Assembly: GCF_016862955.1 (NCBI RefSeq)
Contig: NZ_BONY01000036.1
Span: 1-64,000 of the forward strand
DNA: 64,000 nt
From: Rhizocola hellebori
GTDB lineage: Bacteria > Actinomycetota > Actinomycetes > Mycobacteriales > Micromonosporaceae
Direction of reading: 5' to 3'
The notes below the pieces were generated by a model. The model worked only from the letters and a program-made list of their open reading frames with translations, made no database searches and had not been told where the DNA came from. Of this stretch, positions 1 to 64,000 are shown piece after piece. The position numbers were made by a program, and so were the translations under genes. The number at the start of each line of letters is the position of its first letter. The stretch's first letter is position 1.

Positions 1-8
1 CGCCAGAA

Positions 9-1508
9 TTAATGCACGCCGCCCATCAGTCTGGTGAGTTTGCGTGAGGCGACCCAGAAGGCCAGGCCGACGAGGATCGCGAAGATGCCGATGACGCCGT
101 AGTAGACCTTCTCCGGCATCTTCGTCACCAGCGGCGTGACCCAGGTGTTGAGGGCGTTGCCGCATGCGGTGGCAAGGAACCACAAGCCCATGATCTGGCT
201 GGCGTAGCGCAGCGGAGCCAGTTTCGTGGTGACCGACAGGCCTACCGGGCTGAGCAACAGCTCCGCGACGGTCTGCACGAGGTACATGAAGAAGATCCAC
301 CATGGCGAGATCAGCCCTCGGGAGGCGGCGGCGATGGCCGCGGTGGCCATGATCAGAAATGAGAAACCGATGAGCATCAGCGACAGCGAGAACTTCTTCG
401 ACGTCGGTGGGTTGCGGTCGCCCAGTTTGACCCACAGCCACGCGAAGACCGGGGCGAGGATGAGGATCAGCACGGCGTTGATGGACTGGAACCACGGCGT
501 CGGGATCTGGAAGCTGCCGATCGCGCGCTGCACCTTGTCGTCGGTGAAGGCCGTGATCACCGACCCGGCCTGGTCGTAGATCATCCAGAACAGTGTGGCG
601 CCAAGGAAAATGAACACGTAGGCGGTGACGCGCGAGTGTTCCAGCGGGGTCAGTGTCTTGTCCCGGAACACCACGAAGAAGTAGCACAGCGCCACCACCA
701 AGGGGATGAGCGCGAGGAACGTGGCGATGTGCTTGGGCTCGAAGGTGCCCAGCGCCACGTCGCCGATGAAGAACACAGCGACCGCGGCGACCGCGATGGC
801 CGCGAACTTCAGCAGCCGCCGCGCCTCCCCGTGCACCAATGGCTTGTGCGCCTTGAGCCCCACGCCTTCGAGCCGTTTGCCGCCGAGCACGTACTGGATG
901 ACGGCCAGCGTCATGCCGATGGCGGCGATGCCGAAGGCAAGGTGGTATTCGTCGCGTTCCTGGAAGTAGCCGGTGATCAGCGGGGCGATGAAGGCGCCGA
1001 GGTTGATGCCCATGTAGAACAGGGTGAAACCGGAGTCGCGGCGCGATTCGGCCAGCTCGGGGTGCTTGTTGTAGAGCTCGCCGACCATCGCCGAGATGTT
1101 GGGTTTGAGCAGACCGGTACCGAGCACGATCAGGCCGAGGCCGACGAAGAAGGTGGGCTTCACCGGCAGGGCAAGCGTGTAATGCCCCAGCGCGATGACG
1201 ATGCCGCCCCACAGCACGCTGCGGCGGGTGCCCAGCAGCCGGTCGGCGATCCAGCCACCGGGCAGGGCCATCAGGTACACCATGGAGTTATAGACCGAAT
1301 AGATGGTGAAGGCGTCGGCTTCGGCCATCGCGAAGCCGCCCACCGCCAGCGGGGCGGTGAGGAACAGCTGAAGGATGGCGCGCATGCCGTAAAAACTGAA
1401 CCGTTCCCACATTTCGGTGAGGAAAAGCACCAGCAGGCCACCCGGATGACCGAACCACGTTTTCACCGGGGCAGCCGGTGTCTCCGGCACGCCACCACTA
1501 ACCGTCAT
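9..1508 (-). CDS. POT/PTR2-family proton-coupled peptide transporter
   Basis: This 499-residue integral membrane protein of the major facilitator superfamily would import di- and tripeptides with protons across the cytoplasmic membrane. Residues 32-41 hold the family's E-x-x-E-R-F proton-coupling motif followed by FYG (E32, E35, R36). A second PTR2 signature, FYMGINLGAFIAP, lies near residue 165. About 12-14 hydrophobic segments fill the rest, and the length is usual for bacterial POT proteins. The ATG start is followed by a short cytoplasmic N-terminus before the first helix. It is transcribed away from rbpA, so the 140 bp between them must hold both promoters. The family call is very safe; the exact substrate is not known. 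Confidence 0.95.
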   Translation of the reverse strand: MTVSGGVPETPAAPVKTWFGHPGGLLVLFLTEMWERFSFYGMRAILQLFLTAPLAVGGFAMAEADAFTIYSVYNSMVYLMALPGGWIADRLLGTRRSVLWGGIVIALGHYTLALPVKPTFFVGLGLIVLGTGLLKPNISAMVGELYNKHPELAESRRDSGFTLFYMGINLGAFIAPLITGYFQERDEYHLAFGIAAIGMTLAVIQYVLGGKRLEGVGLKAHKPLVHGEARRLLKFAAIAVAAVAVFFIGDVALGTFEPKHIATFLALIPLVVALCYFFVVFRDKTLTPLEHSRVTAYVFIFLGATLFWMIYDQAGSVITAFTDDKVQRAIGSFQIPTPWFQSINAVLILILAPVFAWLWVKLGDRNPPTSKKFSLSLMLIGFSFLIMATAAIAAASRGLISPWWIFFMYLVQTVAELLLSPVGLSVTTKLAPLRYASQIMGLWFLATACGNALNTWVTPLVTKMPEKVYYGVIGIFAILVGLAFWVASRKLTRLMGGVH

Positions 1509-1651
1509 AAAGCGGACAATAGCGTGATCGCCGGTTCAGGTGAGGCAGAAAGGCAGATCACCTAGTACTCTCGTACGGTCCCGGGAATCGCATCGAGGCC
1601 CGCGTCGTTGCACGATCTGACTGCTGACCTAAATTCTCAAGGAGTGCTGAT

Positions 1652-1993
1652 ATGGGCGAGCGCATGCTGCGGGGAAGCCGTCTGGGGGCCGTCAGCTACG
1701 AGTCCGACCGCAATACCGAGCTCGCGCCGCGGCAGAGCCGCGAATACCGTTGCGCCAACGGCCACCAGTTCGAGGTGCCGTTCGCCGTCGACGCCGAGGT
1801 GCCCGCGACGTGGGAGTGCAAGTTCGACGGAAGCGTAGCCCGCCTCGTCGATGGCAGCGAGCCCGAGCAGAAGAAGGTCAAGCCGCCGCGCACCCACTGG
1901 GACATGCTGCTTGAGCGCCGCTCGGTGGAGGAGCTCGAGGAGATCCTCAACGAGCGCCTGCAAGAGGTCCGATCCCGGCGCGGCCGGGGCTAG
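1652..1993 (+). CDS. rbpA: RNA polymerase-binding protein RbpA
   Basis: RbpA is an actinobacteria-specific transcription factor that binds RNA polymerase and the principal sigma factor and stabilises open promoter complexes. The 113-residue length is normal. The core domain contains the segment REYRCANGHQFEVPF and a later WECK, so some of the zinc-ligand cysteines of the Streptomyces form remain. It is followed by a basic linker (KKVKPPRTHWDML) and the C-terminal sigma-interaction helix (RRSVEELEEILNERL). The start is fixed by an AAGGAG at 1639-1644, seven bases before the ATG. It is monocistronic, with fxsA converging on its 3' end. This gene is the best phylum marker in the window. Confidence 0.97.
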   Translation: MGERMLRGSRLGAVSYESDRNTELAPRQSREYRCANGHQFEVPFAVDAEVPATWECKFDGSVARLVDGSEPEQKKVKPPRTHWDMLLERRSVEELEEILNERLQEVRSRRGRG

Positions 1994-2002
1994 CAGCTGA
2001 GG

Positions 2003-2482
2003 CTAGTCGACAATTTCACCTTCGATAACATCCTCCGAGGTCTGCGACTTCGGGGGATGTTTCGTTGTGACCCGCACTTTGCGGGGGCCGAACAGGTCAC
2101 CGGCGACATTCGACGACACCCGGCGCTCGGTGGCGCGGCGCAGCCGGTCGCGCACCAGCCGCCGCACCGGCGGGATGAGGATCAGCAGGCCGAGCAGGCC
2201 GGTCAGGTACCCAGGAATCATCAATAGCAAGGCGGCGAACAGGCCCGTGACGCTCAGGAGAACCTCGTCGCCGGCTGGGTTGCCGGAGTTGGTCGCCGTG
2301 CGCAGCTTGCGCCAGCCCCGCAGGCCCTGCTGGCGCACCAGCAGGCCACCGAGCAGGCTCAGCGCGATCAGGCCGATCACCGCGACGGGCAGGCCGACCA
2401 GCTGGGCGACGGCCCACAGCGCCACGAACTCCGCCGCCCCCAGCAGCAGGGCGCCCAGCGGAACCCAGCGCAGCTTGCGCAT
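2003..2482 (-). CDS. fxsA: FxsA family inner-membrane protein
   Basis: FxsA proteins are small membrane proteins; the E. coli member modulates phage T7 exclusion by F, and the role in actinobacteria is unknown. About 159 residues hold two or three hydrophobic segments (LGALLLGAAEFVALWAV, AVIGLIALSLLGGLLV and a re-entrant LLMIPGYLTGLLGLLILIPPVR), then a charged tail ending VIEGEIVD, which is typical of the family. I choose the ATG at 2482 because it forms a TGATG overlap with the ppm stop; a GTG three codons upstream (2491) is also possible. It is the last gene of the lnt-ppm-fxsA operon and converges with rbpA. Confidence 0.9.
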   Translation of the reverse strand: MRKLRWVPLGALLLGAAEFVALWAVAQLVGLPVAVIGLIALSLLGGLLVRQQGLRGWRKLRTATNSGNPAGDEVLLSVTGLFAALLLMIPGYLTGLLGLLILIPPVRRLVRDRLRRATERRVSSNVAGDLFGPRKVRVTTKHPPKSQTSEDVIEGEIVD

Positions 2483-3261
2483 CAGGGCCACGTGCTCTTC
2501 GGTTTGAGCGCCCGGCGCACCGAGTTGGCGCGCGACTTGGCGCCCCAGATGGTCACGCGCCAGAGCGCTTCCTTGACGATGGAGCCGCTCATCTTGCTGG
2601 CCCCGTGTTCCCGCTCGGCGAAGGTGATGGGCACCTCGGTCATGATGAAGCCGTTGCGGTGGATGCGCCAGGTCAGCTCGACCTGGTAGCTGTAGCCCTG
2701 CGACTGGATGGAGGCGAGCTCCTCCTTGTCGAGCACGGCCATGCGGTAGGCGCGGTAGCCGCCGGTAGCATCCTTGATCTTCATGCCCAGCACCGTGCGC
2801 ACGTAGATGTTGCCGCCGCGGGAGAGCACCTCGCGGTGCAGCGGCCAGTTGACCACCTTGCCGCCGCGTACGTAACGCGAGCCGATCACCGCGTCGGCGT
2901 CTCGGAGGGCGTGCAGCAGTTTGGGCAGCTCCTCTGGCGCGTGTGAGCCGTCGGCGTCCATCTGCACCACGGCGTCGTATCCGCGCTCGCGGGCCCAGCC
3001 GAACCCGGCGATGTAGGCCGCGCCCAGGCCCTCCTTGCCGGCCCGGTGCAAGACGTGGATCTGCGGGTCGGCCGCGGCGAGCTCGTCGGCGATGCGCCCG
3101 GTGCCGTCGGGGCTGTTGTCGTCGGCCACCAGCACATCGACCTGAGGCACCGCCTCGCGCACCCGCGCCGTGATCAGCCGAACGTTTTCCGACTCGTTGT
3201 AGGTCGGGATGATCACCACCACCCGGCCTACGCCCGGAACCCCGTCCACCTGCTCACTCAT
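2482..3261 (-). CDS. ppm: Polyprenol monophosphomannose synthase (GT2)
   Basis: This GT2 glycosyltransferase moves mannose from GDP-mannose to polyprenyl phosphate. The product feeds membrane-side mannosylation of lipoglycans and secreted proteins. The 259 residues show the nucleotide-sugar fold start VVVIIPTYNESENV, the DDNSPDGTG loop and the metal-binding QMDADGSH, with the DPM1-like block SRYVRGGKVVNWPLHREVLSRGGN further on. There is no C-terminal membrane domain. The ATG overlaps the lnt stop as ATGA, so the two are translationally coupled. In mycobacteria the two activities are fused in one polypeptide (Ppm1); here they are separate, as in corynebacteria and streptomycetes. Confidence 0.95.
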   Translation of the reverse strand: MSEQVDGVPGVGRVVVIIPTYNESENVRLITARVREAVPQVDVLVADDNSPDGTGRIADELAAADPQIHVLHRAGKEGLGAAYIAGFGWARERGYDAVVQMDADGSHAPEELPKLLHALRDADAVIGSRYVRGGKVVNWPLHREVLSRGGNIYVRTVLGMKIKDATGGYRAYRMAVLDKEELASIQSQGYSYQVELTWRIHRNGFIMTEVPITFAEREHGASKMSGSIVKEALWRVTIWGAKSRANSVRRALKPKSTWP

Positions 3262-5087
3262 TGAGCGTCTCTCCTACGTCTCGTCACGATGGCCATGGCC
3301 AGCAGCACCACCGCAAGCAACGTCAACGCGAACTCTGGCCACGCGCCAACCCTCGTAGCAAGAGTAGTCGACCCACCGATGTGGAGTTCGCGCACTATCA
3401 CCGCTCTCGTGTTGAAGTCGGTCGCATTGTGCACTTCGCCATCGGCGGTGACAAAAGCGGAGATACCCACCGTCGAGGCCATCAGGGAGTCCCGGCCGTG
3501 CTCGACCGCGCGCAGCCGGACCATGGCCAGCTGCTGGGCGGCCTCCGCCTCGTTGAAGGTGGCGTTGTTGGTCTGCACCGCGAGCAGCTGCGCGCCCGAT
3601 TCGACCACGTCGCGGACCACCTCGTCGTAGGCGACCTCGAAGCAGATGACATCGCCTATCTGGGTACCGGATAGGTCCAGCACGCCGGGAACCTGCCCGC
3701 GCACGAAGTCGGTGCGCAGCAGCTTGGCCTGATTGGTGATCGCTTTCGCGATCGGCTCGACGATCGGGCGCAGCGGAAGGTACTCGGCGAAGGGCACTGG
3801 ATGCCGCTTGAGGTACATCTCGCCGGCGCCCTGCGCCGGGGTCCACACGATGCCGGCGTTTCGCGACTCGTTGTCCCCCGGCCCGCGCAGCACCGCGCCC
3901 ACCAGAATCGGGGCGTTGATGGCCAGCGCCGCGGAGTCGATGGCCGCGGCGGCGTCGACGTTGAGCAGCGGATCGATGTCCGAGGCGTTCTCCGGCCAGA
4001 TCACCAGATCGGGTTGCACGGCCTGGCCCGCCTTGACCTGCTTGGCCAGGTCGATGGTGGCCTGAACGTGGTTGTCCAGCACGGCTTTGCGCTGTTCGTT
4101 GAACTCCAGCCCCAGCCGGGGCACATTGCCCTGCACCACAGCGACCGTCACCGGCGCACCGTCGGGAATGGACAGCGGCACCGCGAGCCCGGCCACCATC
4201 ACCGCCACCGCCGCCGCCACCCAGACCAGCGCCCGGCGCACCGCCGCCCCAGAGCCCTCACCACCCGCCGCGCCTTCGCCCAAAGCGCCGCCGCCCAAAG
4301 CGCCACCGCCCAAAGCGCCACCGCCCAAAGCGCCACCGCCCAAAGCGCCGCCGCCCGAAGCGCCGCCGCCCGAAGCGCCGCCGCCCGCCCCATCGCTGCC
4401 GCCCAATGCACCATCGCCCGCCGCGTCGCTGCCGCCCGCCGCACCGCCGGCCCCAACGCTGCCGCCCAACGCGCCGCCGCCTGCCGTATCGCTGCTGGCG
4501 GAAGGGTTCTCTTCGGTGGCGGCCGCAATATCAGTGCGCCCGCCGAGCAGCGAGGGCACCGCCATCGCCGCGGCCACGAGCAGCCCGCCGCCCAGCGCCA
4601 CCACGAAGGTCACCAGGGGCGCGCCGCCCAGCCCGGCGAAGCCGAGCACCGGCGAGTCGCCCTGGCTGAAGGCAAGCCGCCCCCACGGGAACCCGCCGAA
4701 GGGCGCGCGGTCACGCAGGGCCTCCTGCGCCACCCACAGCGTGGCGATGGCCAGCGGCACGCTCCATCGCCGGCGCCGCAGCAGCGGGGTCATCCCGGCG
4801 ATCGCCGCGCCCAGTAGGCCCAGATAGCTTGCCTGGAACAGGGTCAGCAAAATCCATGGGGTATACCCGACATGCATGTTGGTCCAGGCCAAAAGTGGAC
4901 CGAAGAAGACAATTCCGGTGATCAGCCCCAGACCCAGCCCTGCTCGCAGCCGCCGTCCCAGACAGGCCAGCGCGAGCAGCGCGACCCCGATGGGCGCGAG
5001 CCACCACAGCCCGTAGGGCGGAAAGGCAAGCAGCAGGGCGGCCCCGGCAAGCACCGAGCAAACCAACGCATAGGGCACGGCGAGCAC
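3258..5087 (-). CDS. lnt: Apolipoprotein N-acyltransferase with Gly-rich insert
   Basis: Lnt adds the third acyl chain to the N-terminal cysteine of lipoproteins at the outer face of the cytoplasmic membrane. At 609 residues it is about 60-100 longer than usual. Around five N-terminal membrane helices are followed by a Gly/Ala/Ser-rich insert (about residues 190-285), another helix, then the nitrilase-like domain with the Glu-Lys-Cys triad in WPEN, YLKRHPVPFAEY and ICFEVAY, and a final membrane helix. The GTG start at 5087 gives the first helix directly. It is coupled to ppm. The insert is encoded by a 15-bp tandem repeat that is absent from ordinary Lnt proteins; all catalytic residues remain, so the enzyme is probably active. 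Confidence 0.95.
   Translation of the reverse strand: MLAVPYALVCSVLAGAALLLAFPPYGLWWLAPIGVALLALACLGRRLRAGLGLGLITGIVFFGPLLAWTNMHVGYTPWILLTLFQASYLGLLGAAIAGMTPLLRRRRWSVPLAIATLWVAQEALRDRAPFGGFPWGRLAFSQGDSPVLGFAGLGGAPLVTFVVALGGGLLVAAAMAVPSLLGGRTDIAAATEENPSASSDTAGGGALGGSVGAGGAAGGSDAAGDGALGGSDGAGGGASGGGASGGGALGGGALGGGALGGGALGGGALGEGAAGGEGSGAAVRRALVWVAAAVAVMVAGLAVPLSIPDGAPVTVAVVQGNVPRLGLEFNEQRKAVLDNHVQATIDLAKQVKAGQAVQPDLVIWPENASDIDPLLNVDAAAAIDSAALAINAPILVGAVLRGPGDNESRNAGIVWTPAQGAGEMYLKRHPVPFAEYLPLRPIVEPIAKAITNQAKLLRTDFVRGQVPGVLDLSGTQIGDVICFEVAYDEVVRDVVESGAQLLAVQTNNATFNEAEAAQQLAMVRLRAVEHGRDSLMASTVGISAFVTADGEVHNATDFNTRAVIVRELHIGGSTTLATRVGAWPEFALTLLAVVLLAMAIVTRRRRDAQ
4281..4475. repeat. 15-bp tandem repeat inside lnt
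   Basis: On the plus strand the unit CAAAGCGCCGCCGCC (or CAAAGCGCCACCGCC) is repeated in perfect 15-bp register from 4281 to about 4385, seven near-identical copies with two third-position variants. More degenerate copies continue to about 4475. On the coding strand each unit gives the pentapeptide GGGAL. Because 15 is a multiple of three, copy-number change keeps the frame, so this is a likely length-variable locus. Confidence 0.9.
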
Positions 5088-5115
5088 TACATCACCACTT
5101 CTTCAAAGACAGAGA

Positions 5116-5148
5116 ACCGGGGCGCGACCATTATGATCGCGCCCCGGT
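5116..5148 (-). terminator. Hairpin terminator of the kam operon
   Basis: A perfect 12-bp stem (5116-5127 with 5137-5148, ACCGGGGCGCGA and complement) closes a 9-base loop. On the minus strand it is followed by TTCTCTGTCTTT. It lies 103 bases past the mutL-like stop and before lnt, so it should end the leftward kam transcript. Confidence 0.8.
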
Positions 5149-5250
5149 CGTTGGTCCTCTGCCGTGGCGACCTTCGGGCCGACAAGACGTCGTTTTCTAC
5201 TGGCCCCCCAAACAGAACCCCACGACGGTACGCGTTGCACCGCTACTGGG

Positions 5251-6534
5251 TCAAGGCCGCAGCCCATCCAGTAGGACTGCCGCCTGATCAGCATGTTCCT
5301 CTGCCAACAGGCCGGAGGCGGCAAGGATGTAGCAGGTGTCAACGACCACCGTAGGTGACCGAGGGAGCGGATACCCACCTGCATCGTCATACAATCCAGC
5401 CGAAAGTATTGACATTGCTTCGTTCGATGGCCGATGGCGTATTACGCCCCCGGAGCCAACAACGAGCGTTACCGCGCGAAGGTCGCGGCCCCCGCGACGC
5501 GGACTGCCCGGCATCGATGCCTCGCCCCGGGCGTGACGGCGCAACGCAACCGCAACGGCAAGGGAAGCAAGCTCAGGATCGGCTTCGTGTATGGGCGTTT
5601 CCGGATGTGACGCAAGAAAATCGGCTATTTGCCCCAAAGCCGGATCGTGGGGCAGTTTCTCCGATCGCGCGGCCGCCACCACCCCCGGCGCGGACCATCG
5701 CATGCCCAGATCGCCTTCCACCGTGCGGGAAGCCGCCAGCGACCCGGCCACCTCAACCGTGTCATCGTTTTTGAGCACTGAGTACACATCCGTGGTGGCC
5801 CCGCCCACGTCGACCACGAGCAGGTCGCCCTCGATCCGCCTGGCCAGCACCTCCACCCCGGTCAGCACCAGATCCGGGGTGGCCCCGCGCACCAGCGAGG
5901 TGAAACGCGGGCCCCTGGACAGTTTCTTGCCTCCGATGACATGGTTGAGGAACACCTCGCGGATGGCGGCGCGGGCCGGTCGCGGGTCCAGCACGCCGAT
6001 CGCGGGCAGGACGTTGGCCGCGCTGGTCACCGGCACCGACGCGGCGGCGAGCAGATCCTCCACAGTGGAGCGGGCGTCGGCGTTTCCGGCCAGCACCACC
6101 GGAATCCGCCAGCGGGCCTTGGCCAGCAGGGTCGCATTGTGGATCAGGGTTTCGGCGTCGCCGCCGTCGGTGCCACCGACCAGCAGCACCACATCGGGCC
6201 GGGCCGCGCGCAGCTGCGAAAGCGCCGCCCGGTCGAGCCTGCCGGCCGCGACGTGCACCACCTTCGCCCCGGCCGAAAGCCCGACCCGGTGCCCGGCTTC
6301 GGCGGTGACCAGCCGCTCATAGCCGACGACGGCCAGCCGCAGCCCACCGCCGGCCGACGAGCACACCAGAATCCGATCCGGGTCGACCCCGGTCGCCGCG
6401 ACGGCGGCGTCGAGCCCTTGCAGGACATCGGTTTCCACGGTGGTGCGATGACTGCCCGTCGCCACCAGGCGCCCGTCTTGCACGGCAGCCGCCTTGGTGA
6501 AGGTCGACCCGACGTCGACACAGACCACCATCAT
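5251..6534 (-). CDS. MutL/GlmL-type reactivating ATPase of the kam operon
   Basis: The protein belongs to the actin-fold ATPase family of glutamate mutase MutL/GlmL. These ATPases are linked to the exchange of damaged cobalamin on B12-dependent mutases. Two phosphate-binding motifs of the fold are seen: VDVGSTFTK near the N-terminus and VDVGGATTD in the middle, plus VVGSGGVIRH near the end. The real start is the ATG at 6534 (or the adjacent one at 6531), since homology begins MVVCVDVG; the open frame upstream overlaps kal. The ATG overlaps the kal stop as ATGA. Its place next to kamD/kamE suggests it services beta-lysine 5,6-aminomutase. No MutS/KamC-like partner is seen. Confidence 0.88.
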   Translation of the reverse strand: MMVVCVDVGSTFTKAAAVQDGRLVATGSHRTTVETDVLQGLDAAVAATGVDPDRILVCSSAGGGLRLAVVGYERLVTAEAGHRVGLSAGAKVVHVAAGRLDRAALSQLRAARPDVVLLVGGTDGGDAETLIHNATLLAKARWRIPVVLAGNADARSTVEDLLAAASVPVTSAANVLPAIGVLDPRPARAAIREVFLNHVIGGKKLSRGPRFTSLVRGATPDLVLTGVEVLARRIEGDLLVVDVGGATTDVYSVLKNDDTVEVAGSLAASRTVEGDLGMRWSAPGVVAAARSEKLPHDPALGQIADFLASHPETPIHEADPELASLAVAVALRRHARGEASMPGSPRRGGRDLRAVTLVVGSGGVIRHRPSNEAMSILSAGLYDDAGGYPLPRSPTVVVDTCYILAASGLLAEEHADQAAVLLDGLRP

Positions 6535-6905
6535 TGTTTTGCCGGTACCACCACAGTGCCCGTCGCGGTCACGGCGACGATCGCGGGATCGAGGACCTGC
6601 GCCTGCGACCCTTGCGTGCCACGGCACACCACGCGCGCCTCGAAGTCGATGGTGCGGCTGCGGGTGCCCATCCGGGTGATGGTGGCGCTGATTTCCAGCA
6701 CGTCCCCGGCCCGCATGGCCGCCTTGAACTGCACGTCGGAGTAGGACGCGAACAGGCCCTCATCGCCGTCGGTGCGGATGCAGACCTCGGTGGCCACGTC
6801 GCCGAACGCGGCCAGCGCGTAGGCGCCGTCGACAAGGTTGCCCGCGTAATGCGCGTGGCTGTAAGGCACGTAGCGGCGATGTGTCACGGTAAGCCCAACG
6901 CTCAT
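6531..6905 (-). CDS. kal: 3-aminobutyryl-CoA ammonia-lyase
   Basis: Kal removes ammonia from L-3-aminobutyryl-CoA to give crotonyl-CoA, a late step of the lysine fermentation pathway. The 124-residue product is a single hotdog-fold domain of the length expected for Kal. Its N-terminal part reads RRYVPYSHAHYAGNLVDGAYALAAFGDVATEV, close to the pattern of characterised Kal proteins; the rest is the thioesterase-like strand region. It sits between kamE (45 bp upstream) and the mutL-like gene (ATGA overlap). Without the neighbours it would be called only a hotdog protein; the context makes the assignment strong. Confidence 0.88.
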   Translation of the reverse strand: MSVGLTVTHRRYVPYSHAHYAGNLVDGAYALAAFGDVATEVCIRTDGDEGLFASYSDVQFKAAMRAGDVLEISATITRMGTRSRTIDFEARVVCRGTQGSQAQVLDPAIVAVTATGTVVVPAKQ

Positions 6906-6950
6906 TGCTTTCCCCTCTGCATGACCAGGCTGTATCGGCTTTCGCCGACT

Positions 6951-7688
6951 TCATCTGCCCTCTCGGGCGACACGGTGCACCAGATAGCTGGCCACCTCCC
7001 GCGGCGTGGTGCCGCGCCCGAAAATCCGGTCCACCCCAAGCTCTTGGGTCATCATCTCGTCGAAACGCGGCCCGCCCACGATGAGCAGTGGCCGTTTGCC
7101 GGCTGGGAAAGCCTCCCGGAAAGCCGCCGACATCTCCCGCGTGTTGTGCAGATGCGCATCGCGTTGCGTCACCACCTGCGACACGAGCACCGCGTCGGCC
7201 TTCTCCGAGCGCGCGGCCGCCACCAGCTCCGGCACGGTGACCTGCGCGCCCATGTTGAGCACCTTCAGCTCGCGGTAGTACTCCAGCCCCTTTTCCCCCG
7301 CGATCCCCTTGAGGTTGAGGATCGCGTCGATGCCCACGGTGTGCGCGTCGGTGCCGATGCACGCCCCCACCACGGAAAGCTTGCGCCGCAAGCGCTGCTT
7401 GACGATCGTGTTGACCTCTTTCGCGCTGAGCAGGTCGAAGTCGCGCTGCACCACCTGTACCTTGTCCAGCTCCACCAGATGCCGCACGCTGCCGTAGACG
7501 ACGAAGAAGGTGAACCCGTCGCCGATCTGCTTGGCGTGCACCAGCATCGCCGGCTCGAGCCCCATCTTGGCGGCCAGCTGAAGCGCCGCGCCTTCGGCCA
7601 GTTTGTCGTGCGGGATCGGCAGGGTGAAGCTCACCTGCGTCATCCCGTCGCCGGTGGTGTCCCCGTAGGGGCGAACAATCGTCTTCAT
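6951..7688 (-). CDS. kamE: Beta-lysine 5,6-aminomutase beta subunit (B12-binding)
   Basis: KamE is the cobalamin-binding subunit of the AdoCbl/PLP-dependent mutase that moves the terminal amino group of beta-lysine to C5. The 245 residues hold the base-off B12 motif D114-A-H116-T-V-G119, and K127, eleven residues after the axial histidine, matches the lysine that anchors PLP. A second Rossmann part carries VSQVVTQRDAH and VGGPRF. The ATG overlaps the kamD stop as ATGA, as expected for subunits of one enzyme. All key residues are present, so an active enzyme is likely. Confidence 0.95.
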   Translation of the reverse strand: MKTIVRPYGDTTGDGMTQVSFTLPIPHDKLAEGAALQLAAKMGLEPAMLVHAKQIGDGFTFFVVYGSVRHLVELDKVQVVQRDFDLLSAKEVNTIVKQRLRRKLSVVGACIGTDAHTVGIDAILNLKGIAGEKGLEYYRELKVLNMGAQVTVPELVAAARSEKADAVLVSQVVTQRDAHLHNTREMSAAFREAFPAGKRPLLIVGGPRFDEMMTQELGVDRIFGRGTTPREVASYLVHRVAREGR

Positions 7689-9229
7689 CGCGCTTCCAGG
7701 ATCTCGGTGGCGGGGTTGTAGTAGCCGGGCTCGTGTTTGGCGACGCCGTCGAGGCCCTTGCCCCGGTTGGCCGGGCGTTTCATGATGCCGAAGGTCCCGT
7801 CGGCGATGGCGTTGAGCAACGTGTCGTCCACGATCTCGGCCAGCAGATCGATGGCCTCATTGAGTACCGTATGAGCCCGCTGTTGAATGAAACCACCCGG
7901 CGCGGGCACGAAGTCCTCATGCAGGCCCCCGCAGGCGTTGAGCACGTAGCGCACATTCTGCAGCGCGATGTCGCGGTCGGAAAGCCACGGCGTGACCACG
8001 GCCTCGGTCATCATCCCGACGAGCAGGATACCTTGCCCGGTAAGGGTTCCGACCAGGTTGAAGAAGCCGTCGAGCAGGTTGCCGCGGAACACGTCGCCGG
8101 TCATGTGTTTGGTGGGCGGCATCCACTTCAGCGGCGCGTCCGGGAAAAGCTCGCGCGCCAGCAGGGCGTGGGCCAGCTCGAGGCGGAACGACTCGGGCAG
8201 ATCCGGGTTGATCTCGAACGCGTGCCCGATGCCCAGCTGCCAGTCCTGCAGCCCCGCCTCGTGGGCGAAAAATTCGTTGAGCAGCTGAGAAACCGTGACC
8301 GTGTGGGCGGCCTCGACCGCGTCGGCGGTGGTGAGGTAGTTGTCCTCACCGGTGTTGATGATGATCCCGGCGCGGGCGTGGATCTGGCGCGAGAACCGTT
8401 GGTCGACAAAGGTTCTGATCGGGTTGATGTCGCGGAACAGGATGCCGTACATGGAGTCGTTGAGCATCATGTCCAGCCGCTGCAACCCGGCCAGGGTGGC
8501 GATCTCGGGCATGCACAGGCCCGAGGCGTAGTTGGTCAGCCGCACATACCGGCCCAGCTCGCGCGACGACTCGTCGAGCGCGGCCCGCATGAGGCGGAAG
8601 TTTTCTTGCGTGGCATAGGTTCCGGCGAACCCCTCCCGGGTGGCGCCTTCGGGCACATAGTCCAAAAGGGACTGTCCGGTGGACCGGATGACGGCGATGA
8701 CGTCCGCGCCCGCGCGCGCCGCCGCCTGGGCCTGCGGGATGTCCTCGTGGATGTCGCCGGTCGCGACGATCAGGTAGATCCAGGGCCGCTGCTTGGGATC
8801 GCCGTGCCGTTTGACGAGCCGGTCGCGCTGGGCGCGGTTGCGGTCGATCGTCTTGATGCCCTGTCCCACAGCGCGTTTGGCGAGCTTGCGGGCGGCGGTG
8901 GCGTCCTTGCCCTGCGGCAGCTCGAAACGCACCGACCCGGCCGCCGCCTTCTGCGCGAGCAAAGTCAGATCGCCGAACTCGGCCAGGGCATGGAAAACCG
9001 GCAACGCCACCCCGTGGCCCAACCCGACATCGTCGCGTACCTGGTCCACCAAACGGTTCACCCAGGGGATGCCGTCGGTGTCGGCGCCGGTTATCCCGGC
9101 CAGCCGCAGCACGGCCCGCTCCACGCTGACGGTGGTGTGGGAGCGGGCCATGTCGACGACGGGCTGACCCGCGCGGCGGGCCAGTTCACGCGCTCTGCTG
9201 ACAGCGAGGGGATCAAGATTGAGCTTCAT
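7685..9229 (-). CDS. kamD: Beta-lysine 5,6-aminomutase alpha subunit
   Basis: KamD is the large TIM-barrel subunit that holds substrate, PLP and the adenosyl group of AdoCbl and pairs with KamE. I set the start at the ATG at 9229 (MKLNLDPLAVSRARELARR), giving 514 residues, the usual family length; the longer frame upstream has no similarity. Recognisable segments are ARSHTTVSVERAVLRLAGI near the N-terminus, a central DVIAVIRSTGQSLLDYVPEG and the C-terminal FGIMKRPANRGKGLDGV. Its start lies 17 bp inside the 3' end of the amidohydrolase gene, so it is probably translated by coupling. Confidence 0.94.
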   Translation of the reverse strand: MKLNLDPLAVSRARELARRAGQPVVDMARSHTTVSVERAVLRLAGITGADTDGIPWVNRLVDQVRDDVGLGHGVALPVFHALAEFGDLTLLAQKAAAGSVRFELPQGKDATAARKLAKRAVGQGIKTIDRNRAQRDRLVKRHGDPKQRPWIYLIVATGDIHEDIPQAQAAARAGADVIAVIRSTGQSLLDYVPEGATREGFAGTYATQENFRLMRAALDESSRELGRYVRLTNYASGLCMPEIATLAGLQRLDMMLNDSMYGILFRDINPIRTFVDQRFSRQIHARAGIIINTGEDNYLTTADAVEAAHTVTVSQLLNEFFAHEAGLQDWQLGIGHAFEINPDLPESFRLELAHALLARELFPDAPLKWMPPTKHMTGDVFRGNLLDGFFNLVGTLTGQGILLVGMMTEAVVTPWLSDRDIALQNVRYVLNACGGLHEDFVPAPGGFIQQRAHTVLNEAIDLLAEIVDDTLLNAIADGTFGIMKRPANRGKGLDGVAKHEPGYYNPATEILEAR

Positions 9230-10745
9230 AGATTGTCTTTCCACGTAGGACGGTGCGCAGGCATCGGGGTAGCTCGTCACCGGGATCGAGGGTGGGCAGG
9301 CTGCCCGTGCGCTGTGTGGTTTGCCAGACGGCGAAGGTGGCCGGGGCGTTGGGCTCCAGCACCCCCTCGCGGTCGAGGTGCACGGCACGCCACCCACCGC
9401 GGGTGTGCGCGGCGAAGGCCGATTTGGCGCTCATCCGCTGGACCGGGTTGAAATGCCACATCGCGGCCCGCACGCTGCCCCACGGGTCCAGCGGGGTGAC
9501 CGGTGAGTCCGAGCCGAAGGCGAGCGGGACCCCGGTGTGGTGCATCTGTCCCATCGGGTTGCTCGCCAGGCTGCGGGCCAGGCCGAGGCGCTGGGCGTAC
9601 ATCTGGTGTTCCCCGCCCCACAGCCGGTCGAAGGCGGGCTGCATCGAGGCGAAGATGCCGTACTCGACGAACTTCGCGATGAGCTGCTTGTCCATGATCT
9701 CGGCGTGCTCGACGCGGTGCCGGGCCGCGCGCAGCGCGTCGACCCCCACCGTCTTGGCCGCGATCGCGAAACCCTCGACGATGGTGCTGATCGCGGCGTC
9801 GCCGATGGCGTGGAAGCCGCCCTGCATCCCGTGCCGGTGGCAGTCGACGAGGTGTTCGCCGACCTGCTGCGCGGTGACGTACCCGTGCCCGCACTCGCCG
9901 CCGTCAGTGTCCAGATAGGACTCACGGACGTGGGCTGTCCGCGAGCCGAGCGCCCCATCGGCATACAGATCGCCACCGGCGCCCACCGCGCCGAGCTCGC
10001 GGGCCCGCTGGGCGCCCATCAGCTCGCCCCAGAACCCGTACACCTCAGGCAAACCCTGCCCCGACAGCGCCAGCAGCGCGGTGAAGTCCTCCGGGCTGGA
10101 GGTGCCCGGCCCGCCGCACTCGTGCACCGCGGCGATGCCCAACGACGCGGCCTTGCTCAGCGCCGCCCGCTGCGCGGCCTCCCGCTGCGCCTGGGTGATC
10201 CGGCCGAAAGCCTGTTCCCTGACCACATGATGAGCATCGCGGCGCACCCACCCGGACGGGTCGAAGCCCGGTGCATCGGCGGCCATCGTCAGCAGGTCGC
10301 TGCTGACCAGCGCCGAGTGGATCGAAGCCTGGGACAGGTAGACGCTGCGCCCGGCCGCCGCCCTGTCCAGCTCCAGGCTGGTCGGCGGGGTCTGCTGGCT
10401 GCCCCAGGTGGACTCGTCGAAGCCGTGCCCGAGCAGCACCCCGCTGCCCTTGGCGGCGAAACCGGCCACCGCGTCGAGCAGCTCACGCGGTGAACGCACC
10501 GCCGACAGGTCCAGGCCGAGCATGGCCAGCCCGGTGTCGGTGGCGTGCACGTGCGCGTCCACGAACGCCGGCGTGATCAGGGCGTCGCCGCAGTCCACGG
10601 TGGCGTCGGCGGCGGGCGCCTCGGCGGAGCGGCCCAGCCACGCGATCTCACCGTCGCGCACCAGCAGCGCGTCGGCGTCGGGCACGGCCGGGGTGCGCAC
10701 CGCCGCCGCGGTGTACAGGATGCTGGGGGTGGTCGTCGTCGTCAT
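9213..10745 (-). CDS. YtcJ-like metal-dependent amidohydrolase
   Basis: This 510-residue member of the amidohydrolase-3/YtcJ group has the metal-binding HxH in PAFVDAHVHATD, then GGFHAIGDAAIS, RVEHAE and the catalytic-Asp region FGSDSPV. These enzymes hydrolyse amide or ester bonds of varied small molecules. The substrate cannot be read from sequence. It lies inside the lysine operon, 5 bp after kdd and overlapping kamD by 17 bp, so it is certainly co-transcribed. I infer that it acts on an N-acylated or lactam form of a lysine intermediate, or supplies the pathway with substrate; this is not a known step of the clostridial pathway. Confidence 0.85.
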   Translation of the reverse strand: MTTTTTPSILYTAAAVRTPAVPDADALLVRDGEIAWLGRSAEAPAADATVDCGDALITPAFVDAHVHATDTGLAMLGLDLSAVRSPRELLDAVAGFAAKGSGVLLGHGFDESTWGSQQTPPTSLELDRAAAGRSVYLSQASIHSALVSSDLLTMAADAPGFDPSGWVRRDAHHVVREQAFGRITQAQREAAQRAALSKAASLGIAAVHECGGPGTSSPEDFTALLALSGQGLPEVYGFWGELMGAQRARELGAVGAGGDLYADGALGSRTAHVRESYLDTDGGECGHGYVTAQQVGEHLVDCHRHGMQGGFHAIGDAAISTIVEGFAIAAKTVGVDALRAARHRVEHAEIMDKQLIAKFVEYGIFASMQPAFDRLWGGEHQMYAQRLGLARSLASNPMGQMHHTGVPLAFGSDSPVTPLDPWGSVRAAMWHFNPVQRMSAKSAFAAHTRGGWRAVHLDREGVLEPNAPATFAVWQTTQRTGSLPTLDPGDELPRCLRTVLRGKTIYEAQS

Positions 10746-10750
10746 AGGAA

Positions 10751-11836
10751 TCAGTCTGCTGCCAGGCGTGCCTCGAAGAGGGCACGCACGGCAAAATTGG
10801 TGCGCACCAGGTCCACCGCGTACTCGGCGTGACCGGGCACGTAGCCGTTGCCGATGAGCATGTTGACGTCCGCGGCGAGCCCTTCGGCGCCCAGCGCGGC
10901 GGCCGAGAAACTGGTCGCCATGCTGAAGAAGATCACCGTGCCGCCCTGGGCCGTGGCCAGGATCGCCCCGTGCTCACAACCGGGCACGTCGACGCAGACC
11001 ACCGTCACATCAACGGGTTTGCCGATCGCCTCGGCCAGCGCCACCGGGTTACGCGCATCGGCAATGACCACCTCATCGGCCAACGCTTCCCCACCAGACA
11101 TCCCCGCGCCACCGCCGCCGGGAAACCCAGCGGCGGGAGGCGGTTCGGCGGCGGAGGCTGCCCGGAGCAGGTCGTGTTCGGCCTGGTGCGGGACAACGGC
11201 GACGATGCGGGTGGCGCCGGCGTCGCGGGCGGCGGCCAGCGACAGCGATCCGGATTTGCCTGCCGCGCCGATGACGGCGACGCTCGCACCCGGGTAGCGG
11301 GCCACGACCCGCGCGGTCAGGGCCGGGGCGCCGCAGACGTCGAGCGCCGCGAGCGCCAGCTCGGGCGACAGATCGTCGGGCAGGACAGCGGCGATCGACC
11401 GGGCGAACAGGATGGCGTGGCCTTCGCAGGGGACCTGCTCGGATCGGCCGTCCCAGCGGGCCAGGCCGTCGGTGATCGCCAGCGGGGTGAGCGTGAGCGA
11501 GACCAGGGTGGCCACGCGGTCGCCGACCTTGAGGCCCAGCGGCGAGGCCGCGCCCACCTCGGCGACCGTGCCGATGAGCATGCCGCCGGAGCCGGTCACC
11601 GGGTTTTGCATCTTGCCGCGCTGCTCGACGATGTCGAGCACGGCCTGGCGGACCCCGGCCGGGTCATGGGTGCCGCTGAGCTGCCGGAAGCTTGCCGCAT
11701 CGAGATTGAGCCGCTCGACCGAGATGCGTACTTCGTCCTGGGAGATAAGGGCGCTGTTGTCCAATTTTGCGGCCGCCTGAGGCAAAACACCCTGAGGATC
11801 TATGACACGGTGCAGGCCAATGGGCGAGCTCGTCAT
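10751..11836 (-). CDS. kdd: L-erythro-3,5-diaminohexanoate dehydrogenase
   Basis: Kdd oxidatively deaminates L-erythro-3,5-diaminohexanoate to 5-amino-3-oxohexanoate with NAD(P). The 361-residue protein has the family start (GLHRVIDPQGVLPQAAAKLDN), a medium-chain-dehydrogenase-like layout, a Rossmann glycine motif VAVIGAAGKSG and the C-terminal VNMLIGNGYVPGHAEYAVDLVR typical of Kdd. A Pro/Gly-rich stretch (EPPPAAGFPGGGGAG) in the second half makes it slightly longer than clostridial enzymes. It is the first gene of the leftward operon and is divergent from kamA, sharing a 112-bp promoter region with an inverted repeat. Confidence 0.93.
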   Translation of the reverse strand: MTSSPIGLHRVIDPQGVLPQAAAKLDNSALISQDEVRISVERLNLDAASFRQLSGTHDPAGVRQAVLDIVEQRGKMQNPVTGSGGMLIGTVAEVGAASPLGLKVGDRVATLVSLTLTPLAITDGLARWDGRSEQVPCEGHAILFARSIAAVLPDDLSPELALAALDVCGAPALTARVVARYPGASVAVIGAAGKSGSLSLAAARDAGATRIVAVVPHQAEHDLLRAASAAEPPPAAGFPGGGGAGMSGGEALADEVVIADARNPVALAEAIGKPVDVTVVCVDVPGCEHGAILATAQGGTVIFFSMATSFSAAALGAEGLAADVNMLIGNGYVPGHAEYAVDLVRTNFAVRALFEARLAAD

Positions 11837-11867
11837 TTTTACTGTCCCTCCGGCGCCATACGAGAAA

Positions 11868-11899
11868 TTCTACGGGATAATAGTTGGAAGACCGTAGAA
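11868..11899. promoter_or_regulatory. Inverted repeat in the kdd-kamA divergent promoter
   Basis: TTCTACGG (11868-11875) and CCGTAGAA (11892-11899) form a perfect 8-bp inverted repeat with 16 bases between. A nested GGAAG/CTTCC pair lies at 11886-11904. The site is 32 bp from the kdd start and 50 bp from the kamA start, so one regulator could control both transcripts. The regulator is unknown; the Lrp-type protein at 17.0 kb is a candidate. Confidence 0.5.
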
Positions 11900-11948
11900 C
11901 TTCCAGTATGGTCCAGCAGACGCAACGATGCTTCCCGGAGGCAGCCAC

Positions 11949-13319
11949 ATGGACCAGCCGTACCTCTACCGCCGCACCGAGCTAACGGAGCCCGACTGGA
12001 CCCGTTTCCCCGGATGGCGCGATGTCACGCAGGCCCAGTGGGAGTCGGCGCAATGGCAGCGGGTCAACTGCGTCAAGAACATCAAGCAGCTGCGGGCGGT
12101 GCTCGGCGACCTCGTCGGCGAAGAGTTCTACGCCGACCTGGAGGCCGACCAGAAGTCCATGGCCACCATGTCGATGCTGGTGCCACCCCAGATGATCAAC
12201 ACCATGGTGCGCAGCTTCGATGTGGCCGACATCACCGACGCCTTCTACGCCGACCCGGTGCGCCACTACATGATCCCGGTCGCCTCCGACCGGCTGCCCG
12301 AATGGCCGTCGCATCCCTTCTCCAAGCGCGACTCCCTGCACGAACACGACATGTGGGTAGCCGAGGGGCTCACCCACCGGTACCCGACAAAGGTATTGGC
12401 GGAATTGCTGTCGACCTGCCCGCAGTATTGCGGCCACTGCACCCGGATGGACCTGGTCGGCAACTCCACCCCCACCGTCGACAAACTCAAGCTGTCACTC
12501 AAGCCGGTCGAGCGCTACGACGCCCACATCGCCTATCTCAAAGCCCACCCCGGCGTGCGTGACGTCGTGGTCTCCGGCGGAGATGTGGCCAACGTGCCAT
12601 GGCGCAATCTCGAGGGGTACCTCATGCGCCTGCTCGAGATCGACACCATCCGCGACATCCGCCTGGCCACCAAGGCGCTGATGGGGCTTCCCCAGCACTG
12701 GCTGCAGCACGACGTGGTGGAAGGGCTGGAGCGGGTGGCCCGCACCGCGCGCAGGCGCGGCGTGAACCTCGCCATCCACACCCACGTCAACCACGCCAAC
12801 TCGCTGACCCCGCTGGTGGCCAAGGCCGCCAAGACCGCGCTCGAAGTCGGCGTCCGCGACGTGCGCAACCAGGGTGTGCTCATGCGCGGCGTCAACGCCG
12901 ACAGCCACAGCCTGCTCGACCTGTGTTTCGCGCTGCAGGGCGAAGCCGGCATCCTGCCTTACTACTTCTACATGTGCGACATGATCCCCAACGCCGAGCA
13001 TTGGCGCGTCGCCGTCTGGCAGGCCCAGCAACTCCAGCACGACATCATGGGATACCTGCCCGGATACGCCACGCCGCGCATCGTCTGCGATGTCCCGTTC
13101 GTCGGCAAACGCTGGGTTCACATGGTCACCGAATACGACCGTGAACACGGAATCTCCTACTGGACAAAGAACTATCGCACCTCCATCGAAGCCACCCACG
13201 ACGAAGACGTGCTGGCCAAACGGTATGCCTACTACGATCCGATCGACACCCTCGCCGAGTCCGGCCAAAAGTGGTGGCGAAAGTCCGAAGTGGACCGTGT
13301 ACCCTCCGAGGATGCGTAG
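11949..13319 (+). CDS. kamA: Lysine 2,3-aminomutase (radical SAM/PLP)
   Basis: KamA converts L-lysine to L-beta-lysine using a [4Fe-4S] cluster, S-adenosylmethionine and PLP. The ATG at 11949 is chosen because GGAGG lies at 11937-11941; this gives 456 residues. The cluster motif C157-x3-C161-x2-C164 (CPQYCGHC) is intact. Two aspartates that bind the substrate side-chain amine in the clostridial enzyme appear to be conserved (D344 in YMCDM, D381 in VCDV). The PLP lysine K387 is present, but the usual PGGGGK loop reads PFVGK, one residue shorter. The function is well supported by the divergent kam operon; strict lysine specificity is likely but not proven. Confidence 0.92.
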   Translation: MDQPYLYRRTELTEPDWTRFPGWRDVTQAQWESAQWQRVNCVKNIKQLRAVLGDLVGEEFYADLEADQKSMATMSMLVPPQMINTMVRSFDVADITDAFYADPVRHYMIPVASDRLPEWPSHPFSKRDSLHEHDMWVAEGLTHRYPTKVLAELLSTCPQYCGHCTRMDLVGNSTPTVDKLKLSLKPVERYDAHIAYLKAHPGVRDVVVSGGDVANVPWRNLEGYLMRLLEIDTIRDIRLATKALMGLPQHWLQHDVVEGLERVARTARRRGVNLAIHTHVNHANSLTPLVAKAAKTALEVGVRDVRNQGVLMRGVNADSHSLLDLCFALQGEAGILPYYFYMCDMIPNAEHWRVAVWQAQQLQHDIMGYLPGYATPRIVCDVPFVGKRWVHMVTEYDREHGISYWTKNYRTSIEATHDEDVLAKRYAYYDPIDTLAESGQKWWRKSEVDRVPSEDA

Positions 13320-13467
13320 GGCACAGCTCGGCGGTGGGTTGTTTATCGGCTGCACCCTGTTGGGGGTGGGCATCGGCATGCTGTTCGATCGTGTGGCCCC
13401 GGGCGCGCTGATCGGCGTGGGAGTCGGCTTCGTGCTGACCGCCATCCTCAGCGGCTTCAGCCGCTGA
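13312..13467 (+). CDS. Small two-helix membrane protein downstream of kamA
   Basis: The ATG at 13312 lies inside the end of kamA (8-bp overlap) and follows a GAGG, so translation is coupled. The 51-residue product has two hydrophobic segments, GGGLFIGCTLLGVGIGMLF and GALIGVGVGFVLTAILSGF, separated by the short loop DRVAPG, and a basic N-terminus. It should sit in the membrane as a helical hairpin. Function unknown; co-transcription with kamA suggests a link to lysine use. Confidence 0.7.
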   Translation: MRRAQLGGGLFIGCTLLGVGIGMLFDRVAPGALIGVGVGFVLTAILSGFSR

Positions 13468-13549
13468 CATCCCGGGTTTGCGAGCGCGGCACCAACAGCG
13501 GGCACTTAAATGAGCTGGTGACCGTTTGCCTGAGCTCCCGGAGATCGAG

Positions 13550-14533
13550 TTGAGTAAGATCCTGATCTATTCCCTGGGCGGGACGATCGCGATGACCTCG
13601 GTCGGGCCCGGCGGCTCGATAGTGCCCACCCTGAGCGCCGCCGAGCTGGCCTCCTACCTGCCCGCGCAGCTACTCAAGGGCATCGATATCGAGGGCCGCT
13701 CGTTCCGCCAGCTCTCCGGCTCCTCCATCGGCTTCGGCGACCTCACCGCGCTGCTGCGCGAAATGCGCCAAGCCGCCCAGGGCGGCATCACCGGCTTCGT
13801 GGTCACCATGGGCACCGACAGCATCGAAGAAGCCTCCTTCCTCATCGACCTGCTCTGGGACTGCGAACAGCCCATCGTCGTCACCGGCGCGATGCGCGGG
13901 CCGTCACACATCAGCCCCGACGGGGCATTCAACCTCGCCGCCGCCGTCGCCACCGCCAGCAGCCCGCAGGCCCGCGGCCGCGGCTGCCTCGTCGTGCTCA
14001 ACGACGAAATCCATTGCGCCCGTTGGGTTCGTAAGATCCACACCACCTCCGGCAACGCCTTCAGCTCCGGCATCGTCGGCACAGCGGGTGTCCTGATCGA
14101 GGACGAGGTCCGCTTCCTGCAACCCCCGCTGCGCCAACCGGTCTACCCGCTGCCCGACCTCACCGCGGTCAAGACCGCGCTCATCGTCTCGGTCGTCGGC
14201 GACGACGGCACCCTCTACACCAAGCTCGACGACGGATCCTTCGACGGCGTGGTCATCGCCGGCTTCGGCGCCGGACACGTGCCTGCGGCAGCCGTCGACG
14301 CCATCGACAAGCTGGCCCGGCGCATCCCGGTCGTGCTCGCCACCCGCGTGGACTCCGGCCCCACCCTGCGGCGCACCTACGGCTACCCAGGCTCAGAGGT
14401 CGATCTGCTCGGCCGCGGGCTGGTCTGCGCCGACCTGCTCGACGCCCTCAAAGCCCGCCTGCTGCTGCACGTGCTGATCGCCAACGGCATGAGCCGCGAC
14501 GCCATCGAGTCCGCCTTCGCCACCCACGGCTAG
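13550..14533 (+). CDS. L-asparaginase
   Basis: The protein hydrolyses L-asparagine to aspartate and ammonia. Both catalytic blocks of the bacterial asparaginase family are present: the first threonine in YSLGGTIAM (T12) and the TMGTDSIEE block with T89 and D90. The conserved VVTGAMR and SPDGAFNL segments follow. I prefer the TTG at 13550 because a GGAG lies six bases upstream and the protein then begins MSKILIYSLGGTIA, as in relatives; a TTG at 13526 would add eight residues. There is no signal peptide, so it is cytoplasmic. The next gene, on the other strand, is an amidase. Confidence 0.92.
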   Translation: MSKILIYSLGGTIAMTSVGPGGSIVPTLSAAELASYLPAQLLKGIDIEGRSFRQLSGSSIGFGDLTALLREMRQAAQGGITGFVVTMGTDSIEEASFLIDLLWDCEQPIVVTGAMRGPSHISPDGAFNLAAAVATASSPQARGRGCLVVLNDEIHCARWVRKIHTTSGNAFSSGIVGTAGVLIEDEVRFLQPPLRQPVYPLPDLTAVKTALIVSVVGDDGTLYTKLDDGSFDGVVIAGFGAGHVPAAAVDAIDKLARRIPVVLATRVDSGPTLRRTYGYPGSEVDLLGRGLVCADLLDALKARLLLHVLIANGMSRDAIESAFATHG

Positions 14534-14536
14534 CCC

Positions 14537-15964
14537 CTACGCGGGCGTGAGGACCTTCTCCAGGGCACGGCCCGCCGCGATCACATTGGCGTCCCCGCCG
14601 CGCGGACCCGACAGCTGCAACCCGATCGGCAGGCCGGCATTGTCCGTGCCCGAGGGGATCACCAGCGCCGGGATGCCGGCCAGGGCCGCCGGAACCGAGT
14701 AGATGTCCTGCAGATACATCGTCATCGGATCTTCGATCTTCTCGCCGATCTTCCAGGCCGTGGTGGGCGAGATCGGCGACAGCAGCACATCGAAATCGCG
14801 GAACGCCGCCGCGAACTCGTCCGACAGCTTGCGGCGCACCTTGGTGGCATTGAGATAGAACTTGTCCTGGTAGCCTGCGGACGCGGCGAAGGTGCCCAAC
14901 ATGATGCGGCGCTTGGCTTCCGCACCGAAACCGTAGGTGCGCGACCGGTCGATCATCTCGTCCCAGTTGGGGGCGCCCGCAGCCCGGTAGCCGTACTTCA
15001 CCCCGTCATAGCGGGCCAGGTTGCTGGCCGCCTCCACCGAGGCCACCACGTAGTAGATGTAAAGCGCGTACTCGGTGAGCGGCAACGAAACCCGATCCAC
15101 CGTCCAGCCCAGATCCCGGGCGTACTGCGCCGCGCGCTGCACCGCCTCCTGGATCTCGGGCTGACACGCCTCGCTCATGTACTCGTCCGGGATGCCCAGC
15201 CGCATCTTCTTCGGCGCCGAATGCAGGTCGGCGCGGTCCGGCAACGAGGTGCTGTCACGCGGGTCCCGCCCCATAATCATCTCGGTGAGGCAGGCGGCGT
15301 CCTCCACCGTGCCGGCCAGCGGGCCGATCACGTCAAGCGAAGAGGCGAAAGCCACCAGGCCGTAGCGGGAGATGCGCCCATAGGTGGGCCGGAACCCCAC
15401 CACACCACACATCGCGGCGGGCTGGCGCACCGAGCCGCCGGTGTCTGTGCCCAGCGCCCACGGGACCATGCCGGTGGCCACCGCGGCCGCGGAACCGCCC
15501 GAGGAGCCGCCCGGGATGCGATCGAGCGCATGCGGGTTGCGGGTCGGCTGGAAAGCCGAATTCTCTGTGCTGGAACCGAATCCGAACTCGTCCATATTGG
15601 TCTTGCCGACGATCAGCAGGCCGCCGTCGAGCGCTCGCTGCGCCGCGGTCGACGTGTAGGGCGCCACATAGTTTTCCAGGATGCGTGAGCCGCACGTCAA
15701 TGGCTGCCCCTTGACCGCGATGTTGTCCTTGATCGCGATTGGCACCCCGGCGAAGCGCGGCAGCTCCTTACCCGCCGCCCGCTGCTCGTCGACCTGGCGC
15801 GCCTGGGCCAGCAACAGATCGCGGTCGGCATAGGAGACAAAAGCCTTGACCTGCGGATCAGTCTTGTCGATCGTGTCGAAGGAGGTCTGGAGCAGCTCGG
15901 CGGAGGAGACCGTTCTCTCCCGCAGGGCATCGCTCATTTCGACGGCTGTCCGCAATTCGGTCAT
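14537..15964 (-). CDS. gatA: GatA-type amidase
   Basis: The 475-residue protein belongs to the amidase-signature family and looks like subunit A of the Asp-tRNA(Asn)/Glu-tRNA(Gln) amidotransferase, which supplies ammonia from glutamine. The Ser-cisSer-Lys triad is complete and numbered as in known GatA proteins: K79 (AIKDN), S154 (GGSSGGS) and S178 (TGGSVR). The GatA-specific region AEAKRRIMLGTFAASAGYQDKFYLNATKVRR is also present. I use the ATG at 15964 (MTELRTAVEMSDAL) rather than the longer frame. gatC and gatB are not next to it, so it may be a dispersed gat gene or a paralogue with another amide substrate. Confidence 0.88.
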   Translation of the reverse strand: MTELRTAVEMSDALRERTVSSAELLQTSFDTIDKTDPQVKAFVSYADRDLLLAQARQVDEQRAAGKELPRFAGVPIAIKDNIAVKGQPLTCGSRILENYVAPYTSTAAQRALDGGLLIVGKTNMDEFGFGSSTENSAFQPTRNPHALDRIPGGSSGGSAAAVATGMVPWALGTDTGGSVRQPAAMCGVVGFRPTYGRISRYGLVAFASSLDVIGPLAGTVEDAACLTEMIMGRDPRDSTSLPDRADLHSAPKKMRLGIPDEYMSEACQPEIQEAVQRAAQYARDLGWTVDRVSLPLTEYALYIYYVVASVEAASNLARYDGVKYGYRAAGAPNWDEMIDRSRTYGFGAEAKRRIMLGTFAASAGYQDKFYLNATKVRRKLSDEFAAAFRDFDVLLSPISPTTAWKIGEKIEDPMTMYLQDIYSVPAALAGIPALVIPSGTDNAGLPIGLQLSGPRGGDANVIAAGRALEKVLTPA

Positions 15965-16045
15965 GGATCGCAAGCTTACCCAAGCGGATTTGCGGGGCGC
16001 GAAGCCCACGGCCGCCAGTCGGCCATGGGCCCCGGCCGCTCTGCC

Positions 16046-16330
16046 TCAGTCGAAGAGTTCTTCGAGGAAGTGCTTGTGCTTCTTCTTGTATTGGTGCCCG
16101 CCGTAGCCATAGCTGTCGTGGCCGTAACCGGAGTGCGACTGGTGGGACTGGCTGTGCTGCTGCTGGTGCCCGCCCCCGCCGTGCCACGCGGTCTCGGCCT
16201 GGGTCAGCCGCTCCAGCTCACCGCGGTCCAAAAAGATCCCACGGCACTCGGTGCACTGCTCCAGGGTGATCCCGCTGCGCTCGTAGGAACGCATCTCGCC
16301 GTGGCATTTCGGGCATGTCATCTGCTGCAT
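16046..16330 (-). CDS. TFIIB-type zinc-ribbon protein with His-rich tail
   Basis: The 94-residue protein begins MQQMTCPKCHGEM and continues with CTECRGIFLDRGELERL, so C6, C9, C26 and C29 form the small zinc ribbon seen in the bacterial zf-TFIIB family. The second half is rich in His, Gln, Gly and Tyr and ends KHKHFLEELFD; it could bind more metal. Function is not known in the family. It stands alone between gatA and the divergent phosphatase. Confidence 0.85.
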   Translation of the reverse strand: MQQMTCPKCHGEMRSYERSGITLEQCTECRGIFLDRGELERLTQAETAWHGGGGHQQQHSQSHQSHSGYGHDSYGYGGHQYKKKHKHFLEELFD

Positions 16331-16420
16331 GGGTCTGACCGTAGCTCAGCCGGGCAAACGCCGTGCGAACCACCACGGGTCACCCCCTCTTGGGCATCCT
16401 AGGCAGCTAGGAGTGGGATT

Positions 16421-16993
16421 ATGAGCGATATGAGAGAGATCGTCCTTCTCCGGCACGGCCAGACCGATTGGAGTGCCGCCGGTCGGCACACCTCCTTCAC
16501 CGACCTGGGCTTGACCGCCGAGGGCGAACGCCAGTCGGCGCACCTTGGCGACGTGCTCGCCTCGCGTGCCTTCGCCGCAGTGCTTTCCAGCCCGCTGCGC
16601 CGGGCGCAGCAGACCGCCGTCCTGGCCGGGCTCACCGTCACCGCCACCGACGATGACCTGCTGGAATGGAACTACGGGGCCTACGAGGGGCGCACCACCG
16701 CCGAGATCCGCAAGGAACGGCCGGGCTGGTCGGTGTGGACCGACGACAGCCCGGGTGGCGAGTCCGCGGCCCAAGTGGGGATCCGCGCCGACCGGGTGCT
16801 CGACCGGGTCCGGGCCATGCTGCCCAGCGGCGACGTGGCCCTGGTCGGACACGCTCACCAGCTGCGGGTGCTCACCGCGCGCTGGCTGGGCCTGGCACCC
16901 TCGGCCGGGGCGCTGTTCCGGCTGGAGACGGCGACGCTCAGCGTGCTCGGCTACGAACGTGAGAACGCTGTGCTGTTGCGCTGGAACGGTTAG
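16421..16993 (+). CDS. Histidine phosphatase / phosphoglycerate-mutase family protein
   Basis: The 190-residue cytoplasmic protein has the catalytic REIVLLRHGQTDWS motif (RHG), the SSPLRRAQQTA block and the second catalytic histidine in VALVGHAHQLRVL. These identify a single-domain histidine phosphatase. Its substrate (sugar phosphate, nucleotide or other) cannot be decided. A GGAG precedes the ATG. It converges with the Lrp-type regulator and ends four bases from it. Confidence 0.9.
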   Translation: MSDMREIVLLRHGQTDWSAAGRHTSFTDLGLTAEGERQSAHLGDVLASRAFAAVLSSPLRRAQQTAVLAGLTVTATDDDLLEWNYGAYEGRTTAEIRKERPGWSVWTDDSPGGESAAQVGIRADRVLDRVRAMLPSGDVALVGHAHQLRVLTARWLGLAPSAGALFRLETATLSVLGYERENAVLLRWNG

Positions 16994-16997
16994 CGGG

Positions 16998-17456
16998 TCA
17001 GTCCAGGCGGACCTGGGGCGGGCGCTGCTCGAAAGGCGTCGACAGCACCACCGTGGTGCGGGTGGTGACATTGGCCGACGTGCGGATCTCCTGCAGCAGG
17101 CGCTCCAGATCCGTGGGGGACTTCACCCGTACCAAGAGAATGTAGAAATCCTCACCGGCCACCGAGAAACACGACTCGATCTCGGGCAGGTGGGCCAGGC
17201 GTTCCGGCGCGTCATCGGGCTGCGCCGGGTCAAATGGCCGGATCGCCACGAAGGCGGTCAGCGGCAACCCGATCGCCTCGTAGTTGACCTTCGCGCCATA
17301 GCCACTGATCACGCCGCGCTGCTCCAGCCGGCGGACCCGTTGGTGCACGGCGGAAACCGAGAGCCCAACCTGCGTCGCCAGGTCCGTATAGGACATCCGG
17401 CCGTCGGTGGCCAGCGCGGCGACTATCGCCTGATCGGTCTCCTCCACGGCGCTCAA
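16998..17456 (-). CDS. Lrp/AsnC-family transcription regulator
   Basis: The 152-residue protein has an N-terminal winged helix (ETDQAIVAALATDGRMSYTDLATQVGLSVSAVHQRVRRLEQRGVI) and a C-terminal RAM/ACT-like domain that would bind an amino acid and form octamers. Proteins of this type respond to amino acids such as leucine or lysine. The start forms an ATGA overlap with the stop of the upstream dehydrogenase, so the two are one operon. Being about 4 kb from the lysine genes, it is the nearest candidate regulator for them, but no binding data can be read here. Confidence 0.92.
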   Translation of the reverse strand: MSAVEETDQAIVAALATDGRMSYTDLATQVGLSVSAVHQRVRRLEQRGVISGYGAKVNYEAIGLPLTAFVAIRPFDPAQPDDAPERLAHLPEIESCFSVAGEDFYILLVRVKSPTDLERLLQEIRTSANVTTRTTVVLSTPFEQRPPQVRLD

Positions 17457-18490
17457 GTTACCACCAGTACCTTGAGTGCCGAGCGGCCGTTCATTGCCGC
17501 ATATCCGTCCGGTACCCCGTCCAGCCCCACCCGCTGATCGAAGACCGGCGACGGGTCGAGGCTGCCCGCGAGCACATCGGCCAACAGCTCGGGCAGGTAC
17601 TTGCGGGCGGGCGCCACCCCTCCGCGCAGCGAGACATTGCGGTCAAACATCTGTCCAATGTCGACACCCGCGGATCCGCCGTGTGGCACCCCGACGAAGC
17701 CGACGCTGCCGCCGTCGCGGGCGATGGCGATCGCGGTCTGCATCGACTGCTCGGTGCCAACGGCCTCGATGACCGCGTGCGCGCCCTGCCCGCCGGTCAG
17801 CTCCCGCACCGCCTCCACCGCGGCGTCGCCGCGCTCGGCTATCACGTCGGTGGCGCCGAAGCCCAGGCCGATCGCGGTGCGCTGCTCGTGGCGGCCCAGC
17901 AGGAAGATCCGCTCGGCGCCCAGCCGGGCGGCGGCCAGCACGCCGCACAGACCGACGGCCCCGTCCCCCACCACCGCCACGGTCTGGCCCGCGGCCGTGC
18001 CCGCGGCCAGCGCCGCGTGATGCCCGGTGCACATGACATCGGACAACGTCAAGATCTTGATCAGTGTGCCGTCGTCCAGCCCCGGCGGCAACGCCACCAG
18101 CGTGCCATCGGCGAAGGGCACCCGCACCGCCTCGCCCTGCCCGCCGTCCGAGCCCGCCTGCCCCCAGAAACCGCCCTGCGCACATGAGGTGTAGAGCCCT
18201 TCGGCGCAGAAGGCGCACGTCCCGTCCGACCACACGAACGGCGCGACGACCGCGTCCCCGGGTTTCACCGAACTCACCTGCGGGCCGACCGCCTCGACCA
18301 CCCCGACGAACTCGTGTCCTATACGCTGCCCGGGCTGTCGTTTGGCTACGCCCTGGTAGGCCCAGAGATCGCTGCCACAGATGCAGGCGTGCGTCACGCG
18401 CACCACCGCATCACCCGGCTCACGCACCACCGGGTCGGGCACTGTGTCCATGCGGATGTCAAAGGGGGCGTGGATGACCGCAGCGCGCAT
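17453..18490 (-). CDS. Zinc-dependent medium-chain alcohol dehydrogenase
   Basis: The 345-residue enzyme is a cytosolic MDR dehydrogenase. The catalytic zinc site is seen in HACICGSDLW and GHEFVG; the structural-zinc loop is reduced to CAFCAEGLYTSC. A Rossmann motif VAVVGDGAVGLCG binds NAD(P). The segment QPGQRIGHEF and the later GGVAPARKYLPELL resemble the group of zinc dehydrogenases of unknown substrate that is common in actinobacteria. It is the first gene of a two-gene operon with the Lrp-type regulator. The substrate is unknown. Confidence 0.9.
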   Translation of the reverse strand: MRAAVIHAPFDIRMDTVPDPVVREPGDAVVRVTHACICGSDLWAYQGVAKRQPGQRIGHEFVGVVEAVGPQVSSVKPGDAVVAPFVWSDGTCAFCAEGLYTSCAQGGFWGQAGSDGGQGEAVRVPFADGTLVALPPGLDDGTLIKILTLSDVMCTGHHAALAAGTAAGQTVAVVGDGAVGLCGVLAAARLGAERIFLLGRHEQRTAIGLGFGATDVIAERGDAAVEAVRELTGGQGAHAVIEAVGTEQSMQTAIAIARDGGSVGFVGVPHGGSAGVDIGQMFDRNVSLRGGVAPARKYLPELLADVLAGSLDPSPVFDQRVGLDGVPDGYAAMNGRSALKVLVVT

Positions 18491-18544
18491 GTGATCATCC
18501 TAACCGGGGCAACCAAATAGCTCATCCAGAAGGTAGTAGTGGAC

Positions 18545-19513
18545 ATGAATGCAGGCGGCATCCTCGCGGACCGGAAAATCCGGCGTCGCCGCCGCATCCT
18601 GACCGCGGCAACAGCCGCCGCGATAGCTGCTCTCATTGGCGGGTATCAGTTCCTGCCCGCCGCGCCTGTCCCACCGGCCGAATCGGCATCCCCATCCCCT
18701 TCCCCCTCCGCGGCGGCCGAAATCGGCCACGGCCTGCGGCTCATGGCACACGACGTGGTGCCGCTGTCGGCCAAGAGCCTCAGCCTGGTCTGGACCCCCA
18801 CCTCCGCCAAAGGCACCCACATCTCCTCGATCTGCCGGGACGTCGAGTCGGTGGAAGTACAGGTGGAAGTCCTGGTCAACGGCAAGCTCATCTACACGGG
18901 CAGCTGCGCGAGCAGCACCTTCACCACCTTCGAGGACGTACCAGGAATGCGCCTGGGCACCCCGGCCACCGTGATCATCAAGGCCACCGGCGCGGTGCGC
19001 TACGACCCTGTCACCAATGCGAGTATCAGCGTGCCCGTGCCCGCCATCGGCGCGCTGGAAGTCGATGTTTACCAGCGGCTTTCCTTCGAGGAGGCGGTGC
19101 TGCCGACCCGCCCGGCAAACCTGAAGCCGTTACAGGACACCAACCAGTGCCTCGGCGTGCGGAGCAACCCGGGCGACCCGCTCCAGCCCGCCACCGTCTC
19201 GCTCATCTGGGACGACACCATCTTCTACCTGGCCGAATCGCAGACACCCGGCGAGCTGGAGCTGGCGGTCAACGGCCACAGCCTGATGACCTTGGGGTTC
19301 TGGGACTACGACCTAACCCCGTACATAGGCTCATGGGACACCACCCAGCCCGGTCCGGGCCGTGACGGCTTAACACCCCCGCAGCGCGGGCAGACGGTGA
19401 CCCTGAGCGTCACGCCGCGCCACGTGACCGGCGCCTGGCAGGTCAAGTTCGACTGGATTCCCAGCGGCCCCACGCAATTTGCCATCCCGAGGCGCTGCGG
19501 TGGCGACCGATAG
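18545..19513 (+). CDS. Membrane-anchored or secreted protein of unknown function
   Basis: After a basic start (DRKIRRRRR) there is one hydrophobic segment, ILTAATAAAIAALIGGYQFL, then a Pro/Ser linker (SPSPSPSAAAE). The remaining ~260 residues look extracytoplasmic and rich in beta strands, with four cysteines that may form disulfides. I prefer the ATG at 18545, ten bases after an AGAAGG; a GTG at 18539 is also possible. I do not recognise the fold. It is divergent from the dehydrogenase operon and converges with the carboxylase gene. Confidence 0.75.
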   Translation: MNAGGILADRKIRRRRRILTAATAAAIAALIGGYQFLPAAPVPPAESASPSPSPSAAAEIGHGLRLMAHDVVPLSAKSLSLVWTPTSAKGTHISSICRDVESVEVQVEVLVNGKLIYTGSCASSTFTTFEDVPGMRLGTPATVIIKATGAVRYDPVTNASISVPVPAIGALEVDVYQRLSFEEAVLPTRPANLKPLQDTNQCLGVRSNPGDPLQPATVSLIWDDTIFYLAESQTPGELELAVNGHSLMTLGFWDYDLTPYIGSWDTTQPGPGRDGLTPPQRGQTVTLSVTPRHVTGAWQVKFDWIPSGPTQFAIPRRCGGDR

Positions 19514-19514
19514 A

Positions 19515-19600
19515 CCGGTCACCAGGTGTCGACCGGGGGCGGCTGCCAGCCGCTGCCGGTGGGCCGGCTGACCGCGCCCAGTCCGGTCACCAGGTGTCGA
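19515..19600. repeat. 18-bp direct repeat at the 3' end of the carboxyltransferase gene
   Basis: CCGGTCACCAGGTGTCGA occurs perfectly at 19515-19532 and 19583-19600, 68 bp apart, each followed by a GC-rich stretch of similar sequence. The second copy holds the stop codon of the carboxyltransferase gene (end IDTW). The first, in another frame, would encode VDTW and a stop. It looks like a duplicated gene end. Confidence 0.75.
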
Positions 19601-21140
19601 TGGGGCGGCGGCTGCCGGCCAGGCGGCCACCGGCAGCGGCCGCGTCGAGTGTGGCGGCGATGATCCGGCGCGTGTCGGCCGGGTCGATCACGTCGTCGAT
19701 CTCGAACACGCGGGCGGCGTTGAGCGCCTTGGCTTTCTCGCGGTAGACCTCGGTGAGCTGGCGCACCGCGCGCTCCCGCTCGGCGTCGTCCGCGATGGCC
19801 TCCAGCTGCTTGCGCATCCCCAGTCGTACCGCGCCCTCCAGGCCCATCGGGCCCAGATGCGCGCTGGGCCAGGCCAGTGTGAGCACGGGCTCGTGGGTGC
19901 TGCCGCCGAGCATTGCCTGCGCGCCCAGGCCGTACCCGCGGCGCAGCACCACCCCGATCAGTGGAACCTGCAGCCGCGCCCCGGCCACCAGCAGGCGAGA
20001 GGTGTGCCTTACCAGCGCGGTCTTCTCGGCCTCCGGGCCGACCATCATCCCCGGAGTGTCCACAAGGGACACCACCGGCAACCCGAACGAGTCGCACAGC
20101 TGCAGGAAGCGGGCCGCCTTGTCCGCCGCGTTGCTCGTGATGGCGCCGGCCATGTGCAGGGTCTGGTTGGCGATCACCCCGACCGCCCGGCCCTCGAGGT
20201 GGATCAGCGCGGTCACCAGCTCAGGCGCGAACTTCTCCCGCAAGAAGGTCACCGAGCCCTCATCGGCCAGGGTGGTGACGACCGGCCGGACGTCGTAGGC
20301 GACCTGCTCGCGTTGCGGCACCACACTTCTGAGCCGCTCCTGGCCGGCCGCGGCCGCCGGGGCGGCGTGCCCCTGGAAGTAGCCCAGCAGCTTGCGCGCC
20401 ACCGCTACCGCCTCCGCCTCGTCGCGCACCGCGACATCGACCACGCCGTTGCGGGTCTGCACGTCGATCGGGCCGATCTCCTCGGGTTCGAAACGGCCCA
20501 TGCCGCCACCAGCGATCATCGCGGGGCCGGCCATGCCGAGGTTGGAATTGCTTGTCGCCACGATGAAATCGGAGCATCCGGCGATCACCGCATTGCCCGC
20601 GAAGCATCTTCCGGCCACCACCGCGATCCTGGGCACCACCCCGGAAAGCTTGGCCCACATGGCAAACGAGCGCACGTCCAGGGCGGAGACCACGGGATAG
20701 TCGCTGTCACCGGGCCGGCCCCCGCCGCCCTCGGCGAAGAACACCACCGGCAGCCCGAGCCGCTCGGCCAGCCCGAGCAGGCGGTCGGTCTTGTGATGGC
20801 CGCGCATCCCCTGCGTCCCGGCCATCACCAGATAGTCGTAGGACAGCACCGCGCACGGCAATCCGTTGACCCGTGCGGTTCCGCCGACAAGACCGTCCGC
20901 GGGCGTGCGCTCGATCAGCTCCTCGACGCTGCGGTGCTGCTCCTGGGCGGCGGTGGCGAAGGCTCCGTACTCCACAAAGGAATCCTCGTCGACAAGGTCG
21001 GCGATATTCTCCCGGGCGGTACGGCCACCGGCCGCATGCCGCGCGGCCACCGGCTGCGGGCGTGCGGCGTCGAGCGTCAGCGCTCGCCGCCGTGAAATCT
21101 CCTGCAGTGCGGACCCATCTGTCGCCTCAGCGCTCGCCAT
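19587..21140 (-). CDS. Acyl-CoA carboxylase carboxyltransferase subunit
   Basis: The 517-residue protein has the two crotonase-like halves of biotin-dependent carboxyltransferases. The N half carries the ARENIADLVDEDSFVEYG and GTARVNGLPCAVLSYDY segments, and the C half the SLVDTPGMMVGPEAE and GYGLGAQAMLGGSTHEPVLTLAWP segments with the oxyanion-hole glycines. It would transfer CO2 from carboxybiotin to acetyl-, propionyl- or a longer acyl-CoA. The matching biotinylated subunit is not in the window. The ATG at 21140 is preceded by a region with a long hairpin. With the nearby acyl-CoA dehydrogenase it suggests acyl-CoA catabolism. Confidence 0.9.
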   Translation of the reverse strand: MASAEATDGSALQEISRRRALTLDAARPQPVAARHAAGGRTARENIADLVDEDSFVEYGAFATAAQEQHRSVEELIERTPADGLVGGTARVNGLPCAVLSYDYLVMAGTQGMRGHHKTDRLLGLAERLGLPVVFFAEGGGGRPGDSDYPVVSALDVRSFAMWAKLSGVVPRIAVVAGRCFAGNAVIAGCSDFIVATSNSNLGMAGPAMIAGGGMGRFEPEEIGPIDVQTRNGVVDVAVRDEAEAVAVARKLLGYFQGHAAPAAAAGQERLRSVVPQREQVAYDVRPVVTTLADEGSVTFLREKFAPELVTALIHLEGRAVGVIANQTLHMAGAITSNAADKAARFLQLCDSFGLPVVSLVDTPGMMVGPEAEKTALVRHTSRLLVAGARLQVPLIGVVLRRGYGLGAQAMLGGSTHEPVLTLAWPSAHLGPMGLEGAVRLGMRKQLEAIADDAERERAVRQLTEVYREKAKALNAARVFEIDDVIDPADTRRIIAATLDAAAAGGRLAGSRRPIDTW

Positions 21141-21210
21141 GCGTAATTTCTACTATGACCCTTGGCCGCGCTGGAAAGCTCGCTCGTCCAAGCCTTTGTC
21201 GCGCGGGGTT

Positions 21211-21251
21211 GCGGATACGGCCAACGCGTCTACAGACAGCGTTGGCCGTAT
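21211..21251. terminator. Long hairpin between BON gene and carboxyltransferase gene
   Basis: GGATACGGCCAACGC (21211-21225) pairs perfectly with 21237-21251. The loop can extend the stem further (GTCT with AGAC), leaving one bulged A, so about 19 bp pair. No U tract follows on either strand. It lies 71 bp before the carboxyltransferase start and 55 bp past the BON gene stop; it may be a terminator or a 5' regulatory hairpin. Confidence 0.6.
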
Positions 21252-21305
21252 CCACCGGCAGGCTGGCGTTGGATCGAATCGCGCCCACCGGCTCTTCATG
21301 GGAGG

Positions 21306-21953
21306 TCAGGAGGTGATCACCAGATCGTTGCGGACGCTCGTCACACCTTCGGCGGCCCAGGCGGTTCGTTCGGCCTGCCGGGCCTCGGCGAACGATCGCA
21401 CCTTGCCCCGCAGGACAAGCTGATGACCCTCGACGTGGACATCGATCGCCTCTGGGTCGAGAAGCGCGTTGCGGCTGAACGCGGCGGCGATGGCGTTGCG
21501 GACCGGGCTGGCCGACTCCGGCTGCGCCAAGGCGACCTGGTTGGTGACGGCGGTGACGCCACGCAGGTTCATCACCGCTCGCGTCGCGGCATCGCGCTGG
21601 TATTGCCACGCAACGGTGCCAGAAAGCGTGATCACATGGTCGTTGACGTCGGCTGTGACGCTTCCGGAAGGCACGTCGACGGCCCAGGCCAGCATCTTGC
21701 TCGCAGTCTCTGCGATGTCCACATCGGTGTTGCCCGGGTGGCGGACGGTCAGCTCGTTGGCGACGGCTTTGACGCCACGCACCCGCATGGCCGAACGGTT
21801 GGCGGCAAGCTTCTCCGGCAGGCTCGACACCTCACCGGACAGTTTTACCGTGCCGTTGCTCACCAGAACGACGACCTCGCTGGCGTTGACGCTTGGTTCG
21901 TATTTCAGTTCCTCGTTGATGCTTGTTTGAAGCTGTTGATCCACTTGGTGCAT
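21306..21953 (-). CDS. Protein with three BON domains
   Basis: About 215 residues consist of three BON domains in series, each with the alternating pattern V-x-V-x-x-G-x-V-x-L-x-G-x-V (SNGTVKLSGEVSSL, NDHVITLSGTVAW, EGHQLVLRGKVRSF). BON domains occur in proteins induced by osmotic or envelope stress and may bind lipids. There is no signal peptide, so it is probably cytoplasmic. I start at the ATG at 21953 with an AGGTGA upstream; a GTG at 21965 lies inside that site. It stands alone, with an A+T-rich region upstream. Confidence 0.88.
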   Translation of the reverse strand: MHQVDQQLQTSINEELKYEPSVNASEVVVLVSNGTVKLSGEVSSLPEKLAANRSAMRVRGVKAVANELTVRHPGNTDVDIAETASKMLAWAVDVPSGSVTADVNDHVITLSGTVAWQYQRDAATRAVMNLRGVTAVTNQVALAQPESASPVRNAIAAAFSRNALLDPEAIDVHVEGHQLVLRGKVRSFAEARQAERTAWAAEGVTSVRNDLVITS

Positions 21954-22086
21954 TCTTTGTGTCACCTGGCAAGAATGGGCTCATCGCCAAGATTGCGCTA
22001 GGACATTTGACCCAATTCGAAATAAATATTTCAAATCTTTAAAAAGTGCCCATATTTGGCATGAAATAGCGCGTCGATTGGCGTGC

Positions 22087-23235
22087 CTAATCTTTGGCGA
22101 GCGAACGCCCGATCACCAGCCGCTGAATCTGGTTGGTCCCCTCGACGATCTGCAGCACCTTCGCCTCGCGGAAGTAGCGTTCCACCGGGTGGTCGGCGAC
22201 GTAACCCGCGCCCCCGAGCACCTGCACCATGTCCGTGGTGACCTTCATGGCCATGTCCGAGGCGAAAAGCTTGGCCTTGGCCGCCTCGATCGAATAGGGG
22301 TGGCCGTGGTCGCGCAGCCGCGCCGCGTGCAGCATCAGCGCCCGCGCCGCGGAGATCTGGGTGTCGGCGTCGGCCAGCATGAACGCCACCGCCTGGAAGT
22401 CGATGATGGCCTGGCCGAACTGGGTGCGGTCCTTGGCATAGGCGGTCGCGTAGTCCAGCGCGCCCTGGGCCAGCCCCACCGCGCAGGCGGCGATGCCCAG
22501 CCGGCCCGAGTCGAGAGCGCCCATGGCGATGCGGAAACCCTCGCCCTCCTGCCCGACCAGACGGTCCTCGGGCACGGCGGCGTCGTCGAAACTGACCTGG
22601 GCGACCGGGGACGACTTGAGTCCCATCGTCCGCTCCCGCGCCTGCACATGCAGGCCGGCCGTGTCCGAGGGTGCGAGCAGGCACGAGATGCCCTTCGGCC
22701 CCGGCCCGCCGGTGCGCGCGAAGACGTTGTAGAAGTCGGCCACCCCGGCGTGGGTGATCCATGCCTTGGTGCCGTTGACGAAATACCGATCGCGGTCCTT
22801 GACCGCCCGGGTGGACAGGTTGGCCGCGTCGGAGCCGCCGGCCGGCTCGGACAGGCAGTAGGCGCCGAGCAGCTCACCGCCGAGCATCTCGGGCAGCCAG
22901 CGCTGCCTTTGCTCCGGCGTGCCGTGGTGGGCCACCGGGTAGCAGGCCAGGGTGTGCACGCTGATCGCCTCGGCGACGGCTGCCCACCGGCTGGCCAGGA
23001 TCTCCAGCACCTGCAGGTACACCTCGTAGGGTTGCTCCGCGCCGCCGTACTCGGCCGGATAGGGCAAACCCAGCAGGCCGGACCGGCCGAGCGTGCGGAT
23101 GATCTCGCGGGGAAATTCGCCCCTGCCTTCGAACTCGTCGACCTTCATCGCGAGCTCCTTGTCGGCGAGCTCATAGGTGAGGTCGATGAGGTCATGCGCT
23201 TCGGGGGTGGGAAGCATGCGTACAACGCTGGCCAT
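22087..23235 (-). CDS. Acyl-CoA dehydrogenase
   Basis: This 382-residue flavoenzyme oxidises an acyl-CoA thioester to the 2-enoyl form. The N-terminal helical domain, the middle strand domain with YCLSEPAGGSDAANL, WITHAGVADFYNVFAR and the C-terminal helical domain with the flavin/CoA motifs QVLGGAGYVADHPVERYFREAK and IVEGTNQIQRLVI are all present. The catalytic base is most likely E365 in EGTNQI. The start at 23235 (MASVVRMLPTPEAHDL) fits the family; the longer frame enters the phage repressor gene. A palindrome lies 11-24 bases upstream of the ATG. Confidence 0.94.
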   Translation of the reverse strand: MASVVRMLPTPEAHDLIDLTYELADKELAMKVDEFEGRGEFPREIIRTLGRSGLLGLPYPAEYGGAEQPYEVYLQVLEILASRWAAVAEAISVHTLACYPVAHHGTPEQRQRWLPEMLGGELLGAYCLSEPAGGSDAANLSTRAVKDRDRYFVNGTKAWITHAGVADFYNVFARTGGPGPKGISCLLAPSDTAGLHVQARERTMGLKSSPVAQVSFDDAAVPEDRLVGQEGEGFRIAMGALDSGRLGIAACAVGLAQGALDYATAYAKDRTQFGQAIIDFQAVAFMLADADTQISAARALMLHAARLRDHGHPYSIEAAKAKLFASDMAMKVTTDMVQVLGGAGYVADHPVERYFREAKVLQIVEGTNQIQRLVIGRSLAKD

Positions 23236-23245
23236 GCCGACAAGC

Positions 23246-23259
23246 TTAACGAACGTTAA
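23246..23259. promoter_or_regulatory. Palindrome upstream of the acyl-CoA dehydrogenase
   Basis: TTAACG-AA-CGTTAA is a 14-bp inverted repeat with 6-bp arms, placed 11-24 bases before the dehydrogenase ATG. Short palindromes of this kind with AACG/CGTT arms are typical operators of TetR-type regulators of acyl-CoA metabolism. The same bases contain the stop codon of the phage repressor gene, so the site is at the chromosome-prophage junction. Confidence 0.5.
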
Positions 23260-23575
23260 TCTCGTTTCGCGATGCTGCTCCACCCGTCGCATAGGCCGCC
23301 GTGCGTGCGGGCTCTCCCGCAGTGGCCACCGTCCGGCCTTCATTAGGGCGAGGTAGTAGGTCGGTCACTTCGACGCCAAGCGTCTCGGCGATCCGCTGAA
23401 GATCGTTCAAGTCGATGGGCTGGGCTCCCCGCAGGCGGCGGCTTAGCCACATCTCGTTGACCCCTAGGCGCGCCGCTAGCTCGCTCTGCTTCAGATCGAG
23501 CCGCACCAGCATGATCCGAATCTCCTTGGCGACGATGGCGCTTAGGCCTGTCGCTGGATGAGCGTCTGTCTCCAT
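23246..23575 (-). CDS. Phage repressor-like HTH (XRE) protein
   Basis: The 109-residue protein has a Cro/C1-type helix-turn-helix (QSELAARLGVNEMWLSRRLRGAQPIDLNDLQRIAETLGVEV) and a short disordered tail. It is the only plus-end early gene read leftwards, divergent from a paralogous HTH gene across a region with two operators. It is therefore probably the immunity repressor. There is no peptidase-like domain, so SOS-type self-cleavage is not expected. Its stop codon lies in the palindrome upstream of the host dehydrogenase. Confidence 0.8.
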   Translation of the reverse strand: METDAHPATGLSAIVAKEIRIMLVRLDLKQSELAARLGVNEMWLSRRLRGAQPIDLNDLQRIAETLGVEVTDLLPRPNEGRTVATAGEPARTAAYATGGAASRNEINVR

Positions 23576-23579
23576 GACA

Positions 23580-23592
23580 GTTAGTTTCTAAC
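23580..23592. promoter_or_regulatory. Operator at the repressor promoter
   Basis: GTTAG-TTT-CTAAC is a perfect inverted repeat. It covers the proposed -10 (TAGAAA on the minus strand, 23585-23590) of the leftward promoter, whose -35 TTGACG is at 23607-23612 (16-base spacing). The repressor ATG at 23575 lies only about ten bases downstream, so the mRNA is nearly or fully leaderless. Confidence 0.6.
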
Positions 23593-23639
23593 GCTTTTGG
23601 TTCTCACGTCAACCGTTCGGGTAATTCAATCATGCCATG

Positions 23640-23671
23640 TTGACTTCTAACGTCTGACGTTAGAGCATAAC
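23640..23671 (+). promoter_or_regulatory. Rightward early promoter with 17-bp operator
   Basis: TTGACT at 23640-23645 is a good -35 box, with a weaker -10 (GCATAA, 23665-23670). Between them lies the palindrome CTAACGTCTGACGTTAG (23647-23663), 8-bp arms around one base. The arm CTAAC is shared with the operator at the repressor promoter. A bound repressor would block this promoter directly. Confidence 0.6.
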
Positions 23672-23674
23672 CTC

Positions 23675-23911
23675 ATGAGACAGAGCACGACGGAATACGT
23701 TGCGGCCGAGGTCCGAGCGGAATTGGGCCGACAAGGCCACGACAACAACACCTGGCTCGCAGCGCAGCTGGATGTGTCCGAGATGTGGGTCAGCCGTCGC
23801 CTCCGATGCGTGACCGAATTCAGTGCAGACGACCTGGTGCGGGTCGCGCGAGTGCTCGGTGTCCCCGTATCTCAATTCCTGCCCGACACGGCTCCAGCGC
23901 GGGTCGCGTGA
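23675..23911 (+). CDS. Cro-like HTH protein
   Basis: The 78-residue protein is one helix-turn-helix domain (TWLAAQLDVSEMWVSRRLRCVTEFSADDLVRVARVLGVPVSQFLP). It is clearly paralogous to the repressor across the divergent region, sharing the EMW(L/V)SRRLR recognition-helix pattern, so both probably read the same operators. The ATG is only twelve bases from the operator and has no obvious ribosome site, which suggests a leaderless mRNA. It should act as the Cro-type lytic switch protein. The 100 bp after it are Pro-codon-rich in one frame but hold no credible gene. Confidence 0.75.
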   Translation: MRQSTTEYVAAEVRAELGRQGHDNNTWLAAQLDVSEMWVSRRLRCVTEFSADDLVRVARVLGVPVSQFLPDTAPARVA

Positions 23912-24012
23912 GCCCGGGTCCATCAGGGCCAACGACTCCCCCGCCTCCACCTAGGCCCGAGAGTCCGCCCCCACCGCCCGTTCCGCTACCTCCGACAACT
24001 TGAGGAGCCGAA

Positions 24013-24534
24013 ATGATCGTCACAGAGGCTTCTATAGAGCGCTTCATGGCCAAGGTGGTCAAGCAGCAAAATGGATGCTGGCGTTGGACTGCCTACGCAC
24101 GTGCCGGATACGGCCAGCTGTCTTGCGACAGCAAAAGAATTAGCGCACATCGCTTTTCATACATGCAATTTGTCGGCCCAATTCCTGATGGCCTGACGAT
24201 TGATCATGTTTGCCACACCCGCGATCTCTCCTGTCGCGGGGGCGAAACGTGCCCCCATCGCCGGTGCGTCAACCCGGCGCATTTGGAGGCAGTGACCCAA
24301 GCCGTAAACGGCAGTCGAGGACGGGCGGGGAAGCTCAACAATCCAATGCGCGACAAGACGCACTGCCCCCAGGGCCATCCGTACGACCTAGCTAACACCT
24401 ACCTCTACTTCCGCAAGCGGAAGGGATGCGTGGGCAGGGAGTGTCGGCCTTGTCGGAATGAGGCCGTCCTGCGCCACAAGCTCCGGCACGGGCACGTCCG
24501 TTCGGGTGACTCACCCCAAGACCAGTCGCCCTAA
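24013..24534 (+). CDS. HNH endonuclease
   Basis: The 173-residue protein matches phage HNH nucleases of the homing type: GYGQLSCDSKRISAHRFSY, then PDGLTIDHVCHTRDLSC (the first His of the betabetaalpha-metal finger), then CVNPAHLEAVTQAVNGSRG (Asn and His). The C-terminal third has four cysteines in two CxxG/CRPC pairs, probably a zinc site. A GAGGAG lies before the ATG. It may be a free-standing mobile gene inside the early region rather than a phage core function. Confidence 0.88.
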   Translation: MIVTEASIERFMAKVVKQQNGCWRWTAYARAGYGQLSCDSKRISAHRFSYMQFVGPIPDGLTIDHVCHTRDLSCRGGETCPHRRCVNPAHLEAVTQAVNGSRGRAGKLNNPMRDKTHCPQGHPYDLANTYLYFRKRKGCVGRECRPCRNEAVLRHKLRHGHVRSGDSPQDQSP

Positions 24535-24540
24535 CCAGGC

Positions 24541-24810
24541 GGCAAGGCCTCGCGTGATGCGTGAGGCCGTCCACGTCCCCACAGCTCGCCTGCTTCCGTC
24601 GGGGTAGTGCGGAGCGTGGGGATACCGCCCAGGGCTGGGGCTTCCCCCGGGTCCCCGGCCCTGGGCTCAAAAGCTTCCAGCCTGGGCGGCTGGGAGGCAG
24701 GTCTCAAGCCGTGAGGTGAGAGGCGGTCCCGGAACCCGGGAAGTCCAGCTGGGGCAGGGCTTCCCGGGCCAGACAACAAGAAAGGCCCCGGGCGATTAGA
24801 GCGCCCAGGG
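24541..24810 (+). ncRNA. Candidate structured leader RNA with multiple hairpins
   Basis: No credible gene occupies 24535-24846. Instead there are several strong stem-loops in series: GGCCTCGCG with CGTGAGGCC (24546-24568, a likely terminator of the HNH gene), TCCCCAC plus GCTC with GAGCGTGGGGA (24576-24622), GCCCAGGGC with GCCCTGGGC (24627-24666), CCCGGGAAG with CTTCCCGGG (24735-24768) and GGGCG with CGCCC (24790-24806, extendable). They lie directly before the long early operon. This is a structural prediction only. Confidence 0.45.
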
Positions 24811-24846
24811 ACCTCCACGAACCAGTTCACACGAAAGGAGACTTCG

Positions 24847-25401
24847 GTGAACCTCACTGGGTCTAACGAGCGGCCGGCGAAAACCGGTCCGCTGAACATC
24901 ACTGCGACGTTGCTCGGGTTCGCCGAGCTGCGCGACGCCTACAGCTTGCCGCATCCGGATGGTTTGCGGATGACGAAGTCGAACGGAATCGCCACGGTTG
25001 AGGTGGCGACGTTTGGTGAGGTGCAGGCGTGGGCGGATGCGCTTGGCGTGTCTTCTGCTTCCCGGCATTCGTCGACGTTCCAGGACGGGTCGGCGACGCA
25101 TTCGGCGTGGGCTGAGTGGCTGGGCTGGCATGTGCGTATCGCCGCCCATGTGGATGCTCCCGTGTTGGTTGCGGTGGGGAAGGCGTCTGTGCCGATGCCG
25201 CAGCTTGAGTTGGTACCTGAGCACCCGGCGGCGGTTGCTGCTCCGGAGCGCACCATCTTTTCGCACTGCAACTGGATCGGTGGCTGTGATACGCCGCTGA
25301 CTCCTGCCGACGGGTCGATGCTGTGTCCGGTGCATGCTGCGGCTCCGCTTGAGGACGCGATGGTGCATTACGCCCGCGAGCTTCGGGGCGGTGCCCGATG
25401 A
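24847..25401 (+). CDS. Phage protein of unknown function, Cys/His C-terminus
   Basis: The GTG start has a strong AAAGGAG upstream. The 184-residue protein has an alpha/beta N-terminal part (VEVATFGEVQAWADALG, WAEWLGWHVRIAAHV) and a C-terminal HCNWIGGCDTPLTPADGSMLCPVH segment with two cysteines and histidines that may bind zinc. It is the first gene of the long early operon. I do not recognise the family. Confidence 0.7.
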   Translation: MNLTGSNERPAKTGPLNITATLLGFAELRDAYSLPHPDGLRMTKSNGIATVEVATFGEVQAWADALGVSSASRHSSTFQDGSATHSAWAEWLGWHVRIAAHVDAPVLVAVGKASVPMPQLELVPEHPAAVAAPERTIFSHCNWIGGCDTPLTPADGSMLCPVHAAAPLEDAMVHYARELRGGAR

Positions 25402-25625
25402 GCACTCTGACTTCAACCTTTGTCGCGGTCACCTCGCTGCGTGCCGGTGACATGGTGCGCTACGGCGGCACCGACTACCGGGTGGCCGAGGTGATGCCGG
25501 TAGCGGTCCTGTCGGGGCATGTGGTGGTGGGCTATTCGTACACCGACGGGTTGCGCGACGACCGTGCGGCTTTGGTGTACGCCGTCGATGGTGCTCTGGC
25601 TGAGCGGCTGGGCGGTGAGTCATGA
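25398..25625 (+). CDS. Small phage protein of unknown function
   Basis: A 75-residue protein that overlaps its upstream neighbour as ATGA. The segment VTSLRAGDMVRYGGTDYRVAEV looks like a small beta-barrel in which a hydrophobic pocket reads a ligand or nucleic acid. No family is recognised. Confidence 0.65.
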   Translation: MSTLTSTFVAVTSLRAGDMVRYGGTDYRVAEVMPVAVLSGHVVVGYSYTDGLRDDRAALVYAVDGALAERLGGES

Positions 25626-25918
25626 CCGTGTTCCCGCCTGAGCTTCTCGCCGCCGCCGATCAGCGTTTGGCATTCCTCGAGGAGAACCTGACCGAAATCG
25701 TGGGCATGGCCAAAACAGTGCTCGGCGAGGACGCGACGCAGGTGGAGCGGGCCGTCAGGTTGCGCTACCTGCTGCGTTTGGCTGGCGGCATTTCCGGTCC
25801 AGGGAAGGTCGAGGAGTTGCTGGCGGTGGCCGTGTTGCGGCTTGCCGATCCGCCTGCGTGCACCGCCTGTCCTGAGTGCGCCAAGTCCAGTCTCGTCGCT
25901 GCTCTCTTGGAGGGCTGA
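25622..25918 (+). CDS. Small helical phage protein of unknown function
   Basis: The 98-residue protein overlaps the previous gene as ATGA. It is predicted helical (AADQRLAFLEENLTEIVGMAKTVLG), with a C-terminal CTACPECAK that holds two closely spaced Cys pairs. Function unknown. Confidence 0.65.
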   Translation: MTVFPPELLAAADQRLAFLEENLTEIVGMAKTVLGEDATQVERAVRLRYLLRLAGGISGPGKVEELLAVAVLRLADPPACTACPECAKSSLVAALLEG

Positions 25919-25921
25919 GCG

Positions 25922-26149
25922 ATGACCGAGGCAATCAAGGCATCCGCCGAAGAGGTGGAGCTGGCCATCCTGGAAGGTTTCCGGTCTGGTGTGACCGAAC
26001 GCCAGATCGGCCTGCAGTTCGGTGTGACCGCAGCGGCGATCACGAAACGTGCGAAGAAGATGCGCGCCAAGTACGGCGCGGTCGATCGGGCGCATCTGGT
26101 GGCGATCGCGTACGACATTGGCCTTCTCAAGCCTCGGGGTGCGTCATGA
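25922..26149 (+). CDS. Small LuxR-type HTH protein
   Basis: The 75 residues consist almost wholly of a helix-turn-helix: EVELAILEGFRSGVTERQIGLQFGVTAAAITKRAKKMRAKYGAVDRAHLVAIAYDIGLL. The ending DRAHLVAIA-x-x-x-G-L is typical of GerE/LuxR-like domains in actinophage proteins. There is no receiver domain. It probably binds phage DNA as an early regulator. It overlaps the next gene as ATGA. Confidence 0.75.
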   Translation: MTEAIKASAEEVELAILEGFRSGVTERQIGLQFGVTAAAITKRAKKMRAKYGAVDRAHLVAIAYDIGLLKPRGAS

Positions 26150-26457
26150 AGCCCGGCGCGGAGGCCTACGTGGACGGTCTGTGTGGCTGCCAGTACCTTC
26201 TGCGCCCGCTGCGGGTGCGTGTCATCAGCGTGATGGGTGAGGCGTCGATCGGCCCTCACCTGCTGTGGGTGCAGGTCTACCAGCTGGCCTCATGGGGCGA
26301 CGCGGTGGACACCCGGGAGCTGCTGGTCATCCGCACCGCCTTCGAAGCCGCCTGTGTTCGCGGCCTGCGCAATGTCTCCCGCCCGCCGAAGCCGAATTCG
26401 GCGCGGCGGCCCATCCCTCGTCCTCGAAATGAGGTGTCCTATGCGTCCGCTCGCTGA
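26146..26457 (+). CDS. Phage protein of unknown function
   Basis: A 103-residue product beginning MKPGAEAYVDGLCGCQYLLRPLRVRV at an ATGA overlap. It has an alpha/beta first half (RVISVMGEASIGPHLLWVQVYQL) and a basic, Pro-rich tail. The 3' end overlaps the next small gene. No family recognised. Confidence 0.6.
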   Translation: MKPGAEAYVDGLCGCQYLLRPLRVRVISVMGEASIGPHLLWVQVYQLASWGDAVDTRELLVIRTAFEAACVRGLRNVSRPPKPNSARRPIPRPRNEVSYASAR

Positions 26458-26572
26458 CTATCTGTTCGCCGTGTGCGTCGCCCTGATCTCCGGTGGCAGC
26501 TGGTATTTGGCGCATTGGGCGATGCTGCTGCTCGCCGAACTGATGAGGAGGCGGGTGGCGCCATGGCTGTGA
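26441..26572 (+). CDS. Small membrane protein
   Basis: A 43-residue product with a GAGGTG ten bases upstream and one long hydrophobic stretch (LFAVCVALISGGSWYLAHWAMLLLAEL) followed by RRR. It should be a single-pass membrane peptide. Its gene overlaps both neighbours. Function unknown. Confidence 0.55.
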   Translation: MRPLADYLFAVCVALISGGSWYLAHWAMLLLAELMRRRVAPWL

Positions 26573-26796
26573 CTATCAACGGCTTGCATGTCCTCGCTTT
26601 GGTGCTGCTGGTGTTCGGCGTGCCGATCGGTATGGCGTACGTCGGCGATCTGCGTCAGGCCCGCCGCAACCCGCCTCAGCTGATGCATCAGCCGCCCATG
26701 GACTTCGAGGCCTACCACTTCGGCCCTGCGCATGCCGCTCACATCGAGCGCGTGGAGGCCGACCTTCTCGCTTCCCTCAAAGGAGACTCCCGATGA
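26563..26796 (+). CDS. Membrane-anchored small phage protein
   Basis: The 77-residue product has one N-terminal membrane helix (GLHVLALVLLVFGVPIGMAYV) and a soluble, His-containing remainder (MHQPPMDFEAYHFGPAHAAHIERVEADLL). A GAGGAGG lies upstream. It is one of four consecutive genes with a membrane segment. Confidence 0.6.
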   Translation: MAVTINGLHVLALVLLVFGVPIGMAYVGDLRQARRNPPQLMHQPPMDFEAYHFGPAHAAHIERVEADLLASLKGDSR

Positions 26797-27389
26797 CCCG
26801 CAATCTTTCAGTCACCATCTTCGAGCTGCTCGGCACCTTCGCCGCTGGCGCTCTGTTCATGTACCTGGCGCAGTGGGCGCGGGAGCTTATGCGCGCCAAC
26901 AGCCGCGACGCCGGCAAGGTGGAAGCGCCGGCCGAGCCTGCGGCTGATCCGCCGATGCTGGTTGTCGCGCCGTGGTCGGACGCTGGGACGTCGGATGTTT
27001 TGACGGGTGTGGTGTGGCGTCGCGAGATCGAGGCGGCGACTGTGCCGGTGTTCGAGTCGACGCCGCTGCCAGATCACGTGTCGGTGTGGCGGATGCCGGA
27101 GTGGAAGCTGGACGACCCTGACCGCACACAGCTGTGGCCGATCATCAAGGGCTACGACGCGGAGGATTTGGATCCGGGTCCGGAGCCTGAGGTGGATCCG
27201 AATACCCGTAGGCGGTTTGTGCGCTCGGATGTCGAGATGGGGGCGCTGGCGGTTGCTCAGGGCTTCGAGTCGGCGGGCGAACAGGCTAAGGACCCGGCGA
27301 TCGCCGAGGCTGCAAAATGGCTGCCGAAGGCGCGGAGCAACCGCAAGGTGTTGGTCGACTTGGACGCCAACAAGGTCGTGGTGTCGTGA
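26793..27389 (+). CDS. Membrane-anchored phage protein
   Basis: A 198-residue protein with one N-terminal membrane helix (FELLGTFAAGALFMYLAQWA) and a soluble acidic domain. The C-terminal part (VRSDVEMGALAVAQGFESAGEQAKDPAIAEAAKWLPKARSNRKVLVDLD) looks helical. It overlaps the previous gene as ATGA and the next as GTGA. Unknown function. Confidence 0.65.
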   Translation: MTRNLSVTIFELLGTFAAGALFMYLAQWARELMRANSRDAGKVEAPAEPAADPPMLVVAPWSDAGTSDVLTGVVWRREIEAATVPVFESTPLPDHVSVWRMPEWKLDDPDRTQLWPIIKGYDAEDLDPGPEPEVDPNTRRRFVRSDVEMGALAVAQGFESAGEQAKDPAIAEAAKWLPKARSNRKVLVDLDANKVVVS

Positions 27390-27625
27390 GCGTGTTCGAC
27401 TCCGCGTTCGACTGGTTCGCCGCTCTGCCTGCTGAGGATCAGCTGCTGTATATCGGTGTGACGTGTTTGGTGGTGCTGGGCGGGTTTCTGGCGACCATTT
27501 TTCTGCCTGCGGTTCGTGAGGGTGAGGGCTTCGGGGAGCCCACACCGCCGTCTGCGCCTGTCGCGTCGGAGCCTGTGCCTGCTGCTCCTAGGTCGCCGTT
27601 CGCGGGGAAGCGGGTGTCCAAGTGA
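27386..27625 (+). CDS. Small membrane protein
   Basis: The GTG start at 27386 overlaps the previous stop (GTGA). The 79-residue product has a hydrophobic helix (LLYIGVTCLVVLGGFLATIFLPAV) and a Pro/Ala-rich cytoplasmic tail ending in basic residues. Function unknown. Confidence 0.6.
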   Translation: MSVFDSAFDWFAALPAEDQLLYIGVTCLVVLGGFLATIFLPAVREGEGFGEPTPPSAPVASEPVPAAPRSPFAGKRVSK

Positions 27626-28194
27626 CTGTTCCTGTTTGGCTGCTCGACGTCGACGGCGTCGTCAACGCTTGCTCCCGAAAGCCTGATGGCAGCGTCTGGC
27701 CCAAGGACCAATGGCTGTCCGGGAAAGCTCAAAACCGGGATGGCGAGTTCCCGATCCTGTGGGCCCAGCCTGTCGTCGACTTCATCCGCGATGTGCACGA
27801 GTCGGGCCGCGCCGAGGTTCGCTGGCACACCACGTGGCAGAAGGATGCAGCCGCAATAGAGGCACTGTGTGGCCTGCCCGCCTTCGAGGTTGCTGTCGCG
27901 CCCGAGTTCGACGCTGCCGTGACCTACGCAGCCGAGGCGATCCGCGAGGGCCGCCCGGACTGGTGGAAGCTCCCATCGGCCGAGCGCGTGGTTCGCGACG
28001 AGAAGCGGCCGCTGGTGTGGACGGACGACGACATCACCTACAGCTTGAAGCGCTACGACGCTGATGCGGGGCTTCGGGCGTATTCACCAGCGTTGCTGGT
28101 ATCGCCGAACGATCGGACGGGCCTGACGCCGAAGCACTTGCGGCGGATTGGCGACTTCCTGGACCTGCACGCGGCCGCTGGCGGTGCCTCATGA
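27622..28194 (+). CDS. HAD-superfamily phosphatase-like protein
   Basis: The 190-residue protein starts with the HAD nucleophile motif WLLDVDGVVNA (two aspartates) and continues with VRWHTTWQKDAA, where motif II threonines lie, and PLVWTDDDITYSL, a plausible acidic motif IV. This is the layout of the small phage HAD phosphatases, which may act on nucleotides or on 3' phosphate ends of nucleic acid. The GTG start overlaps the previous stop. The exact substrate is not known. Confidence 0.75.
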   Translation: MTVPVWLLDVDGVVNACSRKPDGSVWPKDQWLSGKAQNRDGEFPILWAQPVVDFIRDVHESGRAEVRWHTTWQKDAAAIEALCGLPAFEVAVAPEFDAAVTYAAEAIREGRPDWWKLPSAERVVRDEKRPLVWTDDDITYSLKRYDADAGLRAYSPALLVSPNDRTGLTPKHLRRIGDFLDLHAAAGGAS

Positions 28195-28568
28195 GCCCGT
28201 CTACTCGTCGCGTCGCTGTGACGCTTGCCGCCGCTACGGCGCTGGCCATCGTGCTCTCCTCGCTGCTGATCGGCGGGCTGGGCGGTAACTGGCTTGCGTT
28301 TGTTGCCTTCGCCTTTGTGCTGATGGTGGCTTCGGCGATCGCGTTTGTGGTGTTGGCGTTCGGCCCGGCGGCGATGGTGGCCGCATCCGATGCGGCCGAC
28401 GACCCGATGGGCGCCCACGACTGCAACGACCCTGCCGCCTGCGAACTCGCGGCGGGCTTGGCTGATCTGGCTGTAGATGGTCGTATCGCCAGCCAGGAGG
28501 AGCGGGACTTCTTCGACCTGCTGAACGAGCAGGACCTGAACCGCGACCGGGAGAGGTGGCAGCCGTGA
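28191..28568 (+). CDS. Two-helix membrane protein
   Basis: The 125-residue protein has two adjacent membrane helices (VTLAAATALAIVLSSLLIGGL and FVAFAFVLMVASAIAFVVLAFG) and a soluble acidic tail with two cysteines (HDCNDPAACELAAGLADLAVDGRIASQEERDFF). It overlaps both neighbours by four bases. Function unknown. Confidence 0.65.
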   Translation: MSPSTRRVAVTLAAATALAIVLSSLLIGGLGGNWLAFVAFAFVLMVASAIAFVVLAFGPAAMVAASDAADDPMGAHDCNDPAACELAAGLADLAVDGRIASQEERDFFDLLNEQDLNRDRERWQP

Positions 28569-29212
28569 GGTACGAGATTCGACCGCTGGGCAATTGGGAT
28601 CAGCCCAAGACGGAACCTCGTGCAACCTCGGGGCGGTTCCGGGCAGCCTGGCAATCCACGCTCGACCTGCTCGGCCGCGAAGTCGAGCACCTCGGCGGCG
28701 AGCTGGTCGTCATTCAGATCGACGTGACCGAGGGCGAGCTGCGCCGCGATGGCATGCTTCGCGCGAACGCCCGGGTCGCCTTCCCCGGCGTGAAGGTTTC
28801 CTTCGAGTCTCGGCACGGCTCTCTCACCTACGCCACCGATGCCTACGACGCCCGCTATTACAACGACCCGCCTGGCTGGCAGGCCAATATACGGGCGATC
28901 GCGCTGGCCTTGGAGGCGTTGCGGGCAGTCGACCGCTATGGCGTGACCTCGAGCGGCGAGCAGTACCGAGGCTGGACCGCCATCAGTGTCACGACCGGCG
29001 AATTCGACATGACCCGCGCGCAGGCCGCCGACTTGCTCGCCCATCCCGGGCAAACGTCGTTCAAGCCGGTCGACGTGCTCACCGATCCCGCCGCGGCGGC
29101 GCAGGCATATCGCAACGCCGCCAAAAAGCATCACCCCGATGTGGGCGGCGATCCGGAGCTGTTCCGGCGGTTGACCGCTGCGCGCGATCTGTTGCTGGCA
29201 GGTGCCCGATGA
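28565..29212 (+). CDS. J-domain (DnaJ-like) phage protein
   Basis: The GTG start at 28565 follows GAGAGG by eight bases. The 215-residue protein ends in a short J-domain-like unit, AYRNAAKKHHPDVGGDPELFRRLTAARDLLL, with the invariant HPD at residues 190-192. The first ~170 residues are an alpha/beta domain of unknown function. J domains stimulate the ATPase of DnaK (Hsp70), so this protein may direct the host chaperone to a phage target such as the replication complex. It overlaps the next gene as ATGA. Confidence 0.82.
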   Translation: MRYEIRPLGNWDQPKTEPRATSGRFRAAWQSTLDLLGREVEHLGGELVVIQIDVTEGELRRDGMLRANARVAFPGVKVSFESRHGSLTYATDAYDARYYNDPPGWQANIRAIALALEALRAVDRYGVTSSGEQYRGWTAISVTTGEFDMTRAQAADLLAHPGQTSFKPVDVLTDPAAAAQAYRNAAKKHHPDVGGDPELFRRLTAARDLLLAGAR

Positions 29213-29538
29213 TCCTGGGCATCCTCAACCGTCTCGCCGAAGCGTCTCTGCGCAAACGTCATGTCCGCATGGTGGCGATGGTCAAGCGGATCGCCACCAA
29301 CAACCGTGCCCTGCGGATCGTCAACTCGCACCTTTCGGCGCAGGTGATCGCGAAGGAGCAGGGGATCCGCACAGTGCAGCGGCTGCTGGCCATAGAGAAG
29401 GAGATCGGCGTCGAACGTCTGGCCCAGTTGGCTGAGCGGGATGAGCAGATCGCCCGCATGGACGAGGAGCTGGTCGAGCTGTCCGGGCGGCTTCAGGACG
29501 CGGAAACACGGCTCGCCGAATGCAAGGAGTGCCTGTGA
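29209..29538 (+). CDS. Coiled-coil phage protein
   Basis: The 109-residue product starts with MILGILNRLAEASLRKRHVRMV and then forms one long charged helix (LLAIEKEIGVERLAQLAERDEQIARMDEELVELSGRLQDAETRLAE), a likely coiled coil. It overlaps the J-domain gene as ATGA. Function unknown. Confidence 0.65.
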   Translation: MILGILNRLAEASLRKRHVRMVAMVKRIATNNRALRIVNSHLSAQVIAKEQGIRTVQRLLAIEKEIGVERLAQLAERDEQIARMDEELVELSGRLQDAETRLAECKECL

Positions 29539-29759
29539 CCGCCCTCACCGAGCTCGCCCGGCAGCTCTACGCATGGGACGCCCGCATCAAGCTCCTCAAG
29601 CGCAACGAGCAGCTGGAGGCCGAGAACGCGGACCTTCGCCGGCGTCTTGAGCGGCTGATCGCCAAGGCCAACCGGCATCTGCACATCTGCCCACTCGCGC
29701 AGGCCGTAGAGGACGAAACCCGCGCCAAGCGCCACAGCGACGGATTGGGAGACGACTGA
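29535..29759 (+). CDS. Small coiled-coil phage protein
   Basis: AAGGAG at 29524-29529 and a GTGA overlap fix the start at 29535. The 74-residue product is a coiled coil with regular leucines (IKLLKRNEQLEAENADLRRRLERLIAKA) and a His/Cys-bearing tail. It may pair with the preceding coiled-coil protein. Function unknown. Confidence 0.65.
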   Translation: MTALTELARQLYAWDARIKLLKRNEQLEAENADLRRRLERLIAKANRHLHICPLAQAVEDETRAKRHSDGLGDD

Positions 29760-30808
29760 TGACAACCCTGAAGACCCGGCCGCCGACAGGCCGCATTCCG
29801 TGGCCGCTGATCCTCGTCGAAGGGCCGGAGAAGGCCGGCAAAAGCTGGCTGCTGGCCGAGCTGTCTGCATCGGACAAGGTGGGCCAGACCTACTGGCTGG
29901 ACCTCGGCGAAGGCGCAGCCGACGAATACGGTGCCATACCCGGTGCCCGCTACCTCGTCCTGGAACACGACGGCACGTGGCGCTCCATCCTCGGCCAGGT
30001 AGAAGCAGTTCGCGCCGAAGCCGAACGCGTCGCCAAGCTCGGCGAGCCGCCCGTGGTGCTCGGCATCGACTCGTCGACCGCCGAGTGGGACCTGCACAAG
30101 GACTGGGCGCAGGGCAAGGCCAAGGACCGGCTCAAGCGCAACGGCAAAGGTGTAGCCGCCGACGTCGAGGTGACCGTCTCGATGGACCTGTGGAACGAGG
30201 CCACCGCCAGGCACCGCAGGCTTATGACGATCCTGATGACCTTCCCCGGCATCGTCGTAGTCACCGCACGTGGCAAGGACGTCGCGGCGATGGACGGCAA
30301 CGGCAAGCCCATCGCCAACACCAAGGAGTACAAGGTCGAGGGTCAGAAGAACCTCGCCTTCGACTGCTCGGTGTGGATCCGCGTCTCCCGCGAGCATCCC
30401 CCGCTTGTCGTCGGTGCCCGCTCAGTCCATGCGGGTGTGCGCCCGGGCGTGGACCGGCCGCGGCCGATGCCCGGTTTGACGTTGGAACGGGTCATCTTCG
30501 ACATCCTCAAATGCGAGCCCGCCACGGCACACGTCCGCGATTTGGTGAACCCGCAGGGCGAGGAGGGGCCCGAGCCGCAGCAGCTCGGCAAGCGGCAGAT
30601 GGAAGAGCTGATGGCCCTGTTGGAGAAGGCTGAGCTGAACTCGAAGGAGTTGGCGCTGCCGTACATCAACGAGGCGATCAAGCCGGAGTCGGTGGAGAAG
30701 ACGGCTCAGCTGAGCGTGGATCAGGCGGAGCAGGTGCTGGTGAAGCTGCGCAAGTACGTGGCGCAGCTGGAGCCCGCCACCGACAAGGCTTCGGCGGTGA
30801 CCGAATGA
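29759..30808 (+). CDS. P-loop ATPase (phage AAA/RecA-like)
   Basis: The 349-residue protein has a Walker A motif EGPEKAGKS (residues 21-29) and a Walker B-like strand VVLGIDSSTAEW. It then has the YKVEGQKNLAFDCSVWIRVSR region seen in phage AAA_24/Sak4-like single-domain ATPases. Such proteins work in recombination-linked DNA replication, often with a single-strand annealing or binding protein. The C-terminal third is helical (LGKRQMEELMALLEKAELN). It starts at a TGATG overlap and stands just before the SLOG and HNH genes. Confidence 0.8.
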   Translation: MTTLKTRPPTGRIPWPLILVEGPEKAGKSWLLAELSASDKVGQTYWLDLGEGAADEYGAIPGARYLVLEHDGTWRSILGQVEAVRAEAERVAKLGEPPVVLGIDSSTAEWDLHKDWAQGKAKDRLKRNGKGVAADVEVTVSMDLWNEATARHRRLMTILMTFPGIVVVTARGKDVAAMDGNGKPIANTKEYKVEGQKNLAFDCSVWIRVSREHPPLVVGARSVHAGVRPGVDRPRPMPGLTLERVIFDILKCEPATAHVRDLVNPQGEEGPEPQQLGKRQMEELMALLEKAELNSKELALPYINEAIKPESVEKTAQLSVDQAEQVLVKLRKYVAQLEPATDKASAVTE

Positions 30809-31296
30809 TCCTTGCGGTCAGCGGATGGCGTGAGTGGAAAGACGCCGCCTTCATCCGGCGGCACCTCGATGAGGCGATCGGCCAGCACTTCCTTCTCGGC
30901 GAGCGCACCGTGCCGGTCACTGTCCGCGTCGGCGAGCAGCGAGGCGCGGATGCCATCGTCCGCGCCCATATCGCTGGGACTGATGGCGTCACGCCAGCCG
31001 TGTACGACGCTGGCTGGACGCCGGAGAACCACCACTATGCGGGTTCGGTGCGCAACAAGCGGATGCTGCTAGGTGACGACCTCGACGATGTCACGGCCGG
31101 CCGAATGGCTGATCTGCTGCTGGCCTTCCCGCAGCCGGGCAAGGTCTGGAACGGCAAAGGGTCGGGCACGTGGAACTGCATAACGCAGGCGCACTACCGG
31201 GGCATCGAGGTGCGGATCCCGGCCTATCGGGTGAGTGACGAGTTGCGTGGGTCGGATCAGCCATTGCTGGATTTGGCCGGTCAGGTGATCTCGTGA
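30805..31296 (+). CDS. SLOG-domain (YspA/DUF2493-like) protein
   Basis: The 163-residue protein begins ILAVSGWREWKD, with VRVGEQRGADAIVRAHIAG, AGWTPENHHYAGSVRNKRML and GTWNCITQAHYRGIEVRI following. This is the nucleotide-binding Rossmann-like fold of the YspA-like branch of the SLOG family, which is common in actinophages. SLOG proteins bind or cleave nucleotide-derived ligands; the ligand here is unknown. ATGA overlap on both sides. Confidence 0.75.
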   Translation: MILAVSGWREWKDAAFIRRHLDEAIGQHFLLGERTVPVTVRVGEQRGADAIVRAHIAGTDGVTPAVYDAGWTPENHHYAGSVRNKRMLLGDDLDDVTAGRMADLLLAFPQPGKVWNGKGSGTWNCITQAHYRGIEVRIPAYRVSDELRGSDQPLLDLAGQVIS

Positions 31297-31796
31297 AGCG
31301 GGGCACGGGTCTGGCTCCCATGTCAGCCAAGCGCCGCGCCCAGCTGGCCGCTGAGGGCAATCCTTTCCCGACGTCGACGTTCAAGGCGAAGCCGAAGATG
31401 GCCACCGCCAAGCGGCCCCACGCCGGTTTCGCCCCGGAGGTGGTCGACGCCATCCTCGAGCGCGATGGCCACGCCTGCGGCCGCTGCGGCGGTGCGCTGT
31501 ATGGCGAGCGTGGTTTCGACTACTCAATCCAGCACCGCCGCGCCCGCGGTGCGGGTGGCACGCAACAGCCGGACACCAATGCGCCGCAGAACGGGCTGGC
31601 CCTGTGCGGTTCGGGTGCTGGCGATGCGGGCTGCCACAGCCATGTCGAGTCGCACCGTGAAGAAGCACGTGAGCACGGATGGGCCATTCGGCAGGACGAG
31701 GACCCGCTGCGAGTGCCAGTTACCCATTTCCTTCATGGAGTCGTCTTCCTGTATTCGAACGGCTCCTGGGGTTCACGACCGGAGGTGACCGCATGA
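31293..31796 (+). CDS. HNH endonuclease-like protein
   Basis: The 167-residue protein has a zinc-binding CGRCGGAL, the HNH core YSIQHRRARGAGG and NGLALCGSGAGDAGCHSHVESH, and a C-terminal strand region (GWAIRQDEDPLRVPV) that is usual for this phage HNH group. These proteins often stand among replication genes and may resolve DNA intermediates. GTGA overlap with the SLOG gene; ATGA overlap with the next gene. Confidence 0.82.
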   Translation: MKRGTGLAPMSAKRRAQLAAEGNPFPTSTFKAKPKMATAKRPHAGFAPEVVDAILERDGHACGRCGGALYGERGFDYSIQHRRARGAGGTQQPDTNAPQNGLALCGSGAGDAGCHSHVESHREEAREHGWAIRQDEDPLRVPVTHFLHGVVFLYSNGSWGSRPEVTA

Positions 31797-32083
31797 CCGT
31801 CTACATCGCCGACCGCGGTACGACGCTGCTGGCCTACGACCGCCCTATCGACGACGAGAGCGGCCGGAAGCTTGGCCATGCCATACGCACCTGCGTGGTC
31901 GGTTCTCGCGGTCAGGGTTGGTACTGGGACATCTGGGTGGGCGGCAAGCAGTACGAGGCCCGCAGGAAGCCTGACGCCCGCGATGAGCTGGAGCGGCTGT
32001 GTGAGGAGCTGCTGGCCTCGCGCTGTCCGGTCTGTGGTCCTACCGGCTGTGCGGGACATACCCGAGTGGCGGTGGGCGCATGA
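31793..32083 (+). CDS. Phage protein of unknown function
   Basis: GGAGGTG stands before the ATG at 31793. The 96-residue product has a beta-rich first half (YIADRGTTLLAYDRP, GQGWYWDIWVGGKQYEARRK) and a C-terminal CPVCGPTGCAGH, a possible zinc site. Family unknown. Confidence 0.65.
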   Translation: MTVYIADRGTTLLAYDRPIDDESGRKLGHAIRTCVVGSRGQGWYWDIWVGGKQYEARRKPDARDELERLCEELLASRCPVCGPTGCAGHTRVAVGA

Positions 32084-32484
32084 CCTCCTCTTCGCCGCGT
32101 CTGGCCGCCGCCGAAATCCCGACCGAGGTGCTGCACCAGCTGTACCGCGACTACTGCCTGAGCAAGCACGTGTATGCCAAGGCGGCATACGCGGATGATG
32201 CTGCACGGCAGGCCCATATCGACGACGACGCGCGCTCCTACTACGAGGAAGCGCACATGGGCCCGCTGGCCGAGCTGGTGAAAGCGGCCTATGCCGCTGG
32301 CCGCGAGTCGGTTCTGCACGAACCGAACGACATCGAGGCCACAGGCGGATGCTGCTGCAACGGCTGTATAGGTGAAGGCCGGTGTGACCTGTACGACCCA
32401 GCCGACGCCGACGAGCGCATGGAGAACGACGCCGAGCGCATTGCGGAGATGACGCCTGACGAGCTGGCGAGGTGGGGCGAGTGA
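32080..32484 (+). CDS. Cys-rich phage protein of unknown function
   Basis: The 134-residue product has a helical first half (VLHQLYRDYCLSKHVYAKAAYADD) and a central cysteine cluster, GGCCCNGCIGEGRCDLYDPAD, that may bind metal, then an acidic tail. ATGA overlap at both ends. No family recognised. Confidence 0.65.
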   Translation: MTSSSPRLAAAEIPTEVLHQLYRDYCLSKHVYAKAAYADDAARQAHIDDDARSYYEEAHMGPLAELVKAAYAAGRESVLHEPNDIEATGGCCCNGCIGEGRCDLYDPADADERMENDAERIAEMTPDELARWGE

Positions 32485-32948
32485 CCTCCGCCGAGCGGTT
32501 CCACTACATGTTCACCTGGCCCTGCGGCTGCCCGTTCTCCATCGCCTCACAAACCATCGCCGACGAAGCGATGTGGCTGGAAACCTTCGACACCGCAGCT
32601 GGTGTCACGGCGGCCAAGGCGGCTGGGGTGAAGATGCTGCGCATCACCCACGACCAGTGGGAGAGCGAGCATCTGGCCCGATTCAAGGCGCGGTGTGAGC
32701 ACAATCCGCCGAAGCTTCCGCCGACCGACGAGCCGAAGCTGAAGGACCTCGACGAGGACATCATCGAGATGGTGGTCGGCGACAGGGTTTCCGACGCCAT
32801 CAACGCCCATCTTGTGAAGCTGGACCAGAACCAGGACATCCTTGTCGCCCGGCTCGGCCACCTGCTCAAGGCCGAGAGCCCGTTCGATGTTCGGGCGGCG
32901 ATCGACGAGATGGTCCAGGCGTTCAGTGACGTGATGGAGGTCCGCTGA
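32481..32948 (+). CDS. Phage protein of unknown function
   Basis: The GTG at 32481 overlaps the previous stop. The 155-residue product has an alpha/beta N-terminal half with CGCP near residue 17 and a helical C-terminal half (VGDRVSDAINAHLVKLDQNQDILVARLGHLL). Function unknown. Confidence 0.6.
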   Translation: MTSAERFHYMFTWPCGCPFSIASQTIADEAMWLETFDTAAGVTAAKAAGVKMLRITHDQWESEHLARFKARCEHNPPKLPPTDEPKLKDLDEDIIEMVVGDRVSDAINAHLVKLDQNQDILVARLGHLLKAESPFDVRAAIDEMVQAFSDVMEVR

Positions 32949-33226
32949 TGGCGCGCGCCTTCTACCGCGGCTACGTCCAGGACGGCCCTCGTGCCGGTCA
33001 GGTCAAGCGGCTGCACATCATGCGTGAGGACGGCAAGTTCCCCGGCCGGTCCGCTCTGTGCGGTGTCCACGGCTATGACGTCACCAGGTCGCTGACCGTC
33101 ATCATCGACCCGCTTCCTTCGGTGCCGCCTGAAGGGCTGTGGTGGTGCCCAACGTGTGTGGGCCAGTACGCCGACGTGGTTGGGCTGATTGACGCGGTTG
33201 CCTTCGACCTGGCGGGGGTGGCCTGA
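32948..33226 (+). CDS. Phage protein with possible zinc site
   Basis: The 92-residue product is mainly beta strand and has LCGVHGYD and WWCPTCVGQYAD, which give three cysteines and a histidine in a plausible zinc-binding arrangement. TGATG overlap with the previous gene and with the next. Function unknown. Confidence 0.6.
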   Translation: MARAFYRGYVQDGPRAGQVKRLHIMREDGKFPGRSALCGVHGYDVTRSLTVIIDPLPSVPPEGLWWCPTCVGQYADVVGLIDAVAFDLAGVA

Positions 33227-33570
33227 TGACTCGTCCCACGATGACCGAAAGCCAGCTGCAGGCGTCCATCCTGGACTTGGCCCGCACTCACCGGCTGCTC
33301 GCTTTTCATGTCCGCGACAGCCGCAAGTCCGTCGGGGTCGGGTTCCCGGATTTGGTTTTAGCCGGCGTCGGCGGCGTGCTGTTCCGGGAGCTCAAGAATG
33401 CGACCCTGCAGCCCACTCCGGAGCAGATGGCTTGGTTGGGCACCCTCGATGCCGGCGGCGCTGACGCCGCGCTGTGGCGGCCTGAGCACTGGTACTCCGG
33501 TGAGGTCGCGGCGACGTTGGCACGTTTGGCCAAGCCCCGGATGCAACTGCCGCCCGAGGTGGCCAAGTGA
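33226..33570 (+). CDS. VRR-NUC domain nuclease
   Basis: The 114-residue protein is a complete VRR-NUC domain, a PD-(D/E)xK nuclease. ESQLQASILDLARTHRLLAFHVRD is the N-terminal helix, GVGFPDLVLAG holds the catalytic Asp and LFRELKN the catalytic Glu-x-Lys. The end TPEQMAWLGTLDAGGADAALWRPEHW is also typical. Stand-alone VRR-NUC proteins cleave branched DNA, which suits a recombination or replication role. Confidence 0.88.
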   Translation: MTRPTMTESQLQASILDLARTHRLLAFHVRDSRKSVGVGFPDLVLAGVGGVLFRELKNATLQPTPEQMAWLGTLDAGGADAALWRPEHWYSGEVAATLARLAKPRMQLPPEVAK

Positions 33571-33830
33571 ACGTCGACACCCGCCGCCATCTGACCGCAG
33601 CCAAATACGGCCGCCTGTACGACGCCGAGACTGGCGGGACGTTTATCCGCTCCCACACAGTCTCTGGGCACACGTCACGCCGGGCCCAGCTCAAAATCGT
33701 CGAGCAGCTGCTGGCGGACGGATGGATTGTGCGCCTGTCCGATGGCCGGTATCCGATCACCGACCTAGGCGAGGCAGCTTTGGCTGCCGACCGGGCGCAG
33801 CTTGCGCCCGAGGTGCCTCATGGTGCGTAA
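33567..33830 (+). CDS. Small winged-helix-like phage protein
   Basis: The 87-residue product has a helix/strand pattern (RAQLKIVEQLLADGWIVRLSDGRYPITDLGEAAL) that looks like a small winged helix. GTGA overlap with the nuclease gene. It may bind DNA. Not assigned to a family. Confidence 0.6.
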   Translation: MNVDTRRHLTAAKYGRLYDAETGGTFIRSHTVSGHTSRRAQLKIVEQLLADGWIVRLSDGRYPITDLGEAALAADRAQLAPEVPHGA

Positions 33831-33999
33831 AGCCTTCAAGGTGCCCCGCGGTATCTGCTCCCACTGCGGCCGTGAGACGGCGTTGATGTCTGACGGCCGG
33901 GTGACGGGCAGGCATGGGCCTTGCCCGGGTGCGGGGCTGATGCCGTCGGCGCTCGTCGAGAAGAAGGTCGTGCCGATTCAAAAGGACGTGAAGCGATGA
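33820..33999 (+). CDS. Small zinc-ribbon phage protein
   Basis: A GAGGTG precedes the ATG at 33820, which lies 11 bp inside the previous gene. The 59-residue product is basic and has CSHCGRETALMSDGRVTGRHGPCPG, a small zinc-binding unit frequent in actinophages. ATGA overlap with the methyltransferase gene. Confidence 0.65.
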   Translation: MVRKAFKVPRGICSHCGRETALMSDGRVTGRHGPCPGAGLMPSALVEKKVVPIQKDVKR

Positions 34000-35417
34000 C
34001 ACTCACCTTGAGCGATTACTTCTGCGGCGCCGGCGGATCCTCGTCCGGGGCGAAGCTGGTACCTGGCGTCCAGGTCACCCACGCGTTCAATCACTGGCAG
34101 CTGGCCCTGGACACCCACGCCCTCAACCACCCCGAGGTGGACCACCAGAAAGCCGACCTGTCCAAGGCAAACCCGCGCCTGTATCCACGCACCGACATCG
34201 GCTGGTTTTCGCCGGAGTGCACCAACCACTCCCAGGCCAAAGGTAAACGCAAACACGACCGGCAGCCCGACCTGTTCGGTGAAACCCTGCCCGACGAAGC
34301 CGCCGAAAGATCCAGATCGACCATGAAGGATGTCCTGACGTTCGCGGCAGTGCACCGCTACGAGGCGGTCATCGTGGAGAACGTCGTCGAGGTCCGCGAC
34401 TGGGCGTGGTGGCCGAACTGGCTGCGCGAGCTTGAAGCGCTCGGCTACGACCACGAGATCGTCTACCTGAACTCCATGCACGCCCAGCAACTGGGCCCAG
34501 GCGCACCGCAGTCACGGGACCGCATCTACATCGTGGCGTGGCGCAAGGCCTGCCGCCGTCCGGATCTGCGCCGGTGGACACGCCCGCCCGCCTACTGCCA
34601 GCCGTGCGACCAGGTGGTCACGCCGATCCAGGCGTGGAAGGACCCGAACAAGCAGTTCGGCAAGTTCGGGCGCAGCGGCCAGTACGTGTACCGCTGCCCG
34701 AATCTGAAATGCCGCAACGCGGTGGTGAATCCCGAGTTCCTGCCCGCCGCGGCAGCGATCGACTGGTCGCTGACCGGGCAGCGCATCGGCGACCGCAGCC
34801 GGCCGCTGGCGCCCAAGACGATGGCACGGATCCGCAAGGGCCTGGCCACCTACGGCAGCCAGCTGCTGGTGCCGTGCGGTGGAACGTGGCGCGATCGAGC
34901 GGAGCCGCTGGCCAAGCCGATGGCGACCCGTACCACGGTTGAGACTGATGGCCTGCTTGTTCCGGTGGAGGGCCGTACGGGTACCAACGCCCGGCTGACC
35001 ACGGGTGTGTTCCGCGCGCAGACGGCACGGCTGCAGGATGCGCTGGTTGTTCCGCTGCGCAACAACGCCGTGGCACGGCCAGCGTCGACCGACCCGCTGA
35101 TGACTGTTGCCGCCGAGGGCAACCATCACATGATCGTCGACTACAACGGGCCGGCGAAACCGGTCACCTCGCCGCTGCCGACGCAGACCGCGGTCGAGGG
35201 CAACGGCCTGGCAAGCATCGAAATCGACCCGGACGACTGCGCCTTCCGCATGTTGGAGCCGCACGAGATTCAGGCCGCGATGGCGTTCGACCCCGGCTAC
35301 CGGCTGCTGGGCAATCGGCGTGAACGGGTGCGGCAGTTGGGTAATGCGGTCACTCCGCCGGCAGCCCGGGATCTGATCGCCGCAGTTGCCGAGGCTGTCA
35401 ACGGGACGGCGCCATGA
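33996..35417 (+). CDS. Cytosine-5 DNA methyltransferase, variant motif IV
   Basis: From the ATG at 33996 the protein has 473 residues and the motif order of C5-cytosine methyltransferases: motif I DYFCGAGGSSSG, motif IV with catalytic C75, motif VI ENV (128-130), motif VIII QSRDR (172-176) and the C-terminal RQLGNAVTPPAARDL. Motif IV reads SPEC instead of the usual PPCQ. The target-recognition region is long and includes two Cys pairs (CQPC, CPNLKC), a probable zinc finger. It should methylate or otherwise modify phage DNA for protection from restriction; no cognate nuclease is adjacent. It starts at an ATGA overlap. Confidence 0.9.
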   Translation: MTLTLSDYFCGAGGSSSGAKLVPGVQVTHAFNHWQLALDTHALNHPEVDHQKADLSKANPRLYPRTDIGWFSPECTNHSQAKGKRKHDRQPDLFGETLPDEAAERSRSTMKDVLTFAAVHRYEAVIVENVVEVRDWAWWPNWLRELEALGYDHEIVYLNSMHAQQLGPGAPQSRDRIYIVAWRKACRRPDLRRWTRPPAYCQPCDQVVTPIQAWKDPNKQFGKFGRSGQYVYRCPNLKCRNAVVNPEFLPAAAAIDWSLTGQRIGDRSRPLAPKTMARIRKGLATYGSQLLVPCGGTWRDRAEPLAKPMATRTTVETDGLLVPVEGRTGTNARLTTGVFRAQTARLQDALVVPLRNNAVARPASTDPLMTVAAEGNHHMIVDYNGPAKPVTSPLPTQTAVEGNGLASIEIDPDDCAFRMLEPHEIQAAMAFDPGYRLLGNRRERVRQLGNAVTPPAARDLIAAVAEAVNGTAP

Positions 35418-35590
35418 CGACTGGCATCTGCCGCCACTGCCTCGCCCCGGTGCCTTTGGGCGCCGACGGGAAGGTGGCCCGGCACAAGGAGCAGATCGTT
35501 TCGGCCAGCGGCTGGGCGGACGGATACGACGGATGCCGCGGGTCTGGCTGGACACCGAAACCGACACCGAACGAGGGAGAGCAGCGGTGA
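35414..35590 (+). CDS. Small zinc-ribbon-like phage protein
   Basis: This 58-residue gene starts with ATGA overlap on the methyltransferase stop and ends with GTGA overlap on the next gene. The product begins MTTGICRHCLAPVPLGADG and ends in a region with CRGSGW; three cysteines and histidines suggest a zinc ribbon. It is not a frame shadow, because it fills the gap between two coupled genes exactly. Confidence 0.65.
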   Translation: MTTGICRHCLAPVPLGADGKVARHKEQIVSASGWADGYDGCRGSGWTPKPTPNEGEQR

Positions 35591-35814
35591 CCGACCAACC
35601 AAAGCCGACGGTGCGTATCGAGGTGGTGCATGTCGTCAACGGCACCACCCACAACGACGTGCTGCACGGCTCGAGGGTGTCGATGCAGATGTTCGAGTCC
35701 TGCCTGTACGTGCAGCTGACCGACGGGTTCGACAAGGACGGTCCGCTGATCGACGTGCTGTACCGGGGTGAGACGGCCAAACGCCGTCCAGTTTTTGAGG
35801 AGGACCAGAAGTGA
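35587..35814 (+). CDS. Small phage protein of unknown function
   Basis: The GTG at 35587 overlaps the previous stop. The 75-residue product is beta-rich (TVRIEVVHVVNGTTHNDVLHGSRVSM, SCLYVQLTDGF). No family recognised. Confidence 0.6.
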   Translation: MTDQPKPTVRIEVVHVVNGTTHNDVLHGSRVSMQMFESCLYVQLTDGFDKDGPLIDVLYRGETAKRRPVFEEDQK

Positions 35815-36035
35815 CTATGCAGCATTTGACCGAGTGTGTGGTCGGCCGTGAGCCGATCGAGCCTGAGGTGTCGATAGCCCACCGCCCAGGCAAGGGCAAA
35901 GGTGCGTGGCCCGCGTGTATGCCACGTCGCGACAACGCAGATCCGGCCGAGTGGCGGGAGTTGTCGGTGGGCCGTGCCCTGGAGTTGGGTGCGGTTCCGT
36001 GCACCGAGAAGGCGTGCACGGAGGTGGCGGCATGA
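35811..36035 (+). CDS. Small phage protein of unknown function
   Basis: Up to 74 residues, starting at the GTG overlap (35811) or at the ATG at 35817; GAGGAGG stands upstream. It has a Pro/Gly/Lys-rich middle (HRPGKGKGAWPACMPRRD) and a C-terminal CTEKACTEV. Function unknown. Confidence 0.55.
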   Translation: MTMQHLTECVVGREPIEPEVSIAHRPGKGKGAWPACMPRRDNADPAEWRELSVGRALELGAVPCTEKACTEVAA

Positions 36036-36967
36036 CCCTCACCAGCGAGCAGTTGACGGAGATCAGCGAGCGGTCGAAGGACTACCTGGCACTCGGCGTC
36101 GGGTCAGTCCACTACGCCAACATGTCGGCGGGAGATGTGCCCGCCCTGCTGGCGGAGCTGGCCAAGGCGACCGCTGCGCGTGACAAGCATTCCGACCGCG
36201 CCGATCTGCTGGTGGGCGCGATGGCCTACGTCCGGGATCAGGTGTTCCGGTTCAACGAGGTCGGGGTGGAGGTGCTGGTTCGGGAGTTGCTGCAGCGGCT
36301 TCATGAGCATGCCTGCGACGCAATCAACCGGGACGTCGAACGGCGTTCAACAGTGCCGGAAGTCAAGGCGGATGTTGCGGCGCTCGACTGCCCTCGCTGT
36401 GGTGGCCTTGAAGGCACCCACGTCCGTCGCGACTGCGCCGAGGTGGGCACCGAAACGGCCCAGGCCGAGCGGGATGACGAACTGGCCACTCTGGAGATCG
36501 GCCCGGTAACGCCTCAGATGCTGGCGGACGTCGCCTTCGTGGAAAGCATCCGGAACCCGAACCTCGACATCCCGCTGGACGAGGACGCCGACATCAACGC
36601 CCGTGTGGCAGTCGACGAGCGGGTGGCTGCCGCAGCCGAAGCGCTGCTCGACATTGAGCGGAGGCGGTCGCCAGCCACAGAGGACTCGTCGATTTGGCTG
36701 GAAGCGCATGCGGCTGCACTCGGTGAGTTGATTGCCGCTGTGGACGCCCGCCGTGCGCTGACCGGCGAGCAGACGGAGGGCGCGGCAACCGGAAGCCCGC
36801 TGGCGACAGGCGGGCTGGTCGACTCGTCACGGCTCTACCGCGTCGGCGTGGACCGAGCCTGCACCCACTGGGCACACAGCGTGCCCCATGGCGCGCCCTG
36901 TACGCCTGAGGCGCTCGATCAGATCACCACGCATGCTGCCGAGTGCCTGGAGGCTCCTCGTGGCTGA
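36032..36967 (+). CDS. Large phage protein of unknown function
   Basis: From the ATG at 36032 (ATGA overlap) the product has 311 residues. The first part (LTSEQLTEISERSKDYLALG, LLAELAKATAARDKHSDRADLL) looks like the helical phage proteins of the Ea-type group; a CPRCGGLEGTHVRRDC site may bind zinc in the middle; the rest is helical. The C-terminus has SPLATGGLVDSSRLYRVGVDRACTHWAHSVPHG. A near copy of the phrase (ML)ATGGLV occurs in the protein at 47.2 kb. Function unknown. Confidence 0.65.
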   Translation: MTLTSEQLTEISERSKDYLALGVGSVHYANMSAGDVPALLAELAKATAARDKHSDRADLLVGAMAYVRDQVFRFNEVGVEVLVRELLQRLHEHACDAINRDVERRSTVPEVKADVAALDCPRCGGLEGTHVRRDCAEVGTETAQAERDDELATLEIGPVTPQMLADVAFVESIRNPNLDIPLDEDADINARVAVDERVAAAAEALLDIERRRSPATEDSSIWLEAHAAALGELIAAVDARRALTGEQTEGAATGSPLATGGLVDSSRLYRVGVDRACTHWAHSVPHGAPCTPEALDQITTHAAECLEAPRG

Positions 36968-37169
36968 GTTCGCGCGCCCGTTCCGTATCACCTACCCCGA
37001 CGGGATACCGGAGGACGAGGTGCTGCATGGCGTCCAGTTCCCGGACGGGGCGTGCATAGTCCGCATGCCTCGTGGTGGCTTCCATGCCGCCATTCCGTTC
37101 GAGTTCCTCGGTGAGGTCTTAGACATGGAGCACGCGGTCGTCGAGTGGGCCGACGGAGGTGGGGCATGA
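36960..37169 (+). CDS. Small phage protein of unknown function
   Basis: The GTG at 36960 overlaps the previous gene by eight bases. The 69-residue product begins AEFARPFRITYPDGIPEDEVLHGVQFPDGACIV and is mostly beta strand. ATGA overlap with the next gene. Unknown function. Confidence 0.55.
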   Translation: MAEFARPFRITYPDGIPEDEVLHGVQFPDGACIVRMPRGGFHAAIPFEFLGEVLDMEHAVVEWADGGGA

Positions 37170-37501
37170 GCGACATCGACAAGCTCGCCCAAGTCCTCCG
37201 CGACGCGATAGCCGCCAGCGATGTACGCGGCCAGGACGTTGCCTGGGCGCTGACCCGGGTGATGCGCGAACAGCCTTGCGGCTACGAATCCTCGTTCGGC
37301 ATGGTCGGCCAGTTCAAGGACTACGGCTGCGTGCGGCTGTGGCACATGGACCGCGACATCCGCCACTCCTACGTCCTGCGAGATGACGTCCGCAACGGCT
37401 GCAGGGAGCCGGTCGAGAACCCCGCCTATGAGGGCGGCGGGCTGCGGCTGTGCGCCCGCCAGCTTGTGGACGGCGTATGCCCAGCCCATCCCACCGCCTA
37501 A
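37166..37501 (+). CDS. Phage protein of unknown function
   Basis: The ATG at 37166 overlaps the previous stop. The 111-residue product is helical at its start (DIDKLAQVLRDAIAASDVRGQDVAWALTRVM) and has four cysteines later. It ends the run of tightly overlapping genes; the next gene has its own ribosome site. Confidence 0.6.
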   Translation: MSDIDKLAQVLRDAIAASDVRGQDVAWALTRVMREQPCGYESSFGMVGQFKDYGCVRLWHMDRDIRHSYVLRDDVRNGCREPVENPAYEGGGLRLCARQLVDGVCPAHPTA

Positions 37502-37552
37502 GCCCTTCCGCTCCTTCCCCGGGGCGGGCAACCAAAACGAAAGGTAAGGGAC

Positions 37553-38671
37553 ATGCAGCTCGACCGTAGGCATTGGATCGCAGGTACCGCCGCCGCACTC
37601 GTCATCGTCGCGGCTTTTGCCGCCACCACACCAGCCAATAGTGCTGTAGCGCCGCTGGACGACCAGGCCGCCATGGGCAACGCATGTGCCGCCCGGCTGG
37701 CCAGTGGCCGCCCACTCACTCCGGCGCAGCGCAACTGGCTCGAAACCTGCCGTGCTGTCTTCGCTCCGGCCGGGTCACCGTCGCCGAGCGCGAGCCCGAG
37801 CGCATCGCCGAGCGCCAGCCCATCCGTGAGCCCGAGCCCGTCACCAAGTCCGAGCGTCTCACCGACACCATCACCCAGCCCGAGCACCCCGCCCACCGCC
37901 GGACCCACACCACCCACCGCCTGCCCCGCATGGCCCGCCGTCCCCGACAGCGCTTGCACCGGATGGCGACACACCGGCGTCAGCCTGCGCACCTGCCCCA
38001 CCACGCTGGCCGTGGCCGGTGGCATCTATGACGGCTGTAGCTTCCCCGGCAGCGTCGTGATTGCGGCGGCCGGCATCACCATCAGCCGCTCCTACATCGA
38101 CGGTGGGCATGTCGAAGGCGCGGGCTACGACCTGCGCGGCGTGCGCTTGGTCGACGTCGAAATCTCGGGCGGCACCGACAATTTCGCGGCGATCGGCAAC
38201 TCGAACTATTCGTGCCTGCGCTGCGACATCCACGGCGGCCTGCGCGGGCTGGCGTTGGGCTCCAACGTGGTCGTCACCGACTCCTACGTCCACGACCAGC
38301 GCATCGTCCCGGGCGCCCACCAAACCGCCGCGTCGACACATGGCGGGGCGCACGTCCGCATCGAGCACTCCACACTGCGCTGCAACTCGGACCGGTACGC
38401 CTGCTCCAACGGGGTCAGCTTCTACTCCGAAGACCCGCCGGGTATCGACGACATGCTCATCACCCGGTCGCACATCTCCACCGATGCGGGTTACTGCCTG
38501 GGCTTCTTCAGCCTGCAGCCGGGCAAGCCGTACGGCATCACCAACACCCGCATCGTGGACAACGTGCTGGGTGCGAGCGAGTACGGGCCTGTAGCGAACT
38601 GGCCCGCAAGTCAGGCCGGGAACGTGTGGTCCGGCAACACGACGCCCGGCGGCACACCCATCAACCCGTAG
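37553..38671 (+). CDS. Secreted beta-helix protein with Ser/Pro stalk
   Basis: The 372-residue protein has a signal peptide (MQLDRRHWIAGTAAALVIVAAF, likely cleaved after TPANSA) and a short helical part, then a Ser-Pro-Ala-rich stalk of about 45 residues. The large domain has repeated short strands (SFPGSVVIAAAGITISRSYIDGG, GVRLVDVEISGG, GLALGSNVVVTDSYVHDQ, HVRIEHSTLRCNSD) typical of right-handed parallel beta-helices of the pectate-lyase type. It is not in the tail region, so it is probably exported by the lysogen and acts outside the cell. AAAGGTAAGG stands before the ATG. It may be a lysogenic-conversion gene. Confidence 0.82.
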   Translation: MQLDRRHWIAGTAAALVIVAAFAATTPANSAVAPLDDQAAMGNACAARLASGRPLTPAQRNWLETCRAVFAPAGSPSPSASPSASPSASPSVSPSPSPSPSVSPTPSPSPSTPPTAGPTPPTACPAWPAVPDSACTGWRHTGVSLRTCPTTLAVAGGIYDGCSFPGSVVIAAAGITISRSYIDGGHVEGAGYDLRGVRLVDVEISGGTDNFAAIGNSNYSCLRCDIHGGLRGLALGSNVVVTDSYVHDQRIVPGAHQTAASTHGGAHVRIEHSTLRCNSDRYACSNGVSFYSEDPPGIDDMLITRSHISTDAGYCLGFFSLQPGKPYGITNTRIVDNVLGASEYGPVANWPASQAGNVWSGNTTPGGTPINP

Positions 38672-38697
38672 CCAAACAACCAACCGAAAGGCAACAG

Positions 38698-39168
38698 ATG
38701 AACACGATCAGCTTCAGCCGCATTCAGGCCGCACTGCGGGCCATGGGTATCGACACTCATGAGGAGGTCGTCTCCGTCCTGATGACTCCCAAGCAGGTCA
38801 CCGTCAACCGGCAAGATCTCAACGACCGAGGCGAGCCGTATATCGACCCGGTAACGGACGCCATCGCTGCCCGTGCCGAAGTGTTCGATGTCGACCACAC
38901 CAAGGACGACGCGGACGACGGGACTGGCCTGACCTACGCCGACGTGGTGCTCGTCCACGATGACGGTGTCGTCTTCGACTTCCATGTCGTCGAGGAGGTC
39001 GTGTATCTGGCCGATGTCGCAGTCGACGGCACGATCGACATCCACTTGTACGGCAAGGGCAGCGCATCCAAGTCGTCGTCCGCCTCTTCGGTGTCTGAGC
39101 CGATGCCGGCCGACGAGGGCGGTCCTGATGTTGTCATCACGCGGCCAGAGGGCGAGGCGACGGCATGA
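38698..39168 (+). CDS. Phage protein of unknown function
   Basis: The ATG at 38698 follows a GAAAGGCAACAG. The 156-residue product is acidic, with beta-rich repeats (VVLVHDDGVVFDFHVVEEVVYLADVAVDGTIDIHLYG) and a Ser/Pro-rich tail. It lies between two exported proteins and overlaps the lipoprotein gene as ATGA. Function unknown. Confidence 0.6.
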   Translation: MNTISFSRIQAALRAMGIDTHEEVVSVLMTPKQVTVNRQDLNDRGEPYIDPVTDAIAARAEVFDVDHTKDDADDGTGLTYADVVLVHDDGVVFDFHVVEEVVYLADVAVDGTIDIHLYGKGSASKSSSASSVSEPMPADEGGPDVVITRPEGEATA

Positions 39169-39371
39169 GGCTGCGCCGAATCCTGGCCGTGCTCGCTGTC
39201 AGCGCGACGCTCGCGAGTGGAGCCGCCGCCTGCGGTGACCCGGCACCCGCTGTTGAGGTCGAGGACTGCGACGCCGAGGACTGGGCCAACCGTGAAGACG
39301 ACTGCGGTTTCACCGACGCCGACCGCAAGAAGAAGACCACCAAACCCGCGCCGACGAAAAGGAAGAGGTAG
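39165..39371 (+). CDS. Small lipoprotein
   Basis: The 68-residue product starts MRLRRILAVLAVSATLASGAAAC: a basic n-region, hydrophobic core and a lipobox-like end with Cys at 23. The mature part is short, acidic first and Lys/Arg-rich at the end. Small phage lipoproteins often block superinfection, but no proof is visible. It overlaps the previous gene as ATGA. Confidence 0.75.
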   Translation: MRLRRILAVLAVSATLASGAAACGDPAPAVEVEDCDAEDWANREDDCGFTDADRKKKTTKPAPTKRKR

Positions 39372-39373
39372 CC

Positions 39374-39598
39374 ATGGCAAGCGACAGCAACACCGCCCGC
39401 TCGGGCGGCATCGGGTTCGGCGGCCTGCTCGCCATCCTGTTCATCGGCCTCAAGCTGGGCGGGGTAATCAATTGGTCCTGGTGGTGGGTGTTATCGCCGC
39501 TGTGGATTCCACTCGCGCTGGTGGTGGTGATCTTCGCTTTCGCCGGCGTCTTCGCGCTCGCGTTCGGCGGCAGGCGCACCACCCGCCGTTACAGGTAG
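39374..39598 (+). CDS. Two-helix membrane protein (Fragile-X-F-like)
   Basis: The 74-residue product has GGIGFGGLLAILFIGLKLGGVINWSWWWVLSPLWIPLALVVVIFAF, two hydrophobic segments with a conserved NWSWWWVLSPLWI turn. This pattern is known from small membrane proteins of many phages annotated as transmembrane Fragile-X-F-like. It ends in basic residues. It stands three bases after the lipoprotein gene and is probably in the same transcript. Function unknown. Confidence 0.78.
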   Translation: MASDSNTARSGGIGFGGLLAILFIGLKLGGVINWSWWWVLSPLWIPLALVVVIFAFAGVFALAFGGRRTTRRYR

Positions 39599-39663
39599 CT
39601 CTTTCCCGGGCGTGGCATGAGGTCACGCCCGGATCAACCCAAGGACTGAAGGAGATCAAGCAA

Positions 39664-40089
39664 GTGAGCGACATGGAATACACCTGGGGCGTCACGTACC
39701 ACAGCGGCGACGTTGACGACATCAAGGCGCACGCCTATAGCGACCTTTCGGGGCGTGCCGAGTTCCGCGACATCAACGGCGACCTGATCGCCGTCATCTG
39801 GCCCGGCGTGTACCGCAGCATCATCCGCGTCGACGCCCTCGTCGAGCCCGACTACGAGTTTGAGGGCCAGACCGAGGTTGGCCGTCCCGTCTCCGAGGCT
39901 GAGGTGACCCTCTTCTATCCGGAGGGCGGAAGCGACACGTTCCGGCTGGACACGGACATCTGCTACCACGCCGAGGTTGCGGTGGACGGGCCGGTCGACA
40001 GTGCGGTGCGCCGGATCGCGGTGGACATCGTCGGGCAGGGGACTGCGCACCGGTCGCCTGCGCCGAGTGTGGCCGCAGTCGAGGGCTGA
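39664..40089 (+). CDS. Phage protein of unknown function
   Basis: The GTG at 39664 stands ten bases after AAGGAG; an ATG nine bases later is the alternative. The 141-residue product is beta-rich and acidic (MEYTWGVTYHSGDVDDIKAHAYSDL). It ends the transcript before a strong hairpin. Confidence 0.6.
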   Translation: MSDMEYTWGVTYHSGDVDDIKAHAYSDLSGRAEFRDINGDLIAVIWPGVYRSIIRVDALVEPDYEFEGQTEVGRPVSEAEVTLFYPEGGSDTFRLDTDICYHAEVAVDGPVDSAVRRIAVDIVGQGTAHRSPAPSVAAVEG

Positions 40090-40094
40090 TCTTC

Positions 40095-40119
40095 TCCGGG
40101 CCCGGCTTCCGGGCCCGGA
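40095..40119. terminator. Hairpin between convergent phage transcripts
   Basis: TCCGGGCCCGG (40095-40105) and its perfect complement (40109-40119) form an 11-bp stem with a 3-base loop. It lies between the rightward gene ending at 40089 and the leftward regulator ending at 40153, and may stop both. No U tract follows. Confidence 0.6.
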
Positions 40120-40152
40120 CACAGCTAGGAACCGCGAAACCTGGGAGGTGAG

Positions 40153-40431
40153 TCAGTGGTCGGAGCGGCGGGGCGGCTCGCGGTCGACGAGCTTGGGCAC
40201 GCCTGCCTCGCGGGCGAGACGTCGAACGTGGCCGGGGTGCCAGCCGACTTCGCGACCTACGTCGATTGGTCGCGTGGGCAGGGCGACCTCCTCAATTACG
40301 GCCTGCCGCAGCCGTTCCAGAGCAGCCTCATAGACAGCTTCCGCTTCGTCGAAAGCCTTCTTGGCTGCTCGGAGCTTGTCGCTGGCTACGTAGGGCGGCA
40401 CATCCGCAGTTTCGCACATCAGCAAACTCAT
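40153..40431 (-). CDS. Leftward HTH-type phage regulator
   Basis: The ATG at 40431 gives a 92-residue protein: a charged helix (SDKLRAAKKAFDEAEAVYEAALERLRQAVIEEV) followed by a helix-turn-helix (RPIDVGREVGWHPGHVRRLAREAGVPKLV). It is one of few leftward genes in the phage and is divergent from the replication initiator. It is therefore probably a DNA-binding regulator of that promoter. The longer open frame that runs into the initiator gene is rejected. Confidence 0.7.
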   Translation of the reverse strand: MSLLMCETADVPPYVASDKLRAAKKAFDEAEAVYEAALERLRQAVIEEVALPTRPIDVGREVGWHPGHVRRLAREAGVPKLVDREPPRRSDH

Positions 40432-40445
40432 GGAAACCAGTGTAC

Positions 40446-40506
40446 TCGAACCGTGGGGCGTGAACCCCAGGGTTCGTAATCTGGTAAGATCTGTACGTAG
40501 GTTCGA
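40446..40506. promoter_or_regulatory. Divergent promoter with repeated GGTTCG sites
   Basis: Three copies of the same hexamer occur: TCGAACC at 40446-40452 (inverted), GGTTCG at 40471-40476 and GGTTCGA at 40500-40506. A TAAGAT at 40485-40490 is a reasonable -10 for the initiator gene. The hexamers are likely binding sites of the leftward regulator or of a phage activator. Confidence 0.45.
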
Positions 40507-40524
40507 AGAGCACGGAGGCGTTGC

Positions 40525-41451
40525 GTGCCAACAAAATGGGCGATCAACAAGGCGGTAAAAGCCTCCTCGTTGCCGTCGCCGTCGCGCCTGATCATGTTCG
40601 CGCTCTCGGACAGCGCCGACAAGGACACCGCCGTGGTCCCTGAGGAACACGCGCCATCCCTGCGGCAGATCGCTGAGTGGACTGGGCTCGGAAAGGCCAC
40701 CGTCGCTCGCCATCTGGATCTTCTCGAAGAGTCCGGATGGCTTGAGCGCGAACGGCCTTCCATTGAAGCCGCTCGCTCAGAGCACGCGAAAACAAATTAT
40801 CGATTGTCGATAGGTCATGTCTCAGAGCGGGACATGCCCATGTCTCAGAGTGAGACATGCTCTGACGAAAGCATGTCTCAGAGCGGGACAAGCCATGTCT
40901 CAGAGCGAGACAAGGGCATGTCTCAGAGCGGGACAGTTCCTTTATTCCCAGATCATTACCAGATCTCACCAGATCATTCGTCGTCGGAGAACGCGACGAC
41001 AACGAAGACGAAGCGTCGGCGCAGAGCCAAATCTAAGCCGAAGCCTCCGCCCGACCGACCCGACGTCGAACGGATCTGCACGCACCTCGCCGACCGCGTC
41101 GAAGCCAACGGGTCCTTGCGCCCCACCGTCACCGCCAAGTGGCGCGAGTCCGCCCGCCTGCTCCTCGACCGCGATGGGCGCACCGAGGATCAGGTCATGA
41201 AGGCCATCGACTGGTGTCAGGCCAATGACTTTTGGCGCGCCAACGTCAAATCGATGCCGACACTGCGCAAGCAGTACGACACGCTGCGCCTGCACGCCAA
41301 GCGCCCCAACGGATCCGCCTCACGCAACCAGCTTGTGCAGCACAACGGCATGCTGCTCAAACCCGAAACCGTCGCCGACCTGGAGCGCCGCAAGCGCTTC
41401 GAGGCCATCGACGCTGCCAGCACCCAGCAAGCCATCGGGGGAACCAAATGA
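40525..41451 (+). CDS. Phage replication initiator-like protein with internal origin
   Basis: The 308-residue protein has an N-terminal winged helix (SLRQIAEWTGLGKATVARHLDLLEESGWLERERP), a low-complexity middle (repeats of MSQSGT and HVSERD), a Lys/Arg/Pro-rich hinge and a C-terminal helical domain (ICTHLADRVEANGSL, AIDWCQANDFWRANVKSMPTLRKQYDTLRLHAK). This three-part layout, with iterons inside the middle of the gene, is that of lambda O-like initiators. The N-terminal domain should bind the iterons and the C-terminal one the helicase loader. ATGA overlap with the next gene. Confidence 0.8.
   Translation: MPTKWAINKAVKASSLPSPSRLIMFALSDSADKDTAVVPEEHAPSLRQIAEWTGLGKATVARHLDLLEESGWLERERPSIEAARSEHAKTNYRLSIGHVSERDMPMSQSETCSDESMSQSGTSHVSERDKGMSQSGTVPLFPDHYQISPDHSSSENATTTKTKRRRRAKSKPKPPPDRPDVERICTHLADRVEANGSLRPTVTAKWRESARLLLDRDGRTEDQVMKAIDWCQANDFWRANVKSMPTLRKQYDTLRLHAKRPNGSASRNQLVQHNGMLLKPETVADLERRKRFEAIDAASTQQAIGGTK
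40816..40975 (+). repeat. Iteron cluster and phased repeats: candidate phage origin
   Basis: Five 19-bp copies of CATGTCTCAGAGCGGGACA (two have a G-to-A or C-to-T change) start at 40816, 40839, 40872, 40894 and 40917. Each contains a TGTCTC/G(A/G)GACA dyad. Right after them an A+T-richer stretch has three CCAGATC repeats at 40948, 40959 and 40969, about one helical turn apart. The arrangement is that of iteron origins of the lambda type. Confidence 0.75.
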
Positions 41452-42017
41452 ACCTCGCCGAAACCAGCGACCTGCTCGCCCTGATCGCCCGCTATGACAA
41501 CCGCCGCATCGACGACGCCACCGTCGTCGCCTGGCAGGCCGTTCTCCAAGACCTTGAGCTGCCTGACTGTCAGGCAGCCGTGGTCCGCCATACCGCAGGC
41601 TCCGACGCCTATCTGAAGCCCTTCCACATTCGCCAGCTCGTCAAGCTCATCCGCGACGAAAACCGTAAGGGCCAGGCTGAGCCGCTTGCCCTACCGTCTC
41701 GCTTCGAGGCGGACGAGATCAGGGATCAACGGATCGCCAATGGCGTCACGGTCCTTGCCGACCACTGGAAAGCGCCAGATGGCCCACCGACCGACGACCT
41801 TCACGGTCAGGCCCTTGTGCGTGCACGCCGCGAGCGAGGCAAGCGGCCGGTCCCAGGGCAGCGCGGCAGCCGTGTCGGCGGCAAGCAGATCAAGATGCCC
41901 AAGCTCGTCCCGCCGCCGTGGGCCAATCCAGACGTGGCCGAGCAGCAAGCAATCCAGCTGCTCCACGAGTCCGGCAAGGCCTGCGGCCGCCGCAGCTGCC
42001 TCCGATGCCAGTCCTGA
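41448..42017 (+). CDS. Helicase-loader-like replication protein
   Basis: The 189-residue product begins MNLAETSDLLALIARYDNRRIDDATVVAWQAVLQDLELPDCQAAVVRHTAG, followed by YLKPFHIRQLVKLIRDENR. This helical domain is seen in phage proteins that follow the initiator gene, related in pattern to loader/inhibitor proteins such as G39P. The C-terminal part is basic and ends GRRSCLRCQS. ATGA overlap with the initiator suggests they act together, as lambda O and P do. No replicative helicase gene is seen, so the host DnaB would be loaded. Confidence 0.65.
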   Translation: MNLAETSDLLALIARYDNRRIDDATVVAWQAVLQDLELPDCQAAVVRHTAGSDAYLKPFHIRQLVKLIRDENRKGQAEPLALPSRFEADEIRDQRIANGVTVLADHWKAPDGPPTDDLHGQALVRARRERGKRPVPGQRGSRVGGKQIKMPKLVPPPWANPDVAEQQAIQLLHESGKACGRRSCLRCQS

Positions 42018-42028
42018 ATGGAGCCGGA

Positions 42029-43009
42029 ATGCACATCCGCCCCGTCGATCTACCCGAACTCCGTGACGAAACGGTATCCGCCGTGGCTCGCGTTGGCCAG
42101 TACGTCTACGAGCAAGGCATAAGCACCGGCCGTCAGCTCATGAGGCCGAGAGGGGACGCCACGAGCGCCGCAGCCGTTCTGGTCAGAGAAGAACTGAAGC
42201 GGGTCACAGCCGCTGAGCTTTTCTACGTCAGCAGCGAGATGTCGGCGCTCGCCATCGCTGCGGGAGCGAGCTTGCCAGAGTTCACTCTGATGCCTGAGGA
42301 TCTGCCCGCACGCAGCGGCTTCATGTACTTCGATCAGCCCGTCGCAACGGCCGACCTTCGAGACGTGGACGAGACCCCGTTGAGCGAGGCACCGATTGTT
42401 GCCGCGTGCTGGGGGCCATGGACAGGCAACAACCCGGCCTGGAAGCACGGCGGAATCTGGGTTACCTGGTACTCAGATGCCCGCGCGGCGTTGGACAGCG
42501 GCGTACGGATTGGCACCGTAAGCGGCCGCCTCGCGGAGAAGCTGCGGCCGGTCACGGACCGACTGGCGATCGACAATGAAATCCAATGCCCTTTCAGCCC
42601 CGATCCCATTCCGGCGATGACGGCCAACGGCGGAGAGACCGCGTCCTACTTCGAAGCGGGCGGCATCGCGCGATGGCTCGGCACTCTCAAGGCGGCATGG
42701 CTTCTCATGACCCAACCGGTGACCGCAGTAACGGACGCTCAGTACGACAAGGCAACCCGACGACGTCTCGCCAAGAACCACCCCAAGCCACCACGAGTCA
42801 GAGTGATAAACCTCCGGCGGCCCGCCGGAACTTCGACCAGCGGTTCTGACCGGGAGTACCAACACCAATGGATCGTGCGCGGCCACTGGCGTCAGCAGTG
42901 GTATGCAACGCGCAATGTTCACCGTCCGGTGTGGATAGCCCCGCACGTGAAAGGCCCCGAAGGCGCGCCGCTGCTCGGCGGCGAAAAGGTCTATGCGTGG
43001 ACACGATGA
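42029..43009 (+). CDS. Phage protein of unknown function
   Basis: I start at the ATG at 42029 because GGAG lies about eight bases upstream; an ATG at 42005 is possible. The 326-residue product is an alpha/beta protein with Trp-rich segments (AACWGPWTGNNPAWKHGGIWVTWYSD). It ends with HQWIVRGHWRQQWYATRNVHRPVWIAPHVKGP, a pattern common at the end of actinophage proteins next to replication genes. Function unknown. Confidence 0.7.
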   Translation: MHIRPVDLPELRDETVSAVARVGQYVYEQGISTGRQLMRPRGDATSAAAVLVREELKRVTAAELFYVSSEMSALAIAAGASLPEFTLMPEDLPARSGFMYFDQPVATADLRDVDETPLSEAPIVAACWGPWTGNNPAWKHGGIWVTWYSDARAALDSGVRIGTVSGRLAEKLRPVTDRLAIDNEIQCPFSPDPIPAMTANGGETASYFEAGGIARWLGTLKAAWLLMTQPVTAVTDAQYDKATRRRLAKNHPKPPRVRVINLRRPAGTSTSGSDREYQHQWIVRGHWRQQWYATRNVHRPVWIAPHVKGPEGAPLLGGEKVYAWTR

Positions 43010-43058
43010 CCTCCCTCAGCCCTGACCATTGCCCACCGTCCGATGAGGAGACACCGCA

Positions 43059-43406
43059 ATGAGCGATAGCAAAACGATCTACGTTTCGATCGGAAACTCG
43101 GACGACAAGCTCACCCAGCGCGAATGGGCGGACTTCGTCTCCGACGTCCAGAGCGACCTGGTGTACGCCCTCAACCCGTACGGGCTCATCCATGGCCGCT
43201 GGCTGTCCATACCCGACGCGCCGTTCCAGAACGCCTGCTGGTGCGTCCAGTTCAAGGCATCCCACGGCGATGCCGGTCAGACCGTCGACGAGCACATGGC
43301 GATCGCTAAGGCGCGGCTGGCCAAGCTCGCCAAGGTCTACCGCCAGGACTCCATCGCGTGGGCCGAGGCCATCACCGAGTTCATCGGCCCGGGGGTGCTG
43401 GAGTGA
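43059..43406 (+). CDS. Phage protein, paralogue of the 44.8-kb gene
   Basis: The 115-residue product begins KTIYVSIGNSDDKLTQREWADFV and ends YRQDSIAWAEAITEFIG. It shares this pattern, plus FQNACWC in the middle, with the protein at 44823-45143. A GAGGAGACACCGC stands before the ATG. The family appears to be a small alpha/beta protein of unknown function. Confidence 0.7.
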   Translation: MSDSKTIYVSIGNSDDKLTQREWADFVSDVQSDLVYALNPYGLIHGRWLSIPDAPFQNACWCVQFKASHGDAGQTVDEHMAIAKARLAKLAKVYRQDSIAWAEAITEFIGPGVLE

Positions 43407-43837
43407 CATCGCCAGACGAGGACGCCATGCTCGCCGCGCTTGTGGCGCTGCGCAAGGGCCGCCGTCAGAGTCAAGCCGAGCTGGGCGGAGACCTCAGCGT
43501 GACCCAGACCTGCATCTCGTACTGGGAGAGCGGCAAGCGGGCGATGACCACCGCCGACCTGGCCGACTACGCCCGCGCCTTCGGGAAGCGCTGGATCCTC
43601 GTCGATGCCGCTGCCGGAGTCCAGCTCAGTCCGCCGCGTCTGGACCCGCCACGCCGCCCTGAGGTCTGCCCAATCTGCGCCTGCAGCGTGACTGGCGGCG
43701 ACATGGGATGCGGCGACGCCGAGGGCCTGACCGCCGTGCTGTTGCCGTGCGGCTGCGAAATGCCGCTGCGGGTCGCATTGTCTTCCGCAACCCCGCCTGA
43801 CCGCCTCGTCATCCCATCTGGACGGAGAACCACATGA
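43403..43837 (+). CDS. XRE-type HTH protein with zinc-ribbon-like tail
   Basis: The GTG at 43403 overlaps the previous stop. The first half of the 144-residue product is a helix-turn-helix (LAALVALRKGRRQSQAELGGDLSVTQTCISYWESGKRAMTTADLADYARAFGK). The second half has several cysteines in CPICACSVTGGDMGCGD and LLPCGCEM. It is probably a phage transcription regulator. ATGA overlap with the next gene. Confidence 0.75.
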   Translation: MTSPDEDAMLAALVALRKGRRQSQAELGGDLSVTQTCISYWESGKRAMTTADLADYARAFGKRWILVDAAAGVQLSPPRLDPPRRPEVCPICACSVTGGDMGCGDAEGLTAVLLPCGCEMPLRVALSSATPPDRLVIPSGRRTT

Positions 43838-44157
43838 GCAACCACACTGCCAGCTACTTCGCCGACCCAGACATGGCCATCGCCGGCCACAACAGCTCGC
43901 TCGTCTACGTCCACCAGACCAAGGTCACCGGACTGCACTGCGAAGACTGCGGCTGGTACGGAGGCAGCTTCCGGCGCGACTTCAAAATCGGCGAGAAGGA
44001 CATGCGCAAGGCCTGGGCAAAGCACGTTGCCTTCGTACAGGAGGGCGGGGTGATCGAGCACGAGCTCGCCTCCAACGTCGGCGAAGGCATCTGCCTATGC
44101 ACGCGGTGCTCGCTTCCGTGGCGCGCCCAGCGTCGGGCCGAAGAGGGGCGAACGTGA
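43834..44157 (+). CDS. Phage protein with two possible zinc sites
   Basis: The 107-residue product has LHCEDCGWYGGSF and ICLCTRCSLPW, two Cys-x2-Cys pairs that can form one or two zinc ribbons, and helical parts between. TGATG overlap with the next gene. Unknown function. Confidence 0.65.
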   Translation: MSNHTASYFADPDMAIAGHNSSLVYVHQTKVTGLHCEDCGWYGGSFRRDFKIGEKDMRKAWAKHVAFVQEGGVIEHELASNVGEGICLCTRCSLPWRAQRRAEEGRT

Positions 44158-44348
44158 TGGCTACCAAGCTTTCCACCCACGTCTTCCAGTGGGACGGCAT
44201 CACCGACCCGCTCGCGCTCAAACCGGTCGAGTACTGCACCTGCAAGCTGCCCCGCCGGCACCCACGACACGACGTGGCACCGCAGACACCCGAGCAGGAC
44301 GCCGCCGATGCGGCACGGCTCGGCGAACACGACGAGATGGAGCACTGA
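44157..44348 (+). CDS. Small phage protein of unknown function
   Basis: A 63-residue product starting at the TGATG overlap (MATKLSTHVFQWDG), with EYCTCKLPRRHPRHD in the middle and an acidic end. TGATG overlap with the next gene. Unknown function. Confidence 0.55.
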   Translation: MATKLSTHVFQWDGITDPLALKPVEYCTCKLPRRHPRHDVAPQTPEQDAADAARLGEHDEMEH

Positions 44349-44533
44349 TGACCTACCAGCCGCAACACGAAACCACCATCTCGCCCTACCCGCTCGGCCA
44401 GCCACCGTTCGTCTTCGGCGCCACGTGTGCCTGCGGCTGGCTGTGGATGCCCAACAGCTACGAACGCACCTCGGCCGCGATCCGCGAGCACTACGTCGCC
44501 GAGGCGATGGCGATTCCGCTGGAGGAGCTGTGA
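44348..44533 (+). CDS. Small phage protein of unknown function
   Basis: A 61-residue product with CACGW in the middle and a helical end (SAAIREHYVAEAMAIPLEEL). TGATG overlap upstream and GTGA overlap downstream. Unknown function. Confidence 0.55.
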   Translation: MTYQPQHETTISPYPLGQPPFVFGATCACGWLWMPNSYERTSAAIREHYVAEAMAIPLEEL

Positions 44534-44826
44534 GCTACCTGCGATGGACGCTCTACGGCTGGACGCTGTGGCTTCGGCCACGAGTGATCCAGCGCCGCTT
44601 CAAGCGCTGGCACGCCAGCTACTACCCGGATCGCAAGTTCTGCATGCAGCTGGGCTGCTGGGACCGCCAGTTCGAGAGCTGGCCCAGCTGCCGCGCACAC
44701 CACACCTGCTCGCCGACGCGGCCAGCACCATGCTGCGGCTGGTGCCCGAAGTTGGCAGGCGACCCTGCCAGCTCTTCGTCTGGGCCGGCGACTACGGACA
44801 CCGAGGAAGGTGCGACAACCCGATGA
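44530..44826 (+). CDS. Small basic Cys-rich phage protein
   Basis: The GTG at 44530 overlaps the previous stop. The 98-residue product has a Trp/Arg-rich start (RWTLYGWTLWLRPRVIQRRFKRWH) and eight cysteines in the remainder (FCMQLGCWDRQFESWPSCRAHHTC, CCGWC). Function unknown. Confidence 0.55.
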   Translation: MSYLRWTLYGWTLWLRPRVIQRRFKRWHASYYPDRKFCMQLGCWDRQFESWPSCRAHHTCSPTRPAPCCGWCPKLAGDPASSSSGPATTDTEEGATTR

Positions 44827-45143
44827 CCAAGACCGTCTACATTTCGATCGGCAACAGCGACGACAAGCTGAGCCAGGCCGACTGGTCCACGTTCGTCCAG
44901 AGCGTCGACGACGCCATCGGCAGTGTCACTTACTACGCAGGCACTGCCCGTCATGGCCGATGGCACTCGTGGGCTGGGGATCCTTGGCAAAACGCCTGCT
45001 GGTGCATAGAGGTTTCCATCGACATGGCCCATCTCCTCAGTGGTCTCAAAGCAGAACTGGCCGGGCTGGCGAAGCACTACCACCAGGACTCGATCGCCTG
45101 GGCCGAGGCCGTCACTGAGTTCATCGGTGGCTCCGATGCCTAG
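44823..45143 (+). CDS. Phage protein, paralogue of the 43.1-kb gene
   Basis: The 106-residue product starts MTKTVYISIGNSDDKLSQADWSTFVQS at an ATGA overlap and ends YHQDSIAWAEAVTEFIGG, matching the protein at 43059-43406 in both ends and in the central WQNACWC. The two copies are separated by five unrelated small genes, which points to an old duplication. Function unknown. Confidence 0.7.
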   Translation: MTKTVYISIGNSDDKLSQADWSTFVQSVDDAIGSVTYYAGTARHGRWHSWAGDPWQNACWCIEVSIDMAHLLSGLKAELAGLAKHYHQDSIAWAEAVTEFIGGSDA

Positions 45144-45306
45144 ACGCCTGTGCCAGTACTGCACCGCCAAGCTTGGCCGGTTCGCGAAGCTGCTGTTCAT
45201 CGTCACGTGCAAGAACTGCGCATACCGGATGAGCATGGGCACATCGCCCAGCAAACCTCCCGCTGTGGTCCTGTCAGGACAGCACGAGACGGAGGAACGG
45301 CGATGA
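45136..45306 (+). CDS. Small zinc-ribbon phage protein
   Basis: The ATG at 45136 overlaps the previous stop. The 56-residue product has CQYCTAKLG and CKNC, a likely zinc ribbon, and is otherwise basic. A GTG nine bases upstream is the alternative start. ATGA overlap with the next gene. Confidence 0.6.
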   Translation: MPRRLCQYCTAKLGRFAKLLFIVTCKNCAYRMSMGTSPSKPPAVVLSGQHETEERR

Positions 45307-45728
45307 GCGAGATCGACTTGGATGCGCTACGAACCATCCTCGACAAGGCCCACACGCACGTTTGCGATCTGGCCCAGGGCTTGACTCGCTGGAAGATGAC
45401 CATCCCGGCGAACGAGGAGGCCGACTCGGATTTGATCCTGGCGAGCGCCATCACCGGGGCGCTGAGTCTGCTCGCCGAGGTGCGCCAGCTCCGCGAGGAC
45501 GACGCGCTCGCATGCGCGATCTTGGCGCAGCGAGACACGGAGATCCGCCTTCTCCGCGAGCAGCGGGACCAGGTACTGGCGCTACTGGATCGCGCTGAGC
45601 GTCTGGGCAAACATCCCGGCTCGGACCGTCTGGCTGCCGTACGCACGCAGCCAGCTGTGCTCACCGAAGCAGTTCGCGCGATCTACGCCTCTAGCGCTCA
45701 TCCGTCGACTCTGGAGGCACAGAAATGA
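45303..45728 (+). CDS. Phage protein with helical C-terminus
   Basis: The 141-residue product starts MSEIDLDALRTILDKAHTHVCDLAQG and has a long charged helix (LSLLAEVRQLREDDALACAILAQRDTEIRLLREQRDQVLALLDRAE), a probable coiled coil. ATGA overlap upstream. Unknown function. Confidence 0.65.
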   Translation: MSEIDLDALRTILDKAHTHVCDLAQGLTRWKMTIPANEEADSDLILASAITGALSLLAEVRQLREDDALACAILAQRDTEIRLLREQRDQVLALLDRAERLGKHPGSDRLAAVRTQPAVLTEAVRAIYASSAHPSTLEAQK

Positions 45729-45767
45729 CCGACAGCCCGCTGAAATCTCGGTCGAATGGAGGTTGGC

Positions 45768-46397
45768 ATGCCCAAGGCGCGAGGTGAGTTCGCGACGTTG
45801 GCCACCGTCGGGGCCGCGAGCGAACTGCGAGTATGTGCCGAGCTCATGCGCAGGGGCTACCAGGTCTTCCGGTGTGAGTCTTCGAGCGCCCCGTTCGACT
45901 TGGTGGCCCACAAAGCCGGCAGTCTCTGGCGAGTCGAGGTAAAGACCATCACCGAGCCCGTTGGCACATACGGGCCTGGCTTCCCGACGCCGACTAACGG
46001 CAGCTGGGACATCCTGGCCCTGGTCGGAGAGAGTAAATACTTTTTCTTCGACTCGGACGTTCCCATGTCGGAAATACGGACCATCGTTCGAGCCGCATAT
46101 GGATTTGGCCCGAGCAGGAAGCCATCGCAGCTCGCTGGGTGTGGGGATCTCGCGGCGTACACCCGGCATCTGAAGCGGGGTGAGCTGCCCTGCGAACCGT
46201 GCGCTAGCGCTCATAGGACCAACTTCCTCGCCAAGAAGGCCAAGGCCACTGGGCGACCGTCGATCAAGCCCGGCCCCGCCAAGCCAGCACCTGCCCTTGC
46301 CTTGGGCTGGGTGGGCACGGATGGCTGCACGATCTACGACGACGGCATGCACCGATCGTCCGCTCGTCGGGCGTGTGGCTGTGGATGGAGGCCCTAG
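45768..46397 (+). CDS. PD-(D/E)xK nuclease-like protein
   Basis: GGAGG at 45758-45762 selects the ATG at 45768 (209 residues). The fold is indicated by GAASELRVCAELMRRGYQVFRCESSSAPFDLVAHKAGSLWRVEVKT: the Glu helix, the catalytic Asp in PFDLVA and the Glu-x-Lys in RVEVKT, as in archaeal Holliday-junction-resolvase-like and intron-type nucleases. A C-terminal CGDLAAYTRHLKRGELPCEPCASAHRTN segment is a DNA-binding-like module repeated in other actinophage proteins. It should cleave DNA, with a role in recombination or packaging. Confidence 0.78.
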   Translation: MPKARGEFATLATVGAASELRVCAELMRRGYQVFRCESSSAPFDLVAHKAGSLWRVEVKTITEPVGTYGPGFPTPTNGSWDILALVGESKYFFFDSDVPMSEIRTIVRAAYGFGPSRKPSQLAGCGDLAAYTRHLKRGELPCEPCASAHRTNFLAKKAKATGRPSIKPGPAKPAPALALGWVGTDGCTIYDDGMHRSSARRACGCGWRP

Positions 46398-46817
46398 ATG
46401 GCCGAGAATCCAATTCTCCCGGTTCCGGGGTCCGGTTCCACAAGCGAGCCGGGAAACCCGCCACAGCGCGACGCTGGACCCCAAAGCGGGGCCGTTGCGG
46501 CGAAGTCCCACGCCACCGACATTGCTCCCGCATGCCCGATCATGGGCGGTGGGCCGAGCTACGACGCTCGCCGAGAACCAGACGGCCACGTGATGGTCTG
46601 GCTCAAGGACAACGCCGGACACAAAACGTGGCTCCGGCTCAGCCCCGCCGACGCGGTCGAACTCGGCGACGCCATCGCCGCAGTAGGCCGCGAAAGCACC
46701 GACAGCTGGTTCGAGCGCACAGCCCGCTGGGCCGACCAGCATCCGGTCAAACTGTGGCTCGCCTTCTGGGCCGTCCTGGTGCCGCTGACAGTCGCCGCGG
46801 CGGTGATGATCCCGTGA
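46398..46817 (+). CDS. Tail-anchored phage membrane protein
   Basis: The 139-residue product has a Pro/Gly-rich start, a small domain (DGHVMVWLKDNAGHKTWLRLSPADAVELGDAIAAV) and one C-terminal membrane helix (LWLAFWAVLVPLTVAAAVMI). It is therefore tail-anchored in the cytoplasmic membrane. GTGA overlap with the next gene. Unknown function. Confidence 0.65.
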   Translation: MAENPILPVPGSGSTSEPGNPPQRDAGPQSGAVAAKSHATDIAPACPIMGGGPSYDARREPDGHVMVWLKDNAGHKTWLRLSPADAVELGDAIAAVGRESTDSWFERTARWADQHPVKLWLAFWAVLVPLTVAAAVMIP

Positions 46818-46942
46818 CCCGCCACACCGAACCCGGATACCGCACCAGCTGGGTCGACTGGGTTATCGCCGGCGCTTTCACTCTTGCCGGTTTGGGCGCC
46901 GCAGGGATGGCGGTATGGGCTGCGATCGAGGTGCTGACATGA
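46814..46942 (+). CDS. Very small membrane protein
   Basis: A 42-residue product from the GTGA overlap, with one hydrophobic helix (WVIAGAFTLAGLGAAGMAVWAAIEVL). ATGA overlap with the next gene. It may act with the preceding membrane protein. Function unknown. Confidence 0.55.
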   Translation: MTRHTEPGYRTSWVDWVIAGAFTLAGLGAAGMAVWAAIEVLT

Positions 46943-47214
46943 GCGACGACGCGCTCAAGCCGACGTTCCATGGCCCCATGGATCCCGCCTACCCGTGCAG
47001 GCAGATGCCCACACGCCACTGCCCTGCCATCTACCAGGACGTGTGCGGCGACGACAGGCCATGCGCACGGTACGAGTCCACAGACGAAACGCCATGGCTG
47101 CCAGAGCTGCCCGCGACAGCTCAAGATCCGAGTGTCGACCCGGGAATCCTGGCACCCGAACCAGACGTGTACAAGCCCGACCAGCATTGCAACGACGATC
47201 GTCCTAGATATTGA
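46939..47214 (+). CDS. Small Cys-containing phage protein
   Basis: The ATG at 46939 overlaps the previous stop. The 91-residue product has four scattered cysteines (YPCRQ, RHCPAIYQDVCGDDRPC) and a Pro-rich acidic end. Function unknown. Confidence 0.55.
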   Translation: MSDDALKPTFHGPMDPAYPCRQMPTRHCPAIYQDVCGDDRPCARYESTDETPWLPELPATAQDPSVDPGILAPEPDVYKPDQHCNDDRPRY

Positions 47215-47231
47215 GATTGGGGCATTTCAGG

Positions 47232-48023
47232 ATGAATGACGACCCGCAAGTCCACGCCCACCTAGGCCTCGTCCGCATCCCCGCAGGATCCTGCTGCGAA
47301 GGACAACGCTGGGAGGAATACACACCCGACACCGCCCGAGCCCTCGCCGTCGAACTGATCCTCCACGCATCCATCGCCGACAACCAACTCGCCGAAATCG
47401 CAGCCGCATGCGCCCAAGGCCACGACTGGGGCAACGGCTGGAACACCACCCACCTCGGCGAAAAGATCACCACCTACGCCTGCAACCGTGAAGGCTGCGA
47501 CGGACGCCGACACGACCCAGGCTGGCTGCCCTTCGAACCCAAACAACACCTCGTCCCCTACTCGCCGAAGCTGTGGGACTGCACCGGACCAGGCTGCGAA
47601 TGGTGCGGCAACGAGTCCTTCGCCGCTGCGTTCCGAAAGGTCATGGCCGACGGGGCCAAGCGGCTAGACGAGGCGCTGTTCGCCGAACCGATGCTGGCGA
47701 CAGGCGGGCTCGTCACCGGCCTGCCCTTCCGTGTTGGCGAACGCGACAGCTGCCATCCGCTGACCGCCGACGACCTCAAGGCCGTCCGCGACCGGATCCT
47801 CGGCAAGGACGTCAAGCTGGTCGAGGCCACGGGACCGTCCGGGATCACCGTCCGCTTCGACCCAGGCGTTCCGGTCGACACGGCATTCGCCCTCGGCAGT
47901 TGCCGGTGCGGATGTGTCGACGCCAACCACGACGACTTCGGATGCAACACCAGCGGCTGCGCCTGCCACACATCGATTGACCAGCTCGTGGTCAAGGTCA
48001 CCGGGATTGGGGAGGACGCGTGA
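47232..48023 (+). CDS. Cys/His-rich phage protein
   Basis: I prefer the ATG at 47232; a TTG at 47211 is possible. The 263-residue product has an unusual number of cysteines in groups (CCEGQRW, YACNREGCDGRRH, CTGPGCEWCG, CRCGCVDANHDDFGCNTSGCACH), which suggests two or more zinc sites. The middle contains MLATGGLVTGLPFRVGERDSC. No family recognised. GTGA overlap with the next gene. Confidence 0.65.
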   Translation: MNDDPQVHAHLGLVRIPAGSCCEGQRWEEYTPDTARALAVELILHASIADNQLAEIAAACAQGHDWGNGWNTTHLGEKITTYACNREGCDGRRHDPGWLPFEPKQHLVPYSPKLWDCTGPGCEWCGNESFAAAFRKVMADGAKRLDEALFAEPMLATGGLVTGLPFRVGERDSCHPLTADDLKAVRDRILGKDVKLVEATGPSGITVRFDPGVPVDTAFALGSCRCGCVDANHDDFGCNTSGCACHTSIDQLVVKVTGIGEDA

Positions 48024-48226
48024 CGAACCCGCCACCACTGCCGTCCGTGCTCACCTCGGCGCAGCTCACAGCTGCGGTAGAAGCCCTCGGGCTTGACCCG
48101 AGCATCGTGCTGCGGCTGTCGGCAGACTCGCGCCGCGTCCGCGTCGACATCCGCTTGCCCGAGCACGGCAACGAGGTCTTCAGTGCCGAAATCCCAGTGA
48201 TCCACGAGGAGGCCAACGGTGGCTGA
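48020..48226 (+). CDS. Small phage protein of unknown function
   Basis: A 68-residue product from the GTGA overlap, with an alpha/beta pattern (SAQLTAAVEALGLDPSIVLRLSADSRRVRVDIRLP). It overlaps the next gene by eight bases. Unknown function. Confidence 0.55.
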   Translation: MTNPPPLPSVLTSAQLTAAVEALGLDPSIVLRLSADSRRVRVDIRLPEHGNEVFSAEIPVIHEEANGG

Positions 48227-48986
48227 CATCAAGCCCACCTTGGACGCCATAGACGAAGCCATAGAGGGCTACGTCACCTGGCACGGCAGCGGCGACGCCA
48301 TGGTGGAAGTCAACGGCGAGCGTGGCGGCTTCGATGGCCACATCTCGACATGGGTGGACGATGCCCACGCCTGGGCTGGCGAGGTGGCGCACGAGCGGGT
48401 GACCCGCATGCGCCTGGGTCAGCCCAGGCACGTAAGCATCGGCGGTGTCGACGTCACGGAGTATGTGCGCAGCGTGGACATTGCCGCCGAGGCTCGCCCG
48501 GTTGGCCTGATCTCCGCCTCAGCGCCACCCGAAGGCGAGCCGCTTGACGCTTACGAGGCCCTGCGTCGCTTCGCCCGGATCATGGACTACGACTGGCCGT
48601 CAGCCCAGCCCGAGCAGACCGTCGTGGCAGGACCCGACGTCGCCGCGCGCATCGAAGGCCTGGGCATCCCGGTCATCGAGAGCCCACTTGTGCCCGAAGG
48701 CCAGGTGTACGTCATCAACCAGCCCACGATCGGCCCGATGTTCACCGAGCCCGTGAGCTACAGCTTCGACCAGGACGTGGCGACCTACCGCTACGGGATG
48801 CGCTGCCTGCAGCCGTTCAGCCTCACGTACCGCGGCGTGTTCGACGCTGCAGACCCGATCGTCGATGAAGTCGCCCGCATCTTCGACATCCCGCCGCACT
48901 TGCTCGGCCGGCCTAGGGCTCGCCGCAAGCAGCTGCACCGCGCCTACCGCCAGCGTTCATTAGCCCGGCGCAGGAGGAACCGATGA
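48219..48986 (+). CDS. Phage protein of unknown function
   Basis: The start at 48219 is GTG, eight bases inside the previous gene. The 255-residue product is an acidic alpha/beta protein with a basic Arg-rich tail (RPRARRKQLHRAYRQRSLARRRRNR) that may contact DNA. I do not recognise the fold. ATGA overlap with the next gene. Confidence 0.6.
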   Translation: MADIKPTLDAIDEAIEGYVTWHGSGDAMVEVNGERGGFDGHISTWVDDAHAWAGEVAHERVTRMRLGQPRHVSIGGVDVTEYVRSVDIAAEARPVGLISASAPPEGEPLDAYEALRRFARIMDYDWPSAQPEQTVVAGPDVAARIEGLGIPVIESPLVPEGQVYVINQPTIGPMFTEPVSYSFDQDVATYRYGMRCLQPFSLTYRGVFDAADPIVDEVARIFDIPPHLLGRPRARRKQLHRAYRQRSLARRRRNR

Positions 48987-49249
48987 AGCTGGACAGCCAC
49001 GGCCGAGTGCCCTACGAGAAGCTCAGTCCAGACGAGCGTGAGGCTCTCCATGAGTGGTGCCAACAGCACGACATCGAGCACACCAGTGTGCCCATCGATA
49101 CCCGAATCGAACGGATAGGCAACGAGTGGGAGGTCGACGTCTTCGACCTACGCAAGGGCCAGCCGTATCTAGTCTCGGAATCGAAGGGCATGGCCATCAT
49201 CACGTTGCGCCGCCCATTCAAGGCCGAACTGCCTTGGAGGAAGCGATGA
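48983..49249 (+). CDS. Small phage protein of unknown function
   Basis: An 88-residue product starting MKLDSHGRVPYEKLSPDEREALHEWCQQHDI, followed by beta strands (WEVDVFDLRKGQPYLV). ATGA overlaps both sides. Unknown function. Confidence 0.55.
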   Translation: MKLDSHGRVPYEKLSPDEREALHEWCQQHDIEHTSVPIDTRIERIGNEWEVDVFDLRKGQPYLVSESKGMAIITLRRPFKAELPWRKR

Positions 49250-49545
49250 AGCCGGACGACGCAGACTTCATGGAGCTGACCGCTCACTGGGAGGCCTGTC
49301 GGCGGTGGCGCGACACATTGATCGAGCAGGTTCGCCGTGCCGTCGATGCCGATAGCGGCTATGGCGGCGCGGCTGGCCTGCATTCGAGGCTGCTGGAAAG
49401 GGTTCAGCTGGTACTCACAGCCAAGGCTGGCGACAAGGACGGTGACGGCGTGCTGGTTGCGCTGCCGGGTTCGCGGAGGCTGTGCCAGTGGCTCCTGGTC
49501 GAGCTGGCCGAGGCCAACGGCCTAGACGTGCCGGAGCATCCATGA
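49246..49545 (+). CDS. Small helical phage protein
   Basis: The ATG at 49246 overlaps the previous stop and follows GGAGGAAGC. The 99-residue product is helical (FMELTAHWEACRRWRDTLIEQVRRAVDA, LLERVQLVLTAK). Unknown function. Confidence 0.55.
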   Translation: MKPDDADFMELTAHWEACRRWRDTLIEQVRRAVDADSGYGGAAGLHSRLLERVQLVLTAKAGDKDGDGVLVALPGSRRLCQWLLVELAEANGLDVPEHP

Positions 49546-49751
49546 CCGCCCAGCCCACCAGCGCCGACATGCTTGCGGCCATCAAGGAGCTGATCGCCGA
49601 GCTTCGGGGCCTACGGGAAGACCTCAACCCGCCCGCACCCGGACCGGCACGAGGACTCAACACCAGCATCCGGGCCATACGGGAACACAAACACCAGGTC
49701 GGTCACCGGATGGGATTCGGCACGGTCAACGTCTACGAGGAGCAGCAATGA
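49542..49751 (+). CDS. Small helical phage protein
   Basis: A 69-residue product from the ATGA overlap (MTAQPTSADMLAAIKELIAELRGLREDL), with a helix then a Gly-rich end. Unknown function. Confidence 0.55.
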   Translation: MTAQPTSADMLAAIKELIAELRGLREDLNPPAPGPARGLNTSIRAIREHKHQVGHRMGFGTVNVYEEQQ

Positions 49752-49951
49752 GCGCCCTCGGGTGCGGCATGGCTGCGATTGCCGTCGTCTTCGGTGCCCT
49801 AGGTGGTGCCCACATCGTGCTTGCCTGCGGATGCGCACGCGACCGAATGTGGGACTTCAGCACGATTGCCGCGCTGCTCGGCATCGTTTCCCTGGGCCTG
49901 ACGGCGATGACCATCTGGGCTGCCCTCACGGAAGGAATCTGGAAGCTATGA
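49748..49951 (+). CDS. Two-helix membrane protein
   Basis: A 67-residue product with two hydrophobic segments (GMAAIAVVFGALGGAHIVLAC and IAALLGIVSLGLTAMTIWAAL) joined by a short charged loop. ATGA overlaps both sides. Unknown function. Confidence 0.6.
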   Translation: MSALGCGMAAIAVVFGALGGAHIVLACGCARDRMWDFSTIAALLGIVSLGLTAMTIWAALTEGIWKL

Positions 49952-50190
49952 CCTACGCCGCCAACCTGGAACAGCTCCGCTCCACTGTCGAGATGCTCCA
50001 GCACGCCTACGACCAGGCACGAGCGGAGCTGGAGAACGACTACTGGACACCTGAGATGCCCTACGACGTGCTCAGATGCCGCACAACGGACGGCCGCTAC
50101 ATCCTATTGGACGCCCTTACGGCACTTGTCCAGGCGCAGACCGTCATCGTCCAGGCCGAGACGGTGAACTCCGGCAAGGAGGAGTTGTGA
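49948..50190 (+). CDS. Small helical phage protein
   Basis: An 80-residue product from the ATGA overlap. Helical start (ANLEQLRSTVEMLQHAYDQARAELEND), then DGRYILLDALTALVQAQTVIVQAE. Unknown function. Confidence 0.55.
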   Translation: MTYAANLEQLRSTVEMLQHAYDQARAELENDYWTPEMPYDVLRCRTTDGRYILLDALTALVQAQTVIVQAETVNSGKEEL

Positions 50191-51164
50191 CCGAGCACCT
50201 GTGCGTCATCGGTGGCTGCGTCGACTTCGGACAGCACCACGACGACTGCGACAACCCGCGCTGCCGAGGCTGCCGGCCACGTATCGCCGAACGGCCGGCC
50301 GTCTGCGAGGTCGACCGCCGCCAGCTGCCAGGCAACCTGGATCACCTCGAAACACTGTGGCGGCAGCTGTGCACACGCGACGACCACACCGACACCACCC
50401 AATGGACGGTCCGCCAGCTTCAGCGCTGGCCGATCCCCACCACCAACCCGGTGCGGCTCGCGCCATGGGCCCCAGGATCGTGGACCGCGGAACCCGGCTC
50501 GGATGCGACGCTGCACTCCACATCTGCGGCGCCGGTAGCCCGCAGCCACCAACGGCGCGTCTCCGGCTCCCGCCACGCACCCATACCCGCCAACCTCACC
50601 CAGCTCGACCTGGCCGCACCCGCCCGCCAAGGCTCACGCGCGCCGCATGCCCGCGGCGTTCTCGGACTGGACCCCGACCAGATCGGCCACCTCGCCATCG
50701 CCACCGAACTGGACACTTGGGCGCGCGATTGGCGAGACACGTTGTGCCCAGAGCACCACCTGCCCGTCCCCACCGTCCCAGCGCTTGTCGCCTGGCTCAA
50801 GAACCGGCTGGACGACGCATGCACCCGTCACGAAGGCATAGACGAGTTCGCCGCCGACATCACCGCAATGCGCAAAGCAGCCACCGCGACGCTAGGGCTC
50901 AACCCTGCCCGCAAAGAACTGTGCAAAGGCGTCACCTGCCGCTCCTGCGACCGCAAAACCCTTTACCGCGACGGCGAGAACGTCCAATGCGCCTGGTGTC
51001 ACCAGTACTACAGCGAACGCGAATACACCGACTGGGTGGCGCTGCTCGACGCCGACGCGAAACGACGCGGGCTGCGGCCGGCAGAAGACGAGGATGCTGA
51101 CAGACCGGAAGCTACGCCGATCGAAGTGGTTGTCGACTTTCCAGACTGGGTAGCGATGAAGTGA
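50187..51164 (+). CDS. Zinc-ribbon phage protein at the end of the early operon
   Basis: The GTG at 50187 overlaps the previous stop. The 325-residue product has an N-terminal Cys/His cluster (CDNPRCRGCRPRIAERPAVCEV), a Pro/Ser-rich middle, a helical region (LDTWARDWRDTLCPEHHLPVPTVPALVAWLKNRLD) and a C-terminal zinc ribbon (CKGVTCRSCDRKTLYRDGENVQCAWCHQYY) followed by SEREYTDWVALL. This combination is frequent in actinophages near the late-gene border and may be a DNA-binding or recruiting protein. It is the last gene before the terminator at 51.26 kb. Confidence 0.7.
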   Translation: MTEHLCVIGGCVDFGQHHDDCDNPRCRGCRPRIAERPAVCEVDRRQLPGNLDHLETLWRQLCTRDDHTDTTQWTVRQLQRWPIPTTNPVRLAPWAPGSWTAEPGSDATLHSTSAAPVARSHQRRVSGSRHAPIPANLTQLDLAAPARQGSRAPHARGVLGLDPDQIGHLAIATELDTWARDWRDTLCPEHHLPVPTVPALVAWLKNRLDDACTRHEGIDEFAADITAMRKAATATLGLNPARKELCKGVTCRSCDRKTLYRDGENVQCAWCHQYYSEREYTDWVALLDADAKRRGLRPAEDEDADRPEATPIEVVVDFPDWVAMK

Positions 51165-51196
51165 CAAGGCCGACGCGACGCGCACAAACACGTGGC

Positions 51197-51224
51197 TTGC
51201 GCACGCGTGAAGATCGCGTACACT
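51197..51224 (+). promoter_or_regulatory. Candidate promoter of the late region
   Basis: TTGCGC at 51197-51202 and TACACT at 51219-51224, 16 bases apart, form a sigma-70-type promoter between the last early gene and the terminator. Transcription would start near 51231, only about 30 bases before the hairpin. Confidence 0.45.
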
Positions 51225-51260
51225 CGGCTTACGCACTTTTGTCGTGCCCGAAAACAAGCA

Positions 51261-51287
51261 AACCCCAGGCCTGAGAGCTTGGGGTTT
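51261..51287 (+). terminator. Rho-independent terminator
   Basis: AACCCCAGGC (51261-51270) pairs with GCTTGGGGTT (51277-51286; one G-U) around a 6-base loop, followed by TTC. It stands after the early operon and before the HTH gene at 51.31 kb. Stem and downstream T run make a good intrinsic terminator. Confidence 0.78.
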
Positions 51288-51310
51288 TCGTGTATCCGGG
51301 AGGTGCCGCA

Positions 51311-51529
51311 ATGGACCTCCAGCGCCGCCTCACCATCGCCGAAGCAGCCGACTACTTCGACCTGCCCAAGGGCACCATTAGCCGCTGGTACACCTTGGGT
51401 CACCTGCCGCACACCATCAAGCAAGGCCGGGTCCGGCTATACCTGTTCGAAGACCTGGTCGACGCGGAGTGCAAGACGCGCAACAGCCCGAACAGCCGAC
51501 GCGCATCCGCTCGGCCCATCGCCGCCTAA
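51311..51529 (+). CDS. Excisionase/MerR-type HTH protein
   Basis: GGGAGGTG precedes the ATG at 51311. The 72-residue protein is a small winged helix (LTIAEAADYFDLPKGTISRWYTLGHLPHTIKQGRVRLYLFEDLVDAE) of the AlpA/excisionase-like HTH_17 group. It could be the excisionase or a regulator of the late genes; the place just before the terminase genes favours a regulator. The gene lies directly after the terminator. Confidence 0.72.
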   Translation: MDLQRRLTIAEAADYFDLPKGTISRWYTLGHLPHTIKQGRVRLYLFEDLVDAECKTRNSPNSRRASARPIAA

Positions 51530-51532
51530 CAC

Positions 51533-51675
51533 TCACGGCTTCCAGCCCTTCGGCATGTTCCTAGCCGCATAGGCGAGCATCCGCCTCAACAACTCGGGAG
51601 CGGTCGACTCCTTCGGCTTCGGCGCGCTTCTCGATAGCTTCGATGCCCGCTTCGGCAACGCGGACACTCAGCATC
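51533..51675 (-). pseudogene. Frameshifted ribbon-helix-helix protein gene
   Basis: On the minus strand the ATG at 51675 follows a GGAAGGA and encodes MLSVRVAEAGIEAIEKRAEA and then EGVDR, the N-terminal half of a CopG-type ribbon-helix-helix protein. The frame then stops after a few codons. In a shifted frame the next bases encode ELLRRMLAYAARNMPKGWKP and a stop at 51533, the expected second helix and end. Two bases too many or one too few near 51596-51600 separate the halves. It is either a true pseudogene or a sequencing error. The intact protein would be a small DNA-binding regulator. Confidence 0.62.
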
Positions 51676-51820
51676 TTCCTTCCCACGACGCAAAGCGTAT
51701 TACGGTCGAGAGCTGCATAAACAGGCCCGCTGAGTGAGCTTCATCCACCGTCCGGAGACCAACCTAGTGGCGAGGTGAGCGATGCCCACCCTTCGCCACC
51801 ACAAGCACTGCGGCTAGCTC

Positions 51821-52159
51821 ATGCCGATGCGCATCTGCGGCAGGTGCGGACGGCTCAGCGCCACAGCGACCTGCCCGCCCTGCGCTGAATCACGAAGGCT
51901 CAAGTCCAACGCCCGCCTCCGACCCCACGCCGAGCGCCGGCCTGGCTACACCAGTGCCGAGATAACGCGCAGGGCTCAGGTCGTAGCTGCACACAGGGCA
52001 AGGTATGGCGACTGGTGTCCAGGCTGGCAACGGCCGGCACATGTGAGCGCAGACCTGACTGCTGACCATGTCGTGGCTGTAGGCGCAGGCGGCAGAGAAG
52101 ACGGGCCCCTAGGCGTGCTCTGTAGGTCATGCAACAGCAGCAAGCAACACAGAGCGTGA
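51821..52159 (+). CDS. HNH endonuclease next to terminase
   Basis: The 112-residue protein has a zinc-binding N-terminus (CGRCGRLSATATCPPCAESRR) and the HNH core (ADLTADHVVAVGAGGREDGPLGVLCRSCNSSKQ). In many phages that make cohesive ends, an HNH protein coded beside the terminase is needed for DNA cutting at packaging; position and size match. The ATG at 51827 is a possible second start. The region upstream (51.68-51.82 kb) has no other gene. Confidence 0.88.
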   Translation: MPMRICGRCGRLSATATCPPCAESRRLKSNARLRPHAERRPGYTSAEITRRAQVVAAHRARYGDWCPGWQRPAHVSADLTADHVVAVGAGGREDGPLGVLCRSCNSSKQHRA

Positions 52160-52342
52160 CGATTCGCACCAATGCAACGCAGAGTGATGGCATACCCGGG
52201 GGCACGGGTGCGCACATGATCGATTAAGTGGTCAGACCCCTCGCCTTTCCTCCCATTTCCACGTGGTACCTCTGACCTGCGGATTTCCCCAGACCCCCCG
52301 ATTCCGTCACGCACAGTGATACGTCTTCGAGGCGGTGACCCT
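52160..52342. other. Gene-free region before terminase, possible cos site
   Basis: No gene is supported in these 183 bp between the HNH and small terminase genes. The region has G+C-rich tracts (GACCCCCCGATT near 52296, ACCCGGGGGCACGGGT near 52194) and a CACGTG. In HNH-associated packaging systems the cos site is usually here. That use is only inferred from position. Confidence 0.3.
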
Positions 52343-52861
52343 GTGCCACGAACCAAGAAGCCAGCAGGCACAACGGTTGATCGGCGCAACGGCAGGCGTG
52401 CAGACCTTGCGGTGGTGCCAGGTGGCCGGATGGAAGCTCCGGAAGGCCTGCTGCCGGAAGTCGTGGAGCTGTGGGACGCCTACTGGCGCGATGCCGCTTC
52501 GGGCGTGCAGACGCCGGCGGACCGCGGCGTGCTGCTGCGCTGGATCACCGAATACGACCGCTATCTGCGCCTGATCGCTGAGGCGGACAAGTCGCCGCTG
52601 ACGACCGGGTCGAAGGGCCAGGACGTCGCGAACCCGCTTTACGGGCTCGCCGACCGGGCGCTTGCCGCGGCCGAGCGATGCGAGAAGCAGCTGGGCGTGG
52701 GCGCACTGCACCGGTCGAACCTCGGCATCGCGGTCATCGCCGAGCAGCGTTCGCTGGCCGACATGAATTCGCGTTACGGAGGTGCTGATGCCCCCGGCGA
52801 AAGCGCCCCCGAAGCCATCCCGGCGCAAGCCCGCTTCGACCCGCGCATCATCGAAGCCTGA
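52343..52861 (+). CDS. Phage terminase small subunit (P27-like)
   Basis: The GTG at 52343 gives the usual start PRTKKPAGTTVDRRNGRRADL. The 172-residue protein is helical (LLPEVVELWDAYWRDAA, LLRWITEYDRYLRLIAEADK, YGLADRALAAAERCEKQLG) and matches the P27 family of small terminases, which bind the packaging site and regulate the large subunit. Its 3' end overlaps the large subunit gene by 74 bp, so the two are tightly coupled. Confidence 0.88.
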   Translation: MPRTKKPAGTTVDRRNGRRADLAVVPGGRMEAPEGLLPEVVELWDAYWRDAASGVQTPADRGVLLRWITEYDRYLRLIAEADKSPLTTGSKGQDVANPLYGLADRALAAAERCEKQLGVGALHRSNLGIAVIAEQRSLADMNSRYGGADAPGESAPEAIPAQARFDPRIIEA

Positions 52862-54404
52862 CCTCGGCTGCGACTGCGGCTGGGCTCCTGTCCTTGGCGA
52901 GCTGTGGCCGTCGCACGGCGGCATAGCCTGCCAATGGATAGAAGATTGCTGTATCTGCGCAGAGGGTGACTGGTATGGCCGCCCGATGCGGCTGCGCCTT
53001 GACCAGCAGGAATTCCTCTACCGCTGGTATGAGTACTGCCCGCGGTGCGGCCGCTGGCATTTCGACGAAGGCCTGCGCGGCGCCGCGACCGGCGACGGGA
53101 AGACGGGCCTGATCGCGGCGATCGCCGTGTTGGAGTTCGCCGGCCCGCCGCAGATTGCGATTCCCTCACCGAACATCCCGATCGCTGCGGCGAGCTTCGA
53201 GCAGGCGAACCTGCTGTTCTCGGTGGCGGCGGTGATGTGCGGCGGCCGCGATAACGCGGTCAAGGAATCGCCGCTCAACGGCTTCTTTGAGGTCTATGAC
53301 ACGGAAATCAAATTCGCTGACGGGCGCCCGGGCAAGATTTTCCGGGTGGCCGCCGCGGCCGGCACGAACGAGGGCGGTCTTCCGTCGCTGTTCATTTGCG
53401 ACGAGCTGCACGAGTGGGGCGATGTCGGGTCGAACAAGGCCCGCGTGCATACGGTCATCGGCAAGTCGACGAAGAAGCGCCGCACACCGCGCGGGCCGGG
53501 CCGGATTCTGAACCTGTCGACGGCAGGTTTCGATGTGGATCACAGCCTGCTGGGCGCGATCTACAAGCTGGGCATTCAGGCACGGCGCGATCCGTCGCGG
53601 GCGCCGCGGATGCTGATGGACTGGCGCGAGGCTCCCGATGGCCTGGACTACAACAAGCGCGAGCATCGCGAGATTGCCGTGAGGGCGGCTTCGGGCGCGG
53701 CGGATGTGCTGTGGTCGACGGGTGACCGGGTCAACGACTGGGGCAAGCCGTCGATGCCGCGGCACGAGTGGATCCGCTACTACGCCAACAAGTGGGTGGA
53801 TGTAGCCGAGGAGTCCTGGCTCAAGGACCATCCGGAGGCTTGGGGCGCGTGCGAAGGCGCGTGGGTGTCGAGCCCGGCGAATCCGTTCGTGGTCGTCATC
53901 GACATGGCGCTCAAGCACGACTCGGTTGCGGTGGCGCGGCTGGAGAAGCTGCCTGACGGCCGGGTCGCGGTCACCTCCCGCATCTGGGAGGCGATGGGCG
54001 GCCGGATCGACCATCTGGACGTCTTCAACCACGTCCGCAAGGTGGCGGTGGGTTCCGGCTTCCGGGGTGTCGTGTACGACCCGAGGTTCTTCGAGGTGCC
54101 GTCGCGCACCTTGGAGGACGAGGGCATCTTGACGATCCAATTCGATCAGTCACCGCAGCGAATGAGCCCGGCCTGTGGGCTGGCTTTCCAGATGATTTTG
54201 GACGGCAAGGTCGTCCACAACGGCGACAGCCAGCAGACGGCGCACATCCAGGCCGCGGTGAAGCGTGAGCAGGAGCGCGGCTTCACCCTCTCGAAGGGCA
54301 AGTCGAAGAAGCACATCGACTTCGCGATCACCTTGTGCATGGGCGTCTGGATCCTGCATCAAGCGCCGGCACCATCCCGCGTCCCGCTCGCCGCCTGGGC
54401 CTGA
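52788..54404 (+). CDS. Phage terminase large subunit
   Basis: The large terminase is the ATP-driven DNA packaging motor and nuclease. GGAGG at 52778-52782 selects the ATG at 52788 (538 residues). The ATPase part has a Walker A-like GAATGDGKTGL (about 98-108) and Walker B SLFICDELHEW. The RNase H-like nuclease part has the three acidic positions in VVVIDMALKHDS, VVYDPRFFEV and KKHIDFAITLCM. A Cys-rich N-terminal part (CDCGWAP, CCICAEGDWYG, CPRCGRWHF) may hold zinc. All key residues are present. Confidence 0.95.
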   Translation: MPPAKAPPKPSRRKPASTRASSKPDLGCDCGWAPVLGELWPSHGGIACQWIEDCCICAEGDWYGRPMRLRLDQQEFLYRWYEYCPRCGRWHFDEGLRGAATGDGKTGLIAAIAVLEFAGPPQIAIPSPNIPIAAASFEQANLLFSVAAVMCGGRDNAVKESPLNGFFEVYDTEIKFADGRPGKIFRVAAAAGTNEGGLPSLFICDELHEWGDVGSNKARVHTVIGKSTKKRRTPRGPGRILNLSTAGFDVDHSLLGAIYKLGIQARRDPSRAPRMLMDWREAPDGLDYNKREHREIAVRAASGAADVLWSTGDRVNDWGKPSMPRHEWIRYYANKWVDVAEESWLKDHPEAWGACEGAWVSSPANPFVVVIDMALKHDSVAVARLEKLPDGRVAVTSRIWEAMGGRIDHLDVFNHVRKVAVGSGFRGVVYDPRFFEVPSRTLEDEGILTIQFDQSPQRMSPACGLAFQMILDGKVVHNGDSQQTAHIQAAVKREQERGFTLSKGKSKKHIDFAITLCMGVWILHQAPAPSRVPLAAWA

Positions 54405-54422
54405 CATCAAAGGAGGCCCACC

Positions 54423-54689
54423 ATGACCGTGCTGGACCGTGTGCCCGTGGAGGCCATCACCGCGAAGGCTCACAGTGTGCGCAAGGTGGACTGGGCGCGT
54501 GTCCGCCGCGCATTCGTCGCCCTGCTCGCCTTGCCGCTCACGTGGCTCGGCTGGACTGCTAGGGCTGTCGTTTCCGCATTGGTGACGACCAAGCGCGCCG
54601 CTTGGTTCGCAGTCACGTGGGCTTGCTCTGCGGTCGTGGTCGGCTGGGAAAGCGGCCCATCCTCGGCCCGCATGCCTGAGGGCGACTGA
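54423..54689 (+). CDS. Small membrane-type protein between terminase and portal
   Basis: The 88-residue product has AAAGGAGG just before the ATG. Two hydrophobic stretches (FVALLALPLTWLGWTARAVVSALV and AAWFAVTWACSAVVVGW) suggest a membrane hairpin. Function unknown; small genes at this place are common in actinophages. Confidence 0.6.
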   Translation: MTVLDRVPVEAITAKAHSVRKVDWARVRRAFVALLALPLTWLGWTARAVVSALVTTKRAAWFAVTWACSAVVVGWESGPSSARMPEGD

Positions 54690-54691
54690 CG

Positions 54692-56146
54692 TTGGACCTG
54701 CTCGGCAGGATCGCAGCGAAGCGCAACCAGCTGACTGGTGGTCAGCGTCCGCGTGGTGCTGCCCGTAAGTCGTTTACGGAGCCGCTGTCGTGGGCTTTGG
54801 ACGAGATGCGGCTGCCGTGGCTGGGGTCGACGCCGCTGGACGGGCGCAAAGAGGGCATCGAGAACGACTTCGAGGCCTACATCCGCCGTGCCTACAAGGC
54901 CAACGGCATCATCTTCGCCTGCATCACGACCCGCCAGCAGGTCTTTAGCCAGGCCCGCTTTCAGTGGCGCGAGTTTACCAAGGGCAGGCCTGGCGACCTG
55001 TTCGGCAACGAGGAGCTGTCGATCCTTGAGCGGCCGTGGCCATCGGGGACGACTGGCGAGCTGCTGGCACGTATGGAGGTTGTCGCGTCGCTGGCGGGCA
55101 ACTTCTACGCCACGGTGGTCGACGACGACGGGCGTTTCGGCAAAGCTGCTACAGGTGAGGGCAGGCGGATCGCCTACCTGCGGCCCGATTGGGTCACCAT
55201 CATCATCGGCTCGCCGAACGACAATCCCTACGACGCACGGGCGAAGGTCATCGGCTACGAGTTTCAGCCGCGAACCGTCACGGGCGTGCGATCGGGCCAG
55301 CCGCTGTTCTTGCTCCCGAACCAGGTCTGCGCCTATCAGCCCATTCCCGATCCGGAAGCCCGTTTCCGGGGCATGTCGTGGCTGACACCGGTCCTGCGTG
55401 AGATCCAGGCTGACAACGCCGCCACGTCCCACAAGGACGCCTTCCTCAAGAACTCGGCCCGGCCCGGCCTGGCGATCAAGATGGACAAGGACACCTCCAC
55501 CGAGGCCTTCAAGGAATTCGTGGAGATATTCAAGGCCAACCATCAGGGCTGGCAGAACCACTTCGGCACCCTGTTCCTCGCGGGCGGAGCGGACGTCACC
55601 CCGATCACGATGAACTTCCAGGAGCTTGACCTGGCCAATGTGCAGGCGAAGACCGAGAACCGTATCGCCGTGGCCGCTGGTGTTCCCGCCGCGATCCTGG
55701 GCATCTCGGAGGGCTTGCAGGGCTCGACGCTGAACGCGGGCAACTTCACCGCCGCGAAGAGGTTGTTCGCCGAAACCACGATCGCGGACCTGTGGGCGAA
55801 AGCCTGCCCGTCGCTGCAAACGTTGCTGACTCCTCCGTCGCCTGGTGCTGAGCTTTGGTATGACGCCCGCCAGATTCCGTTCCTGCGGGATGACGCAAAA
55901 GATGCGGCGTCGATCCAGCAGATGGAAGCGACGACGATCAAGTCGCTGAACGAGACGGGCTACGAACCTGACTCCGTCGTCGCGGCGGTAATTAACAAGG
56001 ACTGGCGGCTTCTCAAGCATTCGGGCAGGTTCTCGGTCCAGCTACGCGCGCCCGGTGAGGGCGAAGAGGCCGCAGGTCAGCCCACTTTGCCTGCCGCAGA
56101 TCCAAGCACCACCCTCGCCTTGCCGTCCGGCCCGGACGAGGAGTGA
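54692..56146 (+). CDS. Phage portal protein (HK97 type)
   Basis: The portal is the dodecamer at the unique head vertex through which DNA passes. The TTG start at 54692 gives 484 residues. The family pattern is clear: AYKANGIIFACITTRQQVFSQARFQWRE near residue 70, the LERPWPSGTTGELLARMEVVASLAGNFYA region, SWLTPVLREIQADNAATSHKDAFLKNSARPGL in the middle and RIAVAAGVPAAILGISEGLQGSTLNAGNF near residue 335. The C-terminal tail is Pro/Ala-rich. It comes three bases after the small membrane-type gene and three bases before the first polyprotein. Confidence 0.93.
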   Translation: MDLLGRIAAKRNQLTGGQRPRGAARKSFTEPLSWALDEMRLPWLGSTPLDGRKEGIENDFEAYIRRAYKANGIIFACITTRQQVFSQARFQWREFTKGRPGDLFGNEELSILERPWPSGTTGELLARMEVVASLAGNFYATVVDDDGRFGKAATGEGRRIAYLRPDWVTIIIGSPNDNPYDARAKVIGYEFQPRTVTGVRSGQPLFLLPNQVCAYQPIPDPEARFRGMSWLTPVLREIQADNAATSHKDAFLKNSARPGLAIKMDKDTSTEAFKEFVEIFKANHQGWQNHFGTLFLAGGADVTPITMNFQELDLANVQAKTENRIAVAAGVPAAILGISEGLQGSTLNAGNFTAAKRLFAETTIADLWAKACPSLQTLLTPPSPGAELWYDARQIPFLRDDAKDAASIQQMEATTIKSLNETGYEPDSVVAAVINKDWRLLKHSGRFSVQLRAPGEGEEAAGQPTLPAADPSTTLALPSGPDEE

Positions 56147-56149
56147 GCC

Positions 56150-58642
56150 ATGCCGGTCAAGCGCGACTACGTACGGGACAGTCAAGGACAGTTCGCTGAG
56201 ACCCCTGGTGGTAGCGCCGGCGTCTCCGCCCTCAACGCCATCGCAGGCATCGACGTCATGGACGCCGAAAAGTACGCCGACGTTTACGGCGACGTGTTGA
56301 ACGACGCGGGCGTAGACCTTGGCAACGACGGCGACGAGATGGGACTGACCGCCCGTTTCTTCGAACGCGGCGACCTGCATGTGGTCCTGGACCTGGAGGA
56401 CGGCAAGCGCCAGGTTTTCGAGGACATGGATCCGGAAGGTATGCGCCAGTTGGCGTACAACCTCGAGGATGTCCTGGCTGTCGACGAGGACGAGTTCGAG
56501 CCTGACGACCCGTACGACGATGTGGTGGCCGACGCCGACTCGGACAAGCACGGCTTCTATGTGGCCAAGAACGGTGTCGGTGACATCCGGATCCGGCCAC
56601 CGGATGCGGCCGAGGACGACTATCTGGAGATGTCGGCGGAGCAGGCGCTGGAGTTTTCCGAGGCGCTGCTGAACATCGCGGACAGCTATGAGGAGCACTT
56701 CGACGAGATCGTTGACGGCAGCGAAGACGCGAAGGCCGTCAAACATCCTGGGCACCCGGATCAGTCGGTGCACGGCAGGCGACGCAAGCCGCCAAGCATC
56801 GACATCCCAGCGGTTTCGTTGCCGCAGCCTGAGCCGGAGCAAGCTCCCACCCGCAAGCCACCAGCGCGGCCGAAACCACCCAAGCCCAAACCGCCGAAAC
56901 CCGCATCTGCCGCACGCCTGCCCGTGTATGTTCCGCCGAAGTCGCTTACTGCTGCCGAACGGGCGCGGGCAACCAAGCTGATTGAGGCGGATCCGAACAT
57001 TACTGCCACCGTCCATGAACGGCATGGGCGAATTTCCTGGTCCGGCATGCTCAGCGACGACGACGCGGCATGGCTTCAGTCGGTGCATGACCGGGAGCCC
57101 GCGTTCGTGAACCGGCTCGCCCAGACTGCACGGATCAATCGGCGGATCGGGGATGCGGCTAAGAAGGCCGGGCAAACGCCTGCCGTGTACAAAAAGGACG
57201 TTGCGGCCAGGCTCGGTGAGTTGCTTGACGGCAAGCCCGTTGCGGTGCGGGTGCGCGACGAAACCGCCCTGCGCGGCATCCTGTCAGGCGGCAGGTTCAA
57301 GACGTCGCTGGAAGGTGCAAAGCGTGCCCCGCATCTGAGCACCGATGCTGACGCTCGGCGGCTGGGCGAACAGATACTCGGCATCAGCCCGGAGACGCCG
57401 CCGGAGCTGCGGCCCGTGTATGGATACGTCGCCATCCACGGCATCGAGCCAGCTCTCAGTGAGGGCAAGAAGATCTCTGGCATCGCCCAGCGGGAGGGCC
57501 AGGAAGATGTCCTCAGCGTCTACGGCAAGGTCCAGGTGGTTCTAAAGCCCGAGGTGCGTGGCCGGTCTACGGCGACGGTGGGTGACAGTCTCGACGAGAT
57601 CGGCTGGATCAGGCCGTCGCCGCTGGACAGCCCAAGCGCTGAGTCCGTCGTCGCCCATGACCTGGAGTGGATGGACGATCCAGGTTGGACCCGCACTGGC
57701 TATGTCGAGGCGCAAGTCCACGGTGGTGTCCGGACAGAGGACATTGCGGAAGTCGTGTTTCCGGCCGATCCGCAACCGTTGACCGCGGCTGCGCTTGACG
57801 ATGCAGGAATTGCCTGGCGGGTGCTGAAACCGAACGGCAGCAAAGCGGTCAAACGCACCTACGTCCGCGACTCCCAAGGGCAGTTCGCCGAGACTCCTGG
57901 TGGCGATGCGGCTTCGGATGCATGGGCATCGCTTCGCGACCGCCAGCAGCGCGTCGAGGCATCGTCTAGCTCTCCGGTGAGGGAGTCGCGCCGTAACGGT
58001 GGCTTCATGGGCGGCACTGCGCGGGAGGTTCATGCCGATGGCACCACGACCATTCACAAGCAGCTGGAGGACGACAGGGACTCCGACGCTCTGACTGGGG
58101 TGAGGCAGGCCGATGCCGAGGAGCTGGGGTCGCTGGTGGCCAACGCGGTTGGGCTTCGCGCGCCAGCCGTTCATCGAGTCGGCCCGACAGACCTGCACAT
58201 GGAGTTGATGGACGGCAAGCACATCGAGCATTCGTCGATGTCGCCGTGGCAGCGCCCGCCACAAGAGTTGGCCGAATCCGACCAGGGGGTCTTGCTCGGC
58301 CTGCTGGACATTGTCATCGGCAACCCCGACCGGCATGCCGGGAACTATCTCGTCGGCGACGACGGAGCGATCATTCCATTGGATCACGCCCTTTCCTTTG
58401 GTAAGCACGGCAGTGCAGGCCTGGGCGGCGGTTTCAGCGGCCCGTTCATGAACGACGCCAGAAACGACTGGCCGGAAAAGATCGACATATCCCCCGAGGA
58501 CATGGACCTGATCCGGGAGCGTTTGGACGGGATTAAAGGCGACTTCGAACGCCTGGGGCGAACTGACTGGTGGGACCAGATGATTGAGAACCTGGACACC
58601 ATCGCCGAGCGCGCCTCCGGTACGAGGCGGCGGGTCGCATGA
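56150..58642 (+). CDS. Modular head-associated protein with kinase-like domain
   Basis: This 830-residue protein occupies a place where phages usually have one minor head protein. It starts with the motif KRDYVRDSQGQFAETPGG (4-21). An acidic domain (22-195), a KHPGHPDQSVHGRR signature, a Pro/Lys-rich linker and an unknown alpha/beta domain (about 265-560; RPVYGYV at 421, YVEAQVHGGV at 518) follow. The motif recurs at 568-585. The last module (about 617-830) looks like a PI3K/HipA-type kinase: HADGTTTIHKQ with K637, the catalytic loop N725-PDRHAGN732 and the metal-binding LDHALSF with D745. The ATG stands three bases after the portal stop and it overlaps the next gene by four bases. I infer capsid targeting and possible delivery into the new host; the substrate is unknown. 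Confidence 0.75.
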   Translation: MPVKRDYVRDSQGQFAETPGGSAGVSALNAIAGIDVMDAEKYADVYGDVLNDAGVDLGNDGDEMGLTARFFERGDLHVVLDLEDGKRQVFEDMDPEGMRQLAYNLEDVLAVDEDEFEPDDPYDDVVADADSDKHGFYVAKNGVGDIRIRPPDAAEDDYLEMSAEQALEFSEALLNIADSYEEHFDEIVDGSEDAKAVKHPGHPDQSVHGRRRKPPSIDIPAVSLPQPEPEQAPTRKPPARPKPPKPKPPKPASAARLPVYVPPKSLTAAERARATKLIEADPNITATVHERHGRISWSGMLSDDDAAWLQSVHDREPAFVNRLAQTARINRRIGDAAKKAGQTPAVYKKDVAARLGELLDGKPVAVRVRDETALRGILSGGRFKTSLEGAKRAPHLSTDADARRLGEQILGISPETPPELRPVYGYVAIHGIEPALSEGKKISGIAQREGQEDVLSVYGKVQVVLKPEVRGRSTATVGDSLDEIGWIRPSPLDSPSAESVVAHDLEWMDDPGWTRTGYVEAQVHGGVRTEDIAEVVFPADPQPLTAAALDDAGIAWRVLKPNGSKAVKRTYVRDSQGQFAETPGGDAASDAWASLRDRQQRVEASSSSPVRESRRNGGFMGGTAREVHADGTTTIHKQLEDDRDSDALTGVRQADAEELGSLVANAVGLRAPAVHRVGPTDLHMELMDGKHIEHSSMSPWQRPPQELAESDQGVLLGLLDIVIGNPDRHAGNYLVGDDGAIIPLDHALSFGKHGSAGLGGGFSGPFMNDARNDWPEKIDISPEDMDLIRERLDGIKGDFERLGRTDWWDQMIENLDTIAERASGTRRRVA
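56159..56212 (+). repeat. Motif copy 1: KRDYVRDSQGQFAETPGG
   Basis: Encodes residues 4-21 of the 830-aa protein, directly at its N-terminus. Same 18-residue motif as the three copies at 57.85, 58.86 and 59.78 kb. Confidence 0.9.
57851..57904 (+). repeat. Motif copy 2: KRTYVRDSQGQFAETPGG
   Basis: Encodes residues 568-585 of the 830-aa protein, at the border between the middle domain and the kinase-like domain. Confidence 0.9.
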
Positions 58643-61600
58643 GGCGCGAACTTCTGGGCATCCAGGCCGATCGCGGCCATGGCGGCTACGTGGAGTTTGT
58701 TGACGGCGTTGGAACCTATGCAGGGGCAACAGCCCAAGTCTTCGCCGCGCTTCGAAAGATCGTCGGAGACGACAAGCTCGCCAGTGGACTCATCGACCGC
58801 GGTTGGTCGAACGGTTACCTCTACTTGGGTCCAGCCACGGACGCCAAGTCCCTCAAGCGCACCTACGTCCGTGACGGCGAGGGACAGTTCGCCGACGTCC
58901 CAGGTGTAGGCAACGACGCGATCGCATTGGACAAGCTGAAGCTGGCCTCCCGGATCCAGCTCGGCGAGGGTGAGCGCCTGCTGTCGTCGCGCAAGTTCAA
59001 GGCGGGCGGAGCTGGCAGCTGGGACCTGCTTGCGGCCGAGGTCGACACACCTAACGGCCGTGAAGTGCGGCTTGGCGTCGTCAACCCGAATGACTCGAAG
59101 CGATGGGCAGGCGGAGCTGATCCCAAGCGCGATACCAGGGTGCGGGAGATCGACGCCGAGATCGAACGTCTTGAAGGTAAGGACGACGCGGACTTCACCG
59201 ACGAAGACGACGCGCGACGGGACGAGCTGCTTGAAGAGCGCGCCAGCCTAATCGGCGATGCGGACGAGGCTGGCCTCAACCGCACCGCGCTCCTTGGCCC
59301 GGCTGCTGTTGCTCAGCTAAGAGACGCCATCGCGGTGGGCCAGAAGGCGGCGAGCAAGCATTCGAGGGAAGCCGACGCCTTCTGGAGCGAACACGGCGAT
59401 GCATGGGCGGCCGAGCGCGACAGGCTCAATCAGATGACGTGGGGCCAGCTGACTGACGCCGACAAGGACAGGCTGCTTGAACTCGACGAGCTGCTCGAAG
59501 CCGCACCCGACTGGGAAGCGACGCACGCAGAGGGCGCGATTCCTGCGAGTGGTGACGGTGACCTTGTCTACAGCATTGAGGGCGGCGACTTCAATGACGA
59601 TGAGGGCTGGATTCTGCGCATCGGCGTCCGACCACGCGATGCCGATGAGAACTGGTATCCGGGCTTCAGTGACGACGCAGCGATCTTCGAGCCGAAGGAC
59701 GTCAAGGCATTGCTGGCCGGGCTTGCCGAGCTTGCCGGAGACCAAACCAAAGCCGCGACGGGCGGCCGTCTGTCCATCAAGCGAACCTACGTACGCGACG
59801 ATGAAGGTCAGTTCGCGGAGACGCCTGGCGGTGGCTTGTCCGCTTTGGACAAGCTGAAGCTGGGCAAGCTCGCACCCGACGGATTCACGGTGCGGTCTTC
59901 GAAGAAGATCACGACCGACTATGCGGACCTTGGTGTCGCTGAAGTGGGCAGCCCAGACGGTCGGCAGTTCCGTGTAGGGCTCATCACCACCGACTCGGGC
60001 CGGTGGGACGCAGGGTTCACTGGCGAGAAGCGCAAGGACGAGCTGCGTCAGCAGATCGCACAGCTGCAGGCGCTGCTCGACTCGGATGACGAGCAGCCTG
60101 ACGAGCTAGAGGAAAAGCTTGGCGAGCTGGAAAGCGAGCTGGAAGATCTCGATGCCGACCGCACCGCGATTCTGACGCCAGAAGCAATGGCGGACCTGCG
60201 CCGCCAGCTCGGCGACGCAGCAGAACTTGCTAAGGCCAACAAGGCGAAGCAGAACGCAACCGTCAAAGAGCTTGAAGCTCTCGACAGGCAACGTGACGAC
60301 ATCATTGCCCAGGTCAGCAACCCCGGTTTGGAGCGCCAGATCTCTAGCCTGTCGTACAGGCTGCGCCAGAAGCAAGGCATCATCAAGCGCCTGAGCGCCA
60401 AGCCGAACGCGCATGGCTGGAGCGACGAGGTGATCGCCGAACTTCTCGTCGAACACAGAGCCGACGCGGCAGAGCTAGAAGCTGAGCTGGTGCCCCTACT
60501 GGCCCGTCGGGCGGAAATCGTGCCGCCAGAAGCGCTGGCACGGCTGGAGGATCTGGATCGTCAGTACAACACCCTCAACGATGCCGACATCGACGACATC
60601 ATCACGTCGGCCGAAGTGCCCACGTCAAACGGAGGGCGCGTTCTCACTGAAGTGTGGGGCTCCGACGACGAGGACTCGGACTGGGTAACCGCGCGGCTAT
60701 ACGTGCTGGGCCCAGGCGAGACGACTCACGACGCGGACAACAGCGACGAGTATGCGTACCTGCGTGGCCTCAAGGGTCTGAGCAAACTGATTGCCGCCTT
60801 CGATGGCGGGGACGTCAAGGCAGCTGCGGGCCGCCACTCCATCAAGCGATCCTCGACTGGGGAAACCATGCAACTCAAAAGCTTCCAGCCCGAGGTGAAG
60901 GCCGTCGGCCGAAACGGCGACACGGGTACCGCCACCATCGCCATCGCCACCCTCGGTGTCGTGGACAAAGACGGTGACGTTACCCAACCAGGCTTCTTTG
61001 GCGAACAGCATGCCCAGATGGTGCCCGCACACGACTGGAACCACGTTCCCATCGGCAAAGGCCGCGTCTACGAGAAGGGCAACCAGGCCCTTTTCGACGT
61101 GACGTTCAACCTGAAGATCCCGGCCGCCAAGGACTGGTACGAGGCCATCAAGTTCGACAAAGAGAACCCGCCGTCGCTGCAGGAATTTTCCTACGGCTAT
61201 CACGTCCACGACGGCGGTTCCAAGCAAGGCAACTTCAAGGGCCGACAGGTCCGCTACCTCACGCCACGCCCCGACGGTCAGCCGGGCGGCAAAGTCTTCG
61301 AAGTCTCGCCCGTCCTGCTCGGCGCAGGGGAAGGAACCGGAACCGTGGATGTGAAATCCCTCGCCCGCGAGCGCATCGCCGCACGCAAAGCCCGGACGGG
61401 CGCGCTCGGCCTGTACGCCGGAGCGGTCGCACCGCACGAAACCGCCACCGTCGCCCGCTCCTGGGACGGCGTCAAAACGGTGGCAGGCCTACCCGACGAC
61501 GCCCTGCCCTCGCACCTGCGCACCGTCTACGCGTGGGTCGACCCGGCAGGCGACCCCGAGCTGAAGGCCTCCTACAAGTTCCCGCACCACCACGGCGTCT

Positions 61601-62058
61601 CCGGGCCTGCGAACATCCGCGCCTGCCTCGCCGGAATAGCCGTCCTCAACGGAGCCACCGGCGGCGTCGACCTCACTGACGCCGACCGCAAATCCGTCTA
61701 CGACCACCTGGCCGGTCACCTGCGTGACGCGGACCGGGAGCCGCCGAACCTGCGTACAGACCTCGGCGTAGCAAGTGGCAAGAACCTGCGTTTCGGCGAT
61801 GAGGCGGCCAACGTCCTCGCCGGCGTCGCAGGGCTGATCGACCGCGCATCGGACGTCATGGCGCTCCGGCAGCGTAAGGGCAAAGGCCTGACCGCCAACA
61901 CCGCCGACCTCCTTAGCTGGGTCCGCGATGAATGCAAGCGGCTGGACTCTCTGCTCTCGCAACCCATCGAGGCCGACGACGAACCAAGCACCCACGTGAC
62001 CGATGAAGAGATCGCGTCCGTGGTGCTGGCTGCCGTCGCCAGGCTCAACGACAACTGA
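58639..62058 (+). CDS. Modular protein ending in HK97-type prohead protease
   Basis: This 1139-residue protein has a small N-terminal domain (1-70), motif copy 3 (73-89), a first module of about 290 residues, motif copy 4 (381-398) and a second module that resembles the first (both begin ALDKLKL and end in a LAGL/LSKL helix). A coiled coil lies inside the second. A degenerate motif (KRSSTGET, 736-743) follows. The last part is the prohead protease of the S78 type: AHDWNHVPIGKG with catalytic His798, EFSYGYHV with Ser851 and FEVSPVLLGAG. A C-terminal YKFPHHHGVSGPANIRACLAGIAVLNGA domain is common in such phage proteases. Ordinary proteases of this class have about 200-400 residues and begin near residue 744 here. 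It would mature the capsid and may also cut itself and its neighbour. Confidence 0.85.
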   Translation: MRRELLGIQADRGHGGYVEFVDGVGTYAGATAQVFAALRKIVGDDKLASGLIDRGWSNGYLYLGPATDAKSLKRTYVRDGEGQFADVPGVGNDAIALDKLKLASRIQLGEGERLLSSRKFKAGGAGSWDLLAAEVDTPNGREVRLGVVNPNDSKRWAGGADPKRDTRVREIDAEIERLEGKDDADFTDEDDARRDELLEERASLIGDADEAGLNRTALLGPAAVAQLRDAIAVGQKAASKHSREADAFWSEHGDAWAAERDRLNQMTWGQLTDADKDRLLELDELLEAAPDWEATHAEGAIPASGDGDLVYSIEGGDFNDDEGWILRIGVRPRDADENWYPGFSDDAAIFEPKDVKALLAGLAELAGDQTKAATGGRLSIKRTYVRDDEGQFAETPGGGLSALDKLKLGKLAPDGFTVRSSKKITTDYADLGVAEVGSPDGRQFRVGLITTDSGRWDAGFTGEKRKDELRQQIAQLQALLDSDDEQPDELEEKLGELESELEDLDADRTAILTPEAMADLRRQLGDAAELAKANKAKQNATVKELEALDRQRDDIIAQVSNPGLERQISSLSYRLRQKQGIIKRLSAKPNAHGWSDEVIAELLVEHRADAAELEAELVPLLARRAEIVPPEALARLEDLDRQYNTLNDADIDDIITSAEVPTSNGGRVLTEVWGSDDEDSDWVTARLYVLGPGETTHDADNSDEYAYLRGLKGLSKLIAAFDGGDVKAAAGRHSIKRSSTGETMQLKSFQPEVKAVGRNGDTGTATIAIATLGVVDKDGDVTQPGFFGEQHAQMVPAHDWNHVPIGKGRVYEKGNQALFDVTFNLKIPAAKDWYEAIKFDKENPPSLQEFSYGYHVHDGGSKQGNFKGRQVRYLTPRPDGQPGGKVFEVSPVLLGAGEGTGTVDVKSLARERIAARKARTGALGLYAGAVAPHETATVARSWDGVKTVAGLPDDALPSHLRTVYAWVDPAGDPELKASYKFPHHHGVSGPANIRACLAGIAVLNGATGGVDLTDADRKSVYDHLAGHLRDADREPPNLRTDLGVASGKNLRFGDEAANVLAGVAGLIDRASDVMALRQRKGKGLTANTADLLSWVRDECKRLDSLLSQPIEADDEPSTHVTDEEIASVVLAAVARLNDN
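58855..58905 (+). repeat. Motif copy 3: KRTYVRDGEGQFADVPG
   Basis: Encodes residues 73-89 of the 1139-aa protein; one residue shorter at the end than the other copies and with DVP for ETP. Confidence 0.88.
59779..59832 (+). repeat. Motif copy 4: KRTYVRDDEGQFAETPGG
   Basis: Encodes residues 381-398 of the 1139-aa protein, between the two related modules. Confidence 0.9.
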
Positions 62059-62075
62059 GAGGGCACACGAAAGCC

Positions 62076-63314
62076 ATGACCACCGACACGCTCGAATTCC
62101 CGGCCCTGAAGGAAGCGCAGGGCAAACTCGACGCCAAGCGCAAGAGCCTGGCCGACCTGCTCGCCGAGGCAGGCCCCGACTACGACATGACGAAGGTGAA
62201 GTCCATCCAGGGCGACACCCACGCCAAGGTCGCCGAGATCGCGAAGATGAACGCCGAGATCGACGAGGCGAAGGCGGCGGTCACGAACCTGGTGACGCTG
62301 CACAAGGCGGCCCAGAACAGCCGCGACGACAGCGGCTCGCGTGAGGGCGGCGCGGATTCCGACATGGACACCCGCGGCCGCAAGGGCTTCGGCCAGCTCG
62401 TGATGGGCTCTGAGGCCATCAAGGGCTACAAGGCCGGTTCCGGTAGTGGTCCTGTCGCCCGCATCGACGTGGGTTTGAAGACCCTCTTCGAGACTGGCGC
62501 AGGCTGGGACCCGGAGGATCTGCGCACTGGCCGGGTGGAGATGTACCCGACCCGTCCCGCGCCTCGGGTGATCGACGCGTTCCCGCAGACGACCACCACG
62601 ATGTCGACTGTCCTCTACATGGAGGAGACGACGTTCACCAACAACGCGGCCGAGACCTCCGAGGGCGCGGCCTACGGTGAGGCGCAGCTGGCGCTGACCG
62701 AGCGCAGCTCCGAGGTCCGCAAGGTCGCGGTGTTCCTGCCTGTCACTGACGAGCAGTTCGAGGACGAGCCGCGCGCCCGCTCCTATGTGGAGAACCGCCT
62801 TCCGTTCATGCTCAAGCAGCGCCTCGACCTGCAACTGCTCACCGGTAACGGCACCTCGCCGAACCTGCGCGGCACTGAGAACGTGTCGGGCATCAACACC
62901 CAGGCACTGGGCGTCGACCCGCTGGCGGACGCGCTGTACAAGGCGATGCGGGCGGTCCGGGAGACCGGCTTCGCCGAGCCGAGCCACGTGTTTATCCGCC
63001 CGTCCAAGTGGGAGCAGGTCCGCCTCGCGCGTACCGCTGACGGCATCTACATCTGGGGCCACCCGTCGATGCCCGGCCCGATGACGATCTGGGGCGTGCC
63101 GGTCGTCGAGACCACGGCGGTCACCTCCACCAAGGCGGTTCTGGGCGACTACACCAACTTCTCCGAGGTTTCGGTGCGCCGCGGAATCGACATCCAGATC
63201 TCCAACAGTCACGGCTCCTTCTTCATTGAGGGCAAGCTGGCGATCCGCGCCGATGTTCGGTGCGCGGCAATCCACTACCGGCCGACCGCATTCGCCGTCG
63301 TGACCGGCCTCTGA
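62076..63314 (+). CDS. Major capsid protein (HK97 fold)
   Basis: The 412-residue protein has an N-terminal coiled-coil delta domain (ALKEAQGKLDAKRKSLADLLAEAG, HAKVAEIAKMNAEIDEAKAAVTNLV), removed by the prohead protease in relatives, probably near residue 100. The mature HK97 fold follows: TTTTMSTVLYMEETTFTNNAAETSEGAAYGEAQL (E-loop region), RKVAVFLPVTDEQFEDEP, RLDLQLLTGNGTSPNLRG (A-domain region) and VHFIRPSKW-like FIRPSKWEQVRL. It ends with a typical P-domain IEGKLAIRADVRCAAIHYRPTAF. The gene lies 17 bp after the protease gene and is followed by a strong terminator. Confidence 0.95.
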   Translation: MTTDTLEFPALKEAQGKLDAKRKSLADLLAEAGPDYDMTKVKSIQGDTHAKVAEIAKMNAEIDEAKAAVTNLVTLHKAAQNSRDDSGSREGGADSDMDTRGRKGFGQLVMGSEAIKGYKAGSGSGPVARIDVGLKTLFETGAGWDPEDLRTGRVEMYPTRPAPRVIDAFPQTTTTMSTVLYMEETTFTNNAAETSEGAAYGEAQLALTERSSEVRKVAVFLPVTDEQFEDEPRARSYVENRLPFMLKQRLDLQLLTGNGTSPNLRGTENVSGINTQALGVDPLADALYKAMRAVRETGFAEPSHVFIRPSKWEQVRLARTADGIYIWGHPSMPGPMTIWGVPVVETTAVTSTKAVLGDYTNFSEVSVRRGIDIQISNSHGSFFIEGKLAIRADVRCAAIHYRPTAFAVVTGL

Positions 63315-63364
63315 TCTGCGGAAACGCAGACCCAGCGCCACAAACCTCAATACAAGACGTGACT

Positions 63365-63389
63365 AGACAACCCGCGGGTTGTCTTTTTT
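63365..63389 (+). terminator. Strong terminator after the major capsid gene
   Basis: A perfect 20-base palindrome AGACAACCCGCGGGTTGTCT (63365-63384) runs into TTTTT. Such a terminator after the capsid gene can partly insulate the rest of the late operon and keep capsid mRNA high. Confidence 0.88.
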
Positions 63390-63407
63390 CATGCCCAAGG
63401 AGACCTC

Positions 63408-63818
63408 ATGCCTTACACAGGCGGATTCCCCAACCCGGCGGTCAAGAGCGCTCGCGCCCGCTGGGACTTCTCAGTCGACGGCGGTGCCGTCGGCGCGATA
63501 TCCATCGGCTCCACCGGCCAAATCCCGGCCGGTGCCTACATCACCCACGGCTTCGTCGAGGTCGACACAGCGGTCACCAGCAGCGCCTCCGGCACTCTCG
63601 CGATCCACGTCGAGGCGGCCGATGACATTGTGGCCGCCGCCGCAGTGTCCGGCGCGCCCTGGTCCACAACCGGCCTCAAGTCGATCGTCCCGGTAGCCAC
63701 CGGCGCGACGGCGAAGAAGACCACGGCGGCGCGCACCATCACCGCCACCATCGCCACCGGCGCACTCACTGCGGGTGTGGTCGACGTGGTGCTGTTCTAC
63801 GTCGTTCTCGGCGACTGA
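63408..63818 (+). CDS. Probable head decoration or minor head protein
   Basis: AAGGAG stands seven bases before the ATG. The 136-residue product is beta-rich with many small residues (PYTGGFPNPAVKSARARWDFSVDGGAVGAISIGSTGQIPAGAYITHGFVEVDTAVTS). It looks like the small proteins that follow the major capsid gene in actinophages and decorate the head. The position supports the call; the sequence alone does not prove it. Confidence 0.6.
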   Translation: MPYTGGFPNPAVKSARARWDFSVDGGAVGAISIGSTGQIPAGAYITHGFVEVDTAVTSSASGTLAIHVEAADDIVAAAAVSGAPWSTTGLKSIVPVATGATAKKTTAARTITATIATGALTAGVVDVVLFYVVLGD

Positions 63819-63917
63819 CCTACCTGATCTGCGCGGCGGTCCTCCGGCCGCCGCGCACCCAAACCTTGGCGTGGCAGCAGACCGCGGTCATCAACGCACG
63901 CCGGAAAGCAGGAACCA

Positions 63918-64000
63918 ATGGCTGAAACCCAGAACGCCACCCGCATCGCCGGGTCGCGCCTGCGCCCCTGGCAGTACGCCGGTGCGCCCTCATCGGGCAC
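63918..64000 (+). CDS. Phage head gene, cut by the window edge
   Basis: An ATG at 63918 after GCAGGAACC opens a frame that runs to the end of the window (27 codons visible, MAETQNATRIAGSRLRPWQY). A head protein or connector is expected here. Too short to identify. Confidence 0.5.
   Translation, partial: MAETQNATRIAGSRLRPWQYAGAPSSG

What the first reader, a model, noticed from the sequence alone, without database searches (positions are those of the whole stretch)
56150..62058. Two modular proteins with a repeated 18-residue motif next to the prohead protease
KR(T/D)YVRDxxGQFAETPGG occurs four times (56159, 57851, 58855, 59779), always at a module border, in two adjacent genes whose last module is the HK97-type prohead protease. 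A degenerate fifth copy (KRSSTGET) stands just before the protease. A motif kept between unrelated modules in two proteins must be recognised by something: a capsid-targeting tag or a cleavage site are the simplest ideas. This would let the phage load several enzymes into its head, release them with its own protease and inject them with the DNA.
Basis: partly seen in the sequence, partly recalled or inferred. Interest (0 to 1): 0.92.

Follow-up and report, generated by a model that had tools for sequence, protein, structure and literature searches.

The report
Tag joining phage heads to effectors
Many unrelated bacterial viruses place the same short peptide tag between parts of their shell and enzymes they probably inject into the host cell; this prophage carries four copies, and what the tag does is still untested.

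Summary
The four motif copies are real and differ at 4-8 synonymous codons per pair. Corrections: only protein B ends in the head-maturation protease, A ends in a kinase-like module; B's two large modules are homologous (31% identity), with a predicted PUR/Whirly-like fold (PURA Z 10.4); the "fifth copy" lacks the core.

The core RDxxG[KRQ][FW] recurs in IMG/VR as YVRDxxGQFAE, RRDxxGRFAEMGGG and [FW]xExxHPRDxxGKF. A residue-swapped control found 1 stretch against at least 120. In 255 occurrences the flanking segments form 61 (before) and 90 (after) clusters. In all 46 ORFs where the tag is fused to a portal or MuF domain, that domain precedes the first tag. Pfam matches behind the tag are mostly effector enzymes. 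A second tag class, GKHDQSxHG, sits in the same kind of slot; A carries a variant.

Best reading: a virion-loading tag working like the T4 and P1 capsid-targeting sequences; proteolytic release is the main rival. Function is inferred. Ten library searches, one for literal strings, showed no description of the tag.

The parts
52316..52861 (+). terminase small subunit (context)
   Evidence: PF05119 E 2.4e-6; phrog_83 E 1.5e-8
52782..54404 (+). terminase large subunit (context)
   Evidence: phrog_9 E 7.5e-54
54692..56146 (+). portal protein, directly upstream of protein A
   Evidence: PF04860 E 1e-33
56150..58642 (+). protein A, 830 aa: tag 1 - small module - second-class tag - DUF3626/ART-like module - tag 2 - kinase-like module
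56159..56212 (+). tag copy 1, KRDYVRDSQGQFAETPGG, from residue 4 of protein A
56741..56785 (+). variant of the second-class tag, KHPGHPDQSVHGRRR
   Evidence: class surveyed with a stricter pattern
56960..57847 (+). DUF3626-type module; a relative is annotated capsid maturation protease and ADP-ribosyltransferase (Tierra gp9); fold not confirmed
   Evidence: phrog_8314 E 1.4e-13; tblastn E 1e-10; alignment; AF2 model unusable, pLDDT 40.8
57851..57904 (+). tag copy 2, KRTYVRDSQGQFAETPGG
57905..58639 (+). kinase-like module (GNPDRHAGNYL...IPLDHA)
   Evidence: PF00454 E 9.7e-6, 26.1 bits, just below its cut-off of 27.1; invariant D, DR, N, D in six sequences chosen by similarity
58639..62058 (+). 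protein B, 1139 aa: N-terminal piece - tag 3 - module B1 - tag 4 - module B2 - head-maturation protease - C-terminal domain
58855..58908 (+). tag copy 3, KRTYVRDGEGQFADVPGV
58909..59778 (+). module B1, predicted PUR/Whirly-like fold
   Evidence: AF2 pLDDT 78.1; PURA Foldseek prob 0.99, E 9.8e-3; VIA-align Z 10.4, rmsd 3.9, 138 aligned
59779..59832 (+). tag copy 4, KRTYVRDDEGQFAETPGG
59833..60843 (+). module B2, homologous to B1 (31% identity)
60844..60867 (+). KRSSTGET: module end without the tag core; not counted as a copy
60856..61398 (+). head-maturation protease domain (residues 740-920 of B)
   Evidence: phrog_80 E 7.9e-8; Aussie capsid maturation protease 39.6%
62076..63314 (+). major capsid protein (context)
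   Evidence: PF05065 E 1.7e-29

Best explanation
Proteins A and B are head-operon multidomain (polyvalent-type) proteins of a prophage. The motif is a short junction tag that marks each cargo module as something to be carried in the virion. Shown by sequence: the tag lies between a head carrier (portal, MuF, protease) and effector-type modules in many unrelated phages, or near the N-terminus of proteins that are often encoded beside head genes; carriers and cargo are exchanged while the tag is kept. Inferred: a component of the prohead (scaffold/core, portal or inner shell) binds the tag, so that its cargo is enclosed and later ejected with the DNA, as the capsid-targeting sequences of T4 internal proteins and P1 DarB do. 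Inferred: fusion of tagged genes to each other or to the portal produced the internal copies. Inferred for this phage: the cargo is an ART-like enzyme, a kinase-like enzyme and PUR-like nucleic-acid-binding modules, and B also brings the maturation protease.
For: Non-random: 89 of 89 loci of the first scan and 80 of 80 inspected HPRD loci have the tag in an open frame; a P/R-swapped control finds 1 stretch against at least 120. In the HPRD subset 116 of 121 non-redundant cases have F or W seven residues before RD, a place the pattern left free; glycine holds 49-68 of 121 at +10 to +12. Swapping: 61 clusters before and 90 after the tag; one cluster, represented by a portal, precedes 15 cargo clusters. 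Before the tag: four portal Pfam families and MuF; portal, minor head and maturation-protease PHROGs. After it, where Pfam recognises anything: ARTs, PBECR nucleases, RelA/SpoT, GNAT, zeta toxin, topoisomerase IB, NUDIX, pyrophosphatase, SAM lyase, 2'-5' RNA ligase, kinase. Of 142 tag ORFs, 53 are fused to a portal/MuF (46) or DUF2213 (7) domain; 29 more have such a gene nearest, all on the same strand, 27 within 3 kb. In an earlier set (loci and some phage records) 75 of 109 tag ORFs have a portal upstream on the same strand and 2 are portals. N-terminal tags favour loading: 48 of 231 ORFs, not counting 8 cut by a stretch end, have the first tag within 70 aa of the frame start; tag 1 starts at residue 4 of A. 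Precedents, passages read: T-even internal proteins share only a CTS (PMC3012670); 30 residues of P1 DarB suffice to target a reporter (PMC9024508).
Against: No virion proteomics or binding data for a tagged protein were found. Tags on effectors already fused to a portal (L079/L087, L162, L196) would not be needed for loading. Head-carried effectors exist without the tag: the Yersinia phage fHe-Yen8-01 ART, annotated phage particle associated, has none; nor do the related proteins of Dolphis, Forza, D29, pMLP1, Tierra and SP-15. Most relatives of the L196 portal lack such an extension: of 1463 phage records with a match only 1 covers 80% of it. 60 of 142 tag ORFs have no recognised head gene in the stretch held, and of 49 unfused ORFs with an N-terminal tag only 19 do. 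The receptor would have to be shared by unrelated head types, and none is identified.
Confidence: 0.5

Rival explanations
1. The tag is a processing site: the prohead protease or another protease cuts at or near it, releasing each effector from its carrier (portal, MuF or polyprotein) inside the head.
For: It lies between carrier and effector, where release would be needed; a portal-fused effector could hardly be ejected uncut. B carries its own maturation protease. Glycines often follow the tag. In T4, gp21 removes the CTS after loading, so tag and cut site can be one element (PMC5694885, passages). 13 of 25 large tag-bearing records do have an S78 or DUF2213 match.
Against: Tags also sit near N-termini (A residue 4; 48 of 231 ORFs) with little to remove. 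None of 8 protease relatives carries the motif credibly. Protease types differ: phrog_80-like here, ClpP in L172, DUF2213 in 12, S78 in 1 and neither in 12 of 25 records, which may be fragments. The residue after FA is E, D, Y, F or H among relatives, so no fixed scissile residue.
Confidence: 0.25
2. The tag is a passive connector: a turn plus a flexible linker that tolerates module insertion, kept because it is a good domain border, with no partner.
For: Glycine-rich tail; strong module shuffling; RDxxG is a plausible turn.
Against: A passive linker should drift, yet the aromatic seven residues before RD, which the HPRD pattern left free, is kept in 116 of 121 cases. A copy at residue 4 connects nothing. 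A second, different sequence class fills the same kind of slot.
Confidence: 0.15
3. The tag acts in the recipient or in the tail: it starts unfolding or threading through the tube, or is read by a host protein after ejection.
For: It often precedes each module separately, as expected if every module must be threaded or released on arrival; it is shared by phages with different portals.
Against: Nothing tested here supports a host or tail partner; hosts of the tagged viral contigs were not determined.
Confidence: 0.1

Closest known systems
Polyvalent proteins of phages and conjugative elements (Iyer et al. 2017, PMC5512222; passages seen)
   Same: Multidomain proteins, many encoded in phages with a portal-terminase packaging system, with ART, PBECR, 2H and related modules; assemblin-like peptidase at the C-terminus, as in B.
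   Different: No shared short tag in the passages seen; 'linker', 'short linear' and 'conserved motif' occur 0 times in the main text; 12 of 32 places were shown. PUR-like or kinase modules were not looked up there.
T4 capsid-targeting sequence (PMC3012670, PMC5694885; passages seen)
   Same: Short peptide shared by otherwise diverse head-carried proteins; stated role in getting each protein into the prohead.
   Different: T4's is N-terminal, 10-20 residues, and removed by gp21. Here the tag is also internal, repeated, and shared by phages with different portal families. Sequence similarity to the T4 CTS was not tested.
P1 DarB capsid-targeting sequence (PMC9024508; passages seen)
   Same: Short N-terminal stretch that loads a 250 kDa anti-restriction protein.
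   Different: [quoted passage not shown] here a consensus spans many phages.
MuF polymorphic toxins (Jamet et al. 2017, PMC5576092; start of abstract and a term search only)
   Same: Effector joined behind a head protein; L151 is MuF - tag - ADPrib_exo_Tox.
   Different: No MuF match in the window's genome. 'Motif', 'linker', 'cleavage' and 'junction' occur 0 times in that paper's main text.
PUR-alpha / Whirly nucleic-acid-binding proteins
   Same: Predicted fold of module B1 (Z 10.4 to PURA, 7.7 to WHY1).
   Different: Sequence identity about 12%; phage context; binding untested.

Membership tests
Polyvalent proteins (phage type) | Several distinct domains in one polypeptide | tested here: met
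   A: small module, DUF3626-type, kinase-like; B: two homologous modules, protease, C-terminal domain
Polyvalent proteins (phage type) | Encoded with portal and terminase | tested here: met
   TerS-TerL-portal-A-B-capsid on one strand
Polyvalent proteins (phage type) | Packaged in the virion and injected | not testable with these tools
   needs virion mass spectrometry
HK97-type head-maturation protease (C-terminus of B) | Sequence match to head-maturation protease families | tested here: met
   phrog_80 E 7.9e-8; Aussie protease 39.6% identity, E 2e-20
HK97-type head-maturation protease (C-terminus of B) | Match to Pfam Peptidase_S78 | tested here: inconclusive
   not reported in the Pfam scan of the whole protein at E up to 1
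T4-type capsid-targeting sequence | Short sequence shared by otherwise unrelated head-carried proteins | tested here: inconclusive
   sharing among unrelated proteins met; that they are head-carried is inferred
T4-type capsid-targeting sequence | N-terminal position | tested here: not met
   also internal and repeated; hence 'works like', not 'is'
T4-type capsid-targeting sequence | Sufficient for packaging a reporter; removed by prohead protease | not testable with these tools
   bench assay needed
MuF polymorphic toxins | N-terminal MuF domain | tested here: not met
   no PF04233 match in G000 nor in A or B
PUR/Whirly/PC4-like fold (module B1) | Two beta4-alpha repeats | tested here: met
   predicted only: AF2 model pLDDT 78.1; Foldseek prob 0.99 but E 9.8e-3; Z 10.4, rmsd 3.9, 138 aligned
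PUR/Whirly/PC4-like fold (module B1) | Nucleic-acid binding | not testable with these tools
   not assayed
ADP-ribosyltransferase (middle of A) | ART fold | tested here: inconclusive
   AF2 model pLDDT 40.8, not usable; relation to a protein annotated as ART only
Atypical kinase (end of A) | Catalytic D, DR(H)..N and metal-type D | tested here: met
   invariant in six sequences chosen by similarity; PF00454 E 9.7e-6 but below its cut-off

The most novel reading that the evidence does not exclude
Tailed phages with unrelated heads share a general virion-loading code made of at least two interchangeable short tags, [FW]xExxHPRDxxG[KRQ]FxxGGG with its YVRD and RRD variants, and KHLPGKHDQSSHG. The tags are recognised by a common head component and let phages swap warheads freely onto portal, MuF or protease carriers.
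Probability: 0.38. Interest if true: 0.93.

Novelty: new variant of a known kind. Interest (0 to 1): 0.78.

Why it matters
How effector proteins are selected for the heads of phages other than T4 and P1 is largely open, as far as I know. A shared tag would make it directly testable with one reporter fusion. It would also give a simple sequence handle for finding injected phage effectors, many of unknown function, and a possible peptide for loading chosen proteins into phage particles.

Tried and rejected
Rejected: DNA-level repeat or recent duplication of the tag. Chance: swapped-residue control, backwards control in the own genome. A tag inherent to MuF proteins: 10 MuF loci from 9 genomes of the phylum carry none (four of the ten score under the family's cut-off, and one motif-like string in L186 lies in an opposite-strand frame). 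A tag inherent to DUF3626: 13 loci from 7 genomes, mostly two per gene, carry none. A tag that follows the protease: 0 of 8 IMG/VR protease relatives.

Led nowhere: relatives of A in IMG/VR, none. tblastn with a 29-residue consensus, no match. LPD3 in 296 genomes, nothing rang there or in the controls, so no conclusion. B-module profile in 394 genomes of the class, only the own genome. Fold of the ART-like module, unusable model, not searched. The T4 stretch fetched did not show the internal-protein genes; T4 tag letters were not compared. In Dolphis a hypothetical protein (L320:915-1535) holds a tag-like RKRDAKGKFT string near its end; not followed.

Corrected: one search reused a stale profile for one seed; its counts are replaced. 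The 63 portal/MuF profile hits fall on 46 ORFs, because some profiles overlap. Of the 56 N-terminal tags, 8 are in frames cut by a stretch end. The test by the N-terminal domain of L044 returned 11 loci, but 8 lie on contigs already brought in by the motif pattern (compare); only L314, L315 and L318 are new, and all three keep RRDRKGRFA-MGGG with Y for E. The patterns and the filter fix R, D, G and, except for some W, F, so conservation there is by selection. Clusters are single-linkage blastp groups and may split or merge true families; many of the 90 cargo representatives have no Pfam match (44 families in all, 25 shown).

Reading: paper statements rest on abstracts or passages. Searches behind 'no description seen': of which only 116 used literal tag strings; subscription papers and preprints are mostly outside that library. 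Calling the YVRDPWGSFAE protein of 30 GTDB stretches chromosomal and unrelated rests on its repeated occurrence in bacterial contigs and on recall, not on an annotation.


Full report
Locus. The first part of the window is bacterial chromosome (apolipoprotein N-acyltransferase, alcohol dehydrogenase, acyl-CoA dehydrogenase, the last ending at 23343). The later part holds prophage head genes on the plus strand: terminase small subunit, terminase large subunit, portal, protein A, protein B, major capsid protein. Three bases separate the portal stop codon from the start of A, and B overlaps A by 4 bases.

The observation. Their DNA differs at many synonymous sites. A also holds a second short motif, KHPGHPDQSVHGRRR, behind the same KAVK lead-in as copy 2.

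What the modules are. B1 gives a fair AlphaFold model (pLDDT 78.1). Foldseek's best hits are the PUR-alpha repeats I-II (probability 0.99, E 9.8e-3). VIA-align gives Z 10.4 over 138 residues (rmsd 3.9) to PURA and 7.7 to Whirly. This suggests a nucleic-acid-binding fold; binding is untested. A's middle module belongs to the DUF3626 type (phrog_8314 E 1.4e-13) and is related to Tierra gp9, annotated capsid maturation protease and ADP-ribosyltransferase. Its fold could not be modelled. A's last module has the residues of an atypical kinase, with Pfam support just under the cut-off.

The motif outside this prophage. An exact pattern for RDxxG[KRQHNS]FAE(M/T)(P/G)GG found 89 stretches in IMG/VR, and all 89 carry the motif in an open frame. 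Many are giant proteins behind a portal like that of phage DSL-LC01. Over the loci and some phage records, 75 of 109 motif ORFs in 104 loci have a portal upstream on the same strand, 2 are the portal itself, and for 32 no portal was recognised. The stricter YVRD form gave 16 stretches, two of them already seen, including portal - tag - module (L079, L087, L162, L163), MuF - tag - ADP-ribosyltransferase (L151), and chains of several tagged modules (L150, L154).

The HPRD form. The same pattern with P and R exchanged found 1 stretch. A place outside the pattern is conserved too: F or W seven residues before RD in 116 of 121 non-redundant HPRD cases; glycine at +10, +11 and +12 in 60, 68 and 49 of 121.

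Modularity. In 255 occurrences (231 ORFs, 217 loci) the segments before the tag fall into 61 clusters (44 singletons) and those after it into 90 (62 singletons). Fourteen cargo clusters sit behind more than one carrier cluster, and 11 carrier clusters precede more than one cargo cluster. The most varied carrier cluster, whose representative is a phrog_146 portal, precedes 15 cargo clusters. Pfam on representatives: before the tag, four portal families, MuF and DUF2213, besides effector modules of multi-tag proteins. After it, ARTs, PBECR1-3, RelA/SpoT, GNAT, zeta toxin, topoisomerase IB, NUDIX, InPase, SAM lyase, 2'-5' RNA ligase, kinase and LPD3, but also one DUF2213 and one Peptidase_S78_2 (25 of 44 families shown, and many of the 90 representatives match nothing). 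PHROGs agrees for the carriers.

Position. Of 142 tag ORFs in the YVRD and HPRD sets plus the window stretch, 53 contain a portal or MuF (46) or DUF2213 (7) domain. In all 46 the portal/MuF domain lies before the first tag; DUF2213 lies before in 1, after in 4 and spanning in 2. A further 29 have such a gene nearest on the same strand (27 within 3 kb), none on the opposite strand; for 60 none was recognised in the stretch held. The B module also occurs with other proteases: ClpP-type in L172, phrog_3894 in L171, phrog_80-like here.

A second tag. GKHDQSxHG was found in 24 stretches, all in frame. With L173 added, 7 of 25 loci have it in the same ORF as a recognised portal or MuF domain, each time behind that domain (L173, L345, L347, L348, L350, L352, L357); 4 more have such a gene elsewhere in the stretch (L343, L344, L358, L359); for 14 none was recognised. 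Window A (in a variant form) and L158 carry both classes.

Results against the reading. Protease relatives lack the tag (0 of 8). Of the six other family genomes matched by B, two have the tag, one the second class, three neither. Isolated phages with related effectors mostly lack it: Tierra and SP-15, pMLP1, D29, fHe-Yen8-01, Forza, and the related proteins of Dolphis; DSL-LC01 has it twice. Most relatives of the L196 portal lack the tagged extension: 1 of 1463 phage records covers 80% of the fusion. In three relatives and one DSL-LC01 copy the E of FAE is Y or F. In GTDB genomes the YVRD pattern gave 37 stretches: 30 one unrelated protein with S, one frame with R (L127), three with S or N, three not in frame; their neighbours were not annotated.

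Interpretation. A short, conserved peptide that joins swappable cargo to unrelated head carriers, and also stands near the N-terminus of unfused cargo, is most simply a loading tag. T-even internal proteins share only a capsid-targeting sequence (PMC3012670, passage), and 30 residues of P1 DarB suffice to load a reporter (PMC9024508, passage). The T4 sequence is then removed by proteolysis (PMC5694885, passage), so loading and cutting may both apply here. Cutting alone explains portal-fused cargo better; loading explains N-terminal tags better. The present data cannot separate them.

Novelty. Head-carried multidomain effectors, their fusion to portal and MuF, and a C-terminal assemblin-like peptidase are known (PMC5512222, PMC9503650, passages). 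I saw no description of the shared tag in ten library searches, one of them for literal strings.

Noticed in passing
window 56741-56785; L338-L360, L158, L173: Second short tag class (KHLPGKHDQSSHG) in the same kind of slot behind portal/MuF domains.
   Followed up: partly
L172:6967-8949 (-): Tag variant QRRDSDGKW, then a B-type module, then a ClpP-type protease: the same module joined to an unrelated protease.
   Followed up: partly
L150:1710-4226 (+): Three tags, each a different variant, in one protein with YHGT-type modules, and a fourth tag in the next ORF.
   Followed up: partly
L056:1-7911: Three proteins of one phage share the tag plus a conserved segment of about 60 residues behind it (GGGFxF...GIY...KAI), attached to different modules.
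   Followed up: no
L154, L171, L173: 2'-5' RNA ligase / 2H-type domain in the tag-bearing proteins, possibly acting on host nucleotide signals.
   Followed up: no
L013:7880-12417 (record 52800-62669): Giant 3289-residue protein of Actinomycetia phage DSL-LC01 with the tag about 208 residues in, near a tagged DUF3626 protein behind the portal.
   Followed up: partly
window about 23350-29700: Change from chromosomal genes to prophage genes somewhere in this stretch; no tRNA found in the window, attachment site not determined.
   Followed up: no
window 33921-35417: C-5 cytosine DNA methylase gene (PF00145, E 2.2e-16).
   Followed up: no
L320:915-1535 (+), Pseudomonas phage Dolphis: Tag-like RKRDAKGKFT string near the end of a hypothetical protein.
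   Followed up: no
30 of 37 GTDB stretches L113-L149: YVRDPWGSFAEY, a conserved stretch of an unrelated protein, matches the loose DNA pattern; a warning for motif scans that allow S at that place.
   Followed up: partly
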